Source: Streptomyces sp. CG1
Lineage (GTDB): Bacteria > Actinomycetota > Actinomycetes > Streptomycetales > Streptomycetaceae
DNA length: 64,000 nt
Assembly (NCBI RefSeq): GCF_041080625.1
Contig: NZ_CP163518.1
Location: forward strand, 6,937,501 to 7,001,500
Direction: 5' to 3'
Shown here: piece after piece, positions 1-64,000 of the stretch
Layout: each line of letters starts with the position of its first letter
Position numbering within the stretch: the first letter of the stretch is position 1
Made by a program: the position numbers and the translations under genes
Notes under the pieces: model-generated
Seen by the model: the letters and a program-made list of their open reading frames with translations, nothing else
Told to the model about the DNA's origin: nothing
Database searches by the model: none

Positions 1-1122
1 GGCCTGGGAGACGGTTCGCGCCGCGTGGGCGATGTCGGCGGGGGTGAACCCCTCGCTGGCGGACGCGAGTACCGCGCTGTCGGCCCGCGCGCCCGCTCGG
101 GCCAGGTAGCTCTCCCACAGTGCGGTCCTGGCGGTGTGGTCGGGAGGGCCGATCGGCAGCACGTAGTCGAAGCGGCCGTGCCGCAGGAACGCGGAGTCGA
201 GCGTGGTCACGTTGTTCGTGGCACAGACGAGCAGCCGTCCGTCCTGGCTTCGGAACCGGACGATCGCCTTGAGCAGTTCGTTGACGACGCCGACAGCGGT
301 CGCGTCCGCGCCGCCGCGTTCGCCGGCGATCTCCTCGACCTCGTCGATGAAGACGAGGACGTGGTCGAGCCGGGCGATCTCGTCGAAGCGCCGGTTCAGC
401 CCGGTCGCCAGGCCGTACTCGGCGGCCAGACGGGCGGGGAACAGTTCGAGGAAGGGCCATCCCAGGCGGCTGGCGATCGCGTGCGCGAACGTGCTCTTGC
501 CGGTCCCGGGCGGGCCGAACAGCATCACCGCCCGTGGCAGCTCCACTCCGTGCTGGGCGGCCAGTTCGGGATGGGCCAGCGGCAGGACCAGGCGCCGCTC
601 GATGAGCTGCTTCTCCCGTTGCATGCCCGCGACCTTCTGCCACAGTCCCCCTGGCGGCAGCTCCGCTCCGAGCGAGGACAGCGTGCCGGCCGACTGCGGG
701 GTCACCGGCCCGCGCTTTTCGAAGAAGACGAGCCCGGGGCGGGCGCCGAAGTCGCAGTTGCGCAGGGCGGTGGCACCGGTCTCGCCCTCGGGAAGGACGG
801 CGTGCACCGCTCGGACGCCGGCGGCGAAGAGCCGTTGCTCAAGGGCAGTGATCAGGGCACTGCCCAGCCCGCGCTGCCGCCAGGTGGGCGCCATGCAGAT
901 GCGCAGGAGCCATGCCCGTTCGCCCTCCACCCTGCTCACCGCGGCGCCGATCAGCACGTCGTCGGCCGTGGCCACCACAGCCGGGTGGCGGGCCTGGAGG
1001 GCCGTCACGGCGTCCGAGAGCGGGAAGAGCGGCGGCTCCTCGGTCGTGCTGCTCTCCATGTCGACTCGGATCAGCGCTTCGAGATCGTCCTGGGTATAGT
1101 CCCTGACCCGCCAACCCGTCAT
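1..1122 (-). CDS. GNAT acetyltransferase-AAA+ ATPase fusion (3' end beyond window)
   Basis: The first 374 codons are visible; the C-terminus lies beyond the left edge. Residues ~1-135 form a GNAT acetyltransferase domain with the acetyl-CoA loop RQRGLGS (82-88). A AAA+ module follows: Walker A GPPGTGKS (203-210), Walker B VLVFIDE (255-261), sensor-1 ATNN (301-304) and a RHGRFD arginine-finger motif (314-319), as in FtsH/Cdc48-type ATPases. The ATG at 1120-1122 is chosen because it starts exactly at the GNAT fold. The gene lies 118 bp downstream of the slipin on the same strand. I infer an ATP-driven remodeller with a covalent-modification or small-molecule-sensing head; the substrate is unknown. 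Such fusions occur in Streptomyces, but I cannot name a characterised member. Confidence 0.85.
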   Translation of the reverse strand, partial: MTGWRVRDYTQDDLEALIRVDMESSTTEEPPLFPLSDAVTALQARHPAVVATADDVLIGAAVSRVEGERAWLLRICMAPTWRQRGLGSALITALEQRLFAAGVRAVHAVLPEGETGATALRNCDFGARPGLVFFEKRGPVTPQSAGTLSSLGAELPPGGLWQKVAGMQREKQLIERRLVLPLAHPELAAQHGVELPRAVMLFGPPGTGKSTFAHAIASRLGWPFLELFPARLAAEYGLATGLNRRFDEIARLDHVLVFIDEVEEIAGERGGADATAVGVVNELLKAIVRFRSQDGRLLVCATNNVTTLDSAFLRHGRFDYVLPIGPPDHTARTALWESYLARAGARADSAVLASASEGFTPADIAHAARTVSQA

Positions 1123-1240
1123 GATCAGCTCCGCGTGTTCAGCCGTACTCCCATCATCAGCCGATGCCCGGAGGACGCGCGCGACAGACGTCGGCCACGA
1201 GTCCGCCTTGGCGGCACGGATCGCTCGGGCCGTAGTCGGG

Positions 1241-2104
1241 TCACGCCGCGGTGCCGGGCGCGTTGTCGGCCGGGCTGAGGGACTTGTCGGTGCGGCCGGT
1301 GCCGGCCGGTGGCGCTGCCGCGGCGGGTGCAGCGGCCGCGGTTTCCCGGGCGAGGAAGGAGCCGAGCTCGCCGATCGTGCTCATGAGGGGGGCCGGGAAG
1401 ACGACGGTGGTGTTCTGGTCGACACCGATCTCCACCAGGCTCTGGAGATTGCGCAGTTGAAGCGCCAGGGGGTGGGCCATCATGGTGTCCGAGGCGTCGC
1501 CGAGCGCGGCTGCGGCCAGGGACTCGCCCTCAGCGTTGATGATCTTCGCTCGCTTCTCCCGCTCGGCCTCGGCCTGGCGGGCCATGGCGCGCTTCATGGT
1601 GTCGGGCAGCTGGATGTCCTTGAGCTCGACCAGCGTGACCTGCACACCCCAGTCGACGGTGGTGACGTCGAGGATCTGGCGGATGTCCAGGTTGATACGG
1701 TCCGTCTCCGACAGCGTCTCGTCGAGCGTGTGCCGGCCGACGACCTTCCGCAGGGTGGTCTGGGCGATCTGGTTGATCGCCGCGTTGACGTTCTCGACGG
1801 CGACGACCGACTTCACGGCGTCGACGACCCGGAAGTAGGCGACCGCCGACACGTCCACGCTCACGTTGTCCCGGGTGATGATGCCCTGGGACTGGATCGG
1901 CATGGTGACGACCCGCAGCGACACCCGGTGCAGGGCGTCGACGAACGGGATGATGAACCGCAGCCCCGGGGAGCGTGTTCCGACGAGTCGGCCGAAGCGG
2001 AACAGCACTCCCTTCTCGTACTGCTTGACGACCTTCACGGACAGGGCGAGGGCCAGGACGGCCAGGAGGCCGATCACGACGATGAGAACGATCAGGGCTT
2101 GCAT
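1241..2104 (-). CDS. SPFH/band-7 membrane protein (slipin/stomatin family)
   Basis: 287 aa. An N-terminal membrane segment (residues ~2-22) is followed by the SPFH/band-7 domain (~25-190), with typical phrases such as VKQYEKGVLFRFGR, LRVVTMPIQSQGIITRDNV and VELKDIQLPDTMKRAMARQAEAEREKRAKI (split here only for reading). The coiled-coil segment leads into an Ala/Pro-rich tail. Slipins form oligomeric scaffolds at lipid microdomains and are often paired with NfeD-type proteases, but none is seen here. The start is supported by a GAGGAG ribosome site 6 nt upstream. It is co-oriented with the GNAT-AAA+ gene downstream and the small membrane protein upstream, so these may form one membrane-stress transcription unit; that is inference. 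Confidence 0.93.
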   Translation of the reverse strand: MQALIVLIVVIGLLAVLALALSVKVVKQYEKGVLFRFGRLVGTRSPGLRFIIPFVDALHRVSLRVVTMPIQSQGIITRDNVSVDVSAVAYFRVVDAVKSVVAVENVNAAINQIAQTTLRKVVGRHTLDETLSETDRINLDIRQILDVTTVDWGVQVTLVELKDIQLPDTMKRAMARQAEAEREKRAKIINAEGESLAAAALGDASDTMMAHPLALQLRNLQSLVEIGVDQNTTVVFPAPLMSTIGELGSFLARETAAAAPAAAAPPAGTGRTDKSLSPADNAPGTAA

Positions 2105-2260
2105 GTGCTGCTCCTCGGGACGAGGCCCATGGCCACGTGGTGCGGGGACCCGCCGGTCGAGATCCCTGCATGTGCCTGCGTCGGTTCGTGGGGCAGGGCC
2201 GAAACCCGTCGGTACGGGCCGCGCAGACGGTCGGTGCGTGGGGCCGGGGACATCGCCTCG

Positions 2261-2542
2261 TCACCCGTGGTGAGTGGTGCGGTCGCGGCGGCGGCGCGGT
2301 GGGAAGCGGCCGCGGCCCCCGTCACGGTGGTCACGTCGTTCGCCGACCGTCGGCGACTTGGACAGTGGTGGTCCCGCAGGGGGTTGTGCCGCGTCGGTGC
2401 CGCGGCGCGGGCTGCCAGGCAGGGCGCGACTGTACCGGTGCACGGCGATCCTTTCCGCGTGCTCGATGTCGAGCCGGTGGATCACGAATGCCGCCGCCGC
2501 GATGAGGACCAGGAAGGCGCCGGTCGTCAGGAAGGTGTTCAT
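2261..2542 (-). CDS. Small single-span membrane protein, unknown
   Basis: 93 aa. Residues ~4-22 form one hydrophobic helix (TTGAFLVLIAAAAFVIH), followed by a charged HRLDIEHAERI stretch and a basic, Pro-rich cytoplasmic-type tail. No family recognised. It starts 10 bp after the stop of the DUF5994 gene on the same strand, so co-transcription is likely. The other DUF5994 copy (3603-4208) is also followed at once by a small single-span protein with a similar post-helix pattern, which supports this ORF being real. The tail beyond residue ~50 has weak protein character, so the exact 3' end is less certain. No strong ribosome site precedes the ATG; coupling to the upstream gene may substitute. Confidence 0.55.
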   Translation of the reverse strand: MNTFLTTGAFLVLIAAAAFVIHRLDIEHAERIAVHRYSRALPGSPRRGTDAAQPPAGPPLSKSPTVGERRDHRDGGRGRFPPRRRRDRTTHHG

Positions 2543-2552
2543 GGCGGCTGTC

Positions 2553-3134
2553 TCACATGCCGATGATCAGGCGACTGACGCGGCCGGTCCGTGCCGGAAC
2601 GGCCGCAGGGGAGGGGCCGTCCTCGTGCTTCCCTGCCTCGTCCGGTTCGAGTGGCCGGTCGGCGGCGGCGACGGCGTGCCGGGTCTTGTCCGCGGCGATG
2701 AGAGCGCTTGCGGTCAGCGGCGGACCGTCGTAGTCGGACGCGGCCGCCATCAGGCGGGCCGCCGACTCAGCCTCGGTCTCGGGTGGGATGACCAGCAGAT
2801 CCCAGCGGCCGGTGCCGTAGGAGAGCAGCAGCAGCTTGTGCGGGTCGATCTCCGGGGTGAACCAGCCGACCTTGACGACATGACCGCCCACGGGAATCTC
2901 GTGCGGGATGACCGGCCAGCACTTCGGGTTGACGGCGATGCGGGTGATGCGGCCCCACAAGGGGTCCAGCACATCGGTCAGTGCGGGCAGCTCGCTCAGC
3001 AGGTCCCGGGAGCGGGGCCACCAGGCACCGTCCAGGAGGCCGCGGGGCGGACCGTCGCTCTTCAGCGCGAGACGCACGGCCGGGGCTGCGACGGGCTCGT
3101 GGTGTGGCAGGGGTTGGTGCAAGGTCGCCGACAT
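2553..3134 (-). CDS. DUF5994 family protein, copy A
   Basis: 193 aa from ATG 3134 (MSATLHQ). Recognised by the conserved core LLDGAWWPRSRDL, LDPLWGRITR, WPVIP, VGWF, DPHKLLLLSY and DLLVIPPET followed by AARLM. Function is unknown; the family is widespread in Streptomyces, often in stress or accessory neighbourhoods. The reading frame stays open upstream to a GTG at 3242 with GGAG just before it. A 229-aa form with a 36-residue leader is therefore possible, but the family usually begins close to ATG 3134. It is divergent from paralog copy B and followed by a small membrane protein. Upstream lies one arm of a 30-bp perfect inverted repeat (3185-3214). Confidence 0.85.
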   Translation of the reverse strand: MSATLHQPLPHHEPVAAPAVRLALKSDGPPRGLLDGAWWPRSRDLLSELPALTDVLDPLWGRITRIAVNPKCWPVIPHEIPVGGHVVKVGWFTPEIDPHKLLLLSYGTGRWDLLVIPPETEAESAARLMAAASDYDGPPLTASALIAADKTRHAVAAADRPLEPDEAGKHEDGPSPAAVPARTGRVSRLIIGM

Positions 3135-3184
3135 GATGCGGACCCGTCTCCGGGCCGCCTTCGCGGCGAACCGGGGTTCATCTC

Positions 3185-3553
3185 TCGCCGAGAACGACCC
3201 GGCGTGGAAGCCGGCGTGCGAAATGCCCTCGGTGTTGTCCACCGTACTCCGCGGACGCCGGGGCGGTTGTGGAGTCGACGCGGCATGGCATTCCGCGAAG
3301 CGGCTGTCGACACCGGCGTTGAGTGGGCCGAGGACGCAGGGGCACTTCGTATGTCGGCTCCCGGACCGGTCTCCCCCACGAGGGCTCGCGTGCCCTGGCC
3401 CAGCACTCCTTGGCTGTGTTATGTGGGGGGTGTTCCTCGTGTTCCGTTCAGCCCGTCGCTCCGCATCAGTCCGCCGGGCGTCGGCGAGGAGTATCCTGGT
3501 GATTACCGAGAGCATCTCGTACACCGGCTTCCACGCCGGGTCGTTCTCGGCGA
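3185..3553. repeat. 30-bp perfect inverted repeat in the DUF5994 divergent region
   Basis: The 30 bases at 3185-3214 are the exact reverse complement of 3524-3553. Each arm lies ~50 bp upstream of its own DUF5994 start codon (3134 and 3603), and similarity extends outward for another ~20 bp. Each arm read 5'-3' contains a short stem-loop CCGGC-N6-GCCGG. The symmetric placement indicates a duplicated leader or regulatory element rather than chance. Confidence 0.85.
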
Positions 3554-3606
3554 TTCATGACAACCGAGCCGGCCGTGACCGGCCCGGGGTTGGGTCCGCG
3601 CCATGA
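3499..3606 (+). CDS. Possible 35-aa leader peptide upstream of DUF5994 copy B
   Basis: GTG 3499 is preceded by AGGAG at 3487-3491 (7-nt spacing). The frame ends at TGA 3604-3606, overlapping the ATG of the next gene by four bases (ATGA), a standard translational-coupling arrangement. The encoded segment ESISYTGFHAGSFSA is nearly identical to EGISHAGFHAGSFSA read upstream of copy A on the other strand. There, however, the frame runs straight into the DUF5994 protein without a stop. It may be a translated leader, a relic of an N-terminal extension split by an indel, or only a conserved untranslated element that happens to be open. Confidence 0.35.
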   Translation: MITESISYTGFHAGSFSAIHDNRAGRDRPGVGSAP

Positions 3607-4208
3607 CCGCGACCATTCCGTTCACACCCGCAGTCGAAGCCCGGGCCCCTTCCTCGTCACCCCTCCGACTCACGCTGGCGCCGGCCGTCGCCCCTCCGGC
3701 CCTGATCGACGGTGCCTGGTGGCCTCGTTCGCGCAACCTGACGGAGCAACTCCCGGCGCTCGTCGAATGTCTCGACCCGCTGTGGGGACGGATCACCCGG
3801 GTAGCGGTGAGCCGCACGTTCTGGCCGGTCATTCCAGGAGAAGTGCCTGCGCACGGCCACATGGTGCGCGTCGGCTGGTCCAACGCCGGGCAAGACCCGC
3901 ACAAGCTGTTGCTGCTGTCCTACACGTTCGGCTGCTGGAACCTGCTGGTGATCCCACCGGAGACAGACCCGGCCACCGCGGCCCGGCTCATGGTCACGGC
4001 CACCGACCCGTCACGGAACCTCACGGCGAGCGGCCTGATGCAGGAGGCCGAAAGCTTCCGGGCCATGGCAGAGGACGAGGCCGACTCGGACTCGCTCCGG
4101 GAGGCGGTCTGGGAATCCGAAGGCGGACACGACGCCCGCCACCCGGCCTCACGTACTCCTGCTGAAGCGGTCATGTGCCACGTGCCGACCCCGGCAGCAG
4201 GAGTGTGA
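3603..4208 (+). CDS. DUF5994 family protein, copy B
   Basis: 201 aa. Same family as copy A: LIDGAWWPRSRNL, LDPLWGRITR, WPVIPGEVP, GHMVRVGW, DPHKLLLLSY, LLVIPPETD, AARLM. The two are alignable over ~150 residues but clearly diverged, with an acidic C-terminal extension (EDEADSDSLREAVWESEGG) in this copy. The ATG overlaps the stop of a possible leader ORF. Function unknown. It is divergent from copy A across ~470 bp and followed 19 bp later by a 51-aa membrane peptide. Confidence 0.88.
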   Translation: MTATIPFTPAVEARAPSSSPLRLTLAPAVAPPALIDGAWWPRSRNLTEQLPALVECLDPLWGRITRVAVSRTFWPVIPGEVPAHGHMVRVGWSNAGQDPHKLLLLSYTFGCWNLLVIPPETDPATAARLMVTATDPSRNLTASGLMQEAESFRAMAEDEADSDSLREAVWESEGGHDARHPASRTPAEAVMCHVPTPAAGV

Positions 4209-4227
4209 GGGACATGGACACACCTTC

Positions 4228-4383
4228 GTGACGGTGAGTGTGCTCCTCGCGGTGATCGTCTTTGGTGTGATCGTGATTCAGCTGTTCACCGCGAGCCACG
4301 ATGATCGCATGGAGACCCTGGCCTCCGGCCCTACCCGGCGGTGGCGGTTCTCGCCATGGCGCCGCACACAGAGAGAGAAGTGA
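4228..4383 (+). CDS. Small single-span membrane peptide (51 aa), unknown
   Basis: GTG start, 51 codons, TGA at 4381-4383. The first ~20 residues (MTVSVLLAVIVFGVIVIQLF) form one hydrophobic helix; the rest is polar and basic (HDDRMETL, then RRWRFSPWRR). It follows DUF5994 copy B by 19 bp on the same strand. The helix-then-HxxR/M pattern resembles the 93-aa protein behind copy A, so I treat the pair as a duplicated module. The ribosome site is poor (GAGGGA, ~15 nt away), suggesting coupling to the upstream gene. No named family. Confidence 0.5.
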   Translation: MTVSVLLAVIVFGVIVIQLFTASHDDRMETLASGPTRRWRFSPWRRTQREK

Positions 4384-4403
4384 ACCCGCCCCAAGGAGGA
4401 TCC

Positions 4404-4419
4404 GCGGAGCGGGCTCCGC
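4404..4419. terminator. Stem-loop between convergent genes
   Basis: GCGGAG-CGGG-CTCCGC, a perfect 6-bp stem with a 4-nt loop, lies between the 51-aa peptide gene and the convergent phosphatase gene. It has no T-run, as is common for Streptomyces terminators. Function as a terminator is inferred. Confidence 0.4.
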
Positions 4420-4500
4420 CGGTAGGGCGTTCGCGGGCAGCGGCGGGAGTGGAACGGTCAGCGTGCCGTCGGCCATGTCCATGGTGGTGCGGCTGCCGGC

Positions 4501-5742
4501 TCACTCCAGGAGGGCGAGGTGGTCGGCGGCGCCCCCGCGCCATTCGATCAGGAAGAGGGTCGCGTCGTCGCTGGTGCGGCCGCCCCGTTGCTGCTTCAGA
4601 GCGTGGGAGAGTGCGCGCACCACCGCGCGTACTCCCTTCTCTGTGTGTTCGATGCGGTTGACCCAGTGGATGAGTTGCCCCTCGCCGAACTGCTCTTCAC
4701 CGGCTTCGTGCTCCTCGATCAGGCCGTCGGTGAAGCACAGCACCCGGTCGCCGGGTTGGAGCGTCTGCTCGCTGATCTGGGGCTCTTCACCGCCGAAGCC
4801 GACCGGCAAGGTGGTCGGGCCTGTCAGTTGCTGCACGACTTGGTGGTTGCGGATCAACAACGGTGCGGGGTGGCCCGCGTTGACCCACTGCAGTTGGCCC
4901 GTCGCGATGTTCAGGCGCATCATCTGCGCGGTGACGAAGTGCTCGGGCCCGAACTGCTCCGCGATGGCCCGGTCCATGAACGCGTAGATCTCGGACAGGC
5001 CGATGTCGGCACGTCTGGCGTGCCGGTAGGCACCGACGGCGACGGTGGCCATCGTGGCGGCGTCCAGGCCGTGGCCCATCGCATCGACGATGGCCAGGTG
5101 CAGGATGTCCTCGTTGAGGGCGTAGTCGAAGCTGTCGCCTGCGACGCTGTAGACAGGCTCCAGGATTCCGGCCACTGCTGCCCGTGGGACGGACATCGCC
5201 AGCGGCGGCAGCAGGGACCACTGGATCTCCGCTGCCACACTCATCGGTTCGCGGCGCCGGGCGAAGAAGAACTGGTCGGTGTAGCTGTGCTTGGTGACCA
5301 GCATGTAGGCGACCAGACTGGCGAGCCTGCGCAGTAGCCGACGGTCGTCGTCATCGACGGTGTCCAGGGTGAGGGCCATCACTCCCACCTGGCCGCTGCC
5401 GTCCAGCAACGGTACGTACATCCGGACGCCGTCGGGCTGCGGCACCTCGACAGTGGTCGCCTGCAGGAAGGCGGTGCCGGCGGGAGAGTCACCGATCGGC
5501 TCGGGCTCGCCGACCATCAGCCGCCGACCCGGCAGCGGCACCAGCACCAGCTGGCCGTAGTCCTGCAGCAGGATCGACACATCGCGACCACCGACCCTGG
5601 CCACCTCGTCCACGACCAGCGGGGCGATCAGCTGCGGCGGCATCTCGTGTGCCCGGTCCAGCAGCACCCCCAGCAGCCGCTCACCGAACCGTTCCGAACG
5701 GTCCGTCATGCCGTTGTCCGGTCGCCGCTCACCTTGTGCCAT
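4501..5742 (-). CDS. GAF domain-PP2C (SpoIIE-type) serine phosphatase
   Basis: 413 aa. The N-terminal half (~25-160) has GAF-like character (VLVPLPGRRLMVGE, MYVPLLDGSGQVGVMAL). The C-terminal half is a SpoIIE/RsbU-type PP2C domain: VAAEIQWSLLPP linker helix, VAGDSFDYAL metal-binding motif, AIVDAMGHGLDAA, WVNAGHPAPLLI, LCFTDGLIEEH and a terminal TSDDATLFLIEW. Such phosphatases dephosphorylate anti-anti-sigma factors in partner-switching pathways; a partner is not adjacent, although an RsbW-like ATPase lies at 8421-8876. The start is ATG 5742 with AAGGGCG upstream; M12 is an alternative. No membrane segment, so it is expected to be cytosolic. Confidence 0.93.
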   Translation of the reverse strand: MAQGERRPDNGMTDRSERFGERLLGVLLDRAHEMPPQLIAPLVVDEVARVGGRDVSILLQDYGQLVLVPLPGRRLMVGEPEPIGDSPAGTAFLQATTVEVPQPDGVRMYVPLLDGSGQVGVMALTLDTVDDDDRRLLRRLASLVAYMLVTKHSYTDQFFFARRREPMSVAAEIQWSLLPPLAMSVPRAAVAGILEPVYSVAGDSFDYALNEDILHLAIVDAMGHGLDAATMATVAVGAYRHARRADIGLSEIYAFMDRAIAEQFGPEHFVTAQMMRLNIATGQLQWVNAGHPAPLLIRNHQVVQQLTGPTTLPVGFGGEEPQISEQTLQPGDRVLCFTDGLIEEHEAGEEQFGEGQLIHWVNRIEHTEKGVRAVVRALSHALKQQRGGRTSDDATLFLIEWRGGAADHLALLE

Positions 5743-6070
5743 GGTCGCGCCCTTGCACCGGTGTCCTCAAAGTCTCGGTCACCATGTTCCTACTGACCTC
5801 GTGCCGCGGATGCAGCGCCCGAAGCGACACGCTCGGGGCCGTCCGGCGGTCATGGCCGATCCGCTCGGCCCTCTCACGTGATCCGTACACAGGGCTCCTG
5901 ACACGACCGTGATCAACCCTTCCAGAGTGACGCGGCCGACCAACCCAAAGTGCCCATTACGTCAAACGTGGCATGTCATACGTGATCAGGACAGATGGCT
6001 TTCAATCCCATTGTGTAGCTGTCACAGACTCTGTGCTTCCTGTCGGGACAGCCGCCGGAGCTGTGGGTGA
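5743..6070. other. Intergenic, upstream of the GAF-PP2C gene
   Basis: About 330 bp without a convincing gene. It should hold the phosphatase promoter. The only structure noted is three ACGT tetramers at 5959, 5966 and 5980 in relatively AT-rich sequence, a possible operator. No RNA gene recognised. Confidence 0.4.
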
Positions 6071-6118
6071 TCAGCGGTGAGTGATCTCGATGGCGAGGGC
6101 GCCCAGAGGTTCCTTGGC
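6071..6118 (-). pseudogene. 3' fragment of an ASCH gene (duplicated C-terminus)
   Basis: Read on the minus strand this gives AKEPLGALAIEITHR then TGA, closely matching the end of the intact ASCH protein at 6454-6810 (EKEALGALAIEIERTTP). No upstream ASCH sequence remains. It looks like a rearrangement scar at the edge of the accessory block. Confidence 0.55.
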
Positions 6119-6129
6119 TGGGCCGCCCG

Positions 6130-6401
6130 TCAATCACCTGAACTCCCCTTGATCTGGTCGCGGTCGGGCCTGGACCGGAACCGCCACTCAAGACGGTACC
6201 GAGCGTGCAGTACGGGTGTGGTCGTGATCCACGTGAATTGCCGCAGCTCACCCTCGTCGCTGCGGACGGGCCGGGTCCGCAGCGGGGAGGCTTCGGTGGT
6301 CATCGAGGTCTCGGTGCCCCAGACCACCGGGTCGAGGACGGCGGGGAATGCGAGCTGGACTTCGAGCTGCTCGGTGGGCAGGCGGACGGCCCGCTGGAAT
6401 C
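6130..6401 (-). pseudogene. 3' fragment of an XRE-type regulator gene
   Basis: About 90 codons remain, closed 5' by an in-frame stop. The peptide contains LPTEQLEVQLAFPAVLDPVV, then WGTETSMT and LHARYRLEWRFRSR. This pattern recalls the C-terminal ligand-like domain of Streptomyces XRE regulators (as I remember them); the N-terminal HTH is missing and no start codon or ribosome site precedes it. It lies between the ASCH fragment and the intact ASCH gene. I call it a remnant; an expressed small protein is less likely. Confidence 0.5.
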
Positions 6402-6453
6402 AGTTCCCCCGATGCCGCCGCCGACGGCTGGTCCGTTGCCGTGTGCGGACGGG

Positions 6454-6810
6454 TCACGGGGTGGTGCGTTCGATCTCGATGGCAAGGGCACCGAGGGCTT
6501 CCTTCTCAGATGGATAGATGGCGCGGATATTGGAGAGCTGTTGGTCGCGGGAGGCGGTGGGGTTGACGTTGGCCGGCTCCTCGCCGTCGAGCAGGGCTTC
6601 GAAGTCGGGGTACTCGGTGACCCGCTTGACTTTCACGTCGCAGGTCTCGTCGGTGTCCTTGATGCGGAAGCGGATGCTGTCGCCGGCTGCCAGGTTGGCC
6701 AGGTGCGGGTGTTTGACCCGCACCTCGATGGTCTTGGTGCCCGCGGCGACAAGGTCGAAGTACTGGCGGTAGAGGTTGAGCCCGTGGACGCGGGCGGTGG
6801 TGTCGGTCAT
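6454..6810 (-). CDS. ASCH (PUA-like) domain protein
   Basis: 118 aa. The ASCH signature is clear: VHGLNLYRQYFDLVAAGTKT followed by IEVRVKHPHLANLAAGDSI, then a closing YPSEKEALGALAIEIE. ASCH proteins are PUA-like folds that bind RNA or act on modified nucleosides (for example the YqfB-type N4-acetylcytidine amidohydrolases). The ATG overlaps the stop of the upstream synthetase-like gene by four bases (6807-6810), so the two are translationally coupled and probably act together on RNA or an activated amino acid; that is inference. AGGAG lies ~12 nt upstream of the start inside the preceding gene. A duplicated scrap of its C-terminus lies at 6071-6118. Confidence 0.9.
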   Translation of the reverse strand: MTDTTARVHGLNLYRQYFDLVAAGTKTIEVRVKHPHLANLAAGDSIRFRIKDTDETCDVKVKRVTEYPDFEALLDGEEPANVNPTASRDQQLSNIRAIYPSEKEALGALAIEIERTTP

Positions 6811-7922
6811 GGGGCGGGAACGCTCCTGGTGGCTGGTGCGGTCATCATGCGGCCGATCTCGGCGGCCGAGTATGCGCGGAAGAAGTGGCGGGGGTCGGAC
6901 AGCAAGGTATCGGTCATGGCGAGCAGTTGCTCGGCATAGTCCGTGATGGTTCCGGGCCACTGCCGGGTGTCGAGCAGCCAGTCGGCGGCGCCGGCGGGCA
7001 GGGGAGCGCGGCCTTCGTGGATCAGCGACTTGGACAGCTTGGCGCCGGTGCCGGTGACGACCTGGGGGCAGAACAGGCGGGCCGGGAGCTGTCCGCGGGG
7101 GAGGCCGACGGCCTGGAGGGCCTCGTCGACCAGGTGGGAGCCGAAGACCCAGTCGCCGCCCTTGACCATGACGTGCAGGGTGCCTTGGGGGCTGGACAGC
7201 GCGAGTTCCTTGACCATGTTGCGATACAGGGTGGCCAGGTCCAGGTAGGCGCCTCCCGTCGGGGTGACGGTGGAGAGGCAGGGGCCGTGGTGGAGGCACA
7301 CGGCAGCCACCTGCGCGGCCTCGCGGTCGGTGAGGTGCACGTGGGTGCGTTCGGCGTATTTCTCGGCCCAGCCGCAGCCGGGGTGCGGGCAGGGGATGCG
7401 GAGGTGCGGGGTGCCGGTGGAGGGGGCGAGCCACCAGCGGGCCGCGTCGAGGCGGGGCAGGAGTCGCAGCCAGGTGCGGCGGAAGTGCTCTCCGGCCTGC
7501 TGCTGGGTGTAGGTCTCGACTCGGAAGGGGATGCCCAGGCGTCGCGACAGCGCGGTGAACAGGGGCTGGTAGAGGGCTGAGACGAGGTCGCGGAGGGTTT
7601 GGTCTCCGAGGGCCTGGGCGTAGGCGCGCTGGTAGCGGTGGCCGGTTGTGGGGTCAGTGGACAGTTCATAGGGAGCGTTGTCGAGGGCGCTGAAATGGAC
7701 CTCGGTGGGCAGGCCGAAGCGGTCGCGCAGGCGGGCGGCCATGGCGAAGGCCAGGGACTGCACGAGCGAGGTGCCAATGTGTGGGGCGCCGTTGATCTGC
7801 GTGCCGACGGCCAGCACGACCCGCTCGGGTGGGGTGGCCAGGATGCGCGGGGTCAGGACGTCCTCAGCATGGTGGAGGGCGTTGGCCAGGACGGTGTTCG
7901 GTGAGACCGGGTGAGTCGTCAC
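6807..7922 (-). CDS. Stand-alone class I lysyl-tRNA synthetase-like protein
   Basis: 371 aa, GTG start with AGGGGG 9 nt upstream. Both class I catalytic signatures are present: HIGT (48-51, HIGH motif) in GTQINGAPHIGTSL, and KLSKS (295-299, KMSKS motif) in GTGAKLSKSLI. A zinc-binding insert (C178/C183 with C209/C215) and the phrase GGDWVFGSHLVDEALQAVGL resemble archaeal-type LysRS-I. The protein ends soon after KLSKS plus a short helical tail, so a full anticodon-binding domain (~150+ aa in LysRS-I) is missing. It may aminoacylate a non-tRNA acceptor, make an aminoacyl-adenylate, or regulate translation. It overlaps the ASCH gene, and 28 bp separate it from the unknown gene upstream. A housekeeping role is unlikely in this accessory context. 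Confidence 0.8.
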   Translation of the reverse strand: MTTHPVSPNTVLANALHHAEDVLTPRILATPPERVVLAVGTQINGAPHIGTSLVQSLAFAMAARLRDRFGLPTEVHFSALDNAPYELSTDPTTGHRYQRAYAQALGDQTLRDLVSALYQPLFTALSRRLGIPFRVETYTQQQAGEHFRRTWLRLLPRLDAARWWLAPSTGTPHLRIPCPHPGCGWAEKYAERTHVHLTDREAAQVAAVCLHHGPCLSTVTPTGGAYLDLATLYRNMVKELALSSPQGTLHVMVKGGDWVFGSHLVDEALQAVGLPRGQLPARLFCPQVVTGTGAKLSKSLIHEGRAPLPAGAADWLLDTRQWPGTITDYAEQLLAMTDTLLSDPRHFFRAYSAAEIGRMMTAPATRSVPAP

Positions 7923-7950
7923 GGGATGTCCCCCTGGGGTGGGTTGGGGC

Positions 7951-8427
7951 TCATTCGGTTCGGGTGTGGCCGAAGAGGAGACGTTGGCGGAGGGTGCCGA
8001 GGTCGAGGTAGCTGTCGATCTCGGCCGGAGTGGCGCTGCGGGAGAGCGGGTCCAGGCCGAGGACGAGGGTCACCGGGGTGCGTCGGCCGAGCAGGAGCAT
8101 CCAGGAACGGCCTGCCAGGATGCGCTTGCGGTAGGGGGTGCTGTCGAAGCGCAGGGCGACCTCGGTGAGTGTGATCGGGCGCAGGCGTGGTCCGATGTCC
8201 GGTGGGGGAGCGGTGGCCGGGCCGAGGTGGAGGGTCTCGGCGACTGTCCGCATGCGTTGCTCGATGACGGTCTGCGCCTCGCACCGGCTTCGCGGCCGCT
8301 GGGGCACCAGCAGAAGGCAGCAGAGAGTGGCGCCGGTCGGGGCGGTGTCCAGCCACGTGACGGTGGCCAGGGAAGCGATCAGCCCTGCGGGGATCGTGAG
8401 CGATCTGGTGCTGGCGGGAGTCAGCAT
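7951..8427 (-). CDS. Conserved-looking unknown protein, possible N-terminal membrane segment
   Basis: 158 aa from ATG 8427, which overlaps the end of the ATPase gene by 7 bases. No family recognised. Residues ~12-42 are moderately hydrophobic (IPAGLIASLATVTWLDTA, ATLCCLLLV) and could be one or two membrane segments. The rest is soluble-looking, with VALRFDSTPYRKRILAGRSW and SYLDLGTLRQRLLFGHTR. A later start at MRTVAETLHLG would remove the hydrophobic part. Its position between an RsbW-like ATPase and the synthetase-like gene, with an overlap on one side, argues for a real member of the operon. Confidence 0.6.
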   Translation of the reverse strand: MLTPASTRSLTIPAGLIASLATVTWLDTAPTGATLCCLLLVPQRPRSRCEAQTVIEQRMRTVAETLHLGPATAPPPDIGPRLRPITLTEVALRFDSTPYRKRILAGRSWMLLLGRRTPVTLVLGLDPLSRSATPAEIDSYLDLGTLRQRLLFGHTRTE

Positions 8428-8876
8428 GCCGGCACCGTGCTGTGCTGGAAGGCGGCCCACACGCACTTGCCGGGGCCCCGGCGTTCCTCCACGCCCCAGT
8501 CGTCGGCGAGGGCCGAGACGAGCAGTAGGCCGCGGCCGGTCTCGGCGGTGGCTGGCACATGTCGTCTGCGAGGTGGGGCGTCGACACGGTCGTGTACTTC
8601 GATGCGGAGTTGGATGTCGTTGAGCGTGACGCGTACCAGAACCAGCCCGCCTGTGGGGACTCCGTGCAGGATGGCGTTCGTGGTGAGCTCGGAGACGCAC
8701 AGCCTTACGTCGTCGAGGCGTTTGGTCCGGCCCCATTGGGTAAGGGTCTCGGCGACGAAGGTCCGGGCGGCACCTGGTGTGATGCGGCGCCGGTCGAAGA
8801 GCCTCGTGTGGTGCTCGATGGCCCCGCCGGGGGCCGGGGCGAGAGCGACTGGCTTGTCGGGCGGCGTGCTGGGCAT
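8421..8876 (-). CDS. RsbW-like ATP-binding anti-sigma/regulatory kinase
   Basis: 151 aa from ATG 8876 (a TTG two codons upstream is possible). HATPase_c fold of the RsbW/SpoIIAB group: N-box VRLCVSELTTNAILHG, VHDRVDAPPRR region and G2-box ETGRGLLLVSALADDWG, followed by KCVWAAF. Streptomyces carries many such proteins next to XRE regulators of the WhiJ type, where they control development or antibiotic production; here an XRE-TPR regulator is divergent across ~100 bp. It heads the minus-strand operon ATPase - unknown - LysRS-like - ASCH. Conserved Asn/Asp residues suggest it can bind ATP; the sigma or anti-anti-sigma partner is not visible. Confidence 0.85.
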   Translation of the reverse strand: MPSTPPDKPVALAPAPGGAIEHHTRLFDRRRITPGAARTFVAETLTQWGRTKRLDDVRLCVSELTTNAILHGVPTGGLVLVRVTLNDIQLRIEVHDRVDAPPRRRHVPATAETGRGLLLVSALADDWGVEERRGPGKCVWAAFQHSTVPAC

Positions 8877-8980
8877 GGCCAACAGCCAACCGCTGTAGCT
8901 CGTTTGGGTCGGGAGCCAGCGTGGGGGCCATGCCGGGGGCCACTATGGGGGCCAGAGTTCGTGTGCTGCGGGGTGAGGGG

Positions 8981-10318
8981 ATGGGCGACACAGGGATCGG
9001 TGCTCTGCTCGTCCGGCTGCGCACAGAGCGTGGGTGGTCCCAGCAGAGGGTGGCCGACGAGTGCAACACCCTGGAGGGGCGGGCCACCAAGACGGGCAAG
9101 GAGATCGGGCGCTACGAGCGCGAGGTGCGCATCCCGGTGCCGTACACGCGGAAGTACCTGGCGCAGGTCTTCGGTGTCGATGCCGCCGTGCTCGACCAGG
9201 CGGTCGCTGTCAGCAAGAGCCAACGGGGTGGGGAGGGCGAGGATGAGGTGGGACAGGCACCGCTCGCGTGGCCCACGGCGCGTCCACGCACCGTCGCCGG
9301 AGCTGTGTCGGCGGATGCGGTGGCCTCGGCGGAGTTCGCCCGGTTCATCGCGCAGCGCAACGCGGACGAGTTCGTCGTAGAGCAGTTGGAGGCCGATGTC
9401 GCTCGGCTCGCCCGTACTTATGTCAGCCATCCGCTGCTGGAGGTGTACGTCGAGATCAAGCGGCTTCGGAACGGGGTGTTCGAGCTGCTGCGCGGGCGGC
9501 AGCATCCCCGGCAGACCACCGACCTGTACGTCGCGGCCTCTCGGTTGTGCGGGCTGTCCGCGCACGTCTGCTTGGACCTGGGCGCCTATGACTCTGCCGC
9601 CACGCACAGCCGTACCGCCAGGGCGTGCGCCGAGGCGGCTGGCCACGAGGGGATGCTGGCCTGGGTACGCGCTGTGGAGTCCCTGATCGCCTACTGGACC
9701 GGGCACTACGAGCGGGCGGCTCGGCTGGCGCAGGCCGGTCGCCAGCACCGGGCGGGCGGGAGTATCGGGGCTCGGTTGGCGAGCCTGGAGGCGCGGGCGT
9801 TGGCCATAGCCGGAGACCGGGCAGGTGCCGTAGCCGCCCTGGCGGGCGCCGAGCGCTCCCGCGAGGCGATGCGTGGCCACGACGAGGTGCCGGGCATCTT
9901 CGCCTTCCCGGCCGCCAAGCAGTTCGCGTACGCGGGGACGAGCCACCTGGCCGTGGGCGGGCGGGAGCACGTCCAGCAGGCCATCGCCAGCGCGGACACC
10001 GCTATCCGGCTCTACCGCAGCGCCGAAGACGACGACCAGTCGGTCGGTGACCTGTTCGCCGCCCACGTCGATCTCGCCCGCGGCCACATGCTCCTCGGCG
10101 ACCTGGACGGTACCGAGGCGATGCTCGGTTTCGTCCTCGGCTCCCCGCCGGAGCGCATGTCGGCCAGCATCGTGCGCCGGCTCACCGCTCTGGGCCAGGA
10201 GCTGAGCGGGCCGCAGTACGGTGGAGCCGCGCGGGCCGTACACCTGCGCGAACGACTCCAGCACACGGCCGTCCTTGCGGCCGCACCCGCCGCCCATCCT
10301 CCGGAGCTGCCGACGTGA
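8981..10318 (+). CDS. XRE-family regulator with TPR-like C-terminal domain
   Basis: 445 aa from ATG 8981 (GGGGTGAGGGG just upstream). The frame is open to 8921, and an ATG at 8945 would add 12 residues. The HTH lies at the N-terminus (IGALLVRLRTERGWSQQRVA, later YEREVRIPVPYTRKYLAQVF). It is followed by a helical TPR-like region (LLEVYVEIKRLRNGVFELLR, RAARLAQAGRQHR, AIRLYRSAEDDDQSVGDLFA). Such proteins sense a ligand or peptide through the TPR part. Divergent from the RsbW-like ATPase operon, so probably its regulator. The GTG of the methyltransferase overlaps its stop (GTGA). A repeated GGGGGCCA-type string at 8929-8952 could be its operator. Confidence 0.87.
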   Translation: MGDTGIGALLVRLRTERGWSQQRVADECNTLEGRATKTGKEIGRYEREVRIPVPYTRKYLAQVFGVDAAVLDQAVAVSKSQRGGEGEDEVGQAPLAWPTARPRTVAGAVSADAVASAEFARFIAQRNADEFVVEQLEADVARLARTYVSHPLLEVYVEIKRLRNGVFELLRGRQHPRQTTDLYVAASRLCGLSAHVCLDLGAYDSAATHSRTARACAEAAGHEGMLAWVRAVESLIAYWTGHYERAARLAQAGRQHRAGGSIGARLASLEARALAIAGDRAGAVAALAGAERSREAMRGHDEVPGIFAFPAAKQFAYAGTSHLAVGGREHVQQAIASADTAIRLYRSAEDDDQSVGDLFAAHVDLARGHMLLGDLDGTEAMLGFVLGSPPERMSASIVRRLTALGQELSGPQYGGAARAVHLRERLQHTAVLAAAPAAHPPELPT

Positions 10319-11133
10319 CCGAACTGTCCGCCGCACACGACGCCGCCGTCACCGACCGGGGCCGTCTCGCCGGAAGTGCCTACAGCAGTGACCGGGATCT
10401 GGCTGCCCGCCAGTCGCTTTATCGGTGGCAGACGCCCCGTTACGACCTGCCAGGCATCGTCGCCGAGCAACTGAGGGGCGTGAACGGGCGCGTGGTCGAT
10501 GTCGGCTGCGGCAACGGCAAGTTCATCCAGCGGCTCTGCCAGGACCGGCCCGACCTGACTCTGCTGGGCCTGGACATCGCTCCTGGCATCCTCGCCGGTG
10601 TCCAGGGCTTGGTCGCCGTTGCGGACGCCACCCGCTTGCCGCTGGCCACGCAGAGCGCCGATGCTGCCTTGGCGTTGCATATGCTCTACCACGTCCCGGA
10701 CATCCCTCAGGCGGTCAGGGAGCTGTCTCGCGTGGTCGCCCGTGACGGGCTGGTGATCGCCTCCACCAACAGCGATCGGGACAAAGCTGAACTCGACGAC
10801 CTGTGGCAGCGGGCCGCCGGCCACGTGCTCGGCACCGGACGCGGCCCGGCCCGCATCTCGCTCAGCGCCCGCTTCTCCCTGGAGAAGGCTCCGGCCTTCC
10901 TGGGGGAGGAGTTCGGCCGCGTCGAGACGATTGAACTGCCCGGCACCATCACCGTCCGCGACGCCGAACCCGTGGTTGCGCACATGGTCTCGTACCAGGC
11001 ATGGGCGGACCAGCACGACGTGCCCTTCGAGGCCACGATCGAGCGAGCCCGCACCATCCTGGACGAACACATCGCCCGGCATGGGGCGTTCGAGATCCGC
11101 TGCCGGGGAGGCATCCTCGTCTGCCGCCGTTAG
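10315..11133 (+). CDS. SAM-dependent methyltransferase (class I)
   Basis: 272 aa, GTG start overlapping the previous stop. Rossmann methyltransferase motifs: motif I VVDVGCGNGKFIQ, post-I LLGLDIAPGIL, motif II/III AVADATRLPLATQSADAALA, then LHMLYHVPDIPQAVRELSRV and DGLVIAST. Closest in style to the Methyltransf_11/UbiE group; the substrate cannot be told. Translational coupling to the XRE-TPR regulator suggests a small-molecule or signalling role. Its last codons overlap the convergent relaxase gene by 4 bp, so this cargo abuts the mobility genes. Confidence 0.88.
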   Translation: MTELSAAHDAAVTDRGRLAGSAYSSDRDLAARQSLYRWQTPRYDLPGIVAEQLRGVNGRVVDVGCGNGKFIQRLCQDRPDLTLLGLDIAPGILAGVQGLVAVADATRLPLATQSADAALALHMLYHVPDIPQAVRELSRVVARDGLVIASTNSDRDKAELDDLWQRAAGHVLGTGRGPARISLSARFSLEKAPAFLGEEFGRVETIELPGTITVRDAEPVVAHMVSYQAWADQHDVPFEATIERARTILDEHIARHGAFEIRCRGGILVCRR

Positions 11134-12794
11134 CGGCGGCGGGCACGTTCCGTTTGGTGCCCGTGCGTCGGGGTGGAGACGGGCTGCGGTGCCGGCGTAA
11201 CCGTCATGGTGCGGCGGGTGCTTTGTGCGCGGGCCGCTTGTGCACGCCGGTTCGGCTGGGCAGTGATGCGCCAGTTGAGGACCTCGGCGGGGCGCTCGGC
11301 AGTGTCGAGCTCTCGGCTGGCAGCCATCTCCACGAGGAGGTGCCGGGCGTTGTGGCCGGCGGATTCCGCGCGGGCGAGGGTGGTGGCCAAGGCTGGCCAG
11401 GCGGCGTCGGCCAGGATGCGGTCGGCGTGGTCGGGGACGGCCTGGCACACGGTGGCCTCGAAGCGTTGGACGGTCTGGGGGCGGGGTGCGCGTCGGGCGA
11501 GGTCCGCCAGGACGGGCTCGGCGGCGTGGCGGTAGCTCTCCTGGAGGTGGCGGAAGGCTTCTTCGGCCGCTGCCGCCTGCTGCTCGTGGCCGCGCTGCTC
11601 GTGCCACTTGGCGGCGGCGCGGGCAAGGCGCAGGGCGGTGAAGATGAGGGCGATGGTGAGGCCGCCGGGAATGGTGGGGGCGTAGGCGAGTTCCTTGGCG
11701 GCTTGGCGTAGTTCGGTGGCGGCTTGGTGGTCTGCCCGGATCGCCGAGCGGCGAGCCCGGTTGAACGCCATGGCTGCCGCTTGCAGTTCAGCCCGGTGCG
11801 GTCCGGGGGTGGCGCGAGCCAGGTTGTGCAGAGTGTCGGCGAAGGCGTCCAGGTGGCCCTGGGCCACGGGATCGTCGCCCGAATCGAGCGCGGTGAGAGC
11901 TGTACGCACAGCGGATTCCGTCCGACGCCACGGCAAGGTCGGGTCGGCAACCGGTTGTGGGCGGTCGGCTACGTCCTGGGTAGTGAGGCGTTCGAGCAGG
12001 CGGCTGTAGGACAGATCGGGGGCGAGCTTGGAGCCGCCGAAGAAGATGGCGTCGCCAGGGGCGGCCAGGCTGTAGCCGTCCACCTCGCCGGTCTTGGCGC
12101 TGACGCGCGGCTTGACCTGGATGCCGAGCGATTGCAGCACGGTGAAGTAGTCGTCGATGTTCCGCACGGCGGCGGCGACCGCGTACGCGCGCTCCCGCAG
12201 CCACTCTCGCGCGGTCACCTCCTGGCCCAGGCGCTCGGCCTTGGCCCGCTCCGCCCCGGTGGGCGTCTTGGGCGCGGTCAGGTCACCGGACTTGAGCTGG
12301 CGCAATCCGTACTCGGCCTCGATCTTGCGGCACTCCTTCTGCGCCCGCCAGCCGTCGCGGTTCGTGCGCGCGCGGCGCCCGTCGGCGCGCACGGTGGTGG
12401 CCAGGATGTGGATGTGGTCGTCCGCGTGCCGCACTGCGATCCACCGGCATGCCTGGTCGTCGCCCTCGGGCGCGATGCCGGTGGCGGCAACGACGCGGCG
12501 AGCGACCTCGGCCCACTCGTCGTCGGTCAGGTAGCGGTCACCTGGCGCGGTGCGCACCGGGCAGTGCCACACGTGCTTCGGCGGCTTCTTCCCGCCCAGT
12601 TCGCGGGTGCGCAGGTCGACATGGTGGTCGAGGCGCTTGGCAAGCTGGGTGTAGGTGGCGTTGGGGTCGGGGGCGCCGGCCATGTCCCAGGCGGCCACGA
12701 TGTGCGGGTCGGTGTGCTCGTCGCGTCGCCCCGGCCCGAAGAGGTAGTTGATCAGGCCGAGGGTGTCGGAGCCGGCGGAGACGTCAGGAACCAT
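11130..12794 (-). CDS. Relaxase/mobilization nuclease
   Basis: 554 aa. The N-terminal ~200 residues are a relaxase domain with the metal-binding motif H123-A-D-D-H127-I-H129 (HxxxHxH) and an upstream NYLFGPGRRDEHTDPHIVA segment typical of actinobacterial MobA/Rlx proteins. The remainder is helical and Arg/Ala-rich, with a hydrophobic patch (GGLTIALIFTALRLARAA). Relaxases nick oriT and pilot the strand during conjugative transfer. It overlaps the MobC-like gene by 11 bp (12784-12794). No FtsK/Tra or T4SS gene is in the window, so transfer probably uses a helper. Confidence 0.9.
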   Translation of the reverse strand: MVPDVSAGSDTLGLINYLFGPGRRDEHTDPHIVAAWDMAGAPDPNATYTQLAKRLDHHVDLRTRELGGKKPPKHVWHCPVRTAPGDRYLTDDEWAEVARRVVAATGIAPEGDDQACRWIAVRHADDHIHILATTVRADGRRARTNRDGWRAQKECRKIEAEYGLRQLKSGDLTAPKTPTGAERAKAERLGQEVTAREWLRERAYAVAAAVRNIDDYFTVLQSLGIQVKPRVSAKTGEVDGYSLAAPGDAIFFGGSKLAPDLSYSRLLERLTTQDVADRPQPVADPTLPWRRTESAVRTALTALDSGDDPVAQGHLDAFADTLHNLARATPGPHRAELQAAAMAFNRARRSAIRADHQAATELRQAAKELAYAPTIPGGLTIALIFTALRLARAAAKWHEQRGHEQQAAAAEEAFRHLQESYRHAAEPVLADLARRAPRPQTVQRFEATVCQAVPDHADRILADAAWPALATTLARAESAGHNARHLLVEMAASRELDTAERPAEVLNWRITAQPNRRAQAARAQSTRRTMTVTPAPQPVSTPTHGHQTERARRR

Positions 12795-13560
12795 GACTGC
12801 TGCCTCCCGCCACGAGCTCGTCCATCAGCTGGTAGCTGCGCTGGACGGTTTGGTCGACGTGGGAGAGGACGGTCTCGGCCTGGTCAGGGATGGCTCCGCT
12901 GTTGATGGCCGTGGTGATCTGGTTGAGGTTGGTGCCGATGCGGTTCAGCGCCTTGATGTGGGCCTCGACGGCCTCCACCAGCGGGCGGATCGGATCGTCC
13001 TCCGGACTTCCCGCCATGTTCGCCTTGCCGACCGCGACCGCCAGGGCGGCGTCGCCGACGAACCCGGCGAACGTCAGACGGCGCCGCTCGGCCGCCTCGT
13101 CAATGATCCGGACCGCGGTCGGGGTAAAGCGGATCTTCTTCTCCTGGTCGCGGTTCTCGGTGGTGCGCTTGCGGTTCATCCGCGCGGGCAGAGTGGGGGC
13201 GTCGGGCTCACGCCACGAGGGCTGCTCAACGGGCAACGGAGGGCGGGCAGACGGCTCGGGCTGCGGAGCAGCGGTGTCGGCGGGCAGCTCGTCGCTCGTG
13301 GCGGGGGCGTCGGCGACGGACGCGGTGTTGGGCTCGGTCGTCGCCTCCCCCGGCTCGGGCGCCCGCTGGCGCCCGGCCTCCTCCTCCGCCATCCCAGGGG
13401 CGGGGGCAAGCGCGGACGAAGCCCCGTTAGGGGCTCGAACGCTCCAGCTTGCTGCTGTGTGGTTGGGCCGGCTGAACAGTTGCCAGCGGCGCCGAGGGCG
13501 ATCGACGGGCTGAGGTTCATCGTGCCGTGTGGCGTTGGTGATGTCGACGGGGTCGTACAT
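12784..13560 (-). CDS. MobC-like relaxosome accessory protein
   Basis: 258 aa. The first ~130 residues are Pro/Ala/Glu-rich and low complexity. The conserved part is C-terminal: KKIRFTPTAVRIIDEAAERR, FAGFVGDAALAVAVG, and VEAHIKALNRIGTNLNQIT with AINSG, which matches the MobC / ribbon-helix-helix mobilization family. It should bind oriT and assist the relaxase encoded downstream, with which it overlaps. The upstream region 13561-13991 holds repeats expected of an oriT or origin. Confidence 0.85.
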   Translation of the reverse strand: MYDPVDITNATRHDEPQPVDRPRRRWQLFSRPNHTAASWSVRAPNGASSALAPAPGMAEEEAGRQRAPEPGEATTEPNTASVADAPATSDELPADTAAPQPEPSARPPLPVEQPSWREPDAPTLPARMNRKRTTENRDQEKKIRFTPTAVRIIDEAAERRRLTFAGFVGDAALAVAVGKANMAGSPEDDPIRPLVEAVEAHIKALNRIGTNLNQITTAINSGAIPDQAETVLSHVDQTVQRSYQLMDELVAGGSSHGS

Positions 13561-13612
13561 GTCGGGCTCCGAGTGGTGGTTTTGAGGGGGTGGGGATGGC
13601 TGTGCTTCGAGC

Positions 13613-13797
13613 GTTCACGGAGGGGGCGTTCACGCGGGCCCCCTTCTAAGAGGGGGCCCGCGCGTGAACGGCCTGGCGCGTGAACGGCGTGCACGCTGCC
13701 GTGATCGCTTGACCTGGGGTTTCGTGTGGATCGTGAACGGCGTGATCGCTCCGTGAGGGGTGTCAGCTGCACGGGCCGCGTGAACGCTCCCGTGAAC
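13613..13797. repeat. Seven CGTGAAC heptamers (five direct, two inverted)
   Basis: Direct copies CGTGAAC start at 13663, 13679, 13732, 13779 and 13791; inverted copies GTTCACG start at 13613 and 13628. The density is far above chance for a 7-mer in 185 bp. Spacing is irregular, more like protein-binding boxes than a tandem array. Confidence 0.8.
13628..13669. repeat. Long hairpin within the origin candidate
   Basis: Left arm GTTCACGCGGGCCCCCT pairs with right arm AGGGGGCCCGCGCGTGAAC, with a 2-nt bulge and a short TCTA loop. The ends of both arms are CGTGAAC boxes. It may be a terminator for mobC-relaxase antisense traffic or an oriT/ssDNA-origin structure. Confidence 0.75.
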
Positions 13798-13878
13798 GCT
13801 CGGTTCGGTTTGGCAGAGGGCGGAAAGCGGACCCTGTCACCGTTGATCAGGAGGGAATCCGGCTGACCTCCGCCGGTT

Positions 13879-13935
13879 GACCGGAAGCCTTGGCGGTGAC
13901 CGGAAGTCGCGATCACCACCGGAAGTCGTCACGGG
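13879..13935. repeat. Three 19-bp iterons containing CCGGAAG
   Basis: CCGGAAG begins at 13881, 13900 and 13919, an exact 19-bp period (under two helix turns), in units starting GACCGGAAG / GACCGGAAG / CACCGGAAG. Exact periodicity suggests cooperative binding of a replication or partition protein on one DNA face. Confidence 0.7.
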
Positions 13936-13991
13936 AAGAGGGCGAGACCGCAGGCGGACGATGCCTGCGGTCGGGCCGGTGGTGGTGACGG

Positions 13992-15506
13992 TCAGGACAC
14001 GGCGACCAGGCGGCGGGCGCGGTAGCGGGCCTGGCTACCGCCACCGGCTCCGCCGGCGCTGCCCTGGGCCTTCTCTACATGTCCAGCCTGGGCGAGCTGG
14101 TCCAGCTTGCGCCGGGCCTTCTCCACGTCCGCGCGGCTGGGCTTGGACTCCTCGGTCAGATGCGAGGCCAGCTCGCGTGGGGTCAGCCCCTCGGGCGATG
14201 CCCGCACGAGGGCGAGTGGGTCGAGGGCCTGCTCGACGTGGGAGGTACCGCGCACGTGGTTGTGGATCACGGGCAGCGGGCCGATCTCGCCGGTCGGGGT
14301 CTTGAGATGGTGGATCTTGACCGCCGGGTCACCGGCTTCGCCGGCTATGAACAGCACGCTGCCCGCGCCGCCGACGAACCAGGTCGAGCCGTACACGCGG
14401 TCCAGGACGGGGCGCTGGTCGCGTGGTGCCTCGGCGGTGGACTTGCGCTGGTGGTGCAGCTCCAGGACCTCGGCGCCCTCGCGCAGCGCGTGCTGGCGGG
14501 CGTTGTTGTACGCGATGGCGGCCTCGTCCTCGGTCAGGCGGCTGACCGCGTCCTTGAGGCTGTCGATCACGACGGTGTCCGCCTTGTGGTGGGCGGCGAG
14601 TTCGGCGAGTAGGTGGGGCTCCTTGTCGAGGGTGGTGGGCAGCGGACCGGACCACACGCGCAGCCGGTCACGAAGGGTCGGCTCGTCCTTCGGGTTGAGG
14701 TGACGGCGCAGGGCGCGGGCGATCTGCGGTGGCCTGTCCAGGGCGAGGTACAGCACGCGCTCGCCTTCGGTCACCGGCAGGTCCAGGACTGCCTGGTACA
14801 CGCCGAGGCGGGCGAGGATGACCTGGTGGGCGAGCGTGGTCTTGCCGACGCCCGGAGGACCGACGATCATCAGACTCTCGCCCTTGGCCCAGGCGGTTTG
14901 CTCCTGAGTACCCCATAGCGGGTCCGCCGGCGCACCGATCTCGTCGACGAAGTCCCACCCGTCGCTCATGTACCGGTCCAGGCGCGAGCTGCCCGTGGTG
15001 CAGGAACGCTCGCGCTGGGCGCGAACCAAGTCCTCTACTGTGGTGAGGACCTGGTCAGGGTCGGCACCTGGGTCGCTGGCCTGCTGGACGGCCTGCAGCG
15101 CGGCGGCCTGGACCGCTCGCAGCCCGGCCAGGCGGCGCACGATCTCGGCGTAGTACGCGGCCCGGCCGGGCTCGTACCCATCGGCGAGGCCGTGCAGGTA
15201 GACCGCCCCGCCGACGCGCTTCAGGTCGCCCTGCTGGCGCAGCAGGTCGGTGACCGAGACCGGGCTGGTGGGTGCCTTGTCACGCCGAAGCTGTAGCAGG
15301 GCAGCCCAGACCGTCTCGTGCCGTGGCTCGTAGAAGTCGGCCCCGTCCAGCACCAGGCGGACCTCGTCGATCTCCTCGGGGCGGTGCATGCACGTACCGA
15401 GGACGGCGCGCTCGGCGGCCGCGTCGCGAGGCATGTTCCCCTGCGCGTCACCGTGCTCGGGCGACTCGGGTGACGCGTGAGCGGGCGGGGCACTACGATG
15501 GTGCAC
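13992..15506 (-). CDS. DnaB-type helicase/RepA-like ATPase of the element
   Basis: 504 aa, GTG 15506 with GGTGAGGA 6 nt upstream. Residues ~27-130 form a DnaB N-terminal domain (RDAAAERAVLGTCMHRPEEI, LRQQGDLKRVGGAVYLHGLA). A RecA-like ATPase core follows with Walker A GPPGVGKT (216-223), Walker B TVVIDSLKD and LHHQRKS. The C-terminal ~90 residues carry a winged-helix-like segment (LTPRELASHLTEESKPSRADVEKARRKL, read as two parts) and a Gly-rich tail. It resembles Streptomyces element-borne bifunctional DNA primase/helicase partners and RSF1010 RepA. It likely drives replication of the excised element. Confidence 0.85.
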   Translation of the reverse strand: MHHRSAPPAHASPESPEHGDAQGNMPRDAAAERAVLGTCMHRPEEIDEVRLVLDGADFYEPRHETVWAALLQLRRDKAPTSPVSVTDLLRQQGDLKRVGGAVYLHGLADGYEPGRAAYYAEIVRRLAGLRAVQAAALQAVQQASDPGADPDQVLTTVEDLVRAQRERSCTTGSSRLDRYMSDGWDFVDEIGAPADPLWGTQEQTAWAKGESLMIVGPPGVGKTTLAHQVILARLGVYQAVLDLPVTEGERVLYLALDRPPQIARALRRHLNPKDEPTLRDRLRVWSGPLPTTLDKEPHLLAELAAHHKADTVVIDSLKDAVSRLTEDEAAIAYNNARQHALREGAEVLELHHQRKSTAEAPRDQRPVLDRVYGSTWFVGGAGSVLFIAGEAGDPAVKIHHLKTPTGEIGPLPVIHNHVRGTSHVEQALDPLALVRASPEGLTPRELASHLTEESKPSRADVEKARRKLDQLAQAGHVEKAQGSAGGAGGGSQARYRARRLVAVS

Positions 15507-15650
15507 GGCAAGTCCTCACCGGCGGTTGCGAGGCGGGCAAGGCCCCGCACCACTCAGGCTGGTCGTTCAAGCGGGCGATCTCGTGGGACTTCAGACGGTC
15601 TTTGGTGTTGGCGCACCGAGGGCCGTCGTCATTTCTGGGATGGGCTCGCG

Positions 15651-15848
15651 TCATACGGCCATCCCCCACTCGTCCAGGCCCTGGGCCAGTGCCTCCTCAT
15701 AGCGCTGCAGCTCTGTGGCGCTGTACAGCACCCTCTTGCCGATCTTGACCCCGCGCGGGCCCTTACCGATCTGGCGCCAGTACCGGACCGTGCTCTCGGA
15801 CGTGCGGTAGCGCTCGGCGACCTCGGCGGTGGTGAAGAAGCGTTCCAA
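15651..15848 (-). CDS. xis: Excisionase-like small HTH protein
   Basis: 65 aa. A MerR/excisionase winged helix fills the protein: FFTTAEVAERYRTSESTVRY, WRQIGKGPRGVKIGKRVLY and ELQRYEEAL. Such proteins bend att DNA and direct the integrase towards excision. It lies between the helicase and the divergent XRE regulator-integrase pair, the usual order in actinomycete integrative elements. The 144 bp to the helicase start (15507-15650) hold no further gene. Confidence 0.85.
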   Translation of the reverse strand: MERFFTTAEVAERYRTSESTVRYWRQIGKGPRGVKIGKRVLYSATELQRYEEALAQGLDEWGMAV

Positions 15849-15914
15849 GTCGTTTTCCTATTTGGATAGACGGTAAGTCATTACGTATAGTTGTACCCGA
15901 CGGAGGGTGACGAG

Positions 15915-15945
15915 TCAAATGGGGAAGTGTATGATTCAATTTGAA
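15915..15945. promoter_or_regulatory. Candidate operator between xis and the XRE regulator
   Basis: TTCAATTTGAA at 15935-15945 is a perfect odd palindrome, with a related half-site TCAAAT at 15915-15920. It sits in the only clearly AT-rich stretch of the element, between divergent xis and regulator genes. It probably controls element excision; the binding protein is most simply the XRE regulator encoded next to it. Confidence 0.45.
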
Positions 15946-15979
15946 AAGCGACCTGGTGGCGGCGACGAGGGAGGACGGC

Positions 15980-16486
15980 ATGAGTGACGGGCGGCTAGGC
16001 GGTGGCGATGTGCCACTGCTGTACAGCGAGGGCAACATCGCGGCGCGGGTGGCTATGGAACGCGAGGTCAGGGGGTGGAGCACGACGGAGCTGGCGGATC
16101 GGGTCACCAAGGCCGGCGTCCGGATGAACCAGACGGCGGTCTGGCGGATCGAAAACGGCAACCCGCGGCGCCGCATCAATGTCGATGAAGCCATCGGCTT
16201 CGCCAGAGTCTTCGAGCTGCCCCTCGAAGAGCTGATGTCCCCGCCGCTGGAGGGCATCGACCTTGAGGGGCGGCGCCTCGTCCAGGAGGCCGTCGAGGCG
16301 TTCTACGAGTCCCGTGACGCCCAGGACCGCCTCCATCGGGCGGTGGTCGCGACTGCCGAGTACATCGAGGCCCACCCTGATGGCTCGCGAGCCATCCACG
16401 AGCAGTGCCTTCGCCTCATGGGTGAAGAGCGCGACGCCCGAGCCCTTACTGAGTACATCGAGGGTGGCGGCTACTACCACCAGTAA
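15980..16486 (+). CDS. XRE-family regulator of the integrative element
   Basis: 168 aa from ATG 15980 with GGGAGGA upstream. The frame opens 13 codons earlier but lacks a ribosome site there. The HTH is at ~24-80 (ARVAMEREVRGWSTTELADR, NQTAVWRIENGNPRRRINVD, FARVFELPLEELM), followed by a helical region (QEAVEAFYESRDAQDRLHRA). It precedes the integrase by 21 bp in the same direction, so the two are probably co-transcribed, with this protein acting as repressor of the excision genes. Confidence 0.88.
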   Translation: MSDGRLGGGDVPLLYSEGNIAARVAMEREVRGWSTTELADRVTKAGVRMNQTAVWRIENGNPRRRINVDEAIGFARVFELPLEELMSPPLEGIDLEGRRLVQEAVEAFYESRDAQDRLHRAVVATAEYIEAHPDGSRAIHEQCLRLMGEERDARALTEYIEGGGYYHQ

Positions 16487-16507
16487 CCAACCTGAAGGAG
16501 AACCGGC

Positions 16508-17662
16508 TTGGCCAACATCCAGAAGCGCCCCAACGGCAAATGGCGGGGCCGCTACCGCGACCTCGACGGCAAGGAGCACGCCCGCCACTTCGACCGCAAG
16601 ATCGACGCCCAGCGCTGGCTCGACGAGGTGACGACCAGCATGGTCACGGGCCTCTACGTCGACCCGCGCGCCGGAAAGATCTCGTTCCAGAAGTACGCGG
16701 AGAAATGGGAAGAGTCGCTCATCGTCAGCGAGGCGGCCGAGCGCATCACCGACAACGCGCTACGGCTGCACCTGGTCCCGGCGCTCGGCTCCCGCGCCAT
16801 GGCGGCGATACGCCGCAACGACATACAGGTGCTGTTCAAGGCCCTGTCCGAACTGCTCGGCCCCGGCAGCGTGCGCAACGTCTACGACGTCCTAGTGCGC
16901 GTCATGACCGCGGCCGTCGAGGACAAGGTCATCCCGGCCAGCCCGTGCCGCCGGATCACCCTCCCGCCCGTGCCGGACGAAGAGGTCACCCCGCCCACGG
17001 TCGCGCAGGTCGAGGCCATGGCCCGCGTGATGCCGCCGTACATCCGGGCAGCAATCGTGACACTTGCCGGATCGGGCTTGCGCATAGGCGAGCTGCTCGG
17101 CCTCAAGGTGTCGGACGTCGACTTCAAGGCCGGCGCCATCCGAGTCGAGCGGCAGCGCCTCCAGTCGGGGAAGATCGGTCCGCCGAAGACCGCCAAGTCC
17201 CGTCGCACCGTCCCGGTCGGCGAGGTCGTCACCGACGCCCTCCTCGAACACCTCGCCGCACGCTCCTCCAAGGAGTGGCTGTTCACGATGGAGGAGGGCG
17301 AGCCCCTCAACTATCGCCGTTGGAAAACGGAGTGGAACTGCGCCCGCAGGGCGCTCCAGGCGGCGGAGAACGAGGCAGCCGAGCGCGAGGGGCGTAAGCC
17401 CGTCGAGCTGTCCCACATGGTGACCCACGACCTGCGCCACTTCTTCGCCTCCGCCCTCATCGCCGGCGGCGCGAGCGTCAAGCAGGTCCAGCTCGTCCTC
17501 GGTCACGCGTCCGCAGTCATCACGCTGCGGATCTACGCCCACCTGTGGCCGGGCGAAGAGGACCGCACCCGATCCGTCATGGACGCCGTGCTCGGCGGCC
17601 TGCGGACCGGGTGCGGACAGGTAGACACTGCAATCAAAGAAACCGCAGGTCAGAAGGCGTGA
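16508..17662 (+). CDS. int: Tyrosine site-specific integrase
   Basis: 384 aa, TTG start with AAGGAG upstream. N-terminal AP2-like arm-binding region (NIQKRPNGKWRGRYRDLDGK), SAM-like core-binding domain (~60-150), then the catalytic domain with R192 (GSGLRIGELLGL), K227-K230 region, H307/R310 (THDLRHFFAS), H333 (LGHAS) and nucleophile Y343 (RIYAHLWPG). All catalytic residues are present, so it should be active. It stops 7 bp before the sodN stop codon on the opposite strand. This suggests the attachment core lies within the sodN 3' end; no matching second copy was found in the window. Confidence 0.95.
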   Translation: MANIQKRPNGKWRGRYRDLDGKEHARHFDRKIDAQRWLDEVTTSMVTGLYVDPRAGKISFQKYAEKWEESLIVSEAAERITDNALRLHLVPALGSRAMAAIRRNDIQVLFKALSELLGPGSVRNVYDVLVRVMTAAVEDKVIPASPCRRITLPPVPDEEVTPPTVAQVEAMARVMPPYIRAAIVTLAGSGLRIGELLGLKVSDVDFKAGAIRVERQRLQSGKIGPPKTAKSRRTVPVGEVVTDALLEHLAARSSKEWLFTMEEGEPLNYRRWKTEWNCARRALQAAENEAAEREGRKPVELSHMVTHDLRHFFASALIAGGASVKQVQLVLGHASAVITLRIYAHLWPGEEDRTRSVMDAVLGGLRTGCGQVDTAIKETAGQKA

Positions 17663-17669
17663 ATCAAGA

Positions 17670-18065
17670 TCAAGCCTTCTTGGTCTCCCAGAAGATCTTG
17701 TCGATCTGGGCGATGTAGTCCAGGGCCTTCTGGCCCGTCGCCGGGTCGGTGGACGCCTTGGCGGCCGAGAGGGCCTTCAGGGTGTCGTTGACCAGCTGGT
17801 GCAGCTCCGGGTACTTCTCGAAGTGCGGGGGCTTGAAGTAGTCGCTCCAGAGCACGGAGACGTGGTGCTTGGCGAGCTCCGCGCGCTGCTCCTTGATGAC
17901 GGTGGCGCGTGCCTGGAAGTGGGGGTCGTCATTGCCGGCCATCTTCTCCTGGACGGCCTTCACCGACTCCGCCTCGATGCGGGCCTGGGCCGGGTCGTAC
18001 ACGCCGCAGGGCAGGTCGCAGTGGGCGCTGACCTTGACCTTGGGGGCAAACAGGCGGGAAAGCAT
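17670..18065 (-). CDS. sodN: Nickel superoxide dismutase
   Basis: 131 aa. A 14-residue propeptide (MLSRLFAPKVKVSA) precedes the nickel hook HCDLPCGVYD: H15, C16 and C20 become His1, Cys2 and Cys6 after cleavage. The rest (FKPPHFEKYPELHQLVND, ALDYIAQIDKIFWETKKA) closely follows S. coelicolor SodN. The enzyme is a cytosolic homohexamer dismutating superoxide. The leader GAGGAAGGAATGCTCC provides the ribosome site; in S. coelicolor this region is the target of the sodF-derived small RNA. sodX is divergent next to it. The 3' end lies 7 bp from the integrase gene, so it may have served as the insertion target. Confidence 0.98.
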   Translation of the reverse strand: MLSRLFAPKVKVSAHCDLPCGVYDPAQARIEAESVKAVQEKMAGNDDPHFQARATVIKEQRAELAKHHVSVLWSDYFKPPHFEKYPELHQLVNDTLKALSAAKASTDPATGQKALDYIAQIDKIFWETKKA

Positions 18066-18210
18066 GGAGCATTCCTTCCTCGTGATCGTCTTCTCAGGTG
18101 CGACATTACTCCCTGAGGAAGGCGATTTCTCGGGTGCCCCCTAGGGCTTAGGACAAAAGTCCAGGGTCAGACTGAGACTGGTGGAGGAACGGACCGGGGA
18201 GGTGCCGGGG

Positions 18211-18645
18211 ATGCCGGAGCTGTCGCAGGAGACCGAGCGGGGGAGGGCCGTGGCGCCGTTCGGGCTGGCCGAGGTGACCGGTCCGTCCATGGTGCCCACG
18301 CTCCGCCACGGGGACCGGCTGCTGCTGCAGTACGGCGCCACGATCCGGCCGGGCGACGTCGTGGTCCTGCGTCATCCGTTCCAGCAGGACCTGTTGGTCG
18401 TCAAGCGGGCCGTGGAGCGGCGCGACGGCGGCTGGTGGGTGCTCGGGGACAACCCGTACGCGGGCGGGGACAGCACGGACTACGGGGTCGTACCGGACGA
18501 GCTGATGCTGGGCAAGGCCCGCTTTCGGTACCGGCCGTTTCCCGCCGGTCAGCGCTCGCCGCTCGCGCTGGCGCGCTGGGCGCTCTCGGCCGCGAGGCCG
18601 CTGCTGCCGGACCGGTCGGCCTCCAGGCGCTTGCGGGCCCGGTAG
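18211..18645 (+). CDS. sodX: Nickel-SOD maturation protease (S26 family)
   Basis: 144 aa from ATG 18211 (GGGAGGTG upstream); a GTG at 18181 would add 10 residues. Signal-peptidase-like fold with catalytic Ser26 in GPSMVPTL and Lys65 in LLVVKRAV. The boxes RHGDRLLLQYG, RPGDVVVLRHP and LGDNPYAGGDSTDYGVV are also typical. It has no membrane segment, unlike LepB, consistent with cytosolic removal of the SodN propeptide. The gene is divergent from sodN. Its last 97 bp overlap the 3' end of the convergent CGNR gene. Confidence 0.92.
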   Translation: MPELSQETERGRAVAPFGLAEVTGPSMVPTLRHGDRLLLQYGATIRPGDVVVLRHPFQQDLLVVKRAVERRDGGWWVLGDNPYAGGDSTDYGVVPDELMLGKARFRYRPFPAGQRSPLALARWALSAARPLLPDRSASRRLRAR

Positions 18646-19178
18646 GCGGCCACGTTGGCACGGGTCGCGCAGCGGTCGGAGCAGTAGCGCCGGGAGCGGT
18701 TGGTGGAGGTGTCGAGGTAGGCGTTGCGGCAGGGGGCGGCCTCGCAGAGGCCCAGGCGGTCGACGCCGTACTCGGTGAGGTGGAAGGCCAGGCCCATGGC
18801 CGCGATCGCCGCGTAGCCCGCCGTCGCGTTCGACGGGTGGTCGGCCAGGTGCATGTGCCACAGCGGGCGGCCGTCGTCGTCGCGGTAGTCGTGGCCGGAG
18901 ATCTGCGGTGACACCGGGAACTCCAGCAGGAGTGAGTTCAGGAGGTCCACGGCCAGGGTCTCGTCGCCCTGGTCGGCCGCCTCGAAGACCGCGCGCAGCC
19001 TGGCCCGTACCGAGCGGAAGCGGGTGACATCGGCGTCCGTGGTGCGCCGGGCCGCGGAGGAGTTGGCGCCGAAGAGGTCGCGGACGGCCTCGACCGAGGT
19101 CAGCGAGTCCTTGCCCCGGGCCGGTTCCTCGCTGTTGACGAGACGTACGGCGTAATCCGAGTAATAGGCCAGTTCCAC
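18549..19178 (-). CDS. CGNR zinc-finger protein (ABATE domain)
   Basis: 209 aa. N-terminal ABATE-type domain (YYSDYAVRLVNSEE, SVRARLRAVFEAADQGDE, LLNSLLLEFP). The C-terminal CGNR zinc finger has LGLCEAAPCRNAYLDTS with RRYCSDRCATRANVAAYRAR; the name-giving CGNR is CATR here. Such proteins are presumed stress-linked transcription factors. The 3' end overlaps sodX by 97 bp in antisense, which is a long convergent overlap and could couple their expression through antisense transcription. Confidence 0.9.
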   Translation of the reverse strand: MELAYYSDYAVRLVNSEEPARGKDSLTSVEAVRDLFGANSSAARRTTDADVTRFRSVRARLRAVFEAADQGDETLAVDLLNSLLLEFPVSPQISGHDYRDDDGRPLWHMHLADHPSNATAGYAAIAAMGLAFHLTEYGVDRLGLCEAAPCRNAYLDTSTNRSRRYCSDRCATRANVAAYRARKRLEADRSGSSGLAAESAQRASASGER

Positions 19179-19278
19179 TTGTAGTCCTTACGGGGGCGCT
19201 TTATGGTCGTGTCTGCGGTCGGGTAACAGCCGGTCGTGCTTCCAGGGTATTACGCATCACGAGGGGAGACGGGGATCC

Positions 19279-20037
19279 ATGACCACGAGTACCGGAACCG
19301 ACTGGGCGGCCTGGCAGGAGAGCTGGGACCGGCAGCAGGAGTGGTACATGCCGGACCGCGAGCAGCGGTTCGAGATCATGCTCGACATGGTCGAGGCGCT
19401 CGTGGGGACCGCCCCGCGCGTCCTCGACCTCGCCTGCGGCACCGGCAGCATCACCGACCGGCTGCTCAGGCGCTTCCCGCGGGCCATCAGCACCGGCGTC
19501 GACCTCGACCCGGCCCTGCTGGCCATCGCGCGCGGCACCTTCGAGGGCGACGACCGCGTCTCCTTCGTCACCGCCGACCTCAAGGACGCCGACTGGCCGG
19601 CGAAGCTGCCGTACGACTCCTACGACGCCGTCCTGACCGCCACGGCTCTGCACTGGCTGCACAGCGAACCCCTCGCGGCCCTCTACGGTCGGGTCGCGGA
19701 GCTGGTCCGCGACGGCGGTGTCTTCATGAACGCGGACCACATGATCGACGACAGCACGCCCCGGATCAACGCGGCCGAGCGGGCACAGCGGCACGCGCGC
19801 ATGGATCAGGCCAAGCGGGACGGTGCTCTGGACTGGGCGGACTGGTGGCAGGTCGCCGCCAAGGACCCGGTCCTCGCCGAGCCCACCGCCCGCCGGTTCG
19901 AGATCTACGGCGAGCACGCCGACGGGGACATGCCCTCGCCGGGCTGGCATGCGCGGGTACTGCGCGAGAAGGGGTTCGGGGAGGCCCGGCCGGTGTGGTG
20001 CTCGCCGTCGGACACGCTGCTGCTCGCGGTGAAGTAG
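19279..20037 (+). CDS. SAM-dependent methyltransferase
   Basis: 252 aa. Motif I VLDLACGTGSITDRLL, post-I STGVDLDPALLAIA, motif II ADLKDADWPAKLPYDSYDAV and the signature TALHWLHSEPLAALYGRVAE typical of trans-aconitate/UbiE-like methyltransferases. The substrate is unknown. GAGGGGAGA upstream of ATG 19279. It is divergent from the CGNR gene across 100 bp and ends at a strong bidirectional terminator shared with the ABC transporter. Confidence 0.9.
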   Translation: MTTSTGTDWAAWQESWDRQQEWYMPDREQRFEIMLDMVEALVGTAPRVLDLACGTGSITDRLLRRFPRAISTGVDLDPALLAIARGTFEGDDRVSFVTADLKDADWPAKLPYDSYDAVLTATALHWLHSEPLAALYGRVAELVRDGGVFMNADHMIDDSTPRINAAERAQRHARMDQAKRDGALDWADWWQVAAKDPVLAEPTARRFEIYGEHADGDMPSPGWHARVLREKGFGEARPVWCSPSDTLLLAVK

Positions 20038-20049
20038 AAGCAGCGGGAA

Positions 20050-20078
20050 GGGGCGGTACGTGGAGTGCGTACCGCCCC
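20050..20078. terminator. Bidirectional terminator
   Basis: GGGGCGGTACG and CGTACCGCCCC form an 11-bp stem around a short loop, between the convergent methyltransferase and ABC ATPase genes (stops at 20037 and 20092). No T-run, normal for Streptomyces. Confidence 0.85.
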
Positions 20079-20091
20079 TCGAACGCGCGGG

Positions 20092-20898
20092 TCAGAGGAC
20101 CTTCGACAGGAACGACTGCGTCCGCTCGTGCTGTGGGTTCGTCAGGACGTCGCGTGGATGGCCCGATTCGACCACCACGCCCTCGTCCATGAACACCAGA
20201 CTGTCGCCCACCTCGCGGGCGAAGCCCATCTCATGGGTGACGACGACCATGGTCATGCCGGACCGGGCCAGGTCCCGCATGACGTCCAGGACGTCACCGA
20301 CCAGCTCCGGGTCCAGGGCCGAGGTCGGCTCGTCGAACAGCATCAGCTTCGGGTCCATCGCCAGCGCCCGGGCGATGGCCACCCGCTGCTGCTGGCCGCC
20401 GGAGAGCTGCGAGGGGTAGTACCCGGCCCGGTCGGCCAGGCCCACGCGCTCCAGCAGCTGCATCGCCCGCTCCCGGGCCTGCTCCTTCCTCACGCCCTTC
20501 ACCTGCACCGGCGCCTCCATGACGTTCTCCAGCGCCGTCATGTGCGGGAACAGGTTGAAACGCTGGAAGACCATGCCGATGTCCCGGCGCTTGCGCGCGA
20601 CCTCGCTGTCCTTCAGCTCGTACAGCTTGTCACCCTTCTGCCGGTATCCGACCAGCTCGCCGTCGACGTACAGCCGGCCGGCGTTGATCTTCTCGAGGTG
20701 GTTGATGCACCGCAGGAAGGTCGACTTGCCGGAGCCGGAGGGGCCGATCAGGCAGAACACCTCGCCCGGCCTCACCTCCAGGTCGATGCCCTTGAGCACC
20801 TCGACATGGCCGAAGGACTTGTGCACCCCCTGCGCCCTGACCATCGGCACCGAGCCCTCGGGCGGGGTGTCCTGCGTCTTGCGCGGTGTGTCGGTCAT
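20092..20898 (-). CDS. Polar amino-acid ABC transporter ATP-binding protein
   Basis: 268 aa. Walker [11 protein letters not shown]-loop [15 protein letters not shown], signature LSGGQQQR, Walker [15 protein letters not shown] and H-loop [10 protein letters not shown], all as in GlnQ/ArtP. ATG 20898 overlaps the stop of the permease gene (ATGA at 20895-20898). Last gene of a substrate-binding protein - permease - ATPase operon. The glutamine/glutamate class is likely from the GlnQ-like features; exact substrate not determinable. Confidence 0.96.
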
Positions 20899-21881
20899 GC
20901 GCTCACCGCTCCCTTCGGCCGGCCCAGCGAGAACATGTTGGCCCGCACCTTCTGCCAGGGGGTCGGCGGCAGTTGGCGGCTGGAACCGCGGGCGTAGTAG
21001 CGCTCGATGTAGTACTGGCCGACGCTCAGCACCGAGGTCATGATCAGATACCAGGCCGCGGCGAGGAAGTACATCTCCACCGGGGCGCCGGAGTTCTGGC
21101 CGATGTCCTGGGCGTAGCGGAACAGTTCGGGATACTGGACGGCCGCCACGAGGGAGGTCGTCTTCAGCATGTTGATGACCTCGTTGCCCGTGGGCGGCAC
21201 GATTACGCGCATCGCCTGCGGGATGATCACCCGGCGCAGGGTCCTGCCGTGGCTCATGCCGAGCGCGTGGGCCGCCTCGGTCTGGCCCTCGTCCACCGCG
21301 AGCAGGCCCGCCCGGCAGATCTCGGCCATGTACGCCGCCTCGTTCAGACCCAGGCCGAGCAGCGCCGTCAGCAGCGGCGTCATGAAGTTCGACCAGTAGT
21401 CCTTGTAGATCGGCATCAGGTTGATGTAGTGGAAGACCAGGCCCAGGTTGAACCACAGGAACAGCTGGACCAGGACCGGGGTGCCGCGGAAGAACCAGAT
21501 GTAGAACCAGGCGATCGACGAGGTCACCGGGTTCTTCGACAGCCGCATGATGGCGAGGACGATGCCGCCGGCGATACCGATCAGCATCGACAGGACCGTC
21601 AGCAGGAGGGTCTTGTAGACACCGGTCATGATCCGGTGGTCGAAGAAGTAGTCCGGTACGGCGTGCCAGTTGATGTCGCCCTGGCTGAAGGCGTAGATGA
21701 TCGCGACGAGGATCGCGATGGCGAGGAGGGCGGAGACGTAGCGTCCGTAGTGCCGGACCGGGATGGCCTTGATGGCCTCCGGGCCGGCCGGGGGAGTGGG
21801 ACCCTCCCCGGGTTTCTCCCTGGGGTTCTCTCCCGGGTTCTCCCCGGGGTTCTCCCCGGCCGTCCTGTCTGTGTCAGTCAC
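20895..21881 (-). CDS. Polar amino-acid ABC transporter permease
   Basis: 328 aa from GTG 21881 (GAGAGG upstream). The first ~40 residues are a polar repeat ([20 protein letters not shown]), an unusual cytoplasmic extension encoded by a short tandem DNA repeat. About six membrane segments follow, with the permease EAA loop [20 protein letters not shown], the family motif coupling to the ATPase. Homologous to GlnP/HisM-type permeases. Between the binding-protein and ATPase genes, overlapping the latter. Confidence 0.93.
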
Positions 21882-21928
21882 GGGTGTTGCCTCTCGGTGG
21901 CCGCTTCTGCTGGGTCTGCTTCCGCGGG

Positions 21929-22882
21929 TCACTTGCCGCCGTTGATCACGGACTCCTTGACGGCGCCGTCCTGGGCGCCCCACTTCTCGAGGATCTTCTG
22001 GTACTCGCCGCTCTTGATGATCGCGTTCATCGCCGCCTGCAGCGCGTCACGCAGCTGGGTGTCCTTCTTGGCCACGGCGATGCCGTACGGGGCCGCCTCG
22101 ACCTGCTGGCCGACGGTCTGGAAGTCCTTGCCGCCGCCGGAGGTCTTCACCGCGTACGCCGCGACCGGGAAATCGGAGGACGCTGCGTCCACACCGCCCG
22201 AGCGCAGCCGGGTCTGGGACTGCTGGTCGTCGTCGAACGGCTCGATGGTGAGCTTCTTGCCGCTCGGACACTTCTTGGCCTCCGCCTTGGCCAGGTCGTT
22301 CGAGACGGTGCCGCGTTCGACGGCTATCTTCTTGCCGCACAGGTCCGACCAGCCGTTGATGCCCTGGGCGTCGCCCTTGCGGGTGTAGATCGAGACACCG
22401 GCGGTCAGGTAGTCGACGAAGTCGACGCCCTCGCCGACCTTCTTGCCCGTGTCCGGGTCGACGCCCTGCTGGCGGTTCTTGTTGTCCGTCATCGCCGACA
22501 TCGCGATGTCGTAGCGGCCGGAGCGCAGACCGGTGAGCAGGGCGTCGAAGGTGCCGTTCTGGAACTGCAGCGTCACGCCGAGCTGCTTGCCCAGAGCCGC
22601 GGCGAGGTCCGGGTCCAGACCGACCGCGTTGCCGGAGGAGTCCTTGAACTCCACCGGGGCGTACGCGATGTCCGAACCGACCTCGATCTTGCCCTTGTCC
22701 CTGATGTCCTTGGGGAGCTTGCCGGCCAGCGGGGCGCTGCCGGCGCTGCCGGAGTCCTTGCTCTTGTCCTTGGTCTGGTCACCGCAGCCGGTGAGCAGCA
22801 GGGTGCCCGCGACCACGATCGCACCGGCCACTGCCAGACGGGAGCGTGCGGCGGTCGTACGACGGGCGGAGCTTGCGGTCAT
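21929..22882 (-). CDS. Amino-acid ABC transporter substrate-binding lipoprotein
   Basis: 317 aa from ATG 22882 with GGAGG 7-8 nt upstream. Signal peptide with lipobox LLLTGC (Cys at ~33), then a family-3 solute-binding fold (SDIAYAPVEFKDSSGNAVG, DPDLAAALGKQLGV, QNGTFDALLTGLRSGRYDIA, KKIAVERGTVSNDL). Expected to be tethered outside the membrane and to deliver a polar amino acid to the permease. Operon head; a TTGACA-like -35 lies at 23010-23015 (minus strand) in the upstream gap. Confidence 0.95.
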   Translation of the reverse strand: MTASSARRTTAARSRLAVAGAIVVAGTLLLTGCGDQTKDKSKDSGSAGSAPLAGKLPKDIRDKGKIEVGSDIAYAPVEFKDSSGNAVGLDPDLAAALGKQLGVTLQFQNGTFDALLTGLRSGRYDIAMSAMTDNKNRQQGVDPDTGKKVGEGVDFVDYLTAGVSIYTRKGDAQGINGWSDLCGKKIAVERGTVSNDLAKAEAKKCPSGKKLTIEPFDDDQQSQTRLRSGGVDAASSDFPVAAYAVKTSGGGKDFQTVGQQVEAAPYGIAVAKKDTQLRDALQAAMNAIIKSGEYQKILEKWGAQDGAVKESVINGGK

Positions 22883-23451
22883 CGTGGTTCCTCCGGCGAA
22901 TGAGAAAGGTGCCGATGGGGTCGACGAGAAACACACACCTTCGGGTGTCGCGACCTCGTGGGTTTACGGCATCTTGCCATTCGGACTACGCCGTTCAGGG
23001 GCGTCGTCGTGTCAAAATCGCATAACGGGTGACCCCCCGAACCGCATCAGGTCGGTACATCCTCGGTCCTTCGCCGCCGAACCATCTGCGGGAATCAAGC
23101 CTTCCGGCCGGAATATCCACGGCATGTCTCACGATGTGGGCAGCGCGTGTGCCCGCGCACCAGCGCCTCCGGGCGCCCCGCGCGGTTGTCAGCCGCGTGT
23201 CACCTCTCTGTGGCTTTCTGGTCCTCAGATGTGACCTTGCACCTAATGGACTCGTCGTGGGCACCGTCCGTCCGGTAAGAAGGTTCTTTACACCCCTCAT
23301 CCGGGGCTCAGGGCGCGTGTGCGGCGCGCCCGTCGTGCAAGTGCTCGTACGTGCTCGTACGTATCGGCATTCGGGCCTTGCGCGGTGCCCGCCCACCCCT
23401 CACCAGGAGTGGTCGACCCTCAAACCATGCATACCTAAGGGGTAAAACGAA
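22883..23451. other. 569-bp divergent intergenic region
   Basis: Lies between the binding-protein gene (leftward) and malic enzyme (rightward), so it holds two promoters. Seen: a TTGACA -35 candidate for the leftward operon (complement of 23010-23015) and a perfect tandem repeat of GTGCTCGTAC at 23341-23360. AAGGGG (23437-23442) serves as malic enzyme ribosome site. No gene-like ORF or RNA recognised. Confidence 0.5.
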
Positions 23452-24675
23452 GTGGCAGCGGAGATCGTCAATCCTCGCAGCGACGGCAAACCGGACCAGG
23501 ACGGCGGGGCCGAGCCCCTCGATTCCTTCGATCCGGTGTTCGCGCTGCACCGCGGCGGCAAGATGGCCGTGCAGGCCACCGTGCCGGTCCGTGACAAGGA
23601 CGACCTTTCCCTCGCGTACACGCCCGGAGTGGCGCGCGTGTGCACCGCGATCGCCGAGCAGCCGGAGCTGGTCAACGACTACACATGGAAGTCCTCCGTG
23701 GTCGCCGTCGTGACCGACGGTACGGCCGTGCTCGGACTCGGGGACATCGGTCCCGAGGCCTCCCTCCCGGTGATGGAGGGCAAGGCGATCCTGTTCAAGC
23801 AGTTCGGCGGCGTCGACGCGGTTCCGATCGCGCTCGACTGCACCGATGTGGACGACATCGTCGAGACCGTCGTCCGGCTCGCCCCGTCCTTCGGCGGAGT
23901 GAACCTGGAGGACATCTCGGCGCCCCGGTGCTTCGAGATCGAGCGCCGGCTCCAGGAGCGCCTCGACATCCCGGTCTTCCACGACGACCAGCACGGTACG
24001 GCCGTCGTGACGCTCGCGGCGCTGCGCAACGCGGCGAAGCTGAGCGGCCGGGAGATCGGGGAGCTGCGGGCCGTCATCTCGGGCGCCGGCGCGGCCGGTG
24101 TCGCCATCGCCAAGATGCTGGTCGGGGCCGGCATCGGGGACGTGGCCCTGACCGACCGCAAGGGCGTCGTGTCCGCCGATCGGGAGGACCTCACCCCGGT
24201 CAAGCGGGAGGTGGCCGGCTTCACCAACAAGGCGGGCATCACCGGTTCGCTGGAGGACGCCCTCGCGGGCGCCGACGTCTTCATCGGCGTCTCCGGCGGT
24301 ACGGTGCCGGAGGAGGCCGTGGCCTCCATGGCGGAGGGCGCCTTCGTGTTCGCGATGGCCAACCCGAACCCCGAGGTGCACCCGGACGTCGCGCACAAGT
24401 ACGCGGCGGTCGTCGCCACCGGGCGGTCCGACTTCCCGAACCAGATCAACAACGTGCTGGCGTTCCCGGGCATCTTCGCGGGCGCGCTGCAGGTGCGGGC
24501 CTCTCGGATCACCGAGGGGATGAAGATCGCCGCGGCGGAGGCGCTGGCCGCGGTGGTCGGGGACGACCTTGCCGCCGACTATGTGATTCCGTCGCCGTTC
24601 GATGAGCGGGTTGCTCCGGCGGTTACAGCGGCGGTTGCGGCTGCTGCTCGTGCCGAGGGTGTTGCTCGTCGCTGA
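23452..24675 (+). CDS. Malic enzyme (malate oxidoreductase, decarboxylating)
   Basis: 407 aa, GTG start with AAGGGG 9 nt upstream. Malic-enzyme N-domain ([62 protein letters not shown]) and NAD-binding domain ([46 protein letters not shown]). It converts malate to pyruvate and CO2. Length and position match the S. coelicolor NAD-dependent enzyme (SCO5261 from memory); cofactor choice is inferred from that similarity. Followed by a clear terminator. Confidence 0.96.
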
Positions 24676-24684
24676 CGTTGCGTG

Positions 24685-24720
24685 AAATGGCCCCGTCCGT
24701 TTGGGCGGGGCCATTTCTTT
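24685..24720 (+). terminator. Terminator after malic enzyme
   Basis: AAATGGCCCCGTCC and GGGCGGGGCCATTT pair around GTTT (14-bp stem, one G-T), followed by CTTT. A textbook intrinsic terminator. Confidence 0.92.
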
Positions 24721-24870
24721 CCCGCCCGCCCGCGCGAATCGCGTGTTGAAGGGGTGCCCTGTGGCGGCGTTGGTGGTGGACTGTGCTGCACGGGTGGACC
24801 TGCGCAAGAGGGCATGTGTCACAGGGCTCCGTGGTTCCGTCGGCTGACCTGCGCACCTATCGTCGGGCCC

Positions 24871-25836
24871 ATGTTCGCTGTCTACGCCGCCCGAATCGAC
24901 CGCGACCAGCCGCTCACCGGCCTCGAGTTGGGGGAGCGACCGGCTCCCGAGGCCCGTTCCGGCTGGAGCACGATCAATGTGCGGGCCGCTTCCCTCAACC
25001 ATCACGACCTCTGGTCCCTGCGCGGCGTCGGCCTTCCGGAGGACCGGCTGCCGATGATCCTCGGCTGCGACGCCGCCGGGGTCGACGCGGACGGCAACGA
25101 GGTCGTCCTGCACTCCGTCATCGGCCAGACCGGCCACGGTGTCGGCCCGAACGAGCCGCGCTCCATCCTGACCGAGCGCTACCAGGGCACCTTCGCCGAG
25201 CAGGTTGCCGTGCCGACCTGGAACGTGCTGCCCAAACCCAGGGAACTGTCCTTCGCCGAGGCCGCCTGTCTGCCGACGGCCTGGCTGACGGCGTACCGGA
25301 TGCTGTTCACCAACGCCGGGGTACGGCCCGGGGACTCCGTCCTCGTGCAGGGCGCGGGCGGCGGGGTTGCCACGGCCGCGATCGTGCTCGGCAAGGCGGC
25401 GGGGCTCCGTGTCTTCGCCACCAGCCGGGACGAGGCGAAGCGGAAGCGGGCCCTGGAGCTGGGGGCCGTGGAGGCAGTGGAGTCCGGGGCGCGGCTGCCG
25501 CAGCGGGTGGACGCCGTCATCGAGACCGTGGGCGCGGCCACCTGGTCCCACTCGGTGAAGTCGCTGCGGCCGGGCGGGACGATCGTGATCTCCGGCGCGA
25601 CGAGCGGGGACCGGCCCTCGCATGCCGAGCTGACCCGGATCTTCTTCCTGGAGCTGAAGGTCGTCGGCTCCACCATGGGCACCAAGGAGGAGCTGGAGGA
25701 CCTGCTCTCCTTCTGTGCCGCGACCGGCGTACGGCCCGTCATCGACGAGGAACTGCCGCTGGACCGGGCCCGTGAGGGCTTCGAACGGCTCGCGTCCGGG
25801 GAGCAGTTCGGGAAGATCGTGCTCACCAACTCCTGA
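24871..25836 (+). CDS. MDR-family alcohol dehydrogenase/quinone oxidoreductase
   Basis: 321 aa from ATG 24871. GroES-like N-domain (AASLNHHDLWSLRGVGLP, LGCDAAGVDADGNEV) and Rossmann domain (VLVQGAGGGVATAAIVLGKA, VFATSRDEAKRKRALELGA, SLRPGGTIVISGATSG). The GHE zinc motif of classical ADHs is not evident, so a zinc-free NADPH quinone-oxidoreductase type is more likely. No ribosome site precedes the ATG, and sequence upstream to 24721 is not protein-like, so the transcript may be leaderless. Monocistronic between two terminators. Confidence 0.9.
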   Translation: MFAVYAARIDRDQPLTGLELGERPAPEARSGWSTINVRAASLNHHDLWSLRGVGLPEDRLPMILGCDAAGVDADGNEVVLHSVIGQTGHGVGPNEPRSILTERYQGTFAEQVAVPTWNVLPKPRELSFAEAACLPTAWLTAYRMLFTNAGVRPGDSVLVQGAGGGVATAAIVLGKAAGLRVFATSRDEAKRKRALELGAVEAVESGARLPQRVDAVIETVGAATWSHSVKSLRPGGTIVISGATSGDRPSHAELTRIFFLELKVVGSTMGTKEELEDLLSFCAATGVRPVIDEELPLDRAREGFERLASGEQFGKIVLTNS

Positions 25837-25896
25837 GAATCCTGAACCCCTGCGTTCCAGCAGTTCCTGCAGTCCCTGCGGGAGGGGTGTCGTGGG

Positions 25897-25925
25897 GCGG
25901 GTCCGGAGGTCCGGGCCCGCCCTTT
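25897..25925 (+). terminator. Terminator after the MDR oxidoreductase
   Basis: GGGCGGGTCCGG with CCGGGCCCGCCC around AGGT, followed by TTTGT. Lies between the oxidoreductase and the HTH gene. Confidence 0.8.
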
Positions 25926-25937
25926 GTGTACCGAGGA

Positions 25938-25983
25938 TGTCAACCCTGGTTGACATGAGCGAAGGTGTCAACGTAGGTTGACG
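25938..25983. promoter_or_regulatory. Two 18-bp palindromic operators over a leaderless promoter
   Basis: TGTCAACCCTGGTTGACA (25938-25955) and TGTCAACGTAGGTTGACG (25966-25983), 28 bp centre to centre. TTGACA at 25950-25955 with an 18-bp spacer to TAGGTT (25974-25979) makes a -35/-10 pair placing transcription start at about 25986, the ATG itself. The operators therefore cover the promoter elements, which indicates tight, probably autogenous repression by the HTH protein encoded next. Confidence 0.75.
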
Positions 25984-25985
25984 TC

Positions 25986-26195
25986 ATGAGTGAGGCAACC
26001 GATCTGGCGCAGCGCGCCGGCGATCGTGATCCGCGGGTCGGACTACGGGCCGTGGCCGCGCTGCGCAGGCTGCTGGAGCAGCTGGAGGCGGTACAGGTGC
26101 GCAGTGCGCGCAATCAGGGCTGGTCGTGGCAGGAGATCGCCGCGGAGCTGGGTGTCAGCAGGCAGGCCGTGCACAAGAAGTACGGGAGGCAGTGA
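25986..26195 (+). CDS. Small HTH regulator (Clp-N partner)
   Basis: 69 aa. A C-terminal helix-turn-helix, NQGWSWQEIAAELGVSRQAV followed by HKKYGRQ, resembles sigma-70 region 4/AsnC-type HTHs; the N-terminal part is a Leu-rich helix (RAVAALRRLLEQLEAV), likely for dimerisation. No ribosome site precedes the ATG; the promoter geometry suggests a leaderless mRNA. The next ATG overlaps the stop (TGATG), coupling it to the Clp-N protein. Autoregulation through the two upstream palindromes is inferred. Confidence 0.88.
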   Translation: MSEATDLAQRAGDRDPRVGLRAVAALRRLLEQLEAVQVRSARNQGWSWQEIAAELGVSRQAVHKKYGRQ

Positions 26196-26767
26196 TGTTC
26201 GAACGCTTCACCAAGGACGCGCGCGAGGTCGTGCAGGGCGCGGTCATGGACTGCCGGCGCACCGGGGGTCAGGCCGTCGAGGCCGAGCATCTGCTGCTCG
26301 CCCTCCTGGAGCGCGAGGGCAGCCGCGCCTCCTTCGCTCTGGCCGCGCTCGGGTTCGCGGAGCGCCGGGAGTCGGTGCGGGGAGCCTTGTCCCAGGCGCG
26401 GCGGTGTGCCGGGCTGACCCGGGCCGATGCGGATGCGCTGGCGGGGCTGGGGATCGACGTGTCCGAGATCGTGGCGCGGGTGGAGGAGGTACACGGTGTC
26501 GGAGCGATGTCCGGCGACCGGAAGGGCGGAAGCGGGTGGTCGGGGCGCCGGCCGAGTTTCAGCCGAGGCGCGAAGGATGTACTGGAGAAGTCCCTGAGGG
26601 TCGCCCTCGCCCACCGCGATCGCCACATCGGCGACGAGCACCTGCTGTTGGCACTCACCATCCTGCCGGGCGTGCCGGCCGAGGCGCTGGCCGACCACGG
26701 GGTGACATACGAGTCGGTGACGCGGGTGCTGTACGGAGACGGGCAGGAAGAGGCGAAGGCCGGCTGA
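26195..26767 (+). CDS. Clp N-terminal-domain protein (no ATPase)
   Basis: 190 aa. Two Clp_N repeats: MFERFTKDAREVVQGAVMDC with EAEHLLLALLEREGS (~1-60), and FSRGAKDVLEKSLRVALAHR with HIGDEHLLLALTILPG (~120-170). There is no Walker motif, so this is the substrate/adaptor-binding module of ClpA/ClpC on its own. It may compete for ClpC adaptors or deliver substrates, a role inferred only from domain content. GGGAGG lies 5 nt upstream of ATG 26195. Coupled to the HTH gene before it; tandem repeats lie downstream. Confidence 0.9.
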   Translation: MFERFTKDAREVVQGAVMDCRRTGGQAVEAEHLLLALLEREGSRASFALAALGFAERRESVRGALSQARRCAGLTRADADALAGLGIDVSEIVARVEEVHGVGAMSGDRKGGSGWSGRRPSFSRGAKDVLEKSLRVALAHRDRHIGDEHLLLALTILPGVPAEALADHGVTYESVTRVLYGDGQEEAKAG

Positions 26768-27504
26768 CCGGCCCGGGGGCACCGAGGGCGCGTGCCCACG
26801 CCGATGCCGGTCGACCCTCGGCCGCTGACCGCCGTCCGCCGCGGCCCTGCCGGGTCGGTCGCCCTGGCTGGCAGGCCCGCCGAGCAGCTGCCTTCGGCGG
26901 CCGGCGGCCGGCGGTCCGGTCGTCGCCGACGCATCCGACCCGCACACCGTTTTCGGGCGGCGGCGCGCTGTAGTCAGGCCGAGGTGCGCTGTCGAGCGGC
27001 CTCCGGTGCGCCTGTCTCGGGAAGGCGGCCCGGTGCTCGGGGGCTCCTTGACGGTGGCCTTCCGGTCCGGGTCTCGTCCGACCCCGCACACCGTCTTCGG
27101 GCGGCGGCGCGCCGTAGTCAGGCCGAGGTGGGCCGTCGAGCGGCCTCCGGTGCGCCTGTCTCGGGAAGGCGGCCCGGTGCTCGGGGGCTCCTTGACGGTG
27201 GCCTTCCGGTCGGGGCCTTGTCCGACCCCGCACACCGTCTTCGGGCGGCGGCGCGCCGTAGTCAGGCCGAGGTGGGCCGTCGAGCGGCCTCCGGTGCGCC
27301 TCTCTCGCGAGGGCGGCCCGGTGCCCGCGGCCCCTGGACGGCGACCGCCCGGTCCGGGCGCCGCTCGTCTCGCCAGGCCCCCGATCAGACCCGTCAGCCT
27401 CCGGTCGGACCTTGGTCAGGCCTCCGCCGGACCGTGATCAGACCTCGTCCAGGCCTCCGATCGGGCCTGGGGCAGACCGCGATCGGACCTCGGTGAGACC
27501 CCGG
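26768..27504. other. 737-bp intergenic region dominated by tandem repeats
   Basis: Between the Clp-N gene and the convergent PadR gene. Open frames exist on both strands but look like composition-driven GC-rich frames (Arg/Ala/Gly/Pro-rich, no ribosome sites). It contains the 144-bp array and, at 27380-27505, a stretch of degenerate short GATC(A/G)GACC-like repeats. No gene called. Confidence 0.6.
26942..27350. repeat. 144-bp tandem repeat, about 2.8 copies
   Basis: Units begin with GCACACCGT at 26942, 27086 and 27230, giving exact 144-bp spacing. Copies 1 and 2 differ at only a handful of bases; copy 3 decays after ~85 bp. 144 is a multiple of three, so frames stay open across the array, but codon content does not favour a gene. 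Near-identity implies recent amplification or homogenisation. Confidence 0.92.
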
Positions 27505-28554
27505 TCAGACCTTCGGTGCCCCAAGGATCGCGCCGATGTGGGCCGCTGCCGTTGACAGGTGGCGGCGGGCGTCGCGGAGCTGGTCCTGGGTTACTCCGTG
27601 GTCGCGGGCCGCGTCGCGGATGTCGTCGCGGAAGCGGTCCAGGAGGCGGTCCAGGTCGCGGCTCGGGTCGCCGCTGGACTCCTCGTGCGCCCAGGAGGGT
27701 TCGTACTCGGCGGGGAAGTCTTCCTCCGGGGAGACGTAGTGCGGGTCCGAGGACGTGGCCGTGGGCTTGGCGGCCGGCTCCTCGGGGGTGCGCGGGGAGG
27801 CGTTCCAGCTCTTGCCGAAGTCGCCCAGTTCCCTGGCCAGTTCGGACAGGCCCTCGCGCACGCCCGTCGGCCAGTCGCCGTGGGCGAAGTGGTCCTGGAC
27901 GCGGTCCTGGACCTGGCGGGCGATGCGCTGCATCTCCTCCTGCGCCTGGGCCCGTGCCCGCGTCTGCGCCTCCTGGGCCTGGCGGCGGGCCCGCTGGACC
28001 TCCTCGCGGGCCCGGCGGCTCTCGTCCTTGGCGCGGCGGGCCTGTTCCTTCCACTCCTGCTTGACCCGGCGCATCTCCTCCTTCGCGACCCGCCAGGCCT
28101 CCTTGTCGGTCGTGTCGCCGTACTCCGCGAAGGGACCCGCCGCGCCGGCGTCCGTCTTCGCGGTCCGGCGGGCCTCGGACGCGGCCGCGCGCATCTCACG
28201 GCGCAGATCGCCGGCCGCGCCGCGCACGTCGGCCTTTATCTCGGCGGCCAGTTCCGCGACCGACTCGCGGATCTCCAGCTCCAGGTCGGCCAACTCGCCG
28301 CTGCGGCCAGCCAGTTCGGCCCGGCCGGCGTCCGTGATGGCGTACACCTTGCGGCCGCCCTCCGTGGTGTGCCGGACCAGGCCCTCCGCCTCCAGCTTGG
28401 CCAGCCGGGGGTAGACCGTGCCCGCCGAGGGGGCGTACAGCCCCTGGAAGCGCTCCTCGAGGAGCCTGATCACCTCGTAGCCGTGGCGCGGGGCCTCGTC
28501 GAGCAGCTTGAGCAGATACAGGCGCAGGCGCCCGTGGGCGAAGACGGGGGGCAT
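27505..28554 (-). CDS. PadR-family regulator with long helical tail
   Basis: 349 aa. Residues ~8-95 are a PadR winged helix (RLYLLKLLDEAPRHGYEVIR, YAPSAGTVYPRLAKLEAEGL, GRKVYAITDAGRAEL). The rest is unusually long: a highly charged continuous helix (~95-240, rich in KEEMRRVKQEWKEQARRAK-like heptads) and an acidic, Pro-rich C-terminus ending DARRHLSTAAAHIGAILG. Typical PadR proteins are ~110-200 aa. It starts 1 bp after the DUF4097 stop, so the pair is one operon, probably self-repressed via the palindrome at 29562-29575. Confidence 0.9.
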   Translation of the reverse strand: MPPVFAHGRLRLYLLKLLDEAPRHGYEVIRLLEERFQGLYAPSAGTVYPRLAKLEAEGLVRHTTEGGRKVYAITDAGRAELAGRSGELADLELEIRESVAELAAEIKADVRGAAGDLRREMRAAASEARRTAKTDAGAAGPFAEYGDTTDKEAWRVAKEEMRRVKQEWKEQARRAKDESRRAREEVQRARRQAQEAQTRARAQAQEEMQRIARQVQDRVQDHFAHGDWPTGVREGLSELARELGDFGKSWNASPRTPEEPAAKPTATSSDPHYVSPEEDFPAEYEPSWAHEESSGDPSRDLDRLLDRFRDDIRDAARDHGVTQDQLRDARRHLSTAAAHIGAILGAPKV

Positions 28555-28555
28555 G

Positions 28556-29506
28556 TCAGAGCACCTTCTTGTCGGTCGTGCCAGCGGATTCGTCGGACTG
28601 GCCAGCGGCCGGGGTGTCGGCGGCGGGGGTGGCGCCGGGAGCCTGCGCGGACTCCGTGGGCTGCGGGGGCTCCGTCTTCCACGGGGTGTCCGGCTCGTCC
28701 TCGCGCGGCGGGCGGCGCAGCAGGGCGATCGAGCCGGAGACCGTGGTGGCGCGGAGCCGCCCCGTGCCCGCGCCGAGGCGGCCGGTGATCTTGTGCGCGC
28801 CCCACTGGCCGTGCACCCGCAGTCCGTCGAAGGCGTTGGAGATCGTGCCGCTCGCGGTGTTCGCCTCCACCTCGGCGTCTCCCGGGTGGGGCAGGCGGAT
28901 GGCGATCTCGCCGGAGACGCTGGTGAGGCCGACCTCCGTGGGTCCGTCCGGGTCCAGGTCGACGATCATGGAGCCGCTGACGGAGTCGGCGCGGACGGAG
29001 CGGCCGGAGCCGTCGACCACCGTCAGGTCTCCCGAGACCGACTTGAACCGCAGGTCGCCCGTGACGGCCTGGGCCTCCAGGTTCCCGGACACGGTGTCCG
29101 CGTGGACCGGGCCCGAGACGCCGACCAGGGTCGTGTCGCCGGTGACTCCCTTGACCATCGCAGGGCCGCGGATGCCGGAGACGACCGCGCCGGCGCCGAC
29201 CACGCCGACCTCCACGCGGGTGTCCGCGGGGACCGCCAGGGAGACCACGGCGCTGCGCCGCCAGCCCTTGCGGTCGAGCCACTTCAGGAAGCCCTTCCAG
29301 GGCAGGTCCTCATAGGCCACGGTGAGGGTGTCGCCCTGCTGGGTGACCACCAGGGGCGGGCCCTCGATCTCCGAGATTTCCAGGCGGGCGGAACCTTCGT
29401 CCGTGCCCACCACGTTGACCGTTCCGTTGACGATGCGGACCTGGAGGTCGCTCACGCGGGTGTCAAAGGTCAGCTTCTGGGGCTCGGTGACGGACCACTC
29501 GGGCAT
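28556..29506 (-). CDS. DUF4097 beta-strand repeat protein
   Basis: 316 aa from ATG 29506 with GAGGAGG 6 nt upstream. Short repeated beta motifs run through residues ~110-260 (KGVTGDTTLVGVSGPVHADT, VSGNLEAQAVTGDLRFKSVS, VSGSMIVDLDPDGP, TASGTISNAF), the DUF4097/DUF4098 beta-helix pattern. No signal peptide, so probably cytosolic. The C-terminus is Pro/Thr/Glu-rich. It commonly pairs with PadR regulators in actinobacteria, perhaps as a ligand-sensing partner; function not established. Confidence 0.9.
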   Translation of the reverse strand: MPEWSVTEPQKLTFDTRVSDLQVRIVNGTVNVVGTDEGSARLEISEIEGPPLVVTQQGDTLTVAYEDLPWKGFLKWLDRKGWRRSAVVSLAVPADTRVEVGVVGAGAVVSGIRGPAMVKGVTGDTTLVGVSGPVHADTVSGNLEAQAVTGDLRFKSVSGDLTVVDGSGRSVRADSVSGSMIVDLDPDGPTEVGLTSVSGEIAIRLPHPGDAEVEANTASGTISNAFDGLRVHGQWGAHKITGRLGAGTGRLRATTVSGSIALLRRPPREDEPDTPWKTEPPQPTESAQAPGATPAADTPAAGQSDESAGTTDKKVL

Positions 29507-29561
29507 GGAGGCCTCCTCGGCAGGCACGGCCGCGACACGCCATATCGCGTCCTCTGGTAAA

Positions 29562-29575
29562 CACGATATATCGTG
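29562..29575. promoter_or_regulatory. Palindromic operator upstream of the DUF4097-padR operon
   Basis: CACGATATATCGTG is a perfect 14-bp palindrome 56 bp upstream of the DUF4097 start, AT-rich against the background. A related ATATCG string occurs at 29542-29547. AT-rich palindromes of this type are PadR targets; autoregulation is inferred. Confidence 0.65.
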
Positions 29576-29702
29576 GATCCCGGAAGTCAAGGCACCTTTT
29601 GAGTGAGAAGGCCGGCGAAGGCCGGCGTGCGATCTCGTACCCCTCGCGTCCGGGACACGGCCTACCCTGGGGGAGTAGGCCCGTCCCCATCAGGAGTGAG
29701 AG

Positions 29703-29882
29703 TTGTACTTCACCGACCGTGGCATCGAGGAACTGGAGAAGCGGCGCGGCGAGGAGGAGGTCACCTTCGAGTGGCTCGCCGAGCAGCTGCGGACGTTCGT
29801 CGATCTCAACCCGGACTTCGAGGTGCCGGTGGAGCGGCTGGCGACCTGGCTGGCGCGGCTGGACGACGAGGACGACGAGTAG
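29703..29882 (+). CDS. DUF6104 family protein (59 aa)
   Basis: TTG start with AGGAG 7 nt upstream; TAG at 29880-29882. The protein begins MYFTDRGIEELEKRRGEEEV, continues with WLAEQLRTFVDLNPDFEVPV and ends acidic (LDDEDDE), which I recognise as the small conserved Streptomyces family DUF6104. Function unknown. Monocistronic, divergent from the DUF4097 operon. Confidence 0.88.
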   Translation: MYFTDRGIEELEKRRGEEEVTFEWLAEQLRTFVDLNPDFEVPVERLATWLARLDDEDDE

Positions 29883-30015
29883 ACCGGTCACGGAGTGACG
29901 AGCGGGCCGGGCGCATGGTCCTGCAACCATCCTGGGTATTAGCCTCGTCACTGTCCAAGTGGGTGCTGTCCGGGGCTGGTTGACCTGACGGCGCGGGCTC
30001 TGCGGGGGGAGCGGA

Positions 30016-30372
30016 ATGAGTCACATCCAGGACATCGAGCTGCCGGACGGCACGGTGGTCACCGCCCGGATCGGCGCGGGGGAGGCCTACGGCGACCAGG
30101 AGGACGTCGGCTTCACCGAGGCCGCCGTCGCCAAGGTCGAACAGCTCCAGGAACTGATCAGGGCCGTCGGCGGCACCGTGCTCGACGCCGCCCGCGCGGC
30201 CAAGCCGCACGAGGCCTCCATCAGCTTCGGCGTGGAACTGACCGCCAAAGAGGGCCTGGCCGTCGCCGTGCTCGCGCGCGGGGAGGCCAAGGCGTCCCTG
30301 GAGGTCACCCTCACCTGGCAGTTCGACCGGGGAACCTCGGAGGAGGGCGCGGGCAGAGCGGTGGGCGCATGA
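30016..30372 (+). CDS. Trypco1 (CU044_2847) domain protein
   Basis: 118 aa. The beta-rich fold with IELPDGTVVTARI near the start and SISFGVELTAKEGLAVAVLA, then ASLEVTLTW at the end, matches the trypsin-co-occurring domain 1 (CU044_2847) family. These small proteins are encoded next to trypsin-like proteases in VMAP-type conflict systems and are thought to gate or target the protease. Its stop overlaps the protease start (ATGA at 30369-30372), giving stoichiometric coupling. First gene of the 30.0-41.1 kb system. Confidence 0.88.
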   Translation: MSHIQDIELPDGTVVTARIGAGEAYGDQEDVGFTEAAVAKVEQLQELIRAVGGTVLDAARAAKPHEASISFGVELTAKEGLAVAVLARGEAKASLEVTLTWQFDRGTSEEGAGRAVGA

Positions 30373-32333
30373 GCGAGCGCGACGACCGTCTCTTCGACCT
30401 CGTCCGGGCCGCCACCGTCCATCTGCTTCCCGCCGACGGGAAAGACGGCCCCTTATGGGGCAGCGGTTTCTTCGTCGCGCCCGGCTGGGTGCTCACCGCC
30501 GCCCATGTGCTGCGCCCACACCTCGCGGCGGACCGCACGACCGCCTTCCGGGTGCGCGGCGAGGGCGTCGACGTCGAGGCCCGCCTCGCCGAATGGCTGC
30601 TCAGCGACCCGCGCAACCCCAAGGTGCCGCTGGCCGAGGACCTGGCCCTGGTCCGGCTGACCGACACGTACCCGCATGAGTGCGTGTGGCTCACCGACCG
30701 GGCCGCCCGCCACTCCGGCGCCCTCAAGGCCTGCGGCTACTTCCCGGTGCCGCCCGAGGCCCACTTCCGCATCGTGGACGCCGAGATCAACGGCCACGAG
30801 GACACGTACGGGCTGATCATCAAGCCGGACGTCGACTTCCCGAGCGGTATGTCAGGCGGCCCGCTGCTCGACCCCGGGACGGGTGCGGTCGTAGGACTCA
30901 TCAAGTCGCGGCGCACGACGAGGGACGGCACCCCGACGGAGGGCGGCAAGGCTGTGGCGATCGCCGCGCTGCGCCGGTTCGGGGAGACGTACCGCGAGGT
31001 CATGACCGCCCATGACCGCTGGCACGGCGAGGAGCCGGTCTCGGAGACCGGGGACAACTGGATCGACCTCCAGTGCGGCCCGGCGGCCGACCCGGGCGCG
31101 GTCTGGACGCCCCGTGACCGCCGCAAGGCGCTCGCCCTGCTCGCCGCCCTGCCGCAGCCGCCCGACGAGCCCACCGTCAAGCTCATCGCCAAGGAGGCCC
31201 GCAGCGGCAACCAGTGGCCCGGCGGCACCCCCGAACTGCGCACCTGGCGCGACGGCCACGGCCTGCTGTACGAGGGCACCACCCCGCTCGACCCGCTCGT
31301 CTTCCTGCGCTTCCTCAGGCTCGTGGAGGCCCACGCCGGCGCACGCGAAGCCGGTAGTCCCCTCCTTGCCGGCTGGATCACCAAGCGGCTGCGCCACGAC
31401 ACCCGCCGGCACTTCCACGCCATGGTCCGCGACGTCACCCTCCCCGACGAGCTGAAGCCGCCGCCCGAGGACCACGGCCCCGAGCGCGTCGTGATCTCCT
31501 ATCCCGGCCCCGGCGAGGGCCCCGTCGTGGCCCTGCTGCTCGACCCGGTGATCGGCGCGCAGCCCGTCCGGTTCTTCTGGCAGATCTGGTACGACGACGG
31601 AGACGGCCTGCCCGAGGTCCACGAGACGGACTCCTCGGTACACGGATACCGGCCCGACGAGCTCGTCCAGGCACTCCGTGTCCCCCTCGGCGGACTGCTG
31701 GAGTCCAAGGACCGGGAGGGCCACCCCGTACCGCTCGAAGTCGCGCTGCCCGCCGAGCACCTGGACACCGCCGTGCACCGCTGGCGGTTCGCGGACATCG
31801 CCGCGCTGTACGACCCCGGGCACCTGGGCGCGCGCCGCCGCCTGGTGCTGCGCGCCCTCGAGCGCCGGGGAGATCCGGACAATCTCTGGCTCGACCGCTG
31901 GCAGGGCATGGCGGCCGGGCACCGCTTCCAGGGCTGGCGCATGCCCCCGCCGGGCGCCGCGGACCCTTCCGGCTACCGCGGCGCCGGGCGCGACCGCATC
32001 CCCGTGATGTGCCGTCCGGCCGGACAGGGGCCCGGGCGGGTCGCCATGAAGCACGCGCTGAACAGCGGCCACGCCGTCGCGCTGTGGCACATCGGCCCGC
32101 ACCCGGAGCGCGGCGCCTGTCTGCCGGAGTGTGACACGCTCCACGCGCGCGTGGAGAAGTTCCTCGAAACGCTCGGCTCGCTGGCCGAACTCCCCGACCG
32201 GCTGCGGCTCGTCCGGCAGGACATCAGCGAACAGCACCCCGACAGCGCCTGGGCCGAACCGCTCGCCCTGCTCTACGACGACCCGCGCCGGCCTCTGCCG
32301 GACGAGGAGACCGAACCGGTGGACGCGCCGTGA
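30369..32333 (+). CDS. Trypsin-like protease-VMAP protein
   Basis: 654 aa. Residues ~10-225 are a trypsin-like serine protease with complete triad H46 (VLTAAHVL), D91 (AEDLALVRL) and S162 (PSGMSGGPLL). A central helical domain (~245-350) and a C-terminal VMAP-C-type region follow (RVVISYPGPGEGPVVALLLD, FFWQIWYDDGDGLPE, HRWRFADIAALYDP, GHAVALWHIGP). No signal peptide, so the protease acts in the cytosol, where unrestrained activity would be toxic; a regulated effector is the simplest reading. It sits between trypco1 and MoxR/vWA genes as in described VMAP systems. Confidence 0.9.
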   Translation: MSERDDRLFDLVRAATVHLLPADGKDGPLWGSGFFVAPGWVLTAAHVLRPHLAADRTTAFRVRGEGVDVEARLAEWLLSDPRNPKVPLAEDLALVRLTDTYPHECVWLTDRAARHSGALKACGYFPVPPEAHFRIVDAEINGHEDTYGLIIKPDVDFPSGMSGGPLLDPGTGAVVGLIKSRRTTRDGTPTEGGKAVAIAALRRFGETYREVMTAHDRWHGEEPVSETGDNWIDLQCGPAADPGAVWTPRDRRKALALLAALPQPPDEPTVKLIAKEARSGNQWPGGTPELRTWRDGHGLLYEGTTPLDPLVFLRFLRLVEAHAGAREAGSPLLAGWITKRLRHDTRRHFHAMVRDVTLPDELKPPPEDHGPERVVISYPGPGEGPVVALLLDPVIGAQPVRFFWQIWYDDGDGLPEVHETDSSVHGYRPDELVQALRVPLGGLLESKDREGHPVPLEVALPAEHLDTAVHRWRFADIAALYDPGHLGARRRLVLRALERRGDPDNLWLDRWQGMAAGHRFQGWRMPPPGAADPSGYRGAGRDRIPVMCRPAGQGPGRVAMKHALNSGHAVALWHIGPHPERGACLPECDTLHARVEKFLETLGSLAELPDRLRLVRQDISEQHPDSAWAEPLALLYDDPRRPLPDEETEPVDAP

Positions 32334-32469
32334 ACACCCTGGAAGGCTGGCCGAAATCACCTGCGTATCCGGGGCGCCGCGGGTATGTTCCCAGGGGCCC
32401 GTTGCGGGCGCACGACGCCCCCGTCGGCCAGGACGTGGACCACCACCGACCGTCGGCGAGGAGCGCAGT

Positions 32470-33468
32470 ATGAGCGAGTGGTTCGTCTACCAGGGCATCG
32501 GGCAGCCGGATCCGGCCAGGATCGACGCGCTGCCCGAACCGCCGCCCTGGCGGAAGTTCGACGCCCCGCCCGTCGACTACGACGTGCCGGAGCTCGACTC
32601 CGCGACCCATCGCAGGCTCGGCGAGCGCACCGTCCCGCTGCCCGTCCAGGACCCTGACGCCCTCGAACTCGTCAACGCGGCCCTGTACTTGAGGCGCCCC
32701 CTGCTCGTCACCGGCGAACCCGGCGTAGGCAAGTCCACGCTCGCCCACTCCGTCGCCTACGAACTCGCCCTCGGCCGCGTCCTGGAGTGGCCGATCGTCA
32801 GCCGCAGCGAACTGCGCGACGGCCTCTACACCTACGACGCCATCGGCCGCCTCCAGGACGCCCAGCTCCCCGGCGAGGCCGCCGCCCAGGACATCGGCCG
32901 GTACATCAAGCTCGGCCCGCTCGGCACCGCGCTGCTCGCCGCCGAAAAGCCCCGGGTCCTGCTCATCGACGAGCTCGACAAGAGCGATATCGACCTGCCG
33001 AACGACCTGCTGAACGTCCTGGAGGAGGGTCGCTTCGCCATCCCCGAGCTGCAGCGCATCGCCGACCACACCCCCGAGGTACGGGTCCTCACCGACGACG
33101 GCCGCCGCGTCACGGTGACGGACGGCCAGGTCCACTGCCGCTCCTTCCCGTTCGTCATCATGACCAGCAACCGTGAGCGCGAGTTCCCCGCCGCCCTGCT
33201 GCGCCGCTGCATCCCGCTCGACCTGAAGGCCCCGCGCGACGAGCGGCTCGCCGCCCTCGTCCAGGCCCATTTCGGGCAGGACGCCTACGACACCAACCGT
33301 GATCTCGTCGACCGGTTCACCCAGGCCGAGGCGGACGGCGCGCTGCGCCCCACCGACCAGCTCCTCAACGCCATCTTCCTCGCCCAGCACGCCGCCCGCG
33401 AGGCCGGTCAGCGGCGCGAGGAGATCTCGGAGCTGCTGATGCAGCCCCTCGACCGAGGACCGCGCTAG
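32470..33468 (+). CDS. MoxR-family AAA+ ATPase
   Basis: 332 aa from ATG 32470 (GAGGAG upstream). Walker A TGEPGVGKST (81-90), Walker B VLLIDELDKSD (163-173), sensor 1 FVIMTSNRERE and an arginine-rich LLRRCIPLDL. MoxR ATPases work with vWA proteins to remodel or activate partners; the vWA gene follows after 3 bp. In VMAP systems this pair is proposed to act as the NTP-dependent switch controlling the protease effector. The 136 bp before it (32334-32469) hold no gene, so it may have its own promoter. Confidence 0.92.
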   Translation: MSEWFVYQGIGQPDPARIDALPEPPPWRKFDAPPVDYDVPELDSATHRRLGERTVPLPVQDPDALELVNAALYLRRPLLVTGEPGVGKSTLAHSVAYELALGRVLEWPIVSRSELRDGLYTYDAIGRLQDAQLPGEAAAQDIGRYIKLGPLGTALLAAEKPRVLLIDELDKSDIDLPNDLLNVLEEGRFAIPELQRIADHTPEVRVLTDDGRRVTVTDGQVHCRSFPFVIMTSNREREFPAALLRRCIPLDLKAPRDERLAALVQAHFGQDAYDTNRDLVDRFTQAEADGALRPTDQLLNAIFLAQHAAREAGQRREEISELLMQPLDRGPR

Positions 33469-33471
33469 AGC

Positions 33472-36400
33472 ATGACCCCCCGCGCTCCCGGCAGTCCGAC
33501 GAGCGGCGTGAGCCCGGTGCTCACGGCGCTGGTCGCGCGTATGCGGGACGCGGGGATCGCGCCAGGGGTCGAGGAGCTGGCGGACGCGCTGTGGCTGGCG
33601 CGCTGGCTTCCGGCTTCCGGGGAACAGGCCGACGGGGCGGGAGCGGGTCCCCTCCCGGATCCGGAACCGTCCGCCGGCACCGACACGCTCCCCCCACGCC
33701 GGCTCCCCCGGGCGCATCCGCCCGCCGAGGACGACGGGCCCCGACAGCCCGACAACGCCCGCCTGTTCGTCCCCGGCCCGGGCGGTGACGACGGCACCGA
33801 CACCCGGATGACCCCGGTCCGCGTCCCCGCCGCCCCCGCCCTGCCCGAACCCCTCGCCCTGCAACGAGGGCTACGGCCCCTGCAGCGCTACCGCGCACCC
33901 GTACGACCGGTTCCGCGCACCCTCGACGAGCAGGCCACCGCCCAACGCGCCGCCGAGTCCGGGCTCGTCCTGCCCGTCCTGCGCACCGACCGGCGCCGGG
34001 AGGCCCGCCTGCTGCTCCTGATGGACGTCTCCACCTCGACGGCCGTCTGGCAGCAGGCCCTCGACGAACTGCGCCAGGTCTGCGCCCGCGCCGGCGCCTT
34101 CCGCGAGGTGCAGGTGCGCTATCTGCACGAGGCGCCCGGCGGGCTGCCCGGCTGCGCGGCCACCCCGGAGCCGGGTGCCATGCTCTACGCACCGGAGCAG
34201 CTCAGCGATCCGACGGGGCGGCGGGTCACGCTGGTCCTCAGCGACTGCGCCGGGCCCATGTGGCGCAGCGGCCGGGTGCAGCGGCTGCTGCACCGCTGGG
34301 CGGCCACGGCGCCCGTGGCCGTCGTACAGCCGTTGCCGCAGCGGATGTGGCTGCGGACGCATCTGCCCGCGCGGCGCGGGTTGTTGCAGCGGCGTGAGGG
34401 GCCTGCCGGGTCGCTGCGGTTCCGGCCCGACCGGGGCAAGGCCGAGGCCGGGGCGCTGCCGGTGCCGGTGCTGGCACTGCGCCGGGAGTCGGTGGAGGGC
34501 TGGGCGCGGCTGGTGTCCGGCGCCACGGGGCAGTCGCTGGCCGCCGCGGCCGGGTGGGTGCGGGCCGATCACCCGGCGTCCGGGGCGCCCTTGCGGGCGG
34601 CGGAGGAGCGCAGCGGCGAGGAGCGCGTCAATGCGTTCTGGCGTCAGGCGTCCTCCGAGGCGCGGCGGCTGGCGGTGTATCTGTCGGCGGTACCGCTGTA
34701 TCTGCCGGTGATGCAGCTGGTGCAGCACGCGATGCTGGCCGGGAGCGGCCCGGATGTCCTCTCCGAGGTGCTGCTGAGCGGGCTGCTCAGGCGGCGGGAG
34801 GACGCGGACGATCTGCGGGCGGTGCGCTACGACTTCCTGCAGGGGGTCGCTTCCGAGCTGCGGTCGCGGCTGTCCGTCGAGGAGGCGGAGCTGCTCTTCA
34901 AGCACTGCTCCGAGTACGTGGAACGGAAGTTCGGGCGAAGCGCGCGGAACTTCCCCGCGCTGGCCGGTGCGTTTCTGCGGGGAGCGGTGCCGTCGGACGG
35001 GGAGTTGTCCACGGGCCCGGGGGAGCCGGAACCGGCAGGGCTACGGGCGTTCGCCGAGGTGTCGGCGGCGGTGCTGCGGGACCTGGGGGCGCGGCTGCAG
35101 CCGGTGCCGGTGGCCGCGGCGGCCGGTCAGTTGCCCGGGGAGCTGCTGGAGCTGGGGCGGCGGGCGCTGGACCGGTTCCACGAGGAGGGCCTCACCCGGG
35201 AACTCGACGCGGCGGTGGGGTACTTCGGGGTGGCGGCGACCGATGTCCGGTCGGACACGGAGCGAGCCTCCGCTCACGAAGTCCTGGCCGACGCGCTGCT
35301 CACCCGGTGGCGGGTGCGGCGCGTGGGGGACGACCTCAGGGAGGCATGGGAGGCGGTCGAGCACACTTCGTCCCTGTCCGGGCTGCTCGTCCGGGGACTG
35401 GTGTGCTGGGCGCAGGCGCAGGAAGTGCGGTACGCGGGGGTCGACTTCGACGGTATTCCGGAGAGCCTGCGGGAGTGGGCCCGTCAGGAGCCGCGGCGGG
35501 CCGGGGAGCGAGCTCTGCGCGTGTTGCTGTACGAGGCCGAGGCGAGCCTTGTGGCCGTCATGGACGCGGCGGACGCGCCTGCGGAGCGACGCAAGGTCGC
35601 TGCCGAGGTGCTGACGGATGTGCGGCGGGACATCGCGGAGCTGGGCCCGGACGAAGGGATCGACGCCGAGTTCTGGTACGTCCGGCACCTGGAGCGGGCC
35701 ACCGACGCGGTGGGGGTATGGCTGACGGGCCTGGACGGGCTTGCCGTACGGGGGCGGTTGTGGCTGGACCTGGCCCGGCAGTACGCGGGGAAGGGGCCGG
35801 TCGCCAGGTCCGCCCCCGACCGGTGGCGTGCCGAGTACTGTGCCGCGCGGGCCGGTGACGACCTCGTCCGGGCGGCCGGCGCCGACACCCTTCTGCCGGA
35901 CGCGGTGCGCTGCCGGATCTGGCTGGACGCGGCGGCCGCCATCGAGATCGAGCAGCCCCCACGCGAGGACGCCCGGGAGCGGCGGACGCTGCTGTATGCG
36001 GTGGACGAGGCCCTGCGGGCCGCGGGCGACGACGAGGAGCTCAGGTTCGAGTGCCACGCGTGGGCCGCGAGGATCTACAGCGACCGCTACGCGCACTCCG
36101 CGGACCTGACCCAGCTGGACTGCGCCATCGACGCGTGGTCGGAGGCCGGATCGCTGCTCCACCTGGATGATCCCCGGCGGCCGGAGACGGCAGCCGACCT
36201 CGGTCGTGCCCTGTTCGAACGGTTCGTACAGGCGCAGTCGCCGGACGACCTCGCCCGGGCCGTCCACGTGCTGCGCCGCGCGGTCGAGCAGTCCCTGCCC
36301 GACGATCCCCAGCTGCCCCTGCGGCGCCGGAATCTGGCGGACGCGTACATCATGCGCTACCGGAAGACCGACGTACTGACCGAGCTGTACGAGGCCGACT

Positions 36401-36750
36401 GGCTGCTCGGCGAGGCTGTTCGCGGTGCCGACGACCCGGTGCACCTCGCCCGGTGCTGGAACAGCCGCGCGCACCTGTCCCTGGAGCTGCACGGGCGCAC
36501 CGGGGCGGTCACGCACCTGCACACGGCGATCGACTGCTTCGGCAAGGCCGTCGCGTACGCCGAGGAGGCGGGCGACGACGCACTGGTGGCCGAGGCCCTC
36601 AGAGGACGTGCCCGGGCACGGGAGCGGCAGGGCAGACCCGCCACGGCCCGGAGCGACTACGAACGTGCTCTCCGTCTGACCGGTCGCGCGAGCCCCGGCG
36701 ACGTCCAGCAGCGCCCATCCCCCCTGTCCCCCGAAACGGCCGACGAGTGA
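33472..36750 (+). CDS. SAV_2336-type protein: vWA-like domain plus TPR-like region
   Basis: 1092 aa. After a Pro-rich N-terminus, a vWA-like domain begins near residue 175 with a MIDAS motif D185-V-S-T-S189 (LLLMDVSTSTAVWQQAL), and continues through VTLVLSDCAGPMWRSG and AVVQPLPQRMWLRTHLP. The region to ~500 contains the SAV_2336 signature (LVSGATGQSLAAAAGWVRAD, EARRLAVYLSAVPLYLPVM). The last ~550 residues are helical TPR-like repeats (TAVTHLHTAIDCFGKAV-type near the end). Partner of the MoxR ATPase 3 bp upstream; its stop overlaps the FxsA start (GTGA). Confidence 0.88.
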   Translation: MTPRAPGSPTSGVSPVLTALVARMRDAGIAPGVEELADALWLARWLPASGEQADGAGAGPLPDPEPSAGTDTLPPRRLPRAHPPAEDDGPRQPDNARLFVPGPGGDDGTDTRMTPVRVPAAPALPEPLALQRGLRPLQRYRAPVRPVPRTLDEQATAQRAAESGLVLPVLRTDRRREARLLLLMDVSTSTAVWQQALDELRQVCARAGAFREVQVRYLHEAPGGLPGCAATPEPGAMLYAPEQLSDPTGRRVTLVLSDCAGPMWRSGRVQRLLHRWAATAPVAVVQPLPQRMWLRTHLPARRGLLQRREGPAGSLRFRPDRGKAEAGALPVPVLALRRESVEGWARLVSGATGQSLAAAAGWVRADHPASGAPLRAAEERSGEERVNAFWRQASSEARRLAVYLSAVPLYLPVMQLVQHAMLAGSGPDVLSEVLLSGLLRRREDADDLRAVRYDFLQGVASELRSRLSVEEAELLFKHCSEYVERKFGRSARNFPALAGAFLRGAVPSDGELSTGPGEPEPAGLRAFAEVSAAVLRDLGARLQPVPVAAAAGQLPGELLELGRRALDRFHEEGLTRELDAAVGYFGVAATDVRSDTERASAHEVLADALLTRWRVRRVGDDLREAWEAVEHTSSLSGLLVRGLVCWAQAQEVRYAGVDFDGIPESLREWARQEPRRAGERALRVLLYEAEASLVAVMDAADAPAERRKVAAEVLTDVRRDIAELGPDEGIDAEFWYVRHLERATDAVGVWLTGLDGLAVRGRLWLDLARQYAGKGPVARSAPDRWRAEYCAARAGDDLVRAAGADTLLPDAVRCRIWLDAAAAIEIEQPPREDARERRTLLYAVDEALRAAGDDEELRFECHAWAARIYSDRYAHSADLTQLDCAIDAWSEAGSLLHLDDPRRPETAADLGRALFERFVQAQSPDDLARAVHVLRRAVEQSLPDDPQLPLRRRNLADAYIMRYRKTDVLTELYEADWLLGEAVRGADDPVHLARCWNSRAHLSLELHGRTGAVTHLHTAIDCFGKAVAYAEEAGDDALVAEALRGRARARERQGRPATARSDYERALRLTGRASPGDVQQRPSPLSPETADE

Positions 36751-36899
36751 CCCTCCCCACCGACGACACCCACATACCCCTCCCGGAGATCGCCCCACCC
36801 GACCACACCGACCACCCGGTGCTGGCCGCGATCCTCGCCGAACTCCGGGCACGGGAAGGAGAGCCCACCGTCGTCGCCCACTACGAGGACGCGCCATGA
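36747..36899 (+). CDS. fxsA: FxsA-like precursor peptide with variant C-terminus
   Basis: 50 aa, GTG start overlapping the previous stop; its TGA overlaps the ATG of the radical SAM gene. The body fits FXSXX-COOH precursors: IPLPEI near the start, then HPVLAAILAELRAR. The family ends F-x-S-x-x; this one ends HYEDAP, that is Y-E-D-A-P, aromatic-x-Asp-x-x. FxsB-type enzymes join an aromatic ring to the beta carbon two residues on (three-residue cyclophane), and Tyr-Glu-Asp keeps that geometry. The family call rests mainly on context and this alignment. Confidence 0.75.
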   Translation: MTLPTDDTHIPLPEIAPPDHTDHPVLAAILAELRAREGEPTVVAHYEDAP

Positions 36900-38095
36900 G
36901 GACCCACCCGACATGGCCGTACGACACCCTGGACACGCGCGCCCACGAGCCCGTGCCCTTCCGGCAGTTCGTGCTGAAGGTGCACGGCCGCTGCAACCTC
37001 GACTGCACCTACTGCTACCTCTACCAGGGGCCCGACCACGGCTGGCGCGACCGTCCGCGGAGCACCGGCGCCCGCACCATGCGCCGCACGGCACAGCGCA
37101 TCGCCGAGCATGTCCGCACCCACCGCCTCGACGCCATCCGCATCGAACTCCACGGCGGCGAACCCCTCCTCACCGGCCCCGACCCGGTCCTCGCCTACAC
37201 CGACGCCGTACGCGAGGCCGTCGACGGCCAGGTCACCGCCACCGTCCAGACGAACGGCACACGGCTGACGCGCAGGACCCTCGACCGGCTCGCCGGCGCC
37301 GGGATCCGTGTCGGCCTCAGCCTCGACGGCGGTCGTCCCGCGCACAACGCCCGCCGCGTCGACCACGCCGGCCGGCCCGCCTGGCCCGCCGCCCGCGCGG
37401 CAGCGCTACGGCTCGCGGAGCGCCCGGAGTCGTACGCCGGAATCCTCTGCACGATCGACCTGACCACCGATCCGCTCGACGTCTACCGCTCCCTGCTCTC
37501 CCTGCGCCCGCCCGGCGTCGACTTCCTCCTGCCGCACGCCAACTGGGGCACATACGGCGGGCCCCCGGGAAGGCACCGCCCTGCCCCCACCCCGTATGGC
37601 GACTGGCTCACCGCCGTCTTCGACGCCTGGTGGGACATGAGGCGCCCCGAAGACCCCGTCCGCATCCGTCTGTTCCAGGAGATCGCCGCCCTCCTCCTCG
37701 GCGCTGCCAGCCGCGCCGAGGGCGTAGGACTGTCGCCCATGGCGGCCGTCGTCGTGGAGACCGACGGTGCCATCGAGCAGGTCGACGCCCTCAGGTCGGC
37801 GTACGAGGGAGCTTCCGAAACCGGTCTGAACGTCCACCGGCACTCCTTCGACGACGCCCTCCGCCACCCCGGCATCGCCGCACGCCAGCTGGGCGAGCGA
37901 GCGCTCGCCGACGAGTGTCTGAGCTGTCCCGTGGGCAAGGTGTGCGGAGGCGGGAACTACGTGCACCGGTACGCTCCTGGGACCGGGTTCCGGCACCCCA
38001 GTGCCTACTGCGCCGACCTGGAACGGCTCATCCGCCACATCGCGCACCGGCTGACCGGTACCGTTCTCAACTCAACACCTCTGAAGCCGATTTGA
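36896..38095 (+). CDS. fxsB: FxsB-type radical SAM/SPASM peptide maturase
   Basis: 399 aa. The [4Fe-4S]-SAM motif is C33-x3-C37-x2-C40 (RCNLDCTYCYLYQG), followed by IRIELHGGEPLLTGP and TATVQTNGTRLTRRTLDRLA, VGLSLDG. The C-terminal auxiliary-cluster (SPASM-like) region carries DECLSCPVGKVCGGG with a later YCADLERLI. These enzymes form cyclophane crosslinks on FxsA-like peptides. The start overlaps the peptide gene, so enzyme and substrate are coupled. I infer that Tyr46-Asp48 of the peptide is the modified pair; no other core motif is available in that peptide. Confidence 0.93.
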   Translation: MRTHPTWPYDTLDTRAHEPVPFRQFVLKVHGRCNLDCTYCYLYQGPDHGWRDRPRSTGARTMRRTAQRIAEHVRTHRLDAIRIELHGGEPLLTGPDPVLAYTDAVREAVDGQVTATVQTNGTRLTRRTLDRLAGAGIRVGLSLDGGRPAHNARRVDHAGRPAWPAARAAALRLAERPESYAGILCTIDLTTDPLDVYRSLLSLRPPGVDFLLPHANWGTYGGPPGRHRPAPTPYGDWLTAVFDAWWDMRRPEDPVRIRLFQEIAALLLGAASRAEGVGLSPMAAVVVETDGAIEQVDALRSAYEGASETGLNVHRHSFDDALRHPGIAARQLGERALADECLSCPVGKVCGGGNYVHRYAPGTGFRHPSAYCADLERLIRHIAHRLTGTVLNSTPLKPI

Positions 38096-38155
38096 CGCAC
38101 AATTGAATAACCTGTGCACACTCGTGACCAGGTTCAGTCGAGGGGAAACGGCGAG

Positions 38156-41116
38156 ATGGCGGCGGAACTCGGACACGTCACGGTGGTGTTCGCCGGACAG
38201 AGCGAGTCCTGGGCCAAGTGGATCGACCACCAGATCCGGGCCGCGGGACGGAGCACCACGCTGATCAGGTGGAACCCGCTGCGGCGGCCGCCGTCCGCCG
38301 AGGCGTTCGCCGAGCTGCTGAGCGCACCCGGGCGCGTGCTCCTGGTCATCGACGACTGGTACGAGCGGCTCGGCGCCGAGCGGTTCGACGCCTGGGCCGA
38401 GGCCCTGCGGCAGGTGCTGCCGGCCTACCAGGACCGGATCGCCGCCGTCAGCATCACCGCCCGGCCCATGCCGGAGGCCGTCATCGCCCTGGCCCCCGTC
38501 GAACTGCGCGGCCTCAGGCCGGAGATCGCGCGCAGCCGCGTGCTGGAGTGCGCCGGCATCCCGGCCCCGGGCACCCTGATCGACCTGCGCCGCGGCCCCC
38601 GGTTCCCGGACGATCCGCCGGACGTGTGGCAGGTCCCGCGCCGCAACCGCCGTTTCATCGGGCGCACCGAACTGCTGGAGAAGGTCTACGGCGCCTTCTC
38701 CGCCGCCGGGCCCGACGGCGCCGCCGTGGCGCTGCTCGGCCCGGGCGGCTTCGGGAAGACACAGCTGGCGCTGGAGTACGTCCACCGGTTCGCCGGCGAG
38801 TACGACATCGTGTGGTGGATCAGCGCATCCCAACGCGTCACCGCCCGCCAGCAGTTCGCCGACCTCGCGCCCGCGCTGGAGCTGCGCGACGCCGGTGATC
38901 TCGCGGCCACCATCACGGCCGTACGGCGGGCCCTCGACCGCACCCAGCGGCCCTGGCTGCTCGTCCTGGACGGCGCCGGGGACCCGGAGCGGCTGGTCGA
39001 CCTGCTGCCCGAGGGCCGCGGGCACGTCCTGATCACCACGCACCGCAGCGAGTGGGGCGCCCACGCCGAGAACATCGCCGTGCCCGTCTTCGAGCGCAGC
39101 GAGAGCGTCGCCTTCGTCTCGCGGCGCACGGAGCGGCTCAGCGACACCCAGGCCGCGCGTCTCGCCGAGGCCGTGGAGGACATGCCGCTGCTGCTCGACC
39201 AGACGTCCGCCTGGCTGGACATCAACCCGACCGTGCCGGCCGACGACTACATCCGGGACATCCGCGACGGCCGTCCGGACCGCTTCGGTGTGATGCCCTC
39301 CGGCCAGTACCCGGAGAGCTTCGAGGTCGCCTGGGCCAAGCTCGTCAACACCCTGCGCGAGGGCTCCGAGTCCGCCTGGCAGCTCCTCAACCTGCTCGTG
39401 TGCTTCTCGCACGACGTGGTGCCGGTACGGCTGCTGCAGACGGCCCGGCACGGCGATCTGCCCGCCGAACTGGCCGAGTTGATCACCGAGCCCAGCAGCT
39501 GGAACACCGCGCTGCGCAGGCTGTCGGAGATCACCTCCATGCGCATCGAGTACGAACCCGGCCCGCGGATGGACACCCAGACCGTCGGCACCCTGCGCAT
39601 GCACCGCCTCTTCCACCGCTTCGTCCGTTCCATCCAGTCACCCGCCGACGCCGAGCGCTATGCGGCCGCCGCCCGCAAGGTCCTCGTCTCCGCCGACCCG
39701 CGCGACTCCTCCTCGGCCGGCAACTGGGCACGGTACGCCGCTCTCATCCCGCACCTGGAACCGTCGGGCGCCCTGGAGTCGGCCGAAGGCGATGCCCGGG
39801 AACTCGTCCTGAACTGCATTGAATACCTGCGAATGCGCGGCGAGTACCACGACGGCTGGTGGCTCAGCCGTACGGCCGTCAAGCACTGGGAGGCCAGCTC
39901 CGGCGACACCGACCGCTCGGTGCTCGTCGCCGCCCACCAGCTCGCCAACATGCTGCGCCGCCTCGGCCGGTACGAGGACGCGAAGACCGTCGGCCAGGAG
40001 ACGCTCGGGCGTCTGGAACGCGCCGACGAGGTGCGGCCCATCGAGATCATCCGGGCCAAGGACGGCCTCGGCGGCACCCTCATGGCGCTCGGCCGGTACG
40101 GCGAGGCCCGCGCGCTGTTCGAGGAGGCCGCCACGGCCGCCGCCGCGGAACTCGGCGGGGAACATGTGCCGCGCACCCTCGCCGTCCGCAGCAACCTCGC
40201 CGTCGCCCTCGGCCTCCAGGGCCGCTACGCCGAGTCGCTCACCCTGCACCGCAAGGTCTTCGAGGCCCGGCTGGACATCCTCGGCGGCCGTGACGCCCTG
40301 ACCCTCAACTCCGCGCTGCACACCGCCTGGATGCTGCGGCTGCTCGGCAGCTACCGGGAGGCGCTGGCCATCCAGGGCCACAACTGCCGGGTGCACAGCC
40401 AGGTGCTGGACCGCACCCACAGCCAGACCCTGCTCGCCGAGCACAACCTCGCCCTGTGCGCCCGCCGCGTCGGCGACCTGCAGTTCGCGCACGCCATGCT
40501 GCGCGGGGTACGGGAGAAGCTGATCCGCCGGCGCGGGCCGCTGCACCCGGAGACGCTGATGGTGTCCTGCGACTACGCGATGATGCTGCGCGACCTGGGG
40601 CGCACCGAGGAGGCCCGCGACCTGGCCGAGGCCACCGCCACCCACTACGCCGCCCAGCTCGGCGAACGCCACCCGTACGCGATCGGCGCGCGGGACAACG
40701 TGGCGACCATCATGCGAGACCTGGGCGAGCACCGGGTGGCGCTGGACCTGTCCCGGCAGGCCGCACGTCAGATGCGGCGGACGGTCGGCAAGGACCATCC
40801 GTGGGCCATCGGCTGCGCCAAGAACGAGGTCGCCGCGCTGGCCGCCGTAGGAGAGACCGACGAGGCGGCCGAGCTGGGCCGAGAGGCCGCCGACCGCTCC
40901 GCGCGCGTCCTGGGCGACGCACACGTGCTCACCATCAGCCTGCGCGCCGGACTCGCACTGGACCTGGCCGAGCTGGGCCGGCGGGACGAGTCCGAGTCCC
41001 TCCACCAGGACGCGGTAACCCGCCTCACCTCCCTCCTGGGCGCCGACCACCCCCACACCCGCCGCATCCTCGAACGCCACCGCCCGTACTGGGACTTCGA
41101 GCCACAGCCGATCTGA
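38156..41116 (+). CDS. fxsT: FxsT: TIR-like, NB-ARC and TPR protein
   Basis: 986 aa from ATG 38156 (GAGGGG upstream); GTG 38114 would add 14 residues. Residues ~5-135 are TIR-like (VTVVFAGQSESWAKWIDHQI, VLLVIDDWYERL, ALAPVELRGL). A STAND/NB-ARC NTPase follows: Walker A GPGGFGKT (195-202), Walker B WLLVLDGA (267-274), and MPLLLDQTSAWL. The remaining ~450 residues are TPRs (RRLGRYEDAKTVGQETLGRL, LGLQGRYAESLTLHRKVFEA). It is named as the FxSxx-COOH system tetratricopeptide protein. Sensor (TPR), switch (NTPase) and effector (TIR) lie in one chain; whether the TIR has NADase activity cannot be read here. Confidence 0.9.
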   Translation: MAAELGHVTVVFAGQSESWAKWIDHQIRAAGRSTTLIRWNPLRRPPSAEAFAELLSAPGRVLLVIDDWYERLGAERFDAWAEALRQVLPAYQDRIAAVSITARPMPEAVIALAPVELRGLRPEIARSRVLECAGIPAPGTLIDLRRGPRFPDDPPDVWQVPRRNRRFIGRTELLEKVYGAFSAAGPDGAAVALLGPGGFGKTQLALEYVHRFAGEYDIVWWISASQRVTARQQFADLAPALELRDAGDLAATITAVRRALDRTQRPWLLVLDGAGDPERLVDLLPEGRGHVLITTHRSEWGAHAENIAVPVFERSESVAFVSRRTERLSDTQAARLAEAVEDMPLLLDQTSAWLDINPTVPADDYIRDIRDGRPDRFGVMPSGQYPESFEVAWAKLVNTLREGSESAWQLLNLLVCFSHDVVPVRLLQTARHGDLPAELAELITEPSSWNTALRRLSEITSMRIEYEPGPRMDTQTVGTLRMHRLFHRFVRSIQSPADAERYAAAARKVLVSADPRDSSSAGNWARYAALIPHLEPSGALESAEGDARELVLNCIEYLRMRGEYHDGWWLSRTAVKHWEASSGDTDRSVLVAAHQLANMLRRLGRYEDAKTVGQETLGRLERADEVRPIEIIRAKDGLGGTLMALGRYGEARALFEEAATAAAAELGGEHVPRTLAVRSNLAVALGLQGRYAESLTLHRKVFEARLDILGGRDALTLNSALHTAWMLRLLGSYREALAIQGHNCRVHSQVLDRTHSQTLLAEHNLALCARRVGDLQFAHAMLRGVREKLIRRRGPLHPETLMVSCDYAMMLRDLGRTEEARDLAEATATHYAAQLGERHPYAIGARDNVATIMRDLGEHRVALDLSRQAARQMRRTVGKDHPWAIGCAKNEVAALAAVGETDEAAELGREAADRSARVLGDAHVLTISLRAGLALDLAELGRRDESESLHQDAVTRLTSLLGADHPHTRRILERHRPYWDFEPQPI

Positions 41117-41134
41117 CCGACCGACGGAACGGCA

Positions 41135-41190
41135 GTCCCCCAGGGGCGCGGGGAACTGCGCGACCAGCCACAACGGACCGGCAGCCGCGA
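41135..41190. repeat. Streptomyces interspersed repeat (GGGGCGCGGGGAACTGCGCGACCAGCC type)
   Basis: The stretch containing CAGGGGCGCGGGGAACTGCG then CGACCAGCCACAACGGACCG belongs to a repeat I recognise from many Streptomyces intergenic regions. It lies 3' of fxsT. A related copy is at 49106-49175. Confidence 0.65.
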
Positions 41191-41222
41191 ACGGACTCAA
41201 CCAACCCCCATGGGTAGGCAAA

Positions 41223-41258
41223 GGGCCCGACACCGAGTAAGAACTCGGCACCGGGCCC
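41223..41258. terminator. Bidirectional terminator between fxsT and 2-oxoglutarate dehydrogenase
   Basis: GGGCCCGACACCGAGT and ACTCGGCACCGGGCCC pair around AAGA (16 positions, three mismatches or wobbles), flanked by AAA runs on both sides. Lies between convergent genes. Confidence 0.88.
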
Positions 41259-41284
41259 AAAGCTTCGGCTGAACCGCCGGAGGC

Positions 41285-44200
41285 TTACGCCTCGAACACC
41301 TCACGGACCAGCTGCTCCTGCTCGGCCTGGTGGCGCTTCGCGGAGCCGACCGCCGGGGACGAGCCGTGCGGGCGGGAGATGCGGCGCAGGCGCTCGCCGT
41401 GCGGGACGTCCGCGCCGACCGCGAGGTCCAGGTGGTCGATCAGGTTGAGCGCGATGAACGGCCAGGCACCCTGGTTCGCCGGCTCCTCCTGCGCCCACAG
41501 GTACTTCTCGGCGTTCGGGTACTTCTTGATCTCCGCCTGGAGCTCGGCACCCGGCAGCGGGTACAGGCGCTCGAGGCGGATGATCGCCGTGTCCGTGATG
41601 CCGCGCTTCTGACGCTCGGCCTCCAGGTCGTAGTACAGCTTGCCGGCCACGAAGACGACCTTGCGGACGGCGGCCGGGTCCACCGTCTCGTCGCCGATGA
41701 CGGGACGGAACTGACCCGACGTGAACTCCTCCGTCTTCGACGCGGCGGCCTTCAGGCGCAGCATCGACTTCGGGGTGAAGACCACCAGCGGCTTGTGGTG
41801 CGGGTTGTGCACCTGCCACCGCAGGAGGTGGAAGTAGTTCGACGGCAGGGTCGGCATGGCGACCGTCATGTTGTTCTGGGCGCAGAGCTGGAGGAACCGC
41901 TCGACACGGGCCGAGGAGTGGTCCGGGCCCTGGCCCTCGTAGCCGTGGGGGAGGAGCAGCGTGACGCCGCTCGTCTGGCCCCACTTCTGCTCGGCTGCCG
42001 AGATGTACTCGTCGACCACCGTCTGCGCGCCGTTGACGAAGTCACCGAACTGCGCTTCCCACATCACGAGCGCGTCGGGACGGGCCAGCGAGTAGCCGTA
42101 CTCGAAGCCCATGACCGCGTACTCGGACAGCAGGGAGTTGTAGACGTTGTAGCGCGCCTGCTCCTCGGCGAGGTACTGCAGCGGGGTGTACTCCTCGCCC
42201 GTCTCGCGGTCGATGAGGACCGCGTGGCGCTGGCCGAAGGTGCCGCGCTGGGAGTCCTGGCCGGACAGCCGGACCGGGGTGCCCTCAAGGAGCAGGGAGC
42301 CCACAGCGAGCGTTTCGCCCATGCCCCAGTCGATCGTGCCGTCCTCGACCATCGTCGCCCGGCGCTGCAGCTGCGGCAGCAGACGCGGGTGCACGTGGAA
42401 GGTGTCCGGGATGTTGACCTGGGACTCGGCGATGCGCTTGACGACCTCCGAGGAGATCGCGGTGCTCGCGGCGACCGGGAAGTCCGCCTGCGGGTCCGGC
42501 ACCGGGCCGGTGCCCTGCGGGGACGTGACGGCCTCGCGGACCTCCGTGAAGACCTTCTCCAGCTGCCCCTGGTAGTCCTGCAGGGCCTGCTCGGCCTCTT
42601 CCAGGGTGATGTCGCCGCGACCGATCAGGGACTCGGTGTACAGCTTGCGCACCGAGCGCTTCTTGTCGATCAGGTCGTACATCAGCGGCTGGGTGAAGGC
42701 CGGGTTGTCCGACTCGTTGTGACCGCGGCGGCGGTAGCAGATGAGGTCGATCACCACGTCCTTGTTGAACGCCTGGCGGAACTCGAAAGCCAGGCGGGCA
42801 ACACGCACGACGGCCTCCGGGTCGTCGCCGTTCACGTGGAAGATCGGGGCCTCGATCATGCGGGCCACGTCCGTCGCGTACATGGAGGAACGCGAGGACT
42901 CGGGGGCCGCGGTGAAGCCGACCTGGTTGTTGATGACGATGTGGACCGTGCCGCCGGTGCGGTAGCCGCGCAGCTGCGACATGTTCAGGGTCTCGGCCAC
43001 CACGCCCTGGCCCGCGAAGGCCGCGTCGCCGTGCAGCGCGACCGGCAGGACCGTGAAGTCCGTGCCGCCCTTGTTGATGATGTCCTGCTTGGCGCGGGCG
43101 ATGCCCTCGATGACCGGGTCGACCGTCTCCAGGTGGGAGGGGTTCGCGGCCAGCGAGACCGTGATCTGCTCGCCGTCCAGGCCGGTGAAGGTGCCCTGGG
43201 CGCCCAGGTGGTACTTCACGTCGCCGGAGCCGTGCATCGACTTCGGGTCGAGGTTGCCCTCGAACTCGCGGAAGATCTGCGCGTACGACTTGCCCACGAT
43301 GTTCGCCAGCACGTTCAGCCGGCCGCGGTGGGCCATGCCGATGACGACCTCGTCCAGGCGGGACTCGGCCGCGGAGTCGATCACCGCGTCCAGCAGCGGG
43401 ATGACGGACTCGCCGCCCTCCAGCGAGAACCGCTTCTGGCCGACGTACTTCGTCTGCAGGAAGGTCTCGAAGGCCTCCGCGGCGTTCAGCCGGCGCAGGA
43501 TCCGCAGCTGCTCCTCGCGCTCCATCTTGGAGTGCGGGCGCTCCACGCGGTCCTGGATCCACTTGCGCTGCTTGGGGTCCTGGATGTGCATGAACTCGAT
43601 GCCGATGGTGCGGCAGTACGAGTCGCGCAGCACGCCGAGGATGTCGCGCAGCTTCATCAGGGACTTGCCGGCGAAGCCGCCGACCGCGAACTCGCGCTCC
43701 AGGTCCCACAGGGTGAGCCCGTGCTCGGTGATGTCCAGGTCGGGGTGCTTGCGCTGCTTGTACTCCAGCGGGTCGGTGTCGGCCATGACATGGCCGCGGA
43801 CCCGGTAGGAGTGGATCAGCTCGAAGACGCGGGCGGCCTTGGTGACGTCGTCGTCGTGGCTGGCGTCGATGTCCTTGAGCCAGCGGACCGGCTCGTAGGG
43901 GATGCGCAGGGCCTCGAAGATGTCGTCGTAGAAGCCGTTCTCGCCGAGGAGCAGGTTCGCGACCTGGCGCAGGAACTCGCCGGAGGCGGCGCCCTGGATC
44001 ACCCGGTGGTCGTAGGTCGACGTGAGCGTCATGACCTTCGAGACACCGAGCTTGTTCAGCGTGTCCTGGCTGGTGCCCTGGAACTCCGCCGGGTAGTCCA
44101 TGGAGCCGACGCCCATGATCACGGACTGGCCGGGCATCAGACGCGGGACCGAGTGGACGGTGCCGAGGCCGCCGGGGTTGGTCAGGGAGACCGTGACTCC

Positions 44201-45100
44201 GGTGAAGTCGTCCATCGTCAGCTTGCCGTCACGGGCGCGGCGGACGATGTCCTCGTAGGCCTGCCAGAACTCGAAGAAGTTCAGCGTCTCGGCCTTCTTG
44301 ATGGCGGCCACGACGAGCTGGCGGTCGCCGTTGGGCTTCACCAGGTCGATGGCCAGACCGAGGTTGACGTGCGCCGGCTTGATGAGGGTCGGCTTGCCGT
44401 CCTTCTCACCGAACGCGTAGTTCATCGCCGGCATGGCCTTGATGGCCTGCACCATCGCGTACCCGATCAGGTGCGTGAAGGAGATCTTCCCGCCGCGGGC
44501 GCGCTTGAGGTGGTTGTTGATGACGATGCGGTTGTCGAACAGCAGCTTCACCGGGACCGCGCGGACCGAGGTGGCCGTCGGCAGCTCCAGCGAGGCGTTC
44601 ATGTTCTTCGCGACCGCGGCGGCCGGGCCGCGCAGCGTGACCAGCTCCGGGCCCTCGGGGGCCGCGGGGGCCGCCGCGGCGGGGGCGGCGGCCTTCGGCT
44701 TCGGCTGAGCGGGCGCCTGTGCGGGCTGCGCCGGCTTGGCCGGGGCCGGGGCCTGAGCCGCGGGAGCCGGTGCCGGGGCGGGGGCCGCGGCGGGCTTCGG
44801 GGCGGCGGGAGCCGGCGCGGCGGCGGCCTGGGCCGGGGCCGCGGGCTGGGCCTGCGGGGCCGTGGTGGTGGCTACGGCCCCCGCGGCCGCAGTACCCGCC
44901 GCAGCCGGGGTGACAGGAGCCCCCGGCTTGTAATCGGCGAAGAAGTCCCACCAGGCGCGGTCTACCGAATTCGGGTCCTGGAGGTACTGCTGATAGATCT
45001 CGTCGACGAGCCACTCGTTCGGACCGAACGCGGCAGCGGGGTTCTTCCCGGCTTGGTCGTCGGTGGAGACGCTCGGGTTACTGGGGGACTGTGGCGACAC
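41285..45100 (-). CDS. kgd: Multifunctional 2-oxoglutarate decarboxylase/dehydrogenase (E2-E1 fusion)
   Basis: 1271 aa from GTG 45100 ([12 protein letters not shown]). Order: E1 N-terminal helix ([20 protein letters not shown]), long Ala/Pro linker (~50-115), E2 acyltransferase catalytic domain (~120-350, with [19 protein letters not shown]), then the thiamine-diphosphate E1 domain ([51 protein letters not shown]). This is the actinobacterial Kgd/OdhA architecture with no lipoyl domain. It catalyses the oxidative 2-oxoglutarate step of the TCA cycle with E3 and a lipoylated E2 made elsewhere. In relatives it is regulated by the FHA protein GarA/OdhI. Monocistronic. Confidence 0.96.
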
Positions 45101-45403
45101 GGCGGCAACCGCCCTCTTCCGCTTCACAAGGTGATGGACAGCGGGAATAAAGGCTACGCCTCTGCGGCCGGGAAGGTCAGGTCGAGCAAGGTCATCGTCG
45201 CGTAAGTCACATCGGAAATCTTGTTTCAGGGCTTGATATGGCGGGAAACAAGCGTGGTTCCGCAGGTGAGAAGGTGCACCGGTCCCGGCCCGTCGCGCCG
45301 CTCTCGTGCGGATCGCGCGGGCCTGCCCCTGATCACACGTGTCCAGCTGCACGGCTATGGCGCGGACACACGTGGATCTTGTGCTTCCGGTGGGAACTTT
45401 ACG
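45101..45403. other. 303-bp region upstream of 2-oxoglutarate dehydrogenase
   Basis: Between the histidine kinase stop and the dehydrogenase start, both leftward, so it carries the kinase terminator and the dehydrogenase promoter and leader. An imperfect inverted repeat, CACACGTGTCC with GGACACACGTGG, spans about 45333-45375 and may be either. No gene seen. Confidence 0.45.
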
Positions 45404-46519
45404 TCAACTTGGAACGGAAGACAGTCCCGGAAGGGTGACGATGATCCGGCAGCCCCGCTCGGATTCGGCCACACCGATCCGGCCGCCGTGCAGATCCACC
45501 GCCCAGCGGGCGATCGCCAGCCCGAGCCCCGTACCGCCGTCGCTGCCCGGACCGTGCGGCCGGGTCACCGCGCCCCGGTTGAACCGCTCGAACACCCGGT
45601 GCCACTCCGAGCGCGGAATGCCGGGGCCCTCGTCCAGGACCTCCAGCTCCAGCGACTCCGGCTGCGGCCCGCGCCGCGCCTTCACCGTCACCCGGCCGTG
45701 CGGCGGGCTGTGCTTGACCGCGTTGTCGATCAGATTGGCCACGACCTGGTGGATCCGCTCGGGATCCGCGTGCGCGGTCAGCTCCGGCGGGGAGACGTCC
45801 AGGTGCAGATGGACGTCGGTACGGGTGTGGCTGCCGGAGCCGGAGGCGATGCCGGCCCGCGCCGAGGCCACCATGTTGGCCTCCTTCAGCACGCCCGAGA
45901 GATACGGCCACACCTCGAAACGGCGCATCTTCAGCGGTACGACGCCGTTGTCGAGCCGGGACAGGTCCAGCAGGGTCTCGACCAGCCGGCCGAGCCGCTC
46001 GGTCTGCTTCAGGGCCGTCCGCATGGTCTCCTGGTCGGCCTCGGTGACCCCGTCGACGATGTTCTCCAGCACCGCGCGCAGCCCGGCGATGGGCGTCCGC
46101 AGCTCATGGGAGACGTTCGCGACCAGCTCTTTTCGCTGGCGGTCCTGGGCCTCCAGCTCGTCCGCCATGATGTTGATCGTCTGGGCCAGGTCGCCCAGCT
46201 CGTCCCGGCGGCCCTGGCTCACCCGGCGGGTGTAGTCGCCCTGGGAGATCGACCGCGCCACCGCGTTCATCTCGTCGAGCGGCATGGTCAGCGAATGCGC
46301 CACGAACTGGGTGATCAGCAGCGTGGCGATCATCGAGAAGACGGTGATGAAGCGCAGCTCGGTCTTGGTGTGCACCGCGACGATCGACAGTCCGGTGGTG
46401 ATCAGCACCGCGATGACGACGAGCGCGCCCAGCTTGGTCTTGATCGAGAACGGGCGTACGCCGCCCCAGGGATCCTCCCTGGGGCTCCTCCGTGCGGCAG
46501 GGCGCCCGTCGCTGCTCAT
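45404..46519 (-). CDS. Sensor histidine kinase (two-component)
   Basis: 371 aa from ATG 46519. Two adjacent membrane segments (~29-49 and 56-75) with almost no extracellular loop, then HAMP (LDEMNAVARSISQGDYTRRV). HisKA has phospho-acceptor H138 (LVANVSHELRTPIAGLR). The HATPase domain has VANLIDNAVKHSPP and EGPGIPRSEWHRVFERF, then GGTGLGLAIARWAV. The near-absence of an external domain suggests membrane or intracellular sensing. The start overlaps the response-regulator stop by four bases. Syntenic with the kinase next to the TCA gene in S. coelicolor (from memory). Confidence 0.95.
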   Translation of the reverse strand: MSSDGRPAARRSPREDPWGGVRPFSIKTKLGALVVIAVLITTGLSIVAVHTKTELRFITVFSMIATLLITQFVAHSLTMPLDEMNAVARSISQGDYTRRVSQGRRDELGDLAQTINIMADELEAQDRQRKELVANVSHELRTPIAGLRAVLENIVDGVTEADQETMRTALKQTERLGRLVETLLDLSRLDNGVVPLKMRRFEVWPYLSGVLKEANMVASARAGIASGSGSHTRTDVHLHLDVSPPELTAHADPERIHQVVANLIDNAVKHSPPHGRVTVKARRGPQPESLELEVLDEGPGIPRSEWHRVFERFNRGAVTRPHGPGSDGGTGLGLAIARWAVDLHGGRIGVAESERGCRIIVTLPGLSSVPS

Positions 46520-47256
46520 GGCGTGGGCGTCTCCAGGGCGTACCCGACGCCGTGCACGGTGCGGATCCGCTCGGCGCCGATCTTCCGGCGCAGCGCCTTG
46601 ATGTGGCTGTCGACCGTGCGGGTGCCGGAGGCGTCCGCCCAGTCCCACACCTCGGCCAGCAGCTGCTCCCGGGAGAGCACCGCGCGAGGGGTGTTCGCCA
46701 GGCACACCAGCAGGTCGAACTCGGTGGGCGTCAGATGGACGTCCTCGGACTTCACCCGCACCCGGCGCTGCGCGTGGTCGATCTCCAGCTCACCGAGGCG
46801 CAGGATGCCCGAGCGCGGCGTCGCGGCGGCCAGGGCCGCCCGCTCCACCCGGCGCAGCAGTACGTGCACCCGTGCGGCCAGCTCCCGCATCGAGAACGGC
46901 TTGGTCATGTAGTCGTCCGCGCCGACCCCGAGACCGACCAGCATGTCCGTCTCGTCGTCGCGCGCGGTCAGCATCAGCACCGGCACCGGGCGCTGTGCCT
47001 GCACCCGCCGGCAGACCTCCAGGCCGTCGAAGCCCGGCAGCATGATGTCGAGGATCAGCAGGTCGGGCTGCCAGGCCTCGGCCGTGTCGACGGCGGCCGG
47101 GCCGTCCATCGCGGTCTGTACGAGAAATCCCTCGGCGCGGAGCCGGGCCGCGATGGCGTCGACGATCGTGGGATCGTCCTCGACGACCAGCACCCGGCGC
47201 TGTGCGCCCGGGGTGGTCGTCGCCGCGCCGCTCTGGGAGGTGTGTGTCTGCTCCAT
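46516..47256 (-). CDS. OmpR/PhoB-family response regulator
   Basis: 246 aa from ATG 47256 (AGGGGCGG upstream). Receiver with RVLVVEDDPTIVDAIAARLR, phospho-acceptor D70 (LLILDIMLPGFDG), T/K switch residues (VLMLTARDDE, DDYMTKPFSM). C-terminal winged helix (VHLTPTEFDLLVCLANTPRA, DSHIKALRRKIG, TVHGVGYAL). Upstream partner of the overlapping kinase gene. Targets unknown. Confidence 0.95.
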   Translation of the reverse strand: MEQTHTSQSGAATTTPGAQRRVLVVEDDPTIVDAIAARLRAEGFLVQTAMDGPAAVDTAEAWQPDLLILDIMLPGFDGLEVCRRVQAQRPVPVLMLTARDDETDMLVGLGVGADDYMTKPFSMRELAARVHVLLRRVERAALAAATPRSGILRLGELEIDHAQRRVRVKSEDVHLTPTEFDLLVCLANTPRAVLSREQLLAEVWDWADASGTRTVDSHIKALRRKIGAERIRTVHGVGYALETPTP

Positions 47257-47369
47257 CGCCCGCCCCTGCTTGTTGCTTTCCGGAACCCGTGGGGTGATCC
47301 CATGTCTGCGATTGACGCTTGAATGATCCGCGTCACGGCAGCACATTACGGGGATCCACCGTGCTGTCG

Positions 47370-48047
47370 CTATCCAGGTCTGACGCCGAGGTGCACCGCG
47401 TCCGGAACGCCCCGGGCAACGGGCACCTCTTCGGTACGCACCTGCCGGAACCCGGCATTCCGCAAGGTTCCTTCAAATTCCGGAGAGGGCTCGGCCGACC
47501 ACACCGCGAGCACCCCGCCGGGTCTCAACACCTTTGAGCAGGCGGCGAGTCCGGCCGGTGAGTACAGGGTGTGATTGTCGTCCGTGACCGTCCAGCCGGG
47601 ACCGTTGTCGATGTCCAGGCAGAGTGCGTCGAACGTGTCACAAGTCTCATGAACGAACGCAACGAGATCGTCTTCCACGACCTCGGTGCGCGGATCGCCG
47701 AGCGCCCCGGCAGACACCTCCGCCAGCGGCCCGTCCCGGTGCCAGCCGACGACGGCCGGTTCCCGCTCGACGACGGTGATCCGCCCCCACCTGGGGTCCG
47801 CGGCGGCATGTGCGAGTGAGAATCCCACGCCCAGCCCGCCGATCAGCACTTTTGGTGCCGGCCGCCCGTCCAGCGCGTCGTACGCGGCGTCGACCAGGAG
47901 CCGCTCCGAGCGGCCGTCGGAGGTGTCCATCAGGAAACAGCCGTTGGCGATGATCTGCAACAGCCCTCCGTGCCGGCGCAGCACCACCTCGCCGTACGGG
48001 CCGTCGCGCCGGTCGAGGACCACGGGGGAGTCGTACACGGCAGTCAT
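47370..48047 (-). CDS. Spermidine/spermine synthase-like protein
   Basis: 225 aa from ATG 48047. Aminopropyltransferase-type Rossmann core: LLQIIANGCFLMDTSDGRSE, KVLIGGLGVGFSLAHAAADP, ITVVEREPAVVGWHR, VVEDDLVAFVHETCDTFDAL with LDIDNGP. The N-terminal tetramerisation domain is reduced, so it may act as a methyltransferase-like protein rather than a true polyamine synthase. Monocistronic between the response regulator and the divergent rhomboid-like gene. Confidence 0.82.
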   Translation of the reverse strand: MTAVYDSPVVLDRRDGPYGEVVLRRHGGLLQIIANGCFLMDTSDGRSERLLVDAAYDALDGRPAPKVLIGGLGVGFSLAHAAADPRWGRITVVEREPAVVGWHRDGPLAEVSAGALGDPRTEVVEDDLVAFVHETCDTFDALCLDIDNGPGWTVTDDNHTLYSPAGLAACSKVLRPGGVLAVWSAEPSPEFEGTLRNAGFRQVRTEEVPVARGVPDAVHLGVRPG

Positions 48048-48276
48048 GCCCCCATCCTGCTTGAACGAGTCCTGTCGTTCACGGGAATTGCGGATGGCGG
48101 CACGGCGGCTCGTACGCAATATTCTCCATCGAGTATGCGTTTGGGCGGTTTCGGGCCGAGCATGGACGTCAGCGGAGCGTGAGAGGTTGCTGTGAATCGG
48201 CTCTCGCGTGGCGTCGGTCATAGACAGCGGCCCCCGGAACCCGAAGGGTTGGGCGCGACGGAAGGAGTCCCGCAAC

Positions 48277-49104
48277 GTGGAACGGACCGCGACGGGCCCA
48301 GCGGCGGCCGCGACGCCACCTCTGCCGGGCATGCCCCTGCCCGACGGCACCGCCGTCGTCCCGGCCCCGGCGCTGGCCGATCTGCTGGACGGCATGCCGC
48401 GCCAGCGGCACGCGACAGTCCCCGCTCCCGTCCCCGTAGTGGACCTCGCCCTCGCCCCCGCCTCCGTCGAAGCGCGCCCGGCCGTACGGTTCCCGCGCGT
48501 CTGGCAGCTGCTGCCCACCCCGGCCGGCACCCCGTTCACCTTCGCCTACATGGCCGTCCTGGCCGTCACCTCGCTGATCGCGGCCGTGGCCGATCCCGCT
48601 CTGGTGAACGCCCTCTGCCAGGCCTCCAGCACGGACGTGGCCCACCTGGTGCGCTCGCCCGTGGTGGTGCTGCTGGCGAGCGCGCTGTGGATCGCGGGCG
48701 GCATCCTGTCGCCGTACTCGCTCGCGTTCGTGCTCGTTCTGACCGCGCTGGAGCGGCGCATAGGCGGTGCGCGGGCCGCCTGTGTCTTCCTGGCCGGCCA
48801 CGTCCTGGCCACGCTCGCGACGGAGATCCCGGTGGGCATCGCCGTCCTGGTCGGCCATCTCCCCACCACCTCGCTGCACCGCCTCGACTACGGCATCAGC
48901 TTCGGCGTGGCCGCCAGTATCGGCGCCCTGGCCGGCCTCCTCAGGCCCTGGCTCCGCTGGCCCCTCATCGCCCTGGTGAGCTGGCTGCTCGTGAGCGACC
49001 TGATCGAGTTCGTGGACCCGATGACGGACTGGGGCCACTTGATCGCCCTGTCCATAGGGCTGTCGAGCTGGCCTTTTGTACGTCGCTGGGCACAGCCGGC
49101 CTGA
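48277..49104 (+). CDS. Rhomboid-like integral membrane protein
   Basis: 275 aa from GTG 48277 with AAGGAG 9 nt upstream; the frame is open to 48208 but with a poorer start. After ~75 Pro/Ala-rich residues come about six membrane helices (FTFAYMAVLAVTSLIAAVAD, VVVLLASALWIAGG, SLAFVLVLTALERRIGGARA, CVFLAGHVLATLATEIPVGI, ISFGVAASIGALAGLL, PLIALVSWLLVSDLI). The arrangement is rhomboid-like. I do not see a clear GxSG plus helix-6 His pair, so proteolytic activity is doubtful and it may be a pseudoprotease. Confidence 0.78.
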   Translation: MERTATGPAAAATPPLPGMPLPDGTAVVPAPALADLLDGMPRQRHATVPAPVPVVDLALAPASVEARPAVRFPRVWQLLPTPAGTPFTFAYMAVLAVTSLIAAVADPALVNALCQASSTDVAHLVRSPVVVLLASALWIAGGILSPYSLAFVLVLTALERRIGGARAACVFLAGHVLATLATEIPVGIAVLVGHLPTTSLHRLDYGISFGVAASIGALAGLLRPWLRWPLIALVSWLLVSDLIEFVDPMTDWGHLIALSIGLSSWPFVRRWAQPA

Positions 49105-49105
49105 A

Positions 49106-49175
49106 GAGGCGCGGGGCTGTATCGATATGCGGCTCCGCCGCATGGGCGCGAACAACCACGACGCACCCGCACCCG
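49106..49175. repeat. Streptomyces interspersed repeat, second copy
   Basis: GGCGCGGGGCTGTATCGATA followed by TGCGGCTCCGCCGCATGGGC and AACCACGACGCACCCGCA, a variant of a repeat I know from Streptomyces intergenic regions; its internal GCGGCTCCGCCGC is palindromic. It lies 3' of the rhomboid-like gene and upstream of the lon promoter boxes. Confidence 0.6.
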
Positions 49176-49217
49176 TACTCGCGCACGGCGATATCTGGCA
49201 CCCCCCTAGGCGCACTT

Positions 49218-49234
49218 GATCGCTCACAGCGAAC
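49218..49234. promoter_or_regulatory. Candidate ClgR box upstream of lon
   Basis: GATCGCTCACAGCGAAC: a G(A/T)TCGC-N5-GCGAAC arrangement matching the known ClgR motif (GTTCGC-N5-GCG...). ClgR activates clp genes and lon in streptomycetes. It lies 74 bp upstream of the lon start. Confidence 0.65.
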
Positions 49235-49265
49235 AAACGAAGGGAACACCAGCCCACCCCCAACG

Positions 49266-49286
49266 GTTGAGTCGGCATAGCTCAAC
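49266..49286. promoter_or_regulatory. HAIR operator (HspR site) upstream of lon
   Basis: GTTGAGT-CGGCATA-GCTCAAC matches the HAIR consensus CTTGAGT-N7-ACTCAAG with the exact 7-bp spacer. HspR represses lon in Streptomyces. It ends 22 bp before the lon ATG. Confidence 0.85.
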
Positions 49287-49307
49287 TTGACTGCCGAAGG
49301 GGAGATC

Positions 49308-51728
<2,421 letters not shown>

Positions 51729-51745
51729 CGGACGCTTCGGGAAAG

Positions 51746-51785
51746 GCGAGGCCCGGGTCCCGTGAGGGAGGCCCGGGCCTTCGCC
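51746..51785 (+). terminator. Terminator after lon
   Basis: GGCGAGGCCCGGG with GCCCGGGCCTTCGCC form a long interrupted stem around TCCCGTGAGGGAG. Located 18 bp after the lon stop. Confidence 0.85.
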
Positions 51786-51810
51786 ATGCGCTCATAGGGG
51801 TATGGCTCGG

Positions 51811-51825
51811 TAGAATTCAGGCGTG
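51811..51825 (+). promoter_or_regulatory. Probable leaderless promoter of the Ser/Thr kinase gene
   Basis: TAGAAT at 51811-51816 is a good -10 box whose predicted start point coincides with GTG 51823. No ribosome site is present between them. The -35 region (about 51788-51793, GCGCTC) is poor. Confidence 0.5.
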
Positions 51826-52863
51826 AGTTGGCCCCCCAAGAGCCCCTCCGGCCTGATCGGGGCCGAGATCGCGGGTTACCGGGTGGAGCGCGAACTCGGC
51901 CGTGGTGGCATGGCCGTCGTCTACCAGGCCAAGGATCTGCGCCTCGGCCGGATGGTCGCGCTCAAGCTGCTCGCCCCGGAGTACACCCGCAACGACGCCT
52001 TCCGCCGTCGCTTCGCCCAGGAGTCGCGGGTGGCGGCCGCCATCGACCATCCCAACATCGTCCCCGTCTTCGAGGCCGGCGAGGCCGAGGGGATCCTCTA
52101 CATCGCCATGTGCTTCGTCGAGGGCCGGGACCTGCGCGCCCTGATCGACCGGGAGGGCCCGCTGCCGGTGCCGGCCGCGCTGCGCATCGCGGCCCAGCTG
52201 GCCTCCGCCCTGGACGCGGCCCACGCGCGCGAGCTGGTGCACCGGGACGTCAAGCCCGGCAACGTACTGCTCGCGAAGGGCGTCGACAGCGACCACCCCG
52301 AGCACGTCTATCTCACCGATTTCGGGCTGGCCAAGAAATCGCTGTCGCTCACCGGGTTCACCACCGCGGGCGAGTTCGTCGGCACCCTCGACTACGTGGC
52401 GCCCGAGCGGATCGCCGGGCGTCCGGTGGATGGCAGGGCCGACCAGTACAGCCTGGCCTGTGTGGTCCACGAGATGCTCGCGGGAGGCCCGCTCTTCCAG
52501 CGGGAGGACCAGCTGGAACTGCTGTGGGCCCACCAGTACGACCCGCCGCCCGCGCTCAGCGAGGAGCGGCCGGACATCCCGGCGGCCGCCGACGAGGTCC
52601 TGAAGCGTGCCCTGGCGAAGGCCCCGGGCGACCGCTATGACTCCTGCCTGGAGTTCGTGGCGGCGCTGCGCACCGCCATCGGCGAGGCGGGCCCGCGCGG
52701 GCGTACGCCGACGCAGGTGGACGTCCAGGCGGCCGCCGTCGTCGCTTCCTGCGCGGAGCCGTGCGCGGATCCCGGCACGGAGACGGACCACCGCCCCGCG
52801 CCCCAGCCGCCCGGCTGGGCCGGCCCTGTCCTGAAGGGGCCGGTCGGCGAAGCACGGAACTGA
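51823..52863 (+). CDS. Serine/threonine protein kinase, soluble
   Basis: 346 aa. Pkn-type kinase domain (~18-280): glycine loop GRGGMAVVY, K48 (VALKLL), catalytic loop H140-R-D142-VKPGN, DFG 166-168 and activation segment ending GTLDYVAPERIAGR. The C-terminal ~60 residues are Pro/Ala-rich with no membrane helix or PASTA repeat, so it is cytosolic. All kinase motifs are intact. Substrate unknown. GTG start, probably leaderless. Confidence 0.95.
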   Translation: MSWPPKSPSGLIGAEIAGYRVERELGRGGMAVVYQAKDLRLGRMVALKLLAPEYTRNDAFRRRFAQESRVAAAIDHPNIVPVFEAGEAEGILYIAMCFVEGRDLRALIDREGPLPVPAALRIAAQLASALDAAHARELVHRDVKPGNVLLAKGVDSDHPEHVYLTDFGLAKKSLSLTGFTTAGEFVGTLDYVAPERIAGRPVDGRADQYSLACVVHEMLAGGPLFQREDQLELLWAHQYDPPPALSEERPDIPAAADEVLKRALAKAPGDRYDSCLEFVAALRTAIGEAGPRGRTPTQVDVQAAAVVASCAEPCADPGTETDHRPAPQPPGWAGPVLKGPVGEARN

Positions 52864-53014
52864 TCCGGGCGGACTTATATCGGGCTTACTTCGCACCGTC
52901 AAGTCCCGAATCCTCGGAACGTGACCCCTCTGTGCCTTTCCCGCCTACTTGAAGCACGGGCCGCACCGGAGACACCGGAAACCGAAAAGGCCCCCAATCG
53001 AGTAGGAGAAAGTC

Positions 53015-53701
53015 ATGGACCGTATGAACGAGAATGTTGAGAACCGTCGTCCCAAGCGCGGTTTCCGCCTCTCCACGATCGTGGCCTCGGCCGTGGTTAT
53101 CGGCGGCGGCGTGATCCTGCCGGCCACCGCGGCCTCGGCAGCCACGATGCCCCAGTCGCCGGTCGTGAACATGGCCTTCGCGCATCACCACAAGAACCAC
53201 TGCAAGTCTCACGACCACGACCACGGCAATGCGACTGGTGGTAATGGGGGTAATGCCACGAGCGAGGGCAGTGGCGATGCGACCGGTGGTAATGGCGGCA
53301 ATGCCAAGTCCGACGGTGGCGGCGATGCGACCGGTGGTAACGGCGGTAACGCCACGTCCAAGGGTAGCGGCGATGCAACCGGCGGTAATGGGGGTAACGC
53401 CACGTCCGACGGTGCCGGCGACGCGACCGGTGGCAATGGCGGTAACGCCAAGTCCGATGGTGGCGGCGACGCGACCGGTGGTAATGGGGGTAACGCCACG
53501 TCCGACGGTGGCGGCGATGCAACTGGCGGTAATGGCGGTAATGCCACGTCCGATGGTGGCGGCGATGCGACCGGTGGTAATGGGGGTAACGCCAAGTCAG
53601 ATGGTGGCGGCGATGCGACCGGTGGTAACGGCGGTAACGCCACGGCCCAGGACGGCGGCAACGCGACCGGTGGAAACGGTGGTGACGCCACTGCCGAATG
53701 A
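53015..53701 (+). CDS. Secreted Gly/Asn-rich 16-residue repeat protein
   Basis: 228 aa, AGGAG 6 nt before the ATG. Signal peptide (FRLSTIVASAVVIGGGVILP, cleaved near ATAASAA), then a His-rich patch (HHHKNHCKSHDHDHG), then ten copies of a 16-residue unit built on GDATGGNGGNA(T/K)SDG. The variable positions alternate T/K and D/E/K. No anchor or sorting signal is seen. A beta-helix-like fold and metal binding at the His patch are plausible but inferred. A related shorter protein is encoded next. Confidence 0.85.
   Translation: MDRMNENVENRRPKRGFRLSTIVASAVVIGGGVILPATAASAATMPQSPVVNMAFAHHHKNHCKSHDHDHGNATGGNGGNATSEGSGDATGGNGGNAKSDGGGDATGGNGGNATSKGSGDATGGNGGNATSDGAGDATGGNGGNAKSDGGGDATGGNGGNATSDGGGDATGGNGGNATSDGGGDATGGNGGNAKSDGGGDATGGNGGNATAQDGGNATGGNGGDATAE
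53226..53690 (+). repeat. 48-bp tandem coding repeats, about ten copies
   Basis: Each 48-bp unit encodes one 16-residue GDATGGNGGNA block. Copies vary mainly at synonymous sites and at the K/T and S/G positions, so they are under protein-level selection rather than freshly expanded. Confidence 0.92.
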
Positions 53702-53742
53702 CGCCCACATCGCGACAGCAGCGAGTGAGCGCCGGTGAAGTC

Positions 53743-53769
53743 GGGGGTGCGGCCGACAGCCGCACCCCC
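53743..53769 (+). terminator. Terminator between the two secreted-protein genes
   Basis: GGGGGTGCGGC-CGACA-GCCGCACCCCC, a perfect 11-bp stem with a 5-nt loop, 42 bp after the first gene's stop. Confidence 0.9.
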
Positions 53770-53834
53770 GGACGGCCGGACCCGCAGGTCCAAGAAATTC
53801 CCGAAACCAATCTCCTCAAGAAACGAAATTCCTC

Positions 53835-54497
53835 ATGACCAGCAAGACCCGGAAGAGTGGCCTGGCGTTGGCCGCCGCGTCCATCCTGCTCCCCCTCGGC
53901 GGAATCCTGATCCCGGCAGGCGCCGCTGTCGCCGCCCCCGCACTGCACAGCGTGGGGTTCATGGCGGACGGTGACCACGGGCACGAGGGTGACCACCGGC
54001 ACCACGGGGACGACCACCACGAGGGGCACCACCGGCACGGGGACGGAGATCACGGCGACGACGACTACTGCCGCGCCGGCAACGCGACGGGCGGCAACGG
54101 CGGCGACGGCACCGGTGGCGACGCCACGGTCTGCACGGCTCCGGGTGGCATCGGCACCGGCGGCATGGGTGGCAGCGGCAGGGGCTCGTGCGGTGGCCGG
54201 GGTACCAACGGCCGCAACGGCACCGGCACCAACGGCAAGAACGGCCCCCCGTGCCCGGACCACCCGGCTCCCGACCCGGGCGAGACCGGCACCCCCGCCC
54301 CGTCCGACCCGGCCGGCCCCGCCCCGGCGGATCCCCCGTCCAACGGGGACCAGCCCTCGATGCAGAGCCACCCCGGCTCGGACTCCGGACAGTCGGATCC
54401 CGGACAGTCGGACTCCGGCCAGTCGGCCCAGGACCCGGCGTCCGCGCCCGCCCAGGACAGCTCCGGCGACACCTCCGGCGACGTCGTCGTCAACTGA
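53835..54497 (+). CDS. Secreted His-rich/Gly-rich low-complexity protein
   Basis: 220 aa. Signal peptide (GLALAAASILLPLGGILIP, cleavage near AAVAAPA), then a strongly His/Asp-rich segment (HGHEGDHRHHGDDHHEGHHR), then one GNATGGNGGDGTGGDATVC unit like the preceding protein's repeats, Gly/Asn-rich linker with a few Cys, and a Pro/Ser/Asp/Gln-rich tail. No sorting motif. The His cluster suggests metal binding. No obvious ribosome site before ATG 53835. Confidence 0.78.
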   Translation: MTSKTRKSGLALAAASILLPLGGILIPAGAAVAAPALHSVGFMADGDHGHEGDHRHHGDDHHEGHHRHGDGDHGDDDYCRAGNATGGNGGDGTGGDATVCTAPGGIGTGGMGGSGRGSCGGRGTNGRNGTGTNGKNGPPCPDHPAPDPGETGTPAPSDPAGPAPADPPSNGDQPSMQSHPGSDSGQSDPGQSDSGQSAQDPASAPAQDSSGDTSGDVVVN

Positions 54498-54515
54498 CGA
54501 CAGGAACCAGGCCCC

Positions 54516-54539
54516 CTGCCCCGCCGCCCGGCGGGGCAG
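54516..54539. terminator. Bidirectional terminator
   Basis: CTGCCCCGCC-GCCC-GGCGGGGCAG, a perfect 10-bp stem between convergent genes ending at 54497 and 54547. Confidence 0.9.
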
Positions 54540-54546
54540 ACCCGTG

Positions 54547-56901
54547 TCAGCCCTCCGCCAGCGACTGCTCCGCCCACACCGTCTTGCCGACCCGGTCGTG
54601 CCGGGTGCCCCAGCGGTCGGCCAGCTGCGCGACCAGCAGCAGACCCCGGCCGCCCTCGTCGAAGATACGGGCGCGCCGCATGTGCGGGGTGGTGCCGCTG
54701 GAGTCGTACACCTCGCAGATCAGGGTCGCGTCCCGGTGGATCAGCCGGAGCTGGATGGGCGGGCGGCCGTAACGCATCGCGTTGGTGACCAGCTCGCTGA
54801 CCATCAGCTCGGTGGTGAAGGCGGCCTCCTCCAGGCCCCACGCGGTCAGCTGGTCGTCGACCAGGTGGCGGGCGCGGTAGACGTCCGTGAGGTCGTTCCG
54901 CAGCTCCCAGGCGGCGACCCGGTCCTCGTGCAGGACCCGGGTGCGGGCGACGAGCAGGGCGATGTCGTCGTCCGGGCGGTGGCTCAGCAGCGCGGTGAGC
55001 ACATGGTCGCAGAGCGCGTCCAGCGACTGCGCCGGCCGGCCGAGCGCGGTGAACATCTTGTCCAGCGCCTCGTCGATGTCGTGCTCGCGGGCCTCGAACA
55101 GCCCGTTGGTGTAGAGCACGAGCAGGCTGCCCTCGGGCAGTTCGGTCTCGATGGCCTCGAACGGCAGCCCACCGAGCCCGAGCGGCGGTCCCGCGGGCAC
55201 GTCCACGAAGCGCACGGCGCCGTCCGGGGTGACCACGGCGGGCGGCGGATGCCCGGCCCGGGCCAGGGTGCAGTGGCGCGAGACCGGGTCGTAGACCGCG
55301 TAGAGACAGGTGGTGCCGATGCCGCCGGCGGTCTCGGCGGCCGGGTCCGCACTGCCCTCGTCGGCGGCGAGCCTGAGCACCAGATCGTCGAGGTGGGTGA
55401 GGAGTTCGTCGGCCGGCAGATCGACATCGGCGAGGGTGCGGACGGCGGTGCGCAGCCGGCCCATGGTGGCCGAGGCGCGGATGCCGTGGCCCACCACATC
55501 GCCCACGACGAGCGCGACGCGCGCCCCGGACAGCGGGATCACGTCGAACCAGTCGCCACCCACCCCGGCCCGGGTCGCGGCGGGCAGATAGCGAGTGGCG
55601 ATCTCCAGGGCCGCCTGCTCGGGCAGCGTGTGCGGGAGCAGGCTCTGCTGCAGCGCCATGGTGGTGGTGCGGGCCCGGGTGTAGGAGCGGGCCTGCCGGA
55701 TGCCGGCGGCCGCCCTGGCCGTGAACTCCTGCGTCAGCCGCAGCTCCTCCGGGCCGAAGGACCCCCGCCCGGGGCGCCGCCCGAAGAGAGCCACCCCGAG
55801 CGTGCTGCCCTGGACGAGCAGTGGCATCGCCAGCAGCGTCCGGGCCCCGGAGGCGCGCAGCCAGGCCGCGCCCGGGTCGGCCGCGGCCCACTCGGCGACG
55901 ACCGGGTCCGTCGTCTCGTACAGCAGCGGCCGGCCCGCCGCGAGGCACTGGGCCGGCGGAGAGTCCACCGGGCAGACGGTCGCCTCGCCCACGCCGGTGC
56001 CGTAGGCGGGTCCGGCGTCGTCCGGGACGACGCGCAGGGCGGCGCGGCGCAGTACGACCGGGCCGGAGGCGGGGTCCTCGTCCGCGTCGCGCGGGGAGTC
56101 CAGCAGGTCGACCGCCATGACGTCGGCGAGCCGGGGGACCGTGACCTCGCCGAGTTCCTGTGCGGCGCGGGCCTGGTCCGCCGCCGAGCCGACACGCGAG
56201 CCGCTCTCGCCCGGCGGGCGCTGCCGGCCGGTGGAGTCCGGGGCGGGTGCCTCCGTGGACAGACAGACGGCGCGCACGCGGCCGCCGGCGTCCTTCAGCG
56301 GGCTGAGCACGGCGGTACGGCCGAGCTGCGGGCCGAGCCGGGCCTGGGCCTCCTGCGGCCGGCCGGACTCCAGCGCCTCCCGCATCGACCGGTCGGTCTC
56401 CTCGCTCGCGGCGCCGGGCACGATGTGCGGCAGCCGCAGTCCGCGCATGGCGGCCTCGGGCAGGGCGAGGGCGTGCTCCATCCGGCGGTTGGCACGCACG
56501 AGCCGCAGATCGCCGTCGAAGATCGCCAGCGGGAAGGGGGACTGCAGGAAGGTCCACTCCTCCAGCGGTTCGCCGCGGGGCGGTTGCGGCCGGGCCGTCA
56601 CGGCGCTCACCACGAGCCAGTCGGTGACGCCGGCGGCCGAGGTCCGGCGGTGCGCGAGCACGCCCAGCTCCAGCAGCCGGCCGTCGCGGTGCCGCAGCGG
56701 GACGGTGCCGTTCCAGCGTTCGCGCCCGGCGACGATCCGCCGGGCCGTCGAGCCGTCGGCGGCGAGCAGCGCGGTGGCCGGCCGGCCGACGACAGCCGGG
56801 GAGTCGTAGCCGAGCAGCCGTTCCGCGCCCTCGCTCCAGCTCGTGAGGATGCCGTGCTCATCGATGGTGGCCGTGGCCGTGTATGTCGACTGTCGCTCCA
56901 T
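54547..56901 (-). CDS. PAS-GAF-PP2C-HATPase regulatory phosphatase/anti-sigma protein
   Basis: 784 aa. PAS-like domains (~5-100 TATATIDEHGILTSWSEGAE; ~115-210 FPLAIFDGDLRLVRANRRME), GAF-like domain (~260-400), SpoIIE PP2C domain (~410-635: QQSLLPHTLPEQAALEIATR, GVGGDWFDVIPLSGARVALV, VGDVVGHGIRASATMGRLR, LARAGHPPPAVVTPDG) and C-terminal RsbW-like HATPase (~650-784: ELMVSELVTNAMRYGRPPIQ, DEGGRGLLLVAQLADRWGTR). Both arms of a partner switch, kinase and phosphatase, sit in one polypeptide controlled by PAS/GAF sensors. Cytosolic. Common architecture in Streptomyces. Confidence 0.95.
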   Translation of the reverse strand: MERQSTYTATATIDEHGILTSWSEGAERLLGYDSPAVVGRPATALLAADGSTARRIVAGRERWNGTVPLRHRDGRLLELGVLAHRRTSAAGVTDWLVVSAVTARPQPPRGEPLEEWTFLQSPFPLAIFDGDLRLVRANRRMEHALALPEAAMRGLRLPHIVPGAASEETDRSMREALESGRPQEAQARLGPQLGRTAVLSPLKDAGGRVRAVCLSTEAPAPDSTGRQRPPGESGSRVGSAADQARAAQELGEVTVPRLADVMAVDLLDSPRDADEDPASGPVVLRRAALRVVPDDAGPAYGTGVGEATVCPVDSPPAQCLAAGRPLLYETTDPVVAEWAAADPGAAWLRASGARTLLAMPLLVQGSTLGVALFGRRPGRGSFGPEELRLTQEFTARAAAGIRQARSYTRARTTTMALQQSLLPHTLPEQAALEIATRYLPAATRAGVGGDWFDVIPLSGARVALVVGDVVGHGIRASATMGRLRTAVRTLADVDLPADELLTHLDDLVLRLAADEGSADPAAETAGGIGTTCLYAVYDPVSRHCTLARAGHPPPAVVTPDGAVRFVDVPAGPPLGLGGLPFEAIETELPEGSLLVLYTNGLFEAREHDIDEALDKMFTALGRPAQSLDALCDHVLTALLSHRPDDDIALLVARTRVLHEDRVAAWELRNDLTDVYRARHLVDDQLTAWGLEEAAFTTELMVSELVTNAMRYGRPPIQLRLIHRDATLICEVYDSSGTTPHMRRARIFDEGGRGLLLVAQLADRWGTRHDRVGKTVWAEQSLAEG

Positions 56902-57244
56902 CGCCGATCATCTCGCCCTTGCTCGGCAGGCTCTACTGACCAGCATGATCCCGACCGGCGCGGAGCACCAACGCGGAGCACCGACGCAGTCACCGGGGGA
57001 ACGGCCACGGCGCGCCCCAGCTGCGGCTGGCCGTTGGCCGGCGCCCGCACCCGGTCCAGCGCCCTGCTTGTTGTGCTTGCCCGGTGGGCCGCAGCGTCTG
57101 ACAGCGGCCTCCGGCCGCGGGCCGGACCTCCCGCCGAGGGGGCGTTGTCCTAGCCGTTCGCCAGCGCCTGTACCCGGTCCAGCGCCCCGTTGCTGTGCTT
57201 GTCCGGGGGCCACCCCCCGGACCCCCGGCCGAGGGGGCGTTGTC
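56902..57244. other. 343-bp region with copies of the lysozyme gene's 3' end
   Basis: Downstream of the GH25 gene and upstream of the PAS-PP2C gene (both leftward). It contains one good and one degraded extra copy of the last lysozyme codons plus a GC-rich hairpin (see repeat). No other gene seen. The promoter of the PAS-PP2C gene should be near 56902-56990. Confidence 0.6.
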
Positions 57245-57290
57245 CTAGCCGTTCGCCAGCGCCTGCACCCGGTCCAGCGCCCCGTTGAAC
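57027..57290. repeat. Tandem ~95-bp repeat of the GH25 3' coding end plus terminator
   Basis: The block CGAGGGGGCGTTGTCCTAGC followed by CGTTCGCCAGCGCCTG and the NGALDRVQALANG codons occurs at 57135-57192 and again at 57230-57287, 95 bp apart. A third, degraded copy lies near 57027-57080. The intervening CCGGGGGTCC/GGCCCCCGG-type hairpin (about 57202-57230) is likely the terminator and is duplicated with it. Confidence 0.8.
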
Positions 57291-58078
57291 TTGTCGTGGT
57301 CGCCGACGGTCGGGCCGGAGGAGGTGTACTGCCACATCGTGCAGTACGACCAGCCGGCCGGCAGCGTCCCCGGGTCGGAGGCGTAGCGGGCGATCCACAG
57401 CGGGTTGTCCGCCGCGAAGCCGCCGTAGTTCCCGGTGCAGTCGCTCCACCAGCTGGTCGCCGTGTAGATCACGGGATAGCGGCTGGTCAGCGACTTGTAG
57501 GTGGTGATGAAGTCGGCGATCCAGCTGACCATCTGGCTCGCGCTCCTGCCGTAGCACTCGGCCCCGTACGGGTTCCACTCGATGTCGAGCGCGCCGGGGA
57601 GGGTCTTGCCGTCCTTGGACCAGCCGCCGCCGTGGCTGACGAAGTAGCTCGCCTGGGCGGCGCCGCTGGTGGTGTCCGGGGTCGCGAAGTGGTACGAGCC
57701 GCGGATCATGCCCACGTCGTACGAGCCGTTGTACTGCTGCGCGAAGTACGGATTCGTGTAGTACGTGCCCTCCGTCGCCTTGGTGTAGGCCCAGCGCACC
57801 CCGCTGCTCCACAGGGTCGACCAGGCGACGTTGCCCTGATAGGCGGAGACGTCCACGCCCTCGGTCTGGGTGACCACACCGGAGGTGGGGGCTCCGTGCC
57901 GTCCGTCGTGCGCGGGGACGCCCATGCCCATGTGGGCGGAGCCGCGGCTGGGCCTGGTCGCGGCGTGGGCAGAGGTGAGGGGAAGGGTCAGGGACAGCGC
58001 CGCGAGGAGGGCCGTGACGAGGACGGCGAGCGGGCGTGGTCGGACGGGACGGTCGGAGCCGGGTCTGTGCACGGACAT
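57245..58078 (-). CDS. Secreted GH25 lysozyme (muramidase)
   Basis: 277 aa from ATG 58078 (GGAGG 7 nt upstream). Signal peptide (LAVLVTALLAALSLTLPLTS, cleavage near AHAA), then a GH25 domain: GVDVSAYQGNVAWSTLWSSG, YTKATEGTYYTNPYFAQQYN, GMIRGSYHFATPDTTSGAAQ, LPGALDIEWNPYG and PVIYTATSWWSDCTGNYGG. The catalytic acid pair D-x-E is in LDIEWNP. It ends with FNGALDRVQALANG. It cleaves the muramic acid glycosidic bond in peptidoglycan. No cell-wall-binding module. Confidence 0.96.
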   Translation of the reverse strand: MSVHRPGSDRPVRPRPLAVLVTALLAALSLTLPLTSAHAATRPSRGSAHMGMGVPAHDGRHGAPTSGVVTQTEGVDVSAYQGNVAWSTLWSSGVRWAYTKATEGTYYTNPYFAQQYNGSYDVGMIRGSYHFATPDTTSGAAQASYFVSHGGGWSKDGKTLPGALDIEWNPYGAECYGRSASQMVSWIADFITTYKSLTSRYPVIYTATSWWSDCTGNYGGFAADNPLWIARYASDPGTLPAGWSYCTMWQYTSSGPTVGDHDKFNGALDRVQALANG

Positions 58079-58319
58079 GACGTGCCTCCGGGGAGTGGGG
58101 GAGGGGAGGGGGAACGTGGCAGTGACCGTGAACCGATGCCGCACTGGCGTGGGCATGCCATTGATGGCCTGATAAAGAAGCTACGCACGTAGATGACGGC
58201 GTGGGAAGGGGGTCCGGGCGCCGTCGTTGGTCTACGCCTGCGAAATACTTACAGAGCTGCGGCAATGACGACTTTTGGCAGAAACTTTCAGGACCGCGAA
58301 ACCGAGCAGGGGTGCTGAC

Positions 58320-58811
58320 GTGCACGAGGACGGAAACGGCGACGCACACGGCGGCGCCCACCAGGTGACACCCAGTGGTGCAGACCAGGAATTCCTGGCA
58401 CTGGAGCGGGAGTTGACCGTGCTGTTGCGGCGGGCCCGGGCCAACCAGGGCGAGATGGCCCGCGAGGTCCATCCCGACCTGGAGTCCTCCGCGTACGGCC
58501 TGCTCATCCGGCTGGACGAGTGCGGCGGCCAGCGGGCCACGGAACTCGCCGGCTACATCGGCGTCGGCAAGGCCACCATGTCCCGCCAGCTACGGGCCCT
58601 GGAGGAACTGGGCCTGATCGCCCGGGAACCCGACCCGGCCGACGGCCGCGCCTGGCTCGTCACCCTGACCGACGAGGGACGCGGCCGCGTCGGCAAGGTC
58701 CGCGAGGCGCGCCGGGCCCGCTACGTCAGCCAGCTCGCCCACTGGGACCGCAGGGAGGTCTCGGAACTGGCCCGGCTGCTGCACCAGTTGAACGGGGTCA
58801 TGGAGAAGTAG
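58320..58811 (+). CDS. MarR-family regulator
   Basis: 163 aa from GTG 58320 (AGGGG 7 nt upstream); the frame is open 15 codons further up. Winged helix: LESSAYGLLIRLDECGGQRA, TELAGYIGVGKATMSRQLRA, LEELGLIAREPDPADGRAWL, VTLTDEGRGRV. N-terminal ~30 residues are polar (DGNGDAHGGAHQ). Divergent from the GH25 lysozyme across ~240 bp. It may regulate itself or the lysozyme gene; ligand unknown. Confidence 0.92.
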   Translation: MHEDGNGDAHGGAHQVTPSGADQEFLALERELTVLLRRARANQGEMAREVHPDLESSAYGLLIRLDECGGQRATELAGYIGVGKATMSRQLRALEELGLIAREPDPADGRAWLVTLTDEGRGRVGKVREARRARYVSQLAHWDRREVSELARLLHQLNGVMEK

Positions 58812-58850
58812 GGCGAAGTGGGGCGAAGTCCGGCGGAGCCGGGCGAGCGC

Positions 58851-59639
58851 TCACAGTTCCGCGTACACCACCGTCGCGTCGTCGTGCGTCTTGCTCCGCC
58901 GCAGGAACGCCCGCTCCTCCCGGTCCGCCGTCTCCAGCTCCCGCACCCGGTCCACCAGCGACCGGGCGCCCTCCTTCGCGACCATCTCGAACAGGGCCGT
59001 CCAGTCGCCCTCGTGGAACTTCTCCGTCCAGCGGGTCGCGCCGTCCGTCAGTGCGGCCAGGGCGCGCACCTCGCGGCGGGGCACCGTGCCGGCGACCGCG
59101 CGGGCGGCCACCGAGGGGTCGGCGGCGGCCGTGAAGAATCCGCCCTCCTTGTTGCGCAGTGTGGCGTCCACCTGCGCCTCGGTGGCGAGTGCGGAGCGCG
59201 GCAGCCGGTCCAGCCGGTCGTCCAGGACCGGGGTCACCGTGCCGTCGGGACCTTGCAGCAGCAGTGCGGAGTCGGACAGCACCAGGTACTCGACCGCGTC
59301 GGCGGACCAGCGGGCCAGGGCGACAGTCGCCTGAGGAGTTCGCGGGTGAGAAAGTTCACAGGTTTGCGCATGGGCCTCGGCGGTGCGGCCGATCGCCCGC
59401 GCGAGAACCTCCGGGAGCGTCAGATCTCTGCTCGAAACGGTCAGTTCGGTCAGCGCGCCGCCGAGGCGCGCGGTGAACCAGGGGACCGAATGCAGACACC
59501 CCGTCTCGCCCTTCGGCGGAGTCACTCCGTCCAGGACGATCACGCAACCTCCCTGCCCGGAGGCGGGTAGTCCGACACCGGCGAAGTCCTCGTTGGGGCG
59601 GTTCGCGTCACCGGGTTCCGAAACGAGATCAGTTCGCAT
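58851..59639 (-). CDS. PP2C-like protein phosphatase domain protein
   Basis: 262 aa from ATG 59639. PP2C-like pattern: SEPGDANRPNEDFAGVG, GCVIVLDGVTPPKGE, TPQATVALARWSADAVEYLV with LSDSALLL, ALTDGATRWTEKF, SKTHDDATVVYAEL at the C-terminus. It lacks the usual DGMGG but keeps D residues at the expected places, so metal-dependent phosphatase activity is probable but not certain. Convergent with the MarR gene (40 bp apart). Confidence 0.8.
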   Translation of the reverse strand: MRTDLVSEPGDANRPNEDFAGVGLPASGQGGCVIVLDGVTPPKGETGCLHSVPWFTARLGGALTELTVSSRDLTLPEVLARAIGRTAEAHAQTCELSHPRTPQATVALARWSADAVEYLVLSDSALLLQGPDGTVTPVLDDRLDRLPRSALATEAQVDATLRNKEGGFFTAAADPSVAARAVAGTVPRREVRALAALTDGATRWTEKFHEGDWTALFEMVAKEGARSLVDRVRELETADREERAFLRRSKTHDDATVVYAEL

Positions 59640-60011
59640 TCGGCCAGTCTGCACGACCCCTTCACAGAACTCGCCAAAGGCTGGCAACCGCCCTCGAATT
59701 GATACGACCTCGCAGGTCAGCCGCCTGTTTTGGGAGGGAATGAGCGGCTCCGGCCAGGCGTGGTGGCGAATACTGCCAAAGCCTGCCGCGCGCGTCCAAC
59801 CGGCGTGCCGCGCATGAGACGCGCCCGCCCCACAGGAACTTGCCCGCCAACTCTCCTCCGATGTTCACTCCTTCGGGTGGCGGGTCAGGTGATGCACGAC
59901 CACTGCCCACCGGCGCTGGGAGGGTCGGGAACCGTACGAACCGGGTGTAGGCACCACTTGGCACAGGGCTGACGGGGCACCACCCGGACCCTTGGGTAGA
60001 CGAGTTCAGGA
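59640..60011. other. 372-bp divergent region upstream of the conservon
   Basis: Separates the PP2C-like gene and cvnA. It should contain both promoters. Nothing gene-like or strongly palindromic was recognised. Confidence 0.4.
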
Positions 60012-62834
60012 ATGCGAGCACCGGTGCAGATGAAGCGGCCTCGGCGCACAGGCAGGCAGACGGCCCCCGAAGGGACCGCCCAGCAGGACCCCGTGGGCAC
60101 CGGCCGCCCCACCCATGTGCGCACCCGGCTGATCGTCGCCGTCGCCGTGGTGGCCGCCGCCGTCGCGGGCGCCGGCGTGCCCTCCCTGCTCACCGCCTCC
60201 CAGGACGTCAGCGACTCCCAGGACCTGGTGACGCTGGCCGGCCGCACCGAGGACGCCCTCGTCCTCGCGCACTCCCTGGCCGACGAGCGCGATGAGGTCA
60301 CCTCCTACATCGCGGCGGGGCGGCCCAAGGCGAAAGCCCCCTCCGAGGACCGCAGTGCGCGGGTCGACCGGCAGGTCGAGGACCTGCGCGCCGAGAGCGA
60401 CACCCCGTCGGATCTGCGGGGCGAGCTCGACGGCATCGCCGCCGTCCGGCACGACGCCCTCACCGGCAAGAGCAGCGCCCTCCAGGCCCACCAGGCCTAC
60501 TCGGCCGCCATCACCGAACTGCACCGGCTCGCCGAGCAGCTCGCCGACCAGACGCCCCCGCGCGCCGGTTCCGGCGCCCACGCGCTCGCCGAACTGGACT
60601 CCGCCGTCCAGCAGTCCGCCGCCGCCCGCGGCCTGCTGCTGGCCGCGCTGAACGTGCCGTCGAGCACCCAGACGGTGATCAACCCCGTCACGGGCCTGCC
60701 CACCACGACCGCCACTTCCTCCTCGGCGGACAGGAAGCAGCGCGACGAGCTGACCGCCGCCGCCCAGCAGGCCCGGCTGCGCGCCGACACGGCCCTCGCC
60801 GACTTCCGCGCCACCGCCCCCAAGACGGCCGTCGACTCCTACGACTCCACGGTCACCGGCGGGGATGTCAACTCGGCGGACAAGTACCTGGCCACGCTCA
60901 CCGACCAGCCGACGCTGGCCGAGAGCGAGCTGACCACCAGCACCAAGAAGCTGGACGCGGCCCTGTCCGCCCGCGTCGACCTGATGCGCGGCGTCGAATC
61001 GGCCCTCTACGACCACCGCACCAAGGACATGGCGCAACTCCGGGACGACGACGTCACGGCCCTGGAGATCCGTATCGCCGTGCTGGGCGCCCTGATGCTG
61101 GTGGCCGTAGGCCTCGCCACGGCCATGGCCCGCACTCTGACGCGCCCCCTGTCGGCCCTGCGGCGCGGCTCGGCCCGGCTGGTGGAGTCCGGGGACCCGG
61201 CCGCCCAGGAGCCGATTGCCTTCACCGGCCGCAACGACGAGTTCGCCCAGGTCGTCCGCTCGGTCAACGCCTTGCACGCGCACGCGGCCGCCCTGCACGA
61301 GCAGACCGTCATCGCGCACGAGCGGGTCACCACCCTGGAGACCGACCGCAAGCACTTGGTCGGCCAGCGGCAGAAGATGGCCGACGCCCGCGAGGCCCTC
61401 CAGGCCGAGCTGGGACAGGCCGCCGAGCAGCTGGAGCGGCTGCGCACCAACATCGGCGGCACGTTCGTGAACCTCTCGCTGCGCACCCTCGGCCTGGTCG
61501 AACGCCAGCTCGCGGTCATTGAGGGCCTGGAGGAACGCGAACAGGACCCCGACCGCCTCGCCACCCTCTTCAAGCTGGACCACTTCGCCACGGTCATGCG
61601 CCGGCACAGCGAGAACCTGCTGGTGCTGGCCGGCGCCGAGCACGTCCAGCAGCACCACGGCGCGGTTCCGCTGGTCGACGTGGTCCGGGCGGGCGTCAGC
61701 GAGATCGAGCGCTACGAACGCGTCCGCATCGCCGCGCTCCCGCCGCACGCCCACGTGGCGGGCTTCGCCGCCGACGACCTCTCCCACCTGCTGGCCGAAC
61801 TGATGGAGAACGCCACCTCGTTCTCCCCGCCGGAGCTGCCGGTGGAGGTCTCCGGCTGGCTGCTGGAGAGCGGCGAGGTGATGCTGTCGGTCCAGGACGA
61901 GGGCATCGGCATGGCGACCGACCGGCTGGACCGCCTCAACACCCGCCTCGCCGACTTCGACCCCGAGTCGCCGTACGACCAGGAGACCGCGGACGGCCTC
62001 GGCCTCGGCCTGTATGTCGTCGCCCGCCTCGCCCACCGCCACGGTGTCCGGGTGCAGCTGCGTGAGCAGAAGCAGGGCGGCATCGCCGCGGTCGTCGTCC
62101 TGCCGGCCGCCCTCCTGGCCGAGGCCCCGCCGGCCGCGCTGCCCCCGCAGACCACCTCCATGAGCACCACGGCCACCTTCTCCCTCCCGGGCGCCGACGC
62201 CGAGGTCAACTCCAACGTCCTGCACGCCCGCACCAAGGACACGGACCTGTTGGTCGCGTTGGCGGAACGGGCGGTCCAGGACGCCTCGGACGACGTGGTC
62301 GAGGGGGATCCCGCCGAAGTCGCGGAACACGCGGTCCATGAACAGGCCGCTCCGGTCACCCAGGACACGGAGACCCGCCCGAAGGCCCCGGCGGAAACGT
62401 TCGCCGAGTCGACGATGGAGCTGCTGCTCCCGGACATCACGGCCATGCCGGCCATGACACCCGGCCGAGCGGATTCGGAGCCCACGGCCCCGGCGGCCGC
62501 CGATGGCGGGGACGCCCCACAGGGGCCACCCGCACTCGACGACGAATGCAGTACGGCTGGTGCCGGTGGGAGCGAAATCCCCGCCGAAGGCGAAGCCGAG
62601 GCGGTAACGGCGAAGGGCCTGCCCAAGCGCACCCCCAAGATCACCGCACCGGCCGCCACCCCGCCCCGCCAGCGCGGCACAGGCGTCGACGCCGAAGCCC
62701 TCCGCCGGAGACTCGGCGGCTTCCGCAGCGGCGCCCAGGCCGGCTACCGCGACGTAGAGGCGGAGATCGCCGAACAGACCGGCCAGTTCAGGACACCAAC
62801 TACGGGGGGCACCGTCGAGGAGGCAAGTAGTTGA
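60012..62834 (+). CDS. cvnA: Conservon sensor kinase CvnA (nitrate/nitrite-sensing-like domain)
   Basis: 940 aa. An N-terminal membrane segment (LIVAVAVVAAAVAGAGVPSL), a ~260-residue extracellular NIT-type helical domain, a second membrane segment (LEIRIAVLGALMLVAVGLAT), HAMP and HATPase (LLAELMENATSFSPPELPVE, VQDEGIGMATDRLDRLNTRL, GLGLGLYVVARLAHRHGV) follow. A ~230-residue disordered Ala/Glu/Pro tail ends it. CvnA proteins head cvnABCD operons and resemble a GPCR-like complex at the membrane. Start ATG 60012 or 60030 is ambiguous. Its stop overlaps the TTG of cvnB. Confidence 0.93.
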   Translation: MRAPVQMKRPRRTGRQTAPEGTAQQDPVGTGRPTHVRTRLIVAVAVVAAAVAGAGVPSLLTASQDVSDSQDLVTLAGRTEDALVLAHSLADERDEVTSYIAAGRPKAKAPSEDRSARVDRQVEDLRAESDTPSDLRGELDGIAAVRHDALTGKSSALQAHQAYSAAITELHRLAEQLADQTPPRAGSGAHALAELDSAVQQSAAARGLLLAALNVPSSTQTVINPVTGLPTTTATSSSADRKQRDELTAAAQQARLRADTALADFRATAPKTAVDSYDSTVTGGDVNSADKYLATLTDQPTLAESELTTSTKKLDAALSARVDLMRGVESALYDHRTKDMAQLRDDDVTALEIRIAVLGALMLVAVGLATAMARTLTRPLSALRRGSARLVESGDPAAQEPIAFTGRNDEFAQVVRSVNALHAHAAALHEQTVIAHERVTTLETDRKHLVGQRQKMADAREALQAELGQAAEQLERLRTNIGGTFVNLSLRTLGLVERQLAVIEGLEEREQDPDRLATLFKLDHFATVMRRHSENLLVLAGAEHVQQHHGAVPLVDVVRAGVSEIERYERVRIAALPPHAHVAGFAADDLSHLLAELMENATSFSPPELPVEVSGWLLESGEVMLSVQDEGIGMATDRLDRLNTRLADFDPESPYDQETADGLGLGLYVVARLAHRHGVRVQLREQKQGGIAAVVVLPAALLAEAPPAALPPQTTSMSTTATFSLPGADAEVNSNVLHARTKDTDLLVALAERAVQDASDDVVEGDPAEVAEHAVHEQAAPVTQDTETRPKAPAETFAESTMELLLPDITAMPAMTPGRADSEPTAPAAADGGDAPQGPPALDDECSTAGAGGSEIPAEGEAEAVTAKGLPKRTPKITAPAATPPRQRGTGVDAEALRRRLGGFRSGAQAGYRDVEAEIAEQTGQFRTPTTGGTVEEASS

Positions 62835-63373
62835 CCGCGCCCAGTACCTTCGGACTGAGCAGTGAGGCCCGCAACCTGCACTGGCTGCTGACCAACCTGG
62901 TCGAGGAAGTCCCCGGCATCCAGTCCGTCGCCGTGGTCTCCTCCGACGGCCTGCTGCTGCTCTCCTCCGACCCCGACCTCCCCCACGCTCGAACCCACTC
63001 GCGCGGGGGGACCCCCGTCGCGGAATCCCGCGGAAAACGCCCGGCAAAGGGCCCGAGGGGCTCCTCCGCCGACCTCGCCACCATCGTCTCCGGCATCGGC
63101 AGCCTCACCGTCGGCGCCGCCCGGCTGATGGAGTTCGGCGGGGTCAAGCACACGATGATCGCGATGGAGGAGGGCAGCCTGTTCGTGATGTCGATCAGTG
63201 ACGGCTCGCTGCTCGGCGTGCACGGTTCCGCCGAGTGCGACATGAGCGTGGTGGCGTACCACATGGCACTGTTCGTCGGCCGCGCCGGCCACGTACTGAC
63301 CCCTGAACTCCGCAGCGAGCTTCGGAAATCACTGGAGTCCCAGGAACCGCGGTCGACGGGGAGCACCCGATGA
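62831..63373 (+). CDS. cvnB: Roadblock/LC7 protein CvnB with an in-frame insertion
   Basis: 180 aa, TTG start overlapping the cvnA stop. Roadblock fold: NLHWLLTNLVEEVPGIQSVA, VVSSDGLLLLSSD, SADLATIVSGIGSLTVGAAR, HTMIAMEEGSLFVMSISDGS. Between SSDPD and GSSADLAT about 25 residues (LPHARTHSRGGTPVAESRGK-like) are extra compared with normal CvnB proteins (~135-145 aa) and coincide with a palindromic DNA element at ~62978-63017. The frame is kept, so the protein is probably functional with an added surface loop. CvnB binds the CvnA-CvnD complex. Confidence 0.9.
   Translation: MTAPSTFGLSSEARNLHWLLTNLVEEVPGIQSVAVVSSDGLLLLSSDPDLPHARTHSRGGTPVAESRGKRPAKGPRGSSADLATIVSGIGSLTVGAARLMEFGGVKHTMIAMEEGSLFVMSISDGSLLGVHGSAECDMSVVAYHMALFVGRAGHVLTPELRSELRKSLESQEPRSTGSTR
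62978..63017. repeat. Palindromic element inserted in cvnB
   Basis: CTCCCCCACGCTCGAACCCA then CTCGCGCGGGGGGACCCCC: C-rich arm and G-rich arm form an imperfect stem. I recognise this type as a common Streptomyces interspersed palindrome, normally intergenic. Confidence 0.65.
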
Positions 63374-63810
63374 GCGGCGCGCCCGAGAAACTCCCCGTGC
63401 GTGGCGGCGACCGCAAACCCGCCCGCGTCCGCCCCTACTCGCTCACCGGCGGCCGTACCCGCTTCGGCCACGTCCTCCTCGTGGAGACGTTCGTGGCGGC
63501 GCTCGAGGCCCCGGAGGAGCGCAAGGAACTGACTGGGGGCACCGCCCGCGCTATTGGCAGCGGGGGAGGTTCCCTCACCACCCGGGTCATGCCGGAGATG
63601 CGGGCCATAGTCGAACTGTGCCGCCGTATGCGCACGGTGGCCGAGATCGCCGCGCTGCTGAAGATGCCGCTCGGCGTGGTCCGCGTGCTCCTGAGCGACC
63701 TCGCGGACCAGGGAAAGATCCGTGTGTACGGCACCGGCACCGGTCACGGCACCGGCCGCCCGGACCGCGCGCTGCTGGAAAGGGTGCTGAGTGGACTCCG
63801 TCGTCTCTGA
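63370..63810 (+). CDS. cvnC: DUF742 protein CvnC with an in-frame insertion
   Basis: 146 aa. ATG overlaps the cvnB stop (ATGA). DUF742 winged-helix protein: RVRPYSLTGGRTRFGHVLLV, MPEMRAIVELCRRMRTVAEI, AALLKMPLGVVRVLLSDLAD, QGKIRVYGTG. Between ERKEL and SLTTRVMP the residues TGGTARAIGSGGG correspond to a palindromic DNA element (63533-63570) and are extra or replaced relative to typical CvnC. Overlaps cvnD by 20 bp. Confidence 0.92.
   Translation: MSGAPEKLPVRGGDRKPARVRPYSLTGGRTRFGHVLLVETFVAALEAPEERKELTGGTARAIGSGGGSLTTRVMPEMRAIVELCRRMRTVAEIAALLKMPLGVVRVLLSDLADQGKIRVYGTGTGHGTGRPDRALLERVLSGLRRL
63533..63570. repeat. Palindromic element inserted in cvnC
   Basis: CTGGGGGCACCGCCCGCGCT then ATTGGCAGCGGGGGAGGT: imperfect stem of ACCGCCCGC-like and GCGGGGGAGGT arms. 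A second interspersed-palindrome type, different from the one in cvnB, also placed in frame. Confidence 0.6.
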
Positions 63811-64000
63811 CGCCGCCGCCTCCGCCGACGGAGGCGCCCCCCTCGTCGCCGGCTTCGCCGAGCCCGACGAGGACCTGAAGGCCTGGCAGACGGACCGCAC
63901 CCGGGCCCCCATCGCCACGAAGATCGTGGTGGCCGGGGGTTTCGGCGTCGGCAAGACCACGCTGGTCGGCGCCGTCTCGGAGATCACGCCCCTGCAGACC
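63791..64000 (+). CDS. cvnD: Conservon GTPase CvnD (3' end beyond window)
   Basis: First 70 codons. GTG 63791 lies inside cvnC (20-bp overlap). The P-loop GGFGVGKT follows TKIVVAGG, then TLVGAVSEITPLQT, the standard start of the Ras-like CvnD GTPase. It completes the cvnABCD order. Confidence 0.93.
   Translation, partial: MDSVVSDAAASADGGAPLVAGFAEPDEDLKAWQTDRTRAPIATKIVVAGGFGVGKTTLVGAVSEITPLQT

Follow-up and report, generated by a model that had tools for sequence, protein, structure and literature searches.

A YxD-tailed VMAP gene cassette of Streptomyces and its probable exchange at one chromosomal slot

Introduction

The VMAP/FxSxx gene architecture was described earlier by comparative genomics, and the available sections of that paper report VMAP systems to be enriched in multicellular bacteria and to carry variable effectors (Kaur 2020, PMC7159879). 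For YxdB, a Tyr-to-Asp cross-link has been reported, as stated in the accessible part of a review (PMC11002830). Among the open-literature papers listed, we found no account that joins YxD tails to VMAP systems or describes exchange at a slot. In this study, we analysed a VMAP cassette of Streptomyces sp. CG1 within a stretch of 64,000 nucleotides (contig NZ_CP163518.1, positions 6,937,501 to 7,001,500), which as a whole is called the window.

Results

Gene content and order

The window cassette comprises seven genes, all on the (+) strand. The first, trypco1 (30016..30372; PF19493 Trypco1, 65.6 bits), codes for a trypsin-co-occurring protein and is followed by VMAP, which joins an N-terminal trypsin-like protease (PF13365 Trypsin_2, 58.9 bits) to VMAP-C (30369..32333; PF20028, 121.1 bits, cut-off 27). 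Then come a MoxR AAA+ ATPase (32470..33468; AAA_5, 37 bits) and a SAV_2336-type vWA protein with a C-terminal TPR region (33472..36750; NF041121 SAV_2336_NTERM, 442.5 bits). The last three genes code for a precursor peptide of 50 aa with a GTG start (36747..36899), an FxsB-family radical SAM/SPASM cyclophane maturase (36896..38095; TIGR04269, 406.6 bits, cut-off 370) and FxsT, with TIR-like, NB-ARC and TPR parts and a C-terminal WDFEP (38156..41116; NF040586 FxSxx_TPR, 785.7 bits, cut-off 300). Thus the trypco1, VMAP-C, SAV_2336 and FxsB models were all matched by window proteins. A preliminary description had listed seven co-directional genes in this order, and all of them were found; its statement that most junctions overlap by 4 bp was too broad, as only three of the six do (trypco1/VMAP, SAV_2336/precursor and precursor/FxsB). 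For MoxR, ATG 32470 is the most likely start; a putative AGGAG ribosome-binding site precedes it, and the gap after VMAP is then 136 nt. MoxR and SAV_2336 are spaced by 3 nt. For FxsT the most likely start is ATG 38156, 60 nt after FxsB; the ORF itself opens at GTG 38114.

In total 130 FxsB loci were surveyed, 90 of which have VMAP within the fetched stretch, and both the order and the content of the cassette recur in these relatives. Other species show this gene order as well, which makes a chance arrangement highly unlikely. Its assignment to the VMAP ternary systems agrees with the published description in the part available (Kaur 2020, PMC7159879): VMAP-C passed its cut-off, and VMAP, MoxR and vWA follow one another at 30369-36750, as they do in relatives. 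In PADLOC no model of this system matched, and the matches were to shared domains only, among them pVip for the radical SAM protein (50.6 bits) and RT-Protease for VMAP (26.7 bits).

Precursor tail, maturase and HExxH enzyme

The precursor ends in YEDAP-COOH, a tail that recurs in relatives. Its YED core occupies residues 46-48 of 50, placing Tyr-x-Asp near the C-terminus, and the peptide stops right after AP. The earlier label 'Fxs', which implied a precursor of FxSxx type, has to be dropped: the tail is YxD, and the FxSxx-COOH model TIGR04268 gives 17.6 bits (cut-off 28). The YxD-tail model NF041709 is matched over profile positions 15-47 of 47 with 38.5 bits against a cut-off of 55, and at another locus (L161) a peptide above that cut-off (84 bits) adjoins the same cassette type. 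Judged by its sequence, the tail YEDAP is a YxD motif related to the NCBIfam YxD-tail cyclophane peptides, and the window peptide is probably cross-linked from Tyr to Asp. CX3CX2C is present in the maturase of all 91 aligned rows.

The zincin-like 'MPTase' of Kaur 2020 was taken here as the HExxH family TIGR04267. This enzyme is absent from the window cassette, and the only TIGR04267 match of the genome lies at C1:8385982, ~1.4 Mb away. Among the 90 VMAP-bearing loci, HExxH is absent in all 46 with a Y tail and present in all 44 with an F tail, so that the alternative version combines an FxN/FxS-like tail with HExxH. By profile, the extra gene of the F-tail loci is an HExxH beta-hydroxylase in 6/6 F loci tested, as also in 2/3 HExxH-only loci, and its candidate identity as FxsC was thereby ruled out.

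Conserved residues of VMAP, MoxR and SAV_2336

The trypsin triad of VMAP had been called intact, and H46, D91 and S162 are indeed present in all 91 aligned rows, window included. In MoxR the Walker A and Walker B residues, a pair of Arg and the N-terminal W and WR are conserved in 91/91 rows; the N-terminal motifs of Kaur 2020 (WxhapG and PsWRxa) are present as WFVYQG and PPWRKF, with W, W and R invariant. In SAV_2336 the first MIDAS-like Asp is found in 91/91 rows, and the C-terminal half is the least conserved part of the 91-row alignment. The VMAP position six residues before the catalytic Ser, which we take to be the place of the S1 Asp of trypsin, holds D in 34/91 rows, E in 25/91 and R in 13 Y rows. 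In the 90 loci the precursor has a basic residue 1-19 positions upstream of its core. The idea that VMAP is a trypsin with Arg/Lys specificity that cuts before the core to free the tail found no clear support, the S1-like residue being variable.

The intact triad would also suit a peptide that is itself a toxin or an amplifying signal, released once the VMAP protease switches on, with FxsT as a second, independent effector. This is close to a proposal in the available text of Kaur 2020 (PMC7159879), and a profile scan of six cassette proteins, which recognised no other protease, is in line with it. Against it, the same scan recognised no transporter, and the S1-like position of VMAP is not constant. 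Moreover, the tail is conserved for an arms-race toxin (Y[ED]DAP terminus in 26 of the 46 Y-tail VMAP loci), and an FxsT-like ORF (over 50 bits, either strand) lies in the stretch of 125 of the 130 FxsB loci. We therefore consider a toxin or signal peptide unlikely and prefer the modified peptide as a predicted ligand of FxsT.

FxsT as a predicted STAND receptor

In the FxsT model, the NB-ARC part matches CED-4 and Apaf-1, and the TPR part matches pheromone complexes of Rap and NprR, KLC1 bound to C-terminal peptides, APPBP2 bound to a degron, and also MalT. As modelled, the FxsT TPRs resemble peptide-binding TPRs, and high Z scores among TPR superhelices are partly generic. The C-terminal WDFEP is invariant in 59/59 aligned rows and is the same whatever the peptide type; thus, it is not necessarily a mimic of the peptide.

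The N-terminal domain had been described as a TIR effector ahead of NB-ARC and TPR. Its TIR match is below the Pfam cut-off (25.9 < 28), and plain Foldseek puts flavodoxin-like chains first; on further structural comparison, a TIR-like fold is preferred. We take the TIR catalytic Glu to lie four positions beyond the conserved Trp of helix C; at this place FxsT has L in 46/47 Y rows and 43/44 F rows. The TIR-like part of the earlier description is thus favoured, and the effector role is doubtful, the usual catalytic Glu being apparently missing. It had also been suggested that the TIR of FxsC now sits on FxsT. FxsT of an F locus (L066) already bears a TIR-like domain (TIR_2, 59 bits), and a move from FxsC to FxsT was rejected on this ground; when the TIR part of L066 was searched by sequence against the PDB, nothing matched at E up to 1. 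A search of this genome for FxsC gave no hit, and it matched nothing in control genomes either.

The likeness of the TPRs to MalT, Rap and NprR could instead point to a regulator of development or metabolism in Streptomyces, a peptide-sensing STAND protein in the manner of MalT, AfsR or Rap/NprR, in place of a conflict system. The core metabolic gene that borders the slot is in keeping with this, and so is the HAA system of the same genome (L151), where HaaT, a TPR protein next to a second FxsB-family maturase, matches the model for AfsR (363 bits, under its cut-off) and, weakly, that for FxsT. However, no DNA-binding domain is among the profile matches of the six cassette proteins, and presence or absence together with an exchange of deeply different versions would be unlike core development genes. 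The enrichment in multicellular bacteria and the variable effectors noted above, from the available part of Kaur 2020 (PMC7159879), likewise speak against a regulator, which we judge to be quite improbable.

The chromosomal slot and probable cassette exchange

Cassettes of both the Y and the F version occupy one slot, bounded by DUF6104/DUF4097/PadR and kgd. In the window, the left flank holds genes for a PadR-family regulator (27505..28554; PF03551, 77.7 bits) and a DUF4097 protein (28556..29590; PF13349, 38 bits), both on the (-) strand, with the small DUF6104 gene as the border (29703..29882, (+) strand; PF19599, 126.9 bits). On the right lies a kgd-like gene of the 2-oxoglutarate dehydrogenase type on the (-) strand (41285..45352), here called kgd. 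DUF6104 is found in 88/90 relative loci, PadR and/or DUF4097 within the stretch of 79/90, and kgd in that of 71/90. Eighteen FxsB-negative slots were informative: 13 are empty, the distance between DUF6104 and the kgd stop being 86-435 nt, and 3 contain a cassette of the HExxH-only form.

The trees of VMAP, MoxR, SAV_2336, FxsB and FxsT (91 rows) show one Y/F change each, which, with the recurring order and content, supports the earlier reading as a single system. The kgd tree (70 rows) has 14 Y/F changes, at least 10 of them forced by starred branches, and the rpoB tree of 30 chosen genomes has 8 (bootstrap 7-9), of which only 3 are forced if well supported branches alone are counted. One split per cassette protein against 14 changes for kgd and 8 for rpoB indicates that whole cassette versions have probably been swapped between Streptomyces species at this slot, and that exchange probably caused the tree conflict. 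The Y/F labels on the kgd tree are non-random (0/500 shuffles as low); therefore, some vertical inheritance remains.

Sequence identities show the same pattern. In eight chosen Y/F pairs kgd is 87-95% identical, VMAP 33-40% and FxsT 38-47%, and two same-type control pairs reach 71 and 92% for VMAP and 82 and 94% for FxsT. Across 1120 Y/F pairs FxsT never exceeds 49%, with kgd up to 96%. DNA identity drops near the cassette edges in five Y/F pairs; the kgd-side DNA is 87-92% identical in four of them, the fifth stretch being without kgd. Among phage records none matched VMAP, and in a plasmid collection 9 records matched FxsT, all at <60% identity; a route through the conserved flanks is thus what we infer for the exchange.

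An old tandem duplication of both haplotypes, with one copy kept per species, would turn the tree conflict into differential loss. Two FxsB copies do occur in a single stretch at other places (L153, L154, L155, L204, L207, L210), but all 90 VMAP loci received a single tail type with the matching HExxH state, and the 14 kgd and 8 rpoB changes would need many independent losses. This makes duplication decidedly unlikely, and exchange of whole cassettes is the reading followed below.

Discussion

We place about even confidence in the reading that the cassette is a complete, co-adapted intracellular VMAP ternary conflict system, a YxD variant whose modified peptide is the predicted ligand of FxsT. 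VMAP protease, MoxR ATPase and the SAV_2336 vWA-TPR protein would form an ATP-driven switch, with the protease either as the output or freeing other parts, both of which have been proposed in print. By analogy with YxdB chemistry, FxsB would link the Tyr and Asp of the precursor's YED into a three-residue cyclophane. The matured tail might then be the ligand for the TPR superhelix of the NLR/Apaf-like FxsT and decide whether it stays closed or assembles, the direction of the switch and its trigger being conjectural. Potentially, the WDFEP tail competes for the same TPR groove. For the TIR-like domain, a role in assembly seems more likely than NAD cleavage. The whole unit would be exchanged at one slot against the diverged alternative with an FxN/FxS-like tail and HExxH, against the HExxH-only form, or against nothing.

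Whole-cassette swapping at one slot fits a function in immunity or self/non-self recognition, and a role of the peptide therein, without proving them. It is tempting to speculate, though we hold it rather unlikely, that the DUF6104-kgd slot serves immunity or self/non-self recognition in bacteria. Balancing or frequency-dependent selection, of the kind seen at het loci of fungi or NLR loci of plants, would in that case maintain two or three ancient trans-species haplotypes that do not recombine, together with empty alleles, across Streptomyces. The cross-linked cytoplasmic peptide (YxD or FxN/FxS) would then be a haplotype token read by its own STAND receptor. Within a VMAP system, the cassette brings together an NLR-like receptor and a peptide modification of defined chemistry, and it offers a natural set of alternative versions at a single chromosomal place. 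Two questions thereby become testable, namely the role of the modified peptide and whether VMAP systems serve as phage protection or as a self mark; close relatives with different versions (Y in G066, F in G257 and G097) are ready comparisons.

Among known systems, NLR/Apaf-like STAND proteins (Apaf-1, CED-4, RPP1, Avs3) are matched by the FxsT model, and its N-terminal domain resembles TIR. FxsT differs from them by a TPR superhelix as sensor, a TIR-like domain lacking Glu at the expected place and a ligand that is so far proposed. The HAA cyclophane system likewise has an FxsB-family maturase beside a TPR protein; however, it shows no VMAP, MoxR or SAV_2336 match upstream, and HaaT belongs to another family and lacks the WDFEP tail. 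The YxD-tail triceptides (YxdB; NF041709) share the Tyr-x-Asp core with the window peptide, which falls below the NF041709 cut-off and stops after AP, and whose maturase passes the FxsB model. Compared with the actinobacterial VMAP ternary system and FxSxx module, in the part of the account available (Kaur 2020, PMC7159879), the tail YxDxx is none of the four types FxSxx, RxD, acidic and FtsH-associated, and the MPTase gene of the peptide-module core, read as HExxH, is missing from the window cassette. Common to both are the order VMAP-MoxR-vWA, trypco1 with a trypsin-VMAP, a radical SAM/SPASM enzyme, a vWA protein with TPRs only and a separate downstream TIR-AP-ATPase-TPR gene. Since that account already contains the architecture, the cassette is not a new kind of system.

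Gene train and precursor peptide

The seven open reading frames of the cassette (30016..41116, forward strand) are real and share one strand and the order given in the preliminary description. Profile searches confirmed trypco1, trypsin-VMAP with VMAP-C, a MoxR-type AAA ATPase, SAV_2336 vWA, FxsB and FxsT. The 4-bp overlap that had been ascribed to most junctions holds for three of the six and not for the other three; the most likely starts of MoxR (ATG 32470) and FxsT (ATG 38156) leave gaps of 136 nt and 60 nt before these genes. The trypsin triad, described earlier as intact, is conserved in 91/91 aligned rows (window included), as are the Walker residues and the CX3CX2C cluster of FxsB. In one relative (L070:9995-11211) FxsB is apparently split into two overlapping reading frames, which may reflect a sequencing error or disruption of the gene.

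The precursor comprises 50 aa and ends in HYEDAP. The suggested FXSXX-COOH profile gave 17.6 bits (under the cut-off of 28), and the NCBIfam model for YxD-tail cyclophane peptides 38.5 bits (below the cut-off of 55). A review (PMC11002830) describes YxdB as forming a C3(Tyr)-Cbeta(Asp) bond. Therefore, a three-residue Tyr-Asp cyclophane is expected, by analogy, in the window precursor. Two loci (L074 and L170) harbor two tandem cores (YFSDAP, YFADTP) within one precursor. A YYEDSP peptide occurs together with FxsB at L061, L063, L069, L108 and L174; at L061, the only one of these loci searched with profiles, the pair adjoins SLATT/DUF4231, TIR, bpMoxR-like and TIR-NB-ARC-TPR genes, possibly a non-VMAP MoxR system with the same peptide type as the cassette.

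Tail type and HExxH gene in relatives

Of the 293 genomes of the order, 187 have an FxsB match at E <= 1e-40. The survey combined 80 named loci (the top-ranking 80 among 136 relatives given by the FxsB query) with 60 further stretches (2 from the genome of the window, 58 from others), several of them from contigs that also carry a named locus. Once copies with the same C-terminal 200 residues of FxsB had been dropped, the set comprised 138 FxsB entries at 130 loci; context counts leave out stretches below 9 kb (L065 and other short loci). The proposed co-location of homologs was found elsewhere: 90/130 FxsB loci have VMAP within the stretch. Among these 90, the precursor tail is Y-type (YxD-like) in 46, all lacking the HExxH gene (0/46), and F-type (FxN/FxS-like) in 44, all carrying it (44/44), without exception. 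Pattern matching typed 28 Y (12 called by eye) and 44 F tails, and 18 missed loci carrying YEDAP or YDDAP were reassigned to Y. The exact end Y[ED]DAP is present in 26/46 Y-type tails, an extension or variant in 20/46, and some F-type tails depart from the usual form in having no clear FxN or FxS. The remaining 40 loci, in some of which VMAP is missing because the contig ends, stand outside these counts: 13 are Y without HExxH and 3 F with it, and the untyped ones comprise 16 with and 8 without. The extra gene of F loci is TIGR04267, an alpha-ketoglutarate HExxH peptide beta-hydroxylase (6/6 F loci tested), and appears to be the zincin-like MPTase of Kaur 2020. The only HExxH match in the genome of the window lies ~1.4 Mb from the cassette.

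Two cassette types in one chromosomal slot

Y and F cassettes of the 90 VMAP loci occupy the same slot, with both flanks (kgd and PadR/DUF4097) present in 64/90 and at least one in 86/90. Twenty of the 106 FxsB-negative genomes were examined, 18 of them informative. The slot is empty in 13/18, with 86-435 nt between DUF6104 and the kgd stop, and holds other or rearranged genes in 2/18 (L218, L230). In 3/18 (L215, L220, L227) it contains a third cassette without FxsB, consisting of trypco1, VMAP, MoxR, SAV_2336, HExxH (profile-confirmed in 2/3) and then FxsT. DUF6104 of the window (29703-29882) is on the strand of the cassette and on the opposite strand in 78/88 relatives having it, which marks a local inversion of the slot border.

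In eight chosen Y/F pairs, the flanks are 87-95% (kgd) and 66-80% (DUF4097, seven pairs measured) identical; within the cassette, identity is 33-40% for VMAP, 38-47% for FxsT, 39-44% for SAV_2336, 57-64% for FxsB and 61-70% for MoxR. Across the 1120 Y/F pairs with kgd, FxsT identity is 36-49%. Two control pairs, one of each type, gave 85-94% for cassette genes and 96% for kgd (Y/Y), and 71-92% and 90% (F/F). At the DNA level, flank matches of 79-94% end near the cassette edges in five pairs, in one of them inside the FxsT 3' end; inside the cassette, these pairs retain patchy matches of 65-78% and a single 40-base stretch at 90%.

Trees of VMAP, MoxR, SAV_2336, FxsB and FxsT, built by quick or FastTree methods from 91 rows apiece, each require a single Y/F change. 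The kgd tree (70 rows, loci with enough kgd in the stretch) requires 14, at least 10 of them forced by well supported branches. Label shuffles gave a mean of 22.9 changes and none of 500 was as low as 14, thus some clustering of the labels remains. On a tree of rpoB, distant from the slot on the chromosome, 30 chosen genomes, 15 of each type, require 8 changes (bootstrap 7-9), with starred branches alone forcing 3; 46-47 of 500 shuffles were as low. From these comparisons we infer that whole co-adapted cassettes have repeatedly been exchanged at the slot. The main rival explanation is an old tandem of Y and F cassettes followed by differential loss.

Proposed mechanism and comparison with known systems

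MoxR, vWA and VMAP might work together as a protease-bearing switch driven by ATP. FxsB would write the Tyr-Asp cyclophane onto the precursor, and FxsT would read the peptide tail and thereby open or close. Each step is inferred from families and folds, with ligand binding, direction and trigger the least certain. The strongest arguments for the model are that tail type, tailoring enzyme and receptor are inherited in matched sets, and that FxsT-like TPR proteins recur near FxsB (125/130 loci, and HaaT in the genome of the window).

The genome of the window harbors further systems. At G000:C1:6096436-6101046 (L151:6437-11047) another maturase of the FxsB family (418 bits) adjoins a HaaT TPR protein (1592 bits), probably a His-type cyclophane system. 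A second VMAP system at G000:C1:8387181-8394377 (L152:7182-14378), with an HExxH gene nearby on the other strand, has vWA fused to an FxsT-like NB-ARC-TPR part (855 bits), corresponding to the fused type of Kaur 2020.

The cassette architecture was already described by Kaur 2020 (PMC7159879), in whose accessible text the MPTase counts as part of the core, and the FxSxx type has a vWA with TPRs only and TIR-AP-ATPase-TPR as a separate gene. The YxD type without MPTase, represented by the window cassette, is not among the four tail types in that text (FxSxx, RxD, acidic and FtsH-associated). In contrast to Kaur 2020, a later paper (PMC10907252) proposes the vWA protein as sensor and the VMAP protease as effector. 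Another (PMC10910872) places vWA-MoxR-VMAP domains close to type III CRISPR loci.
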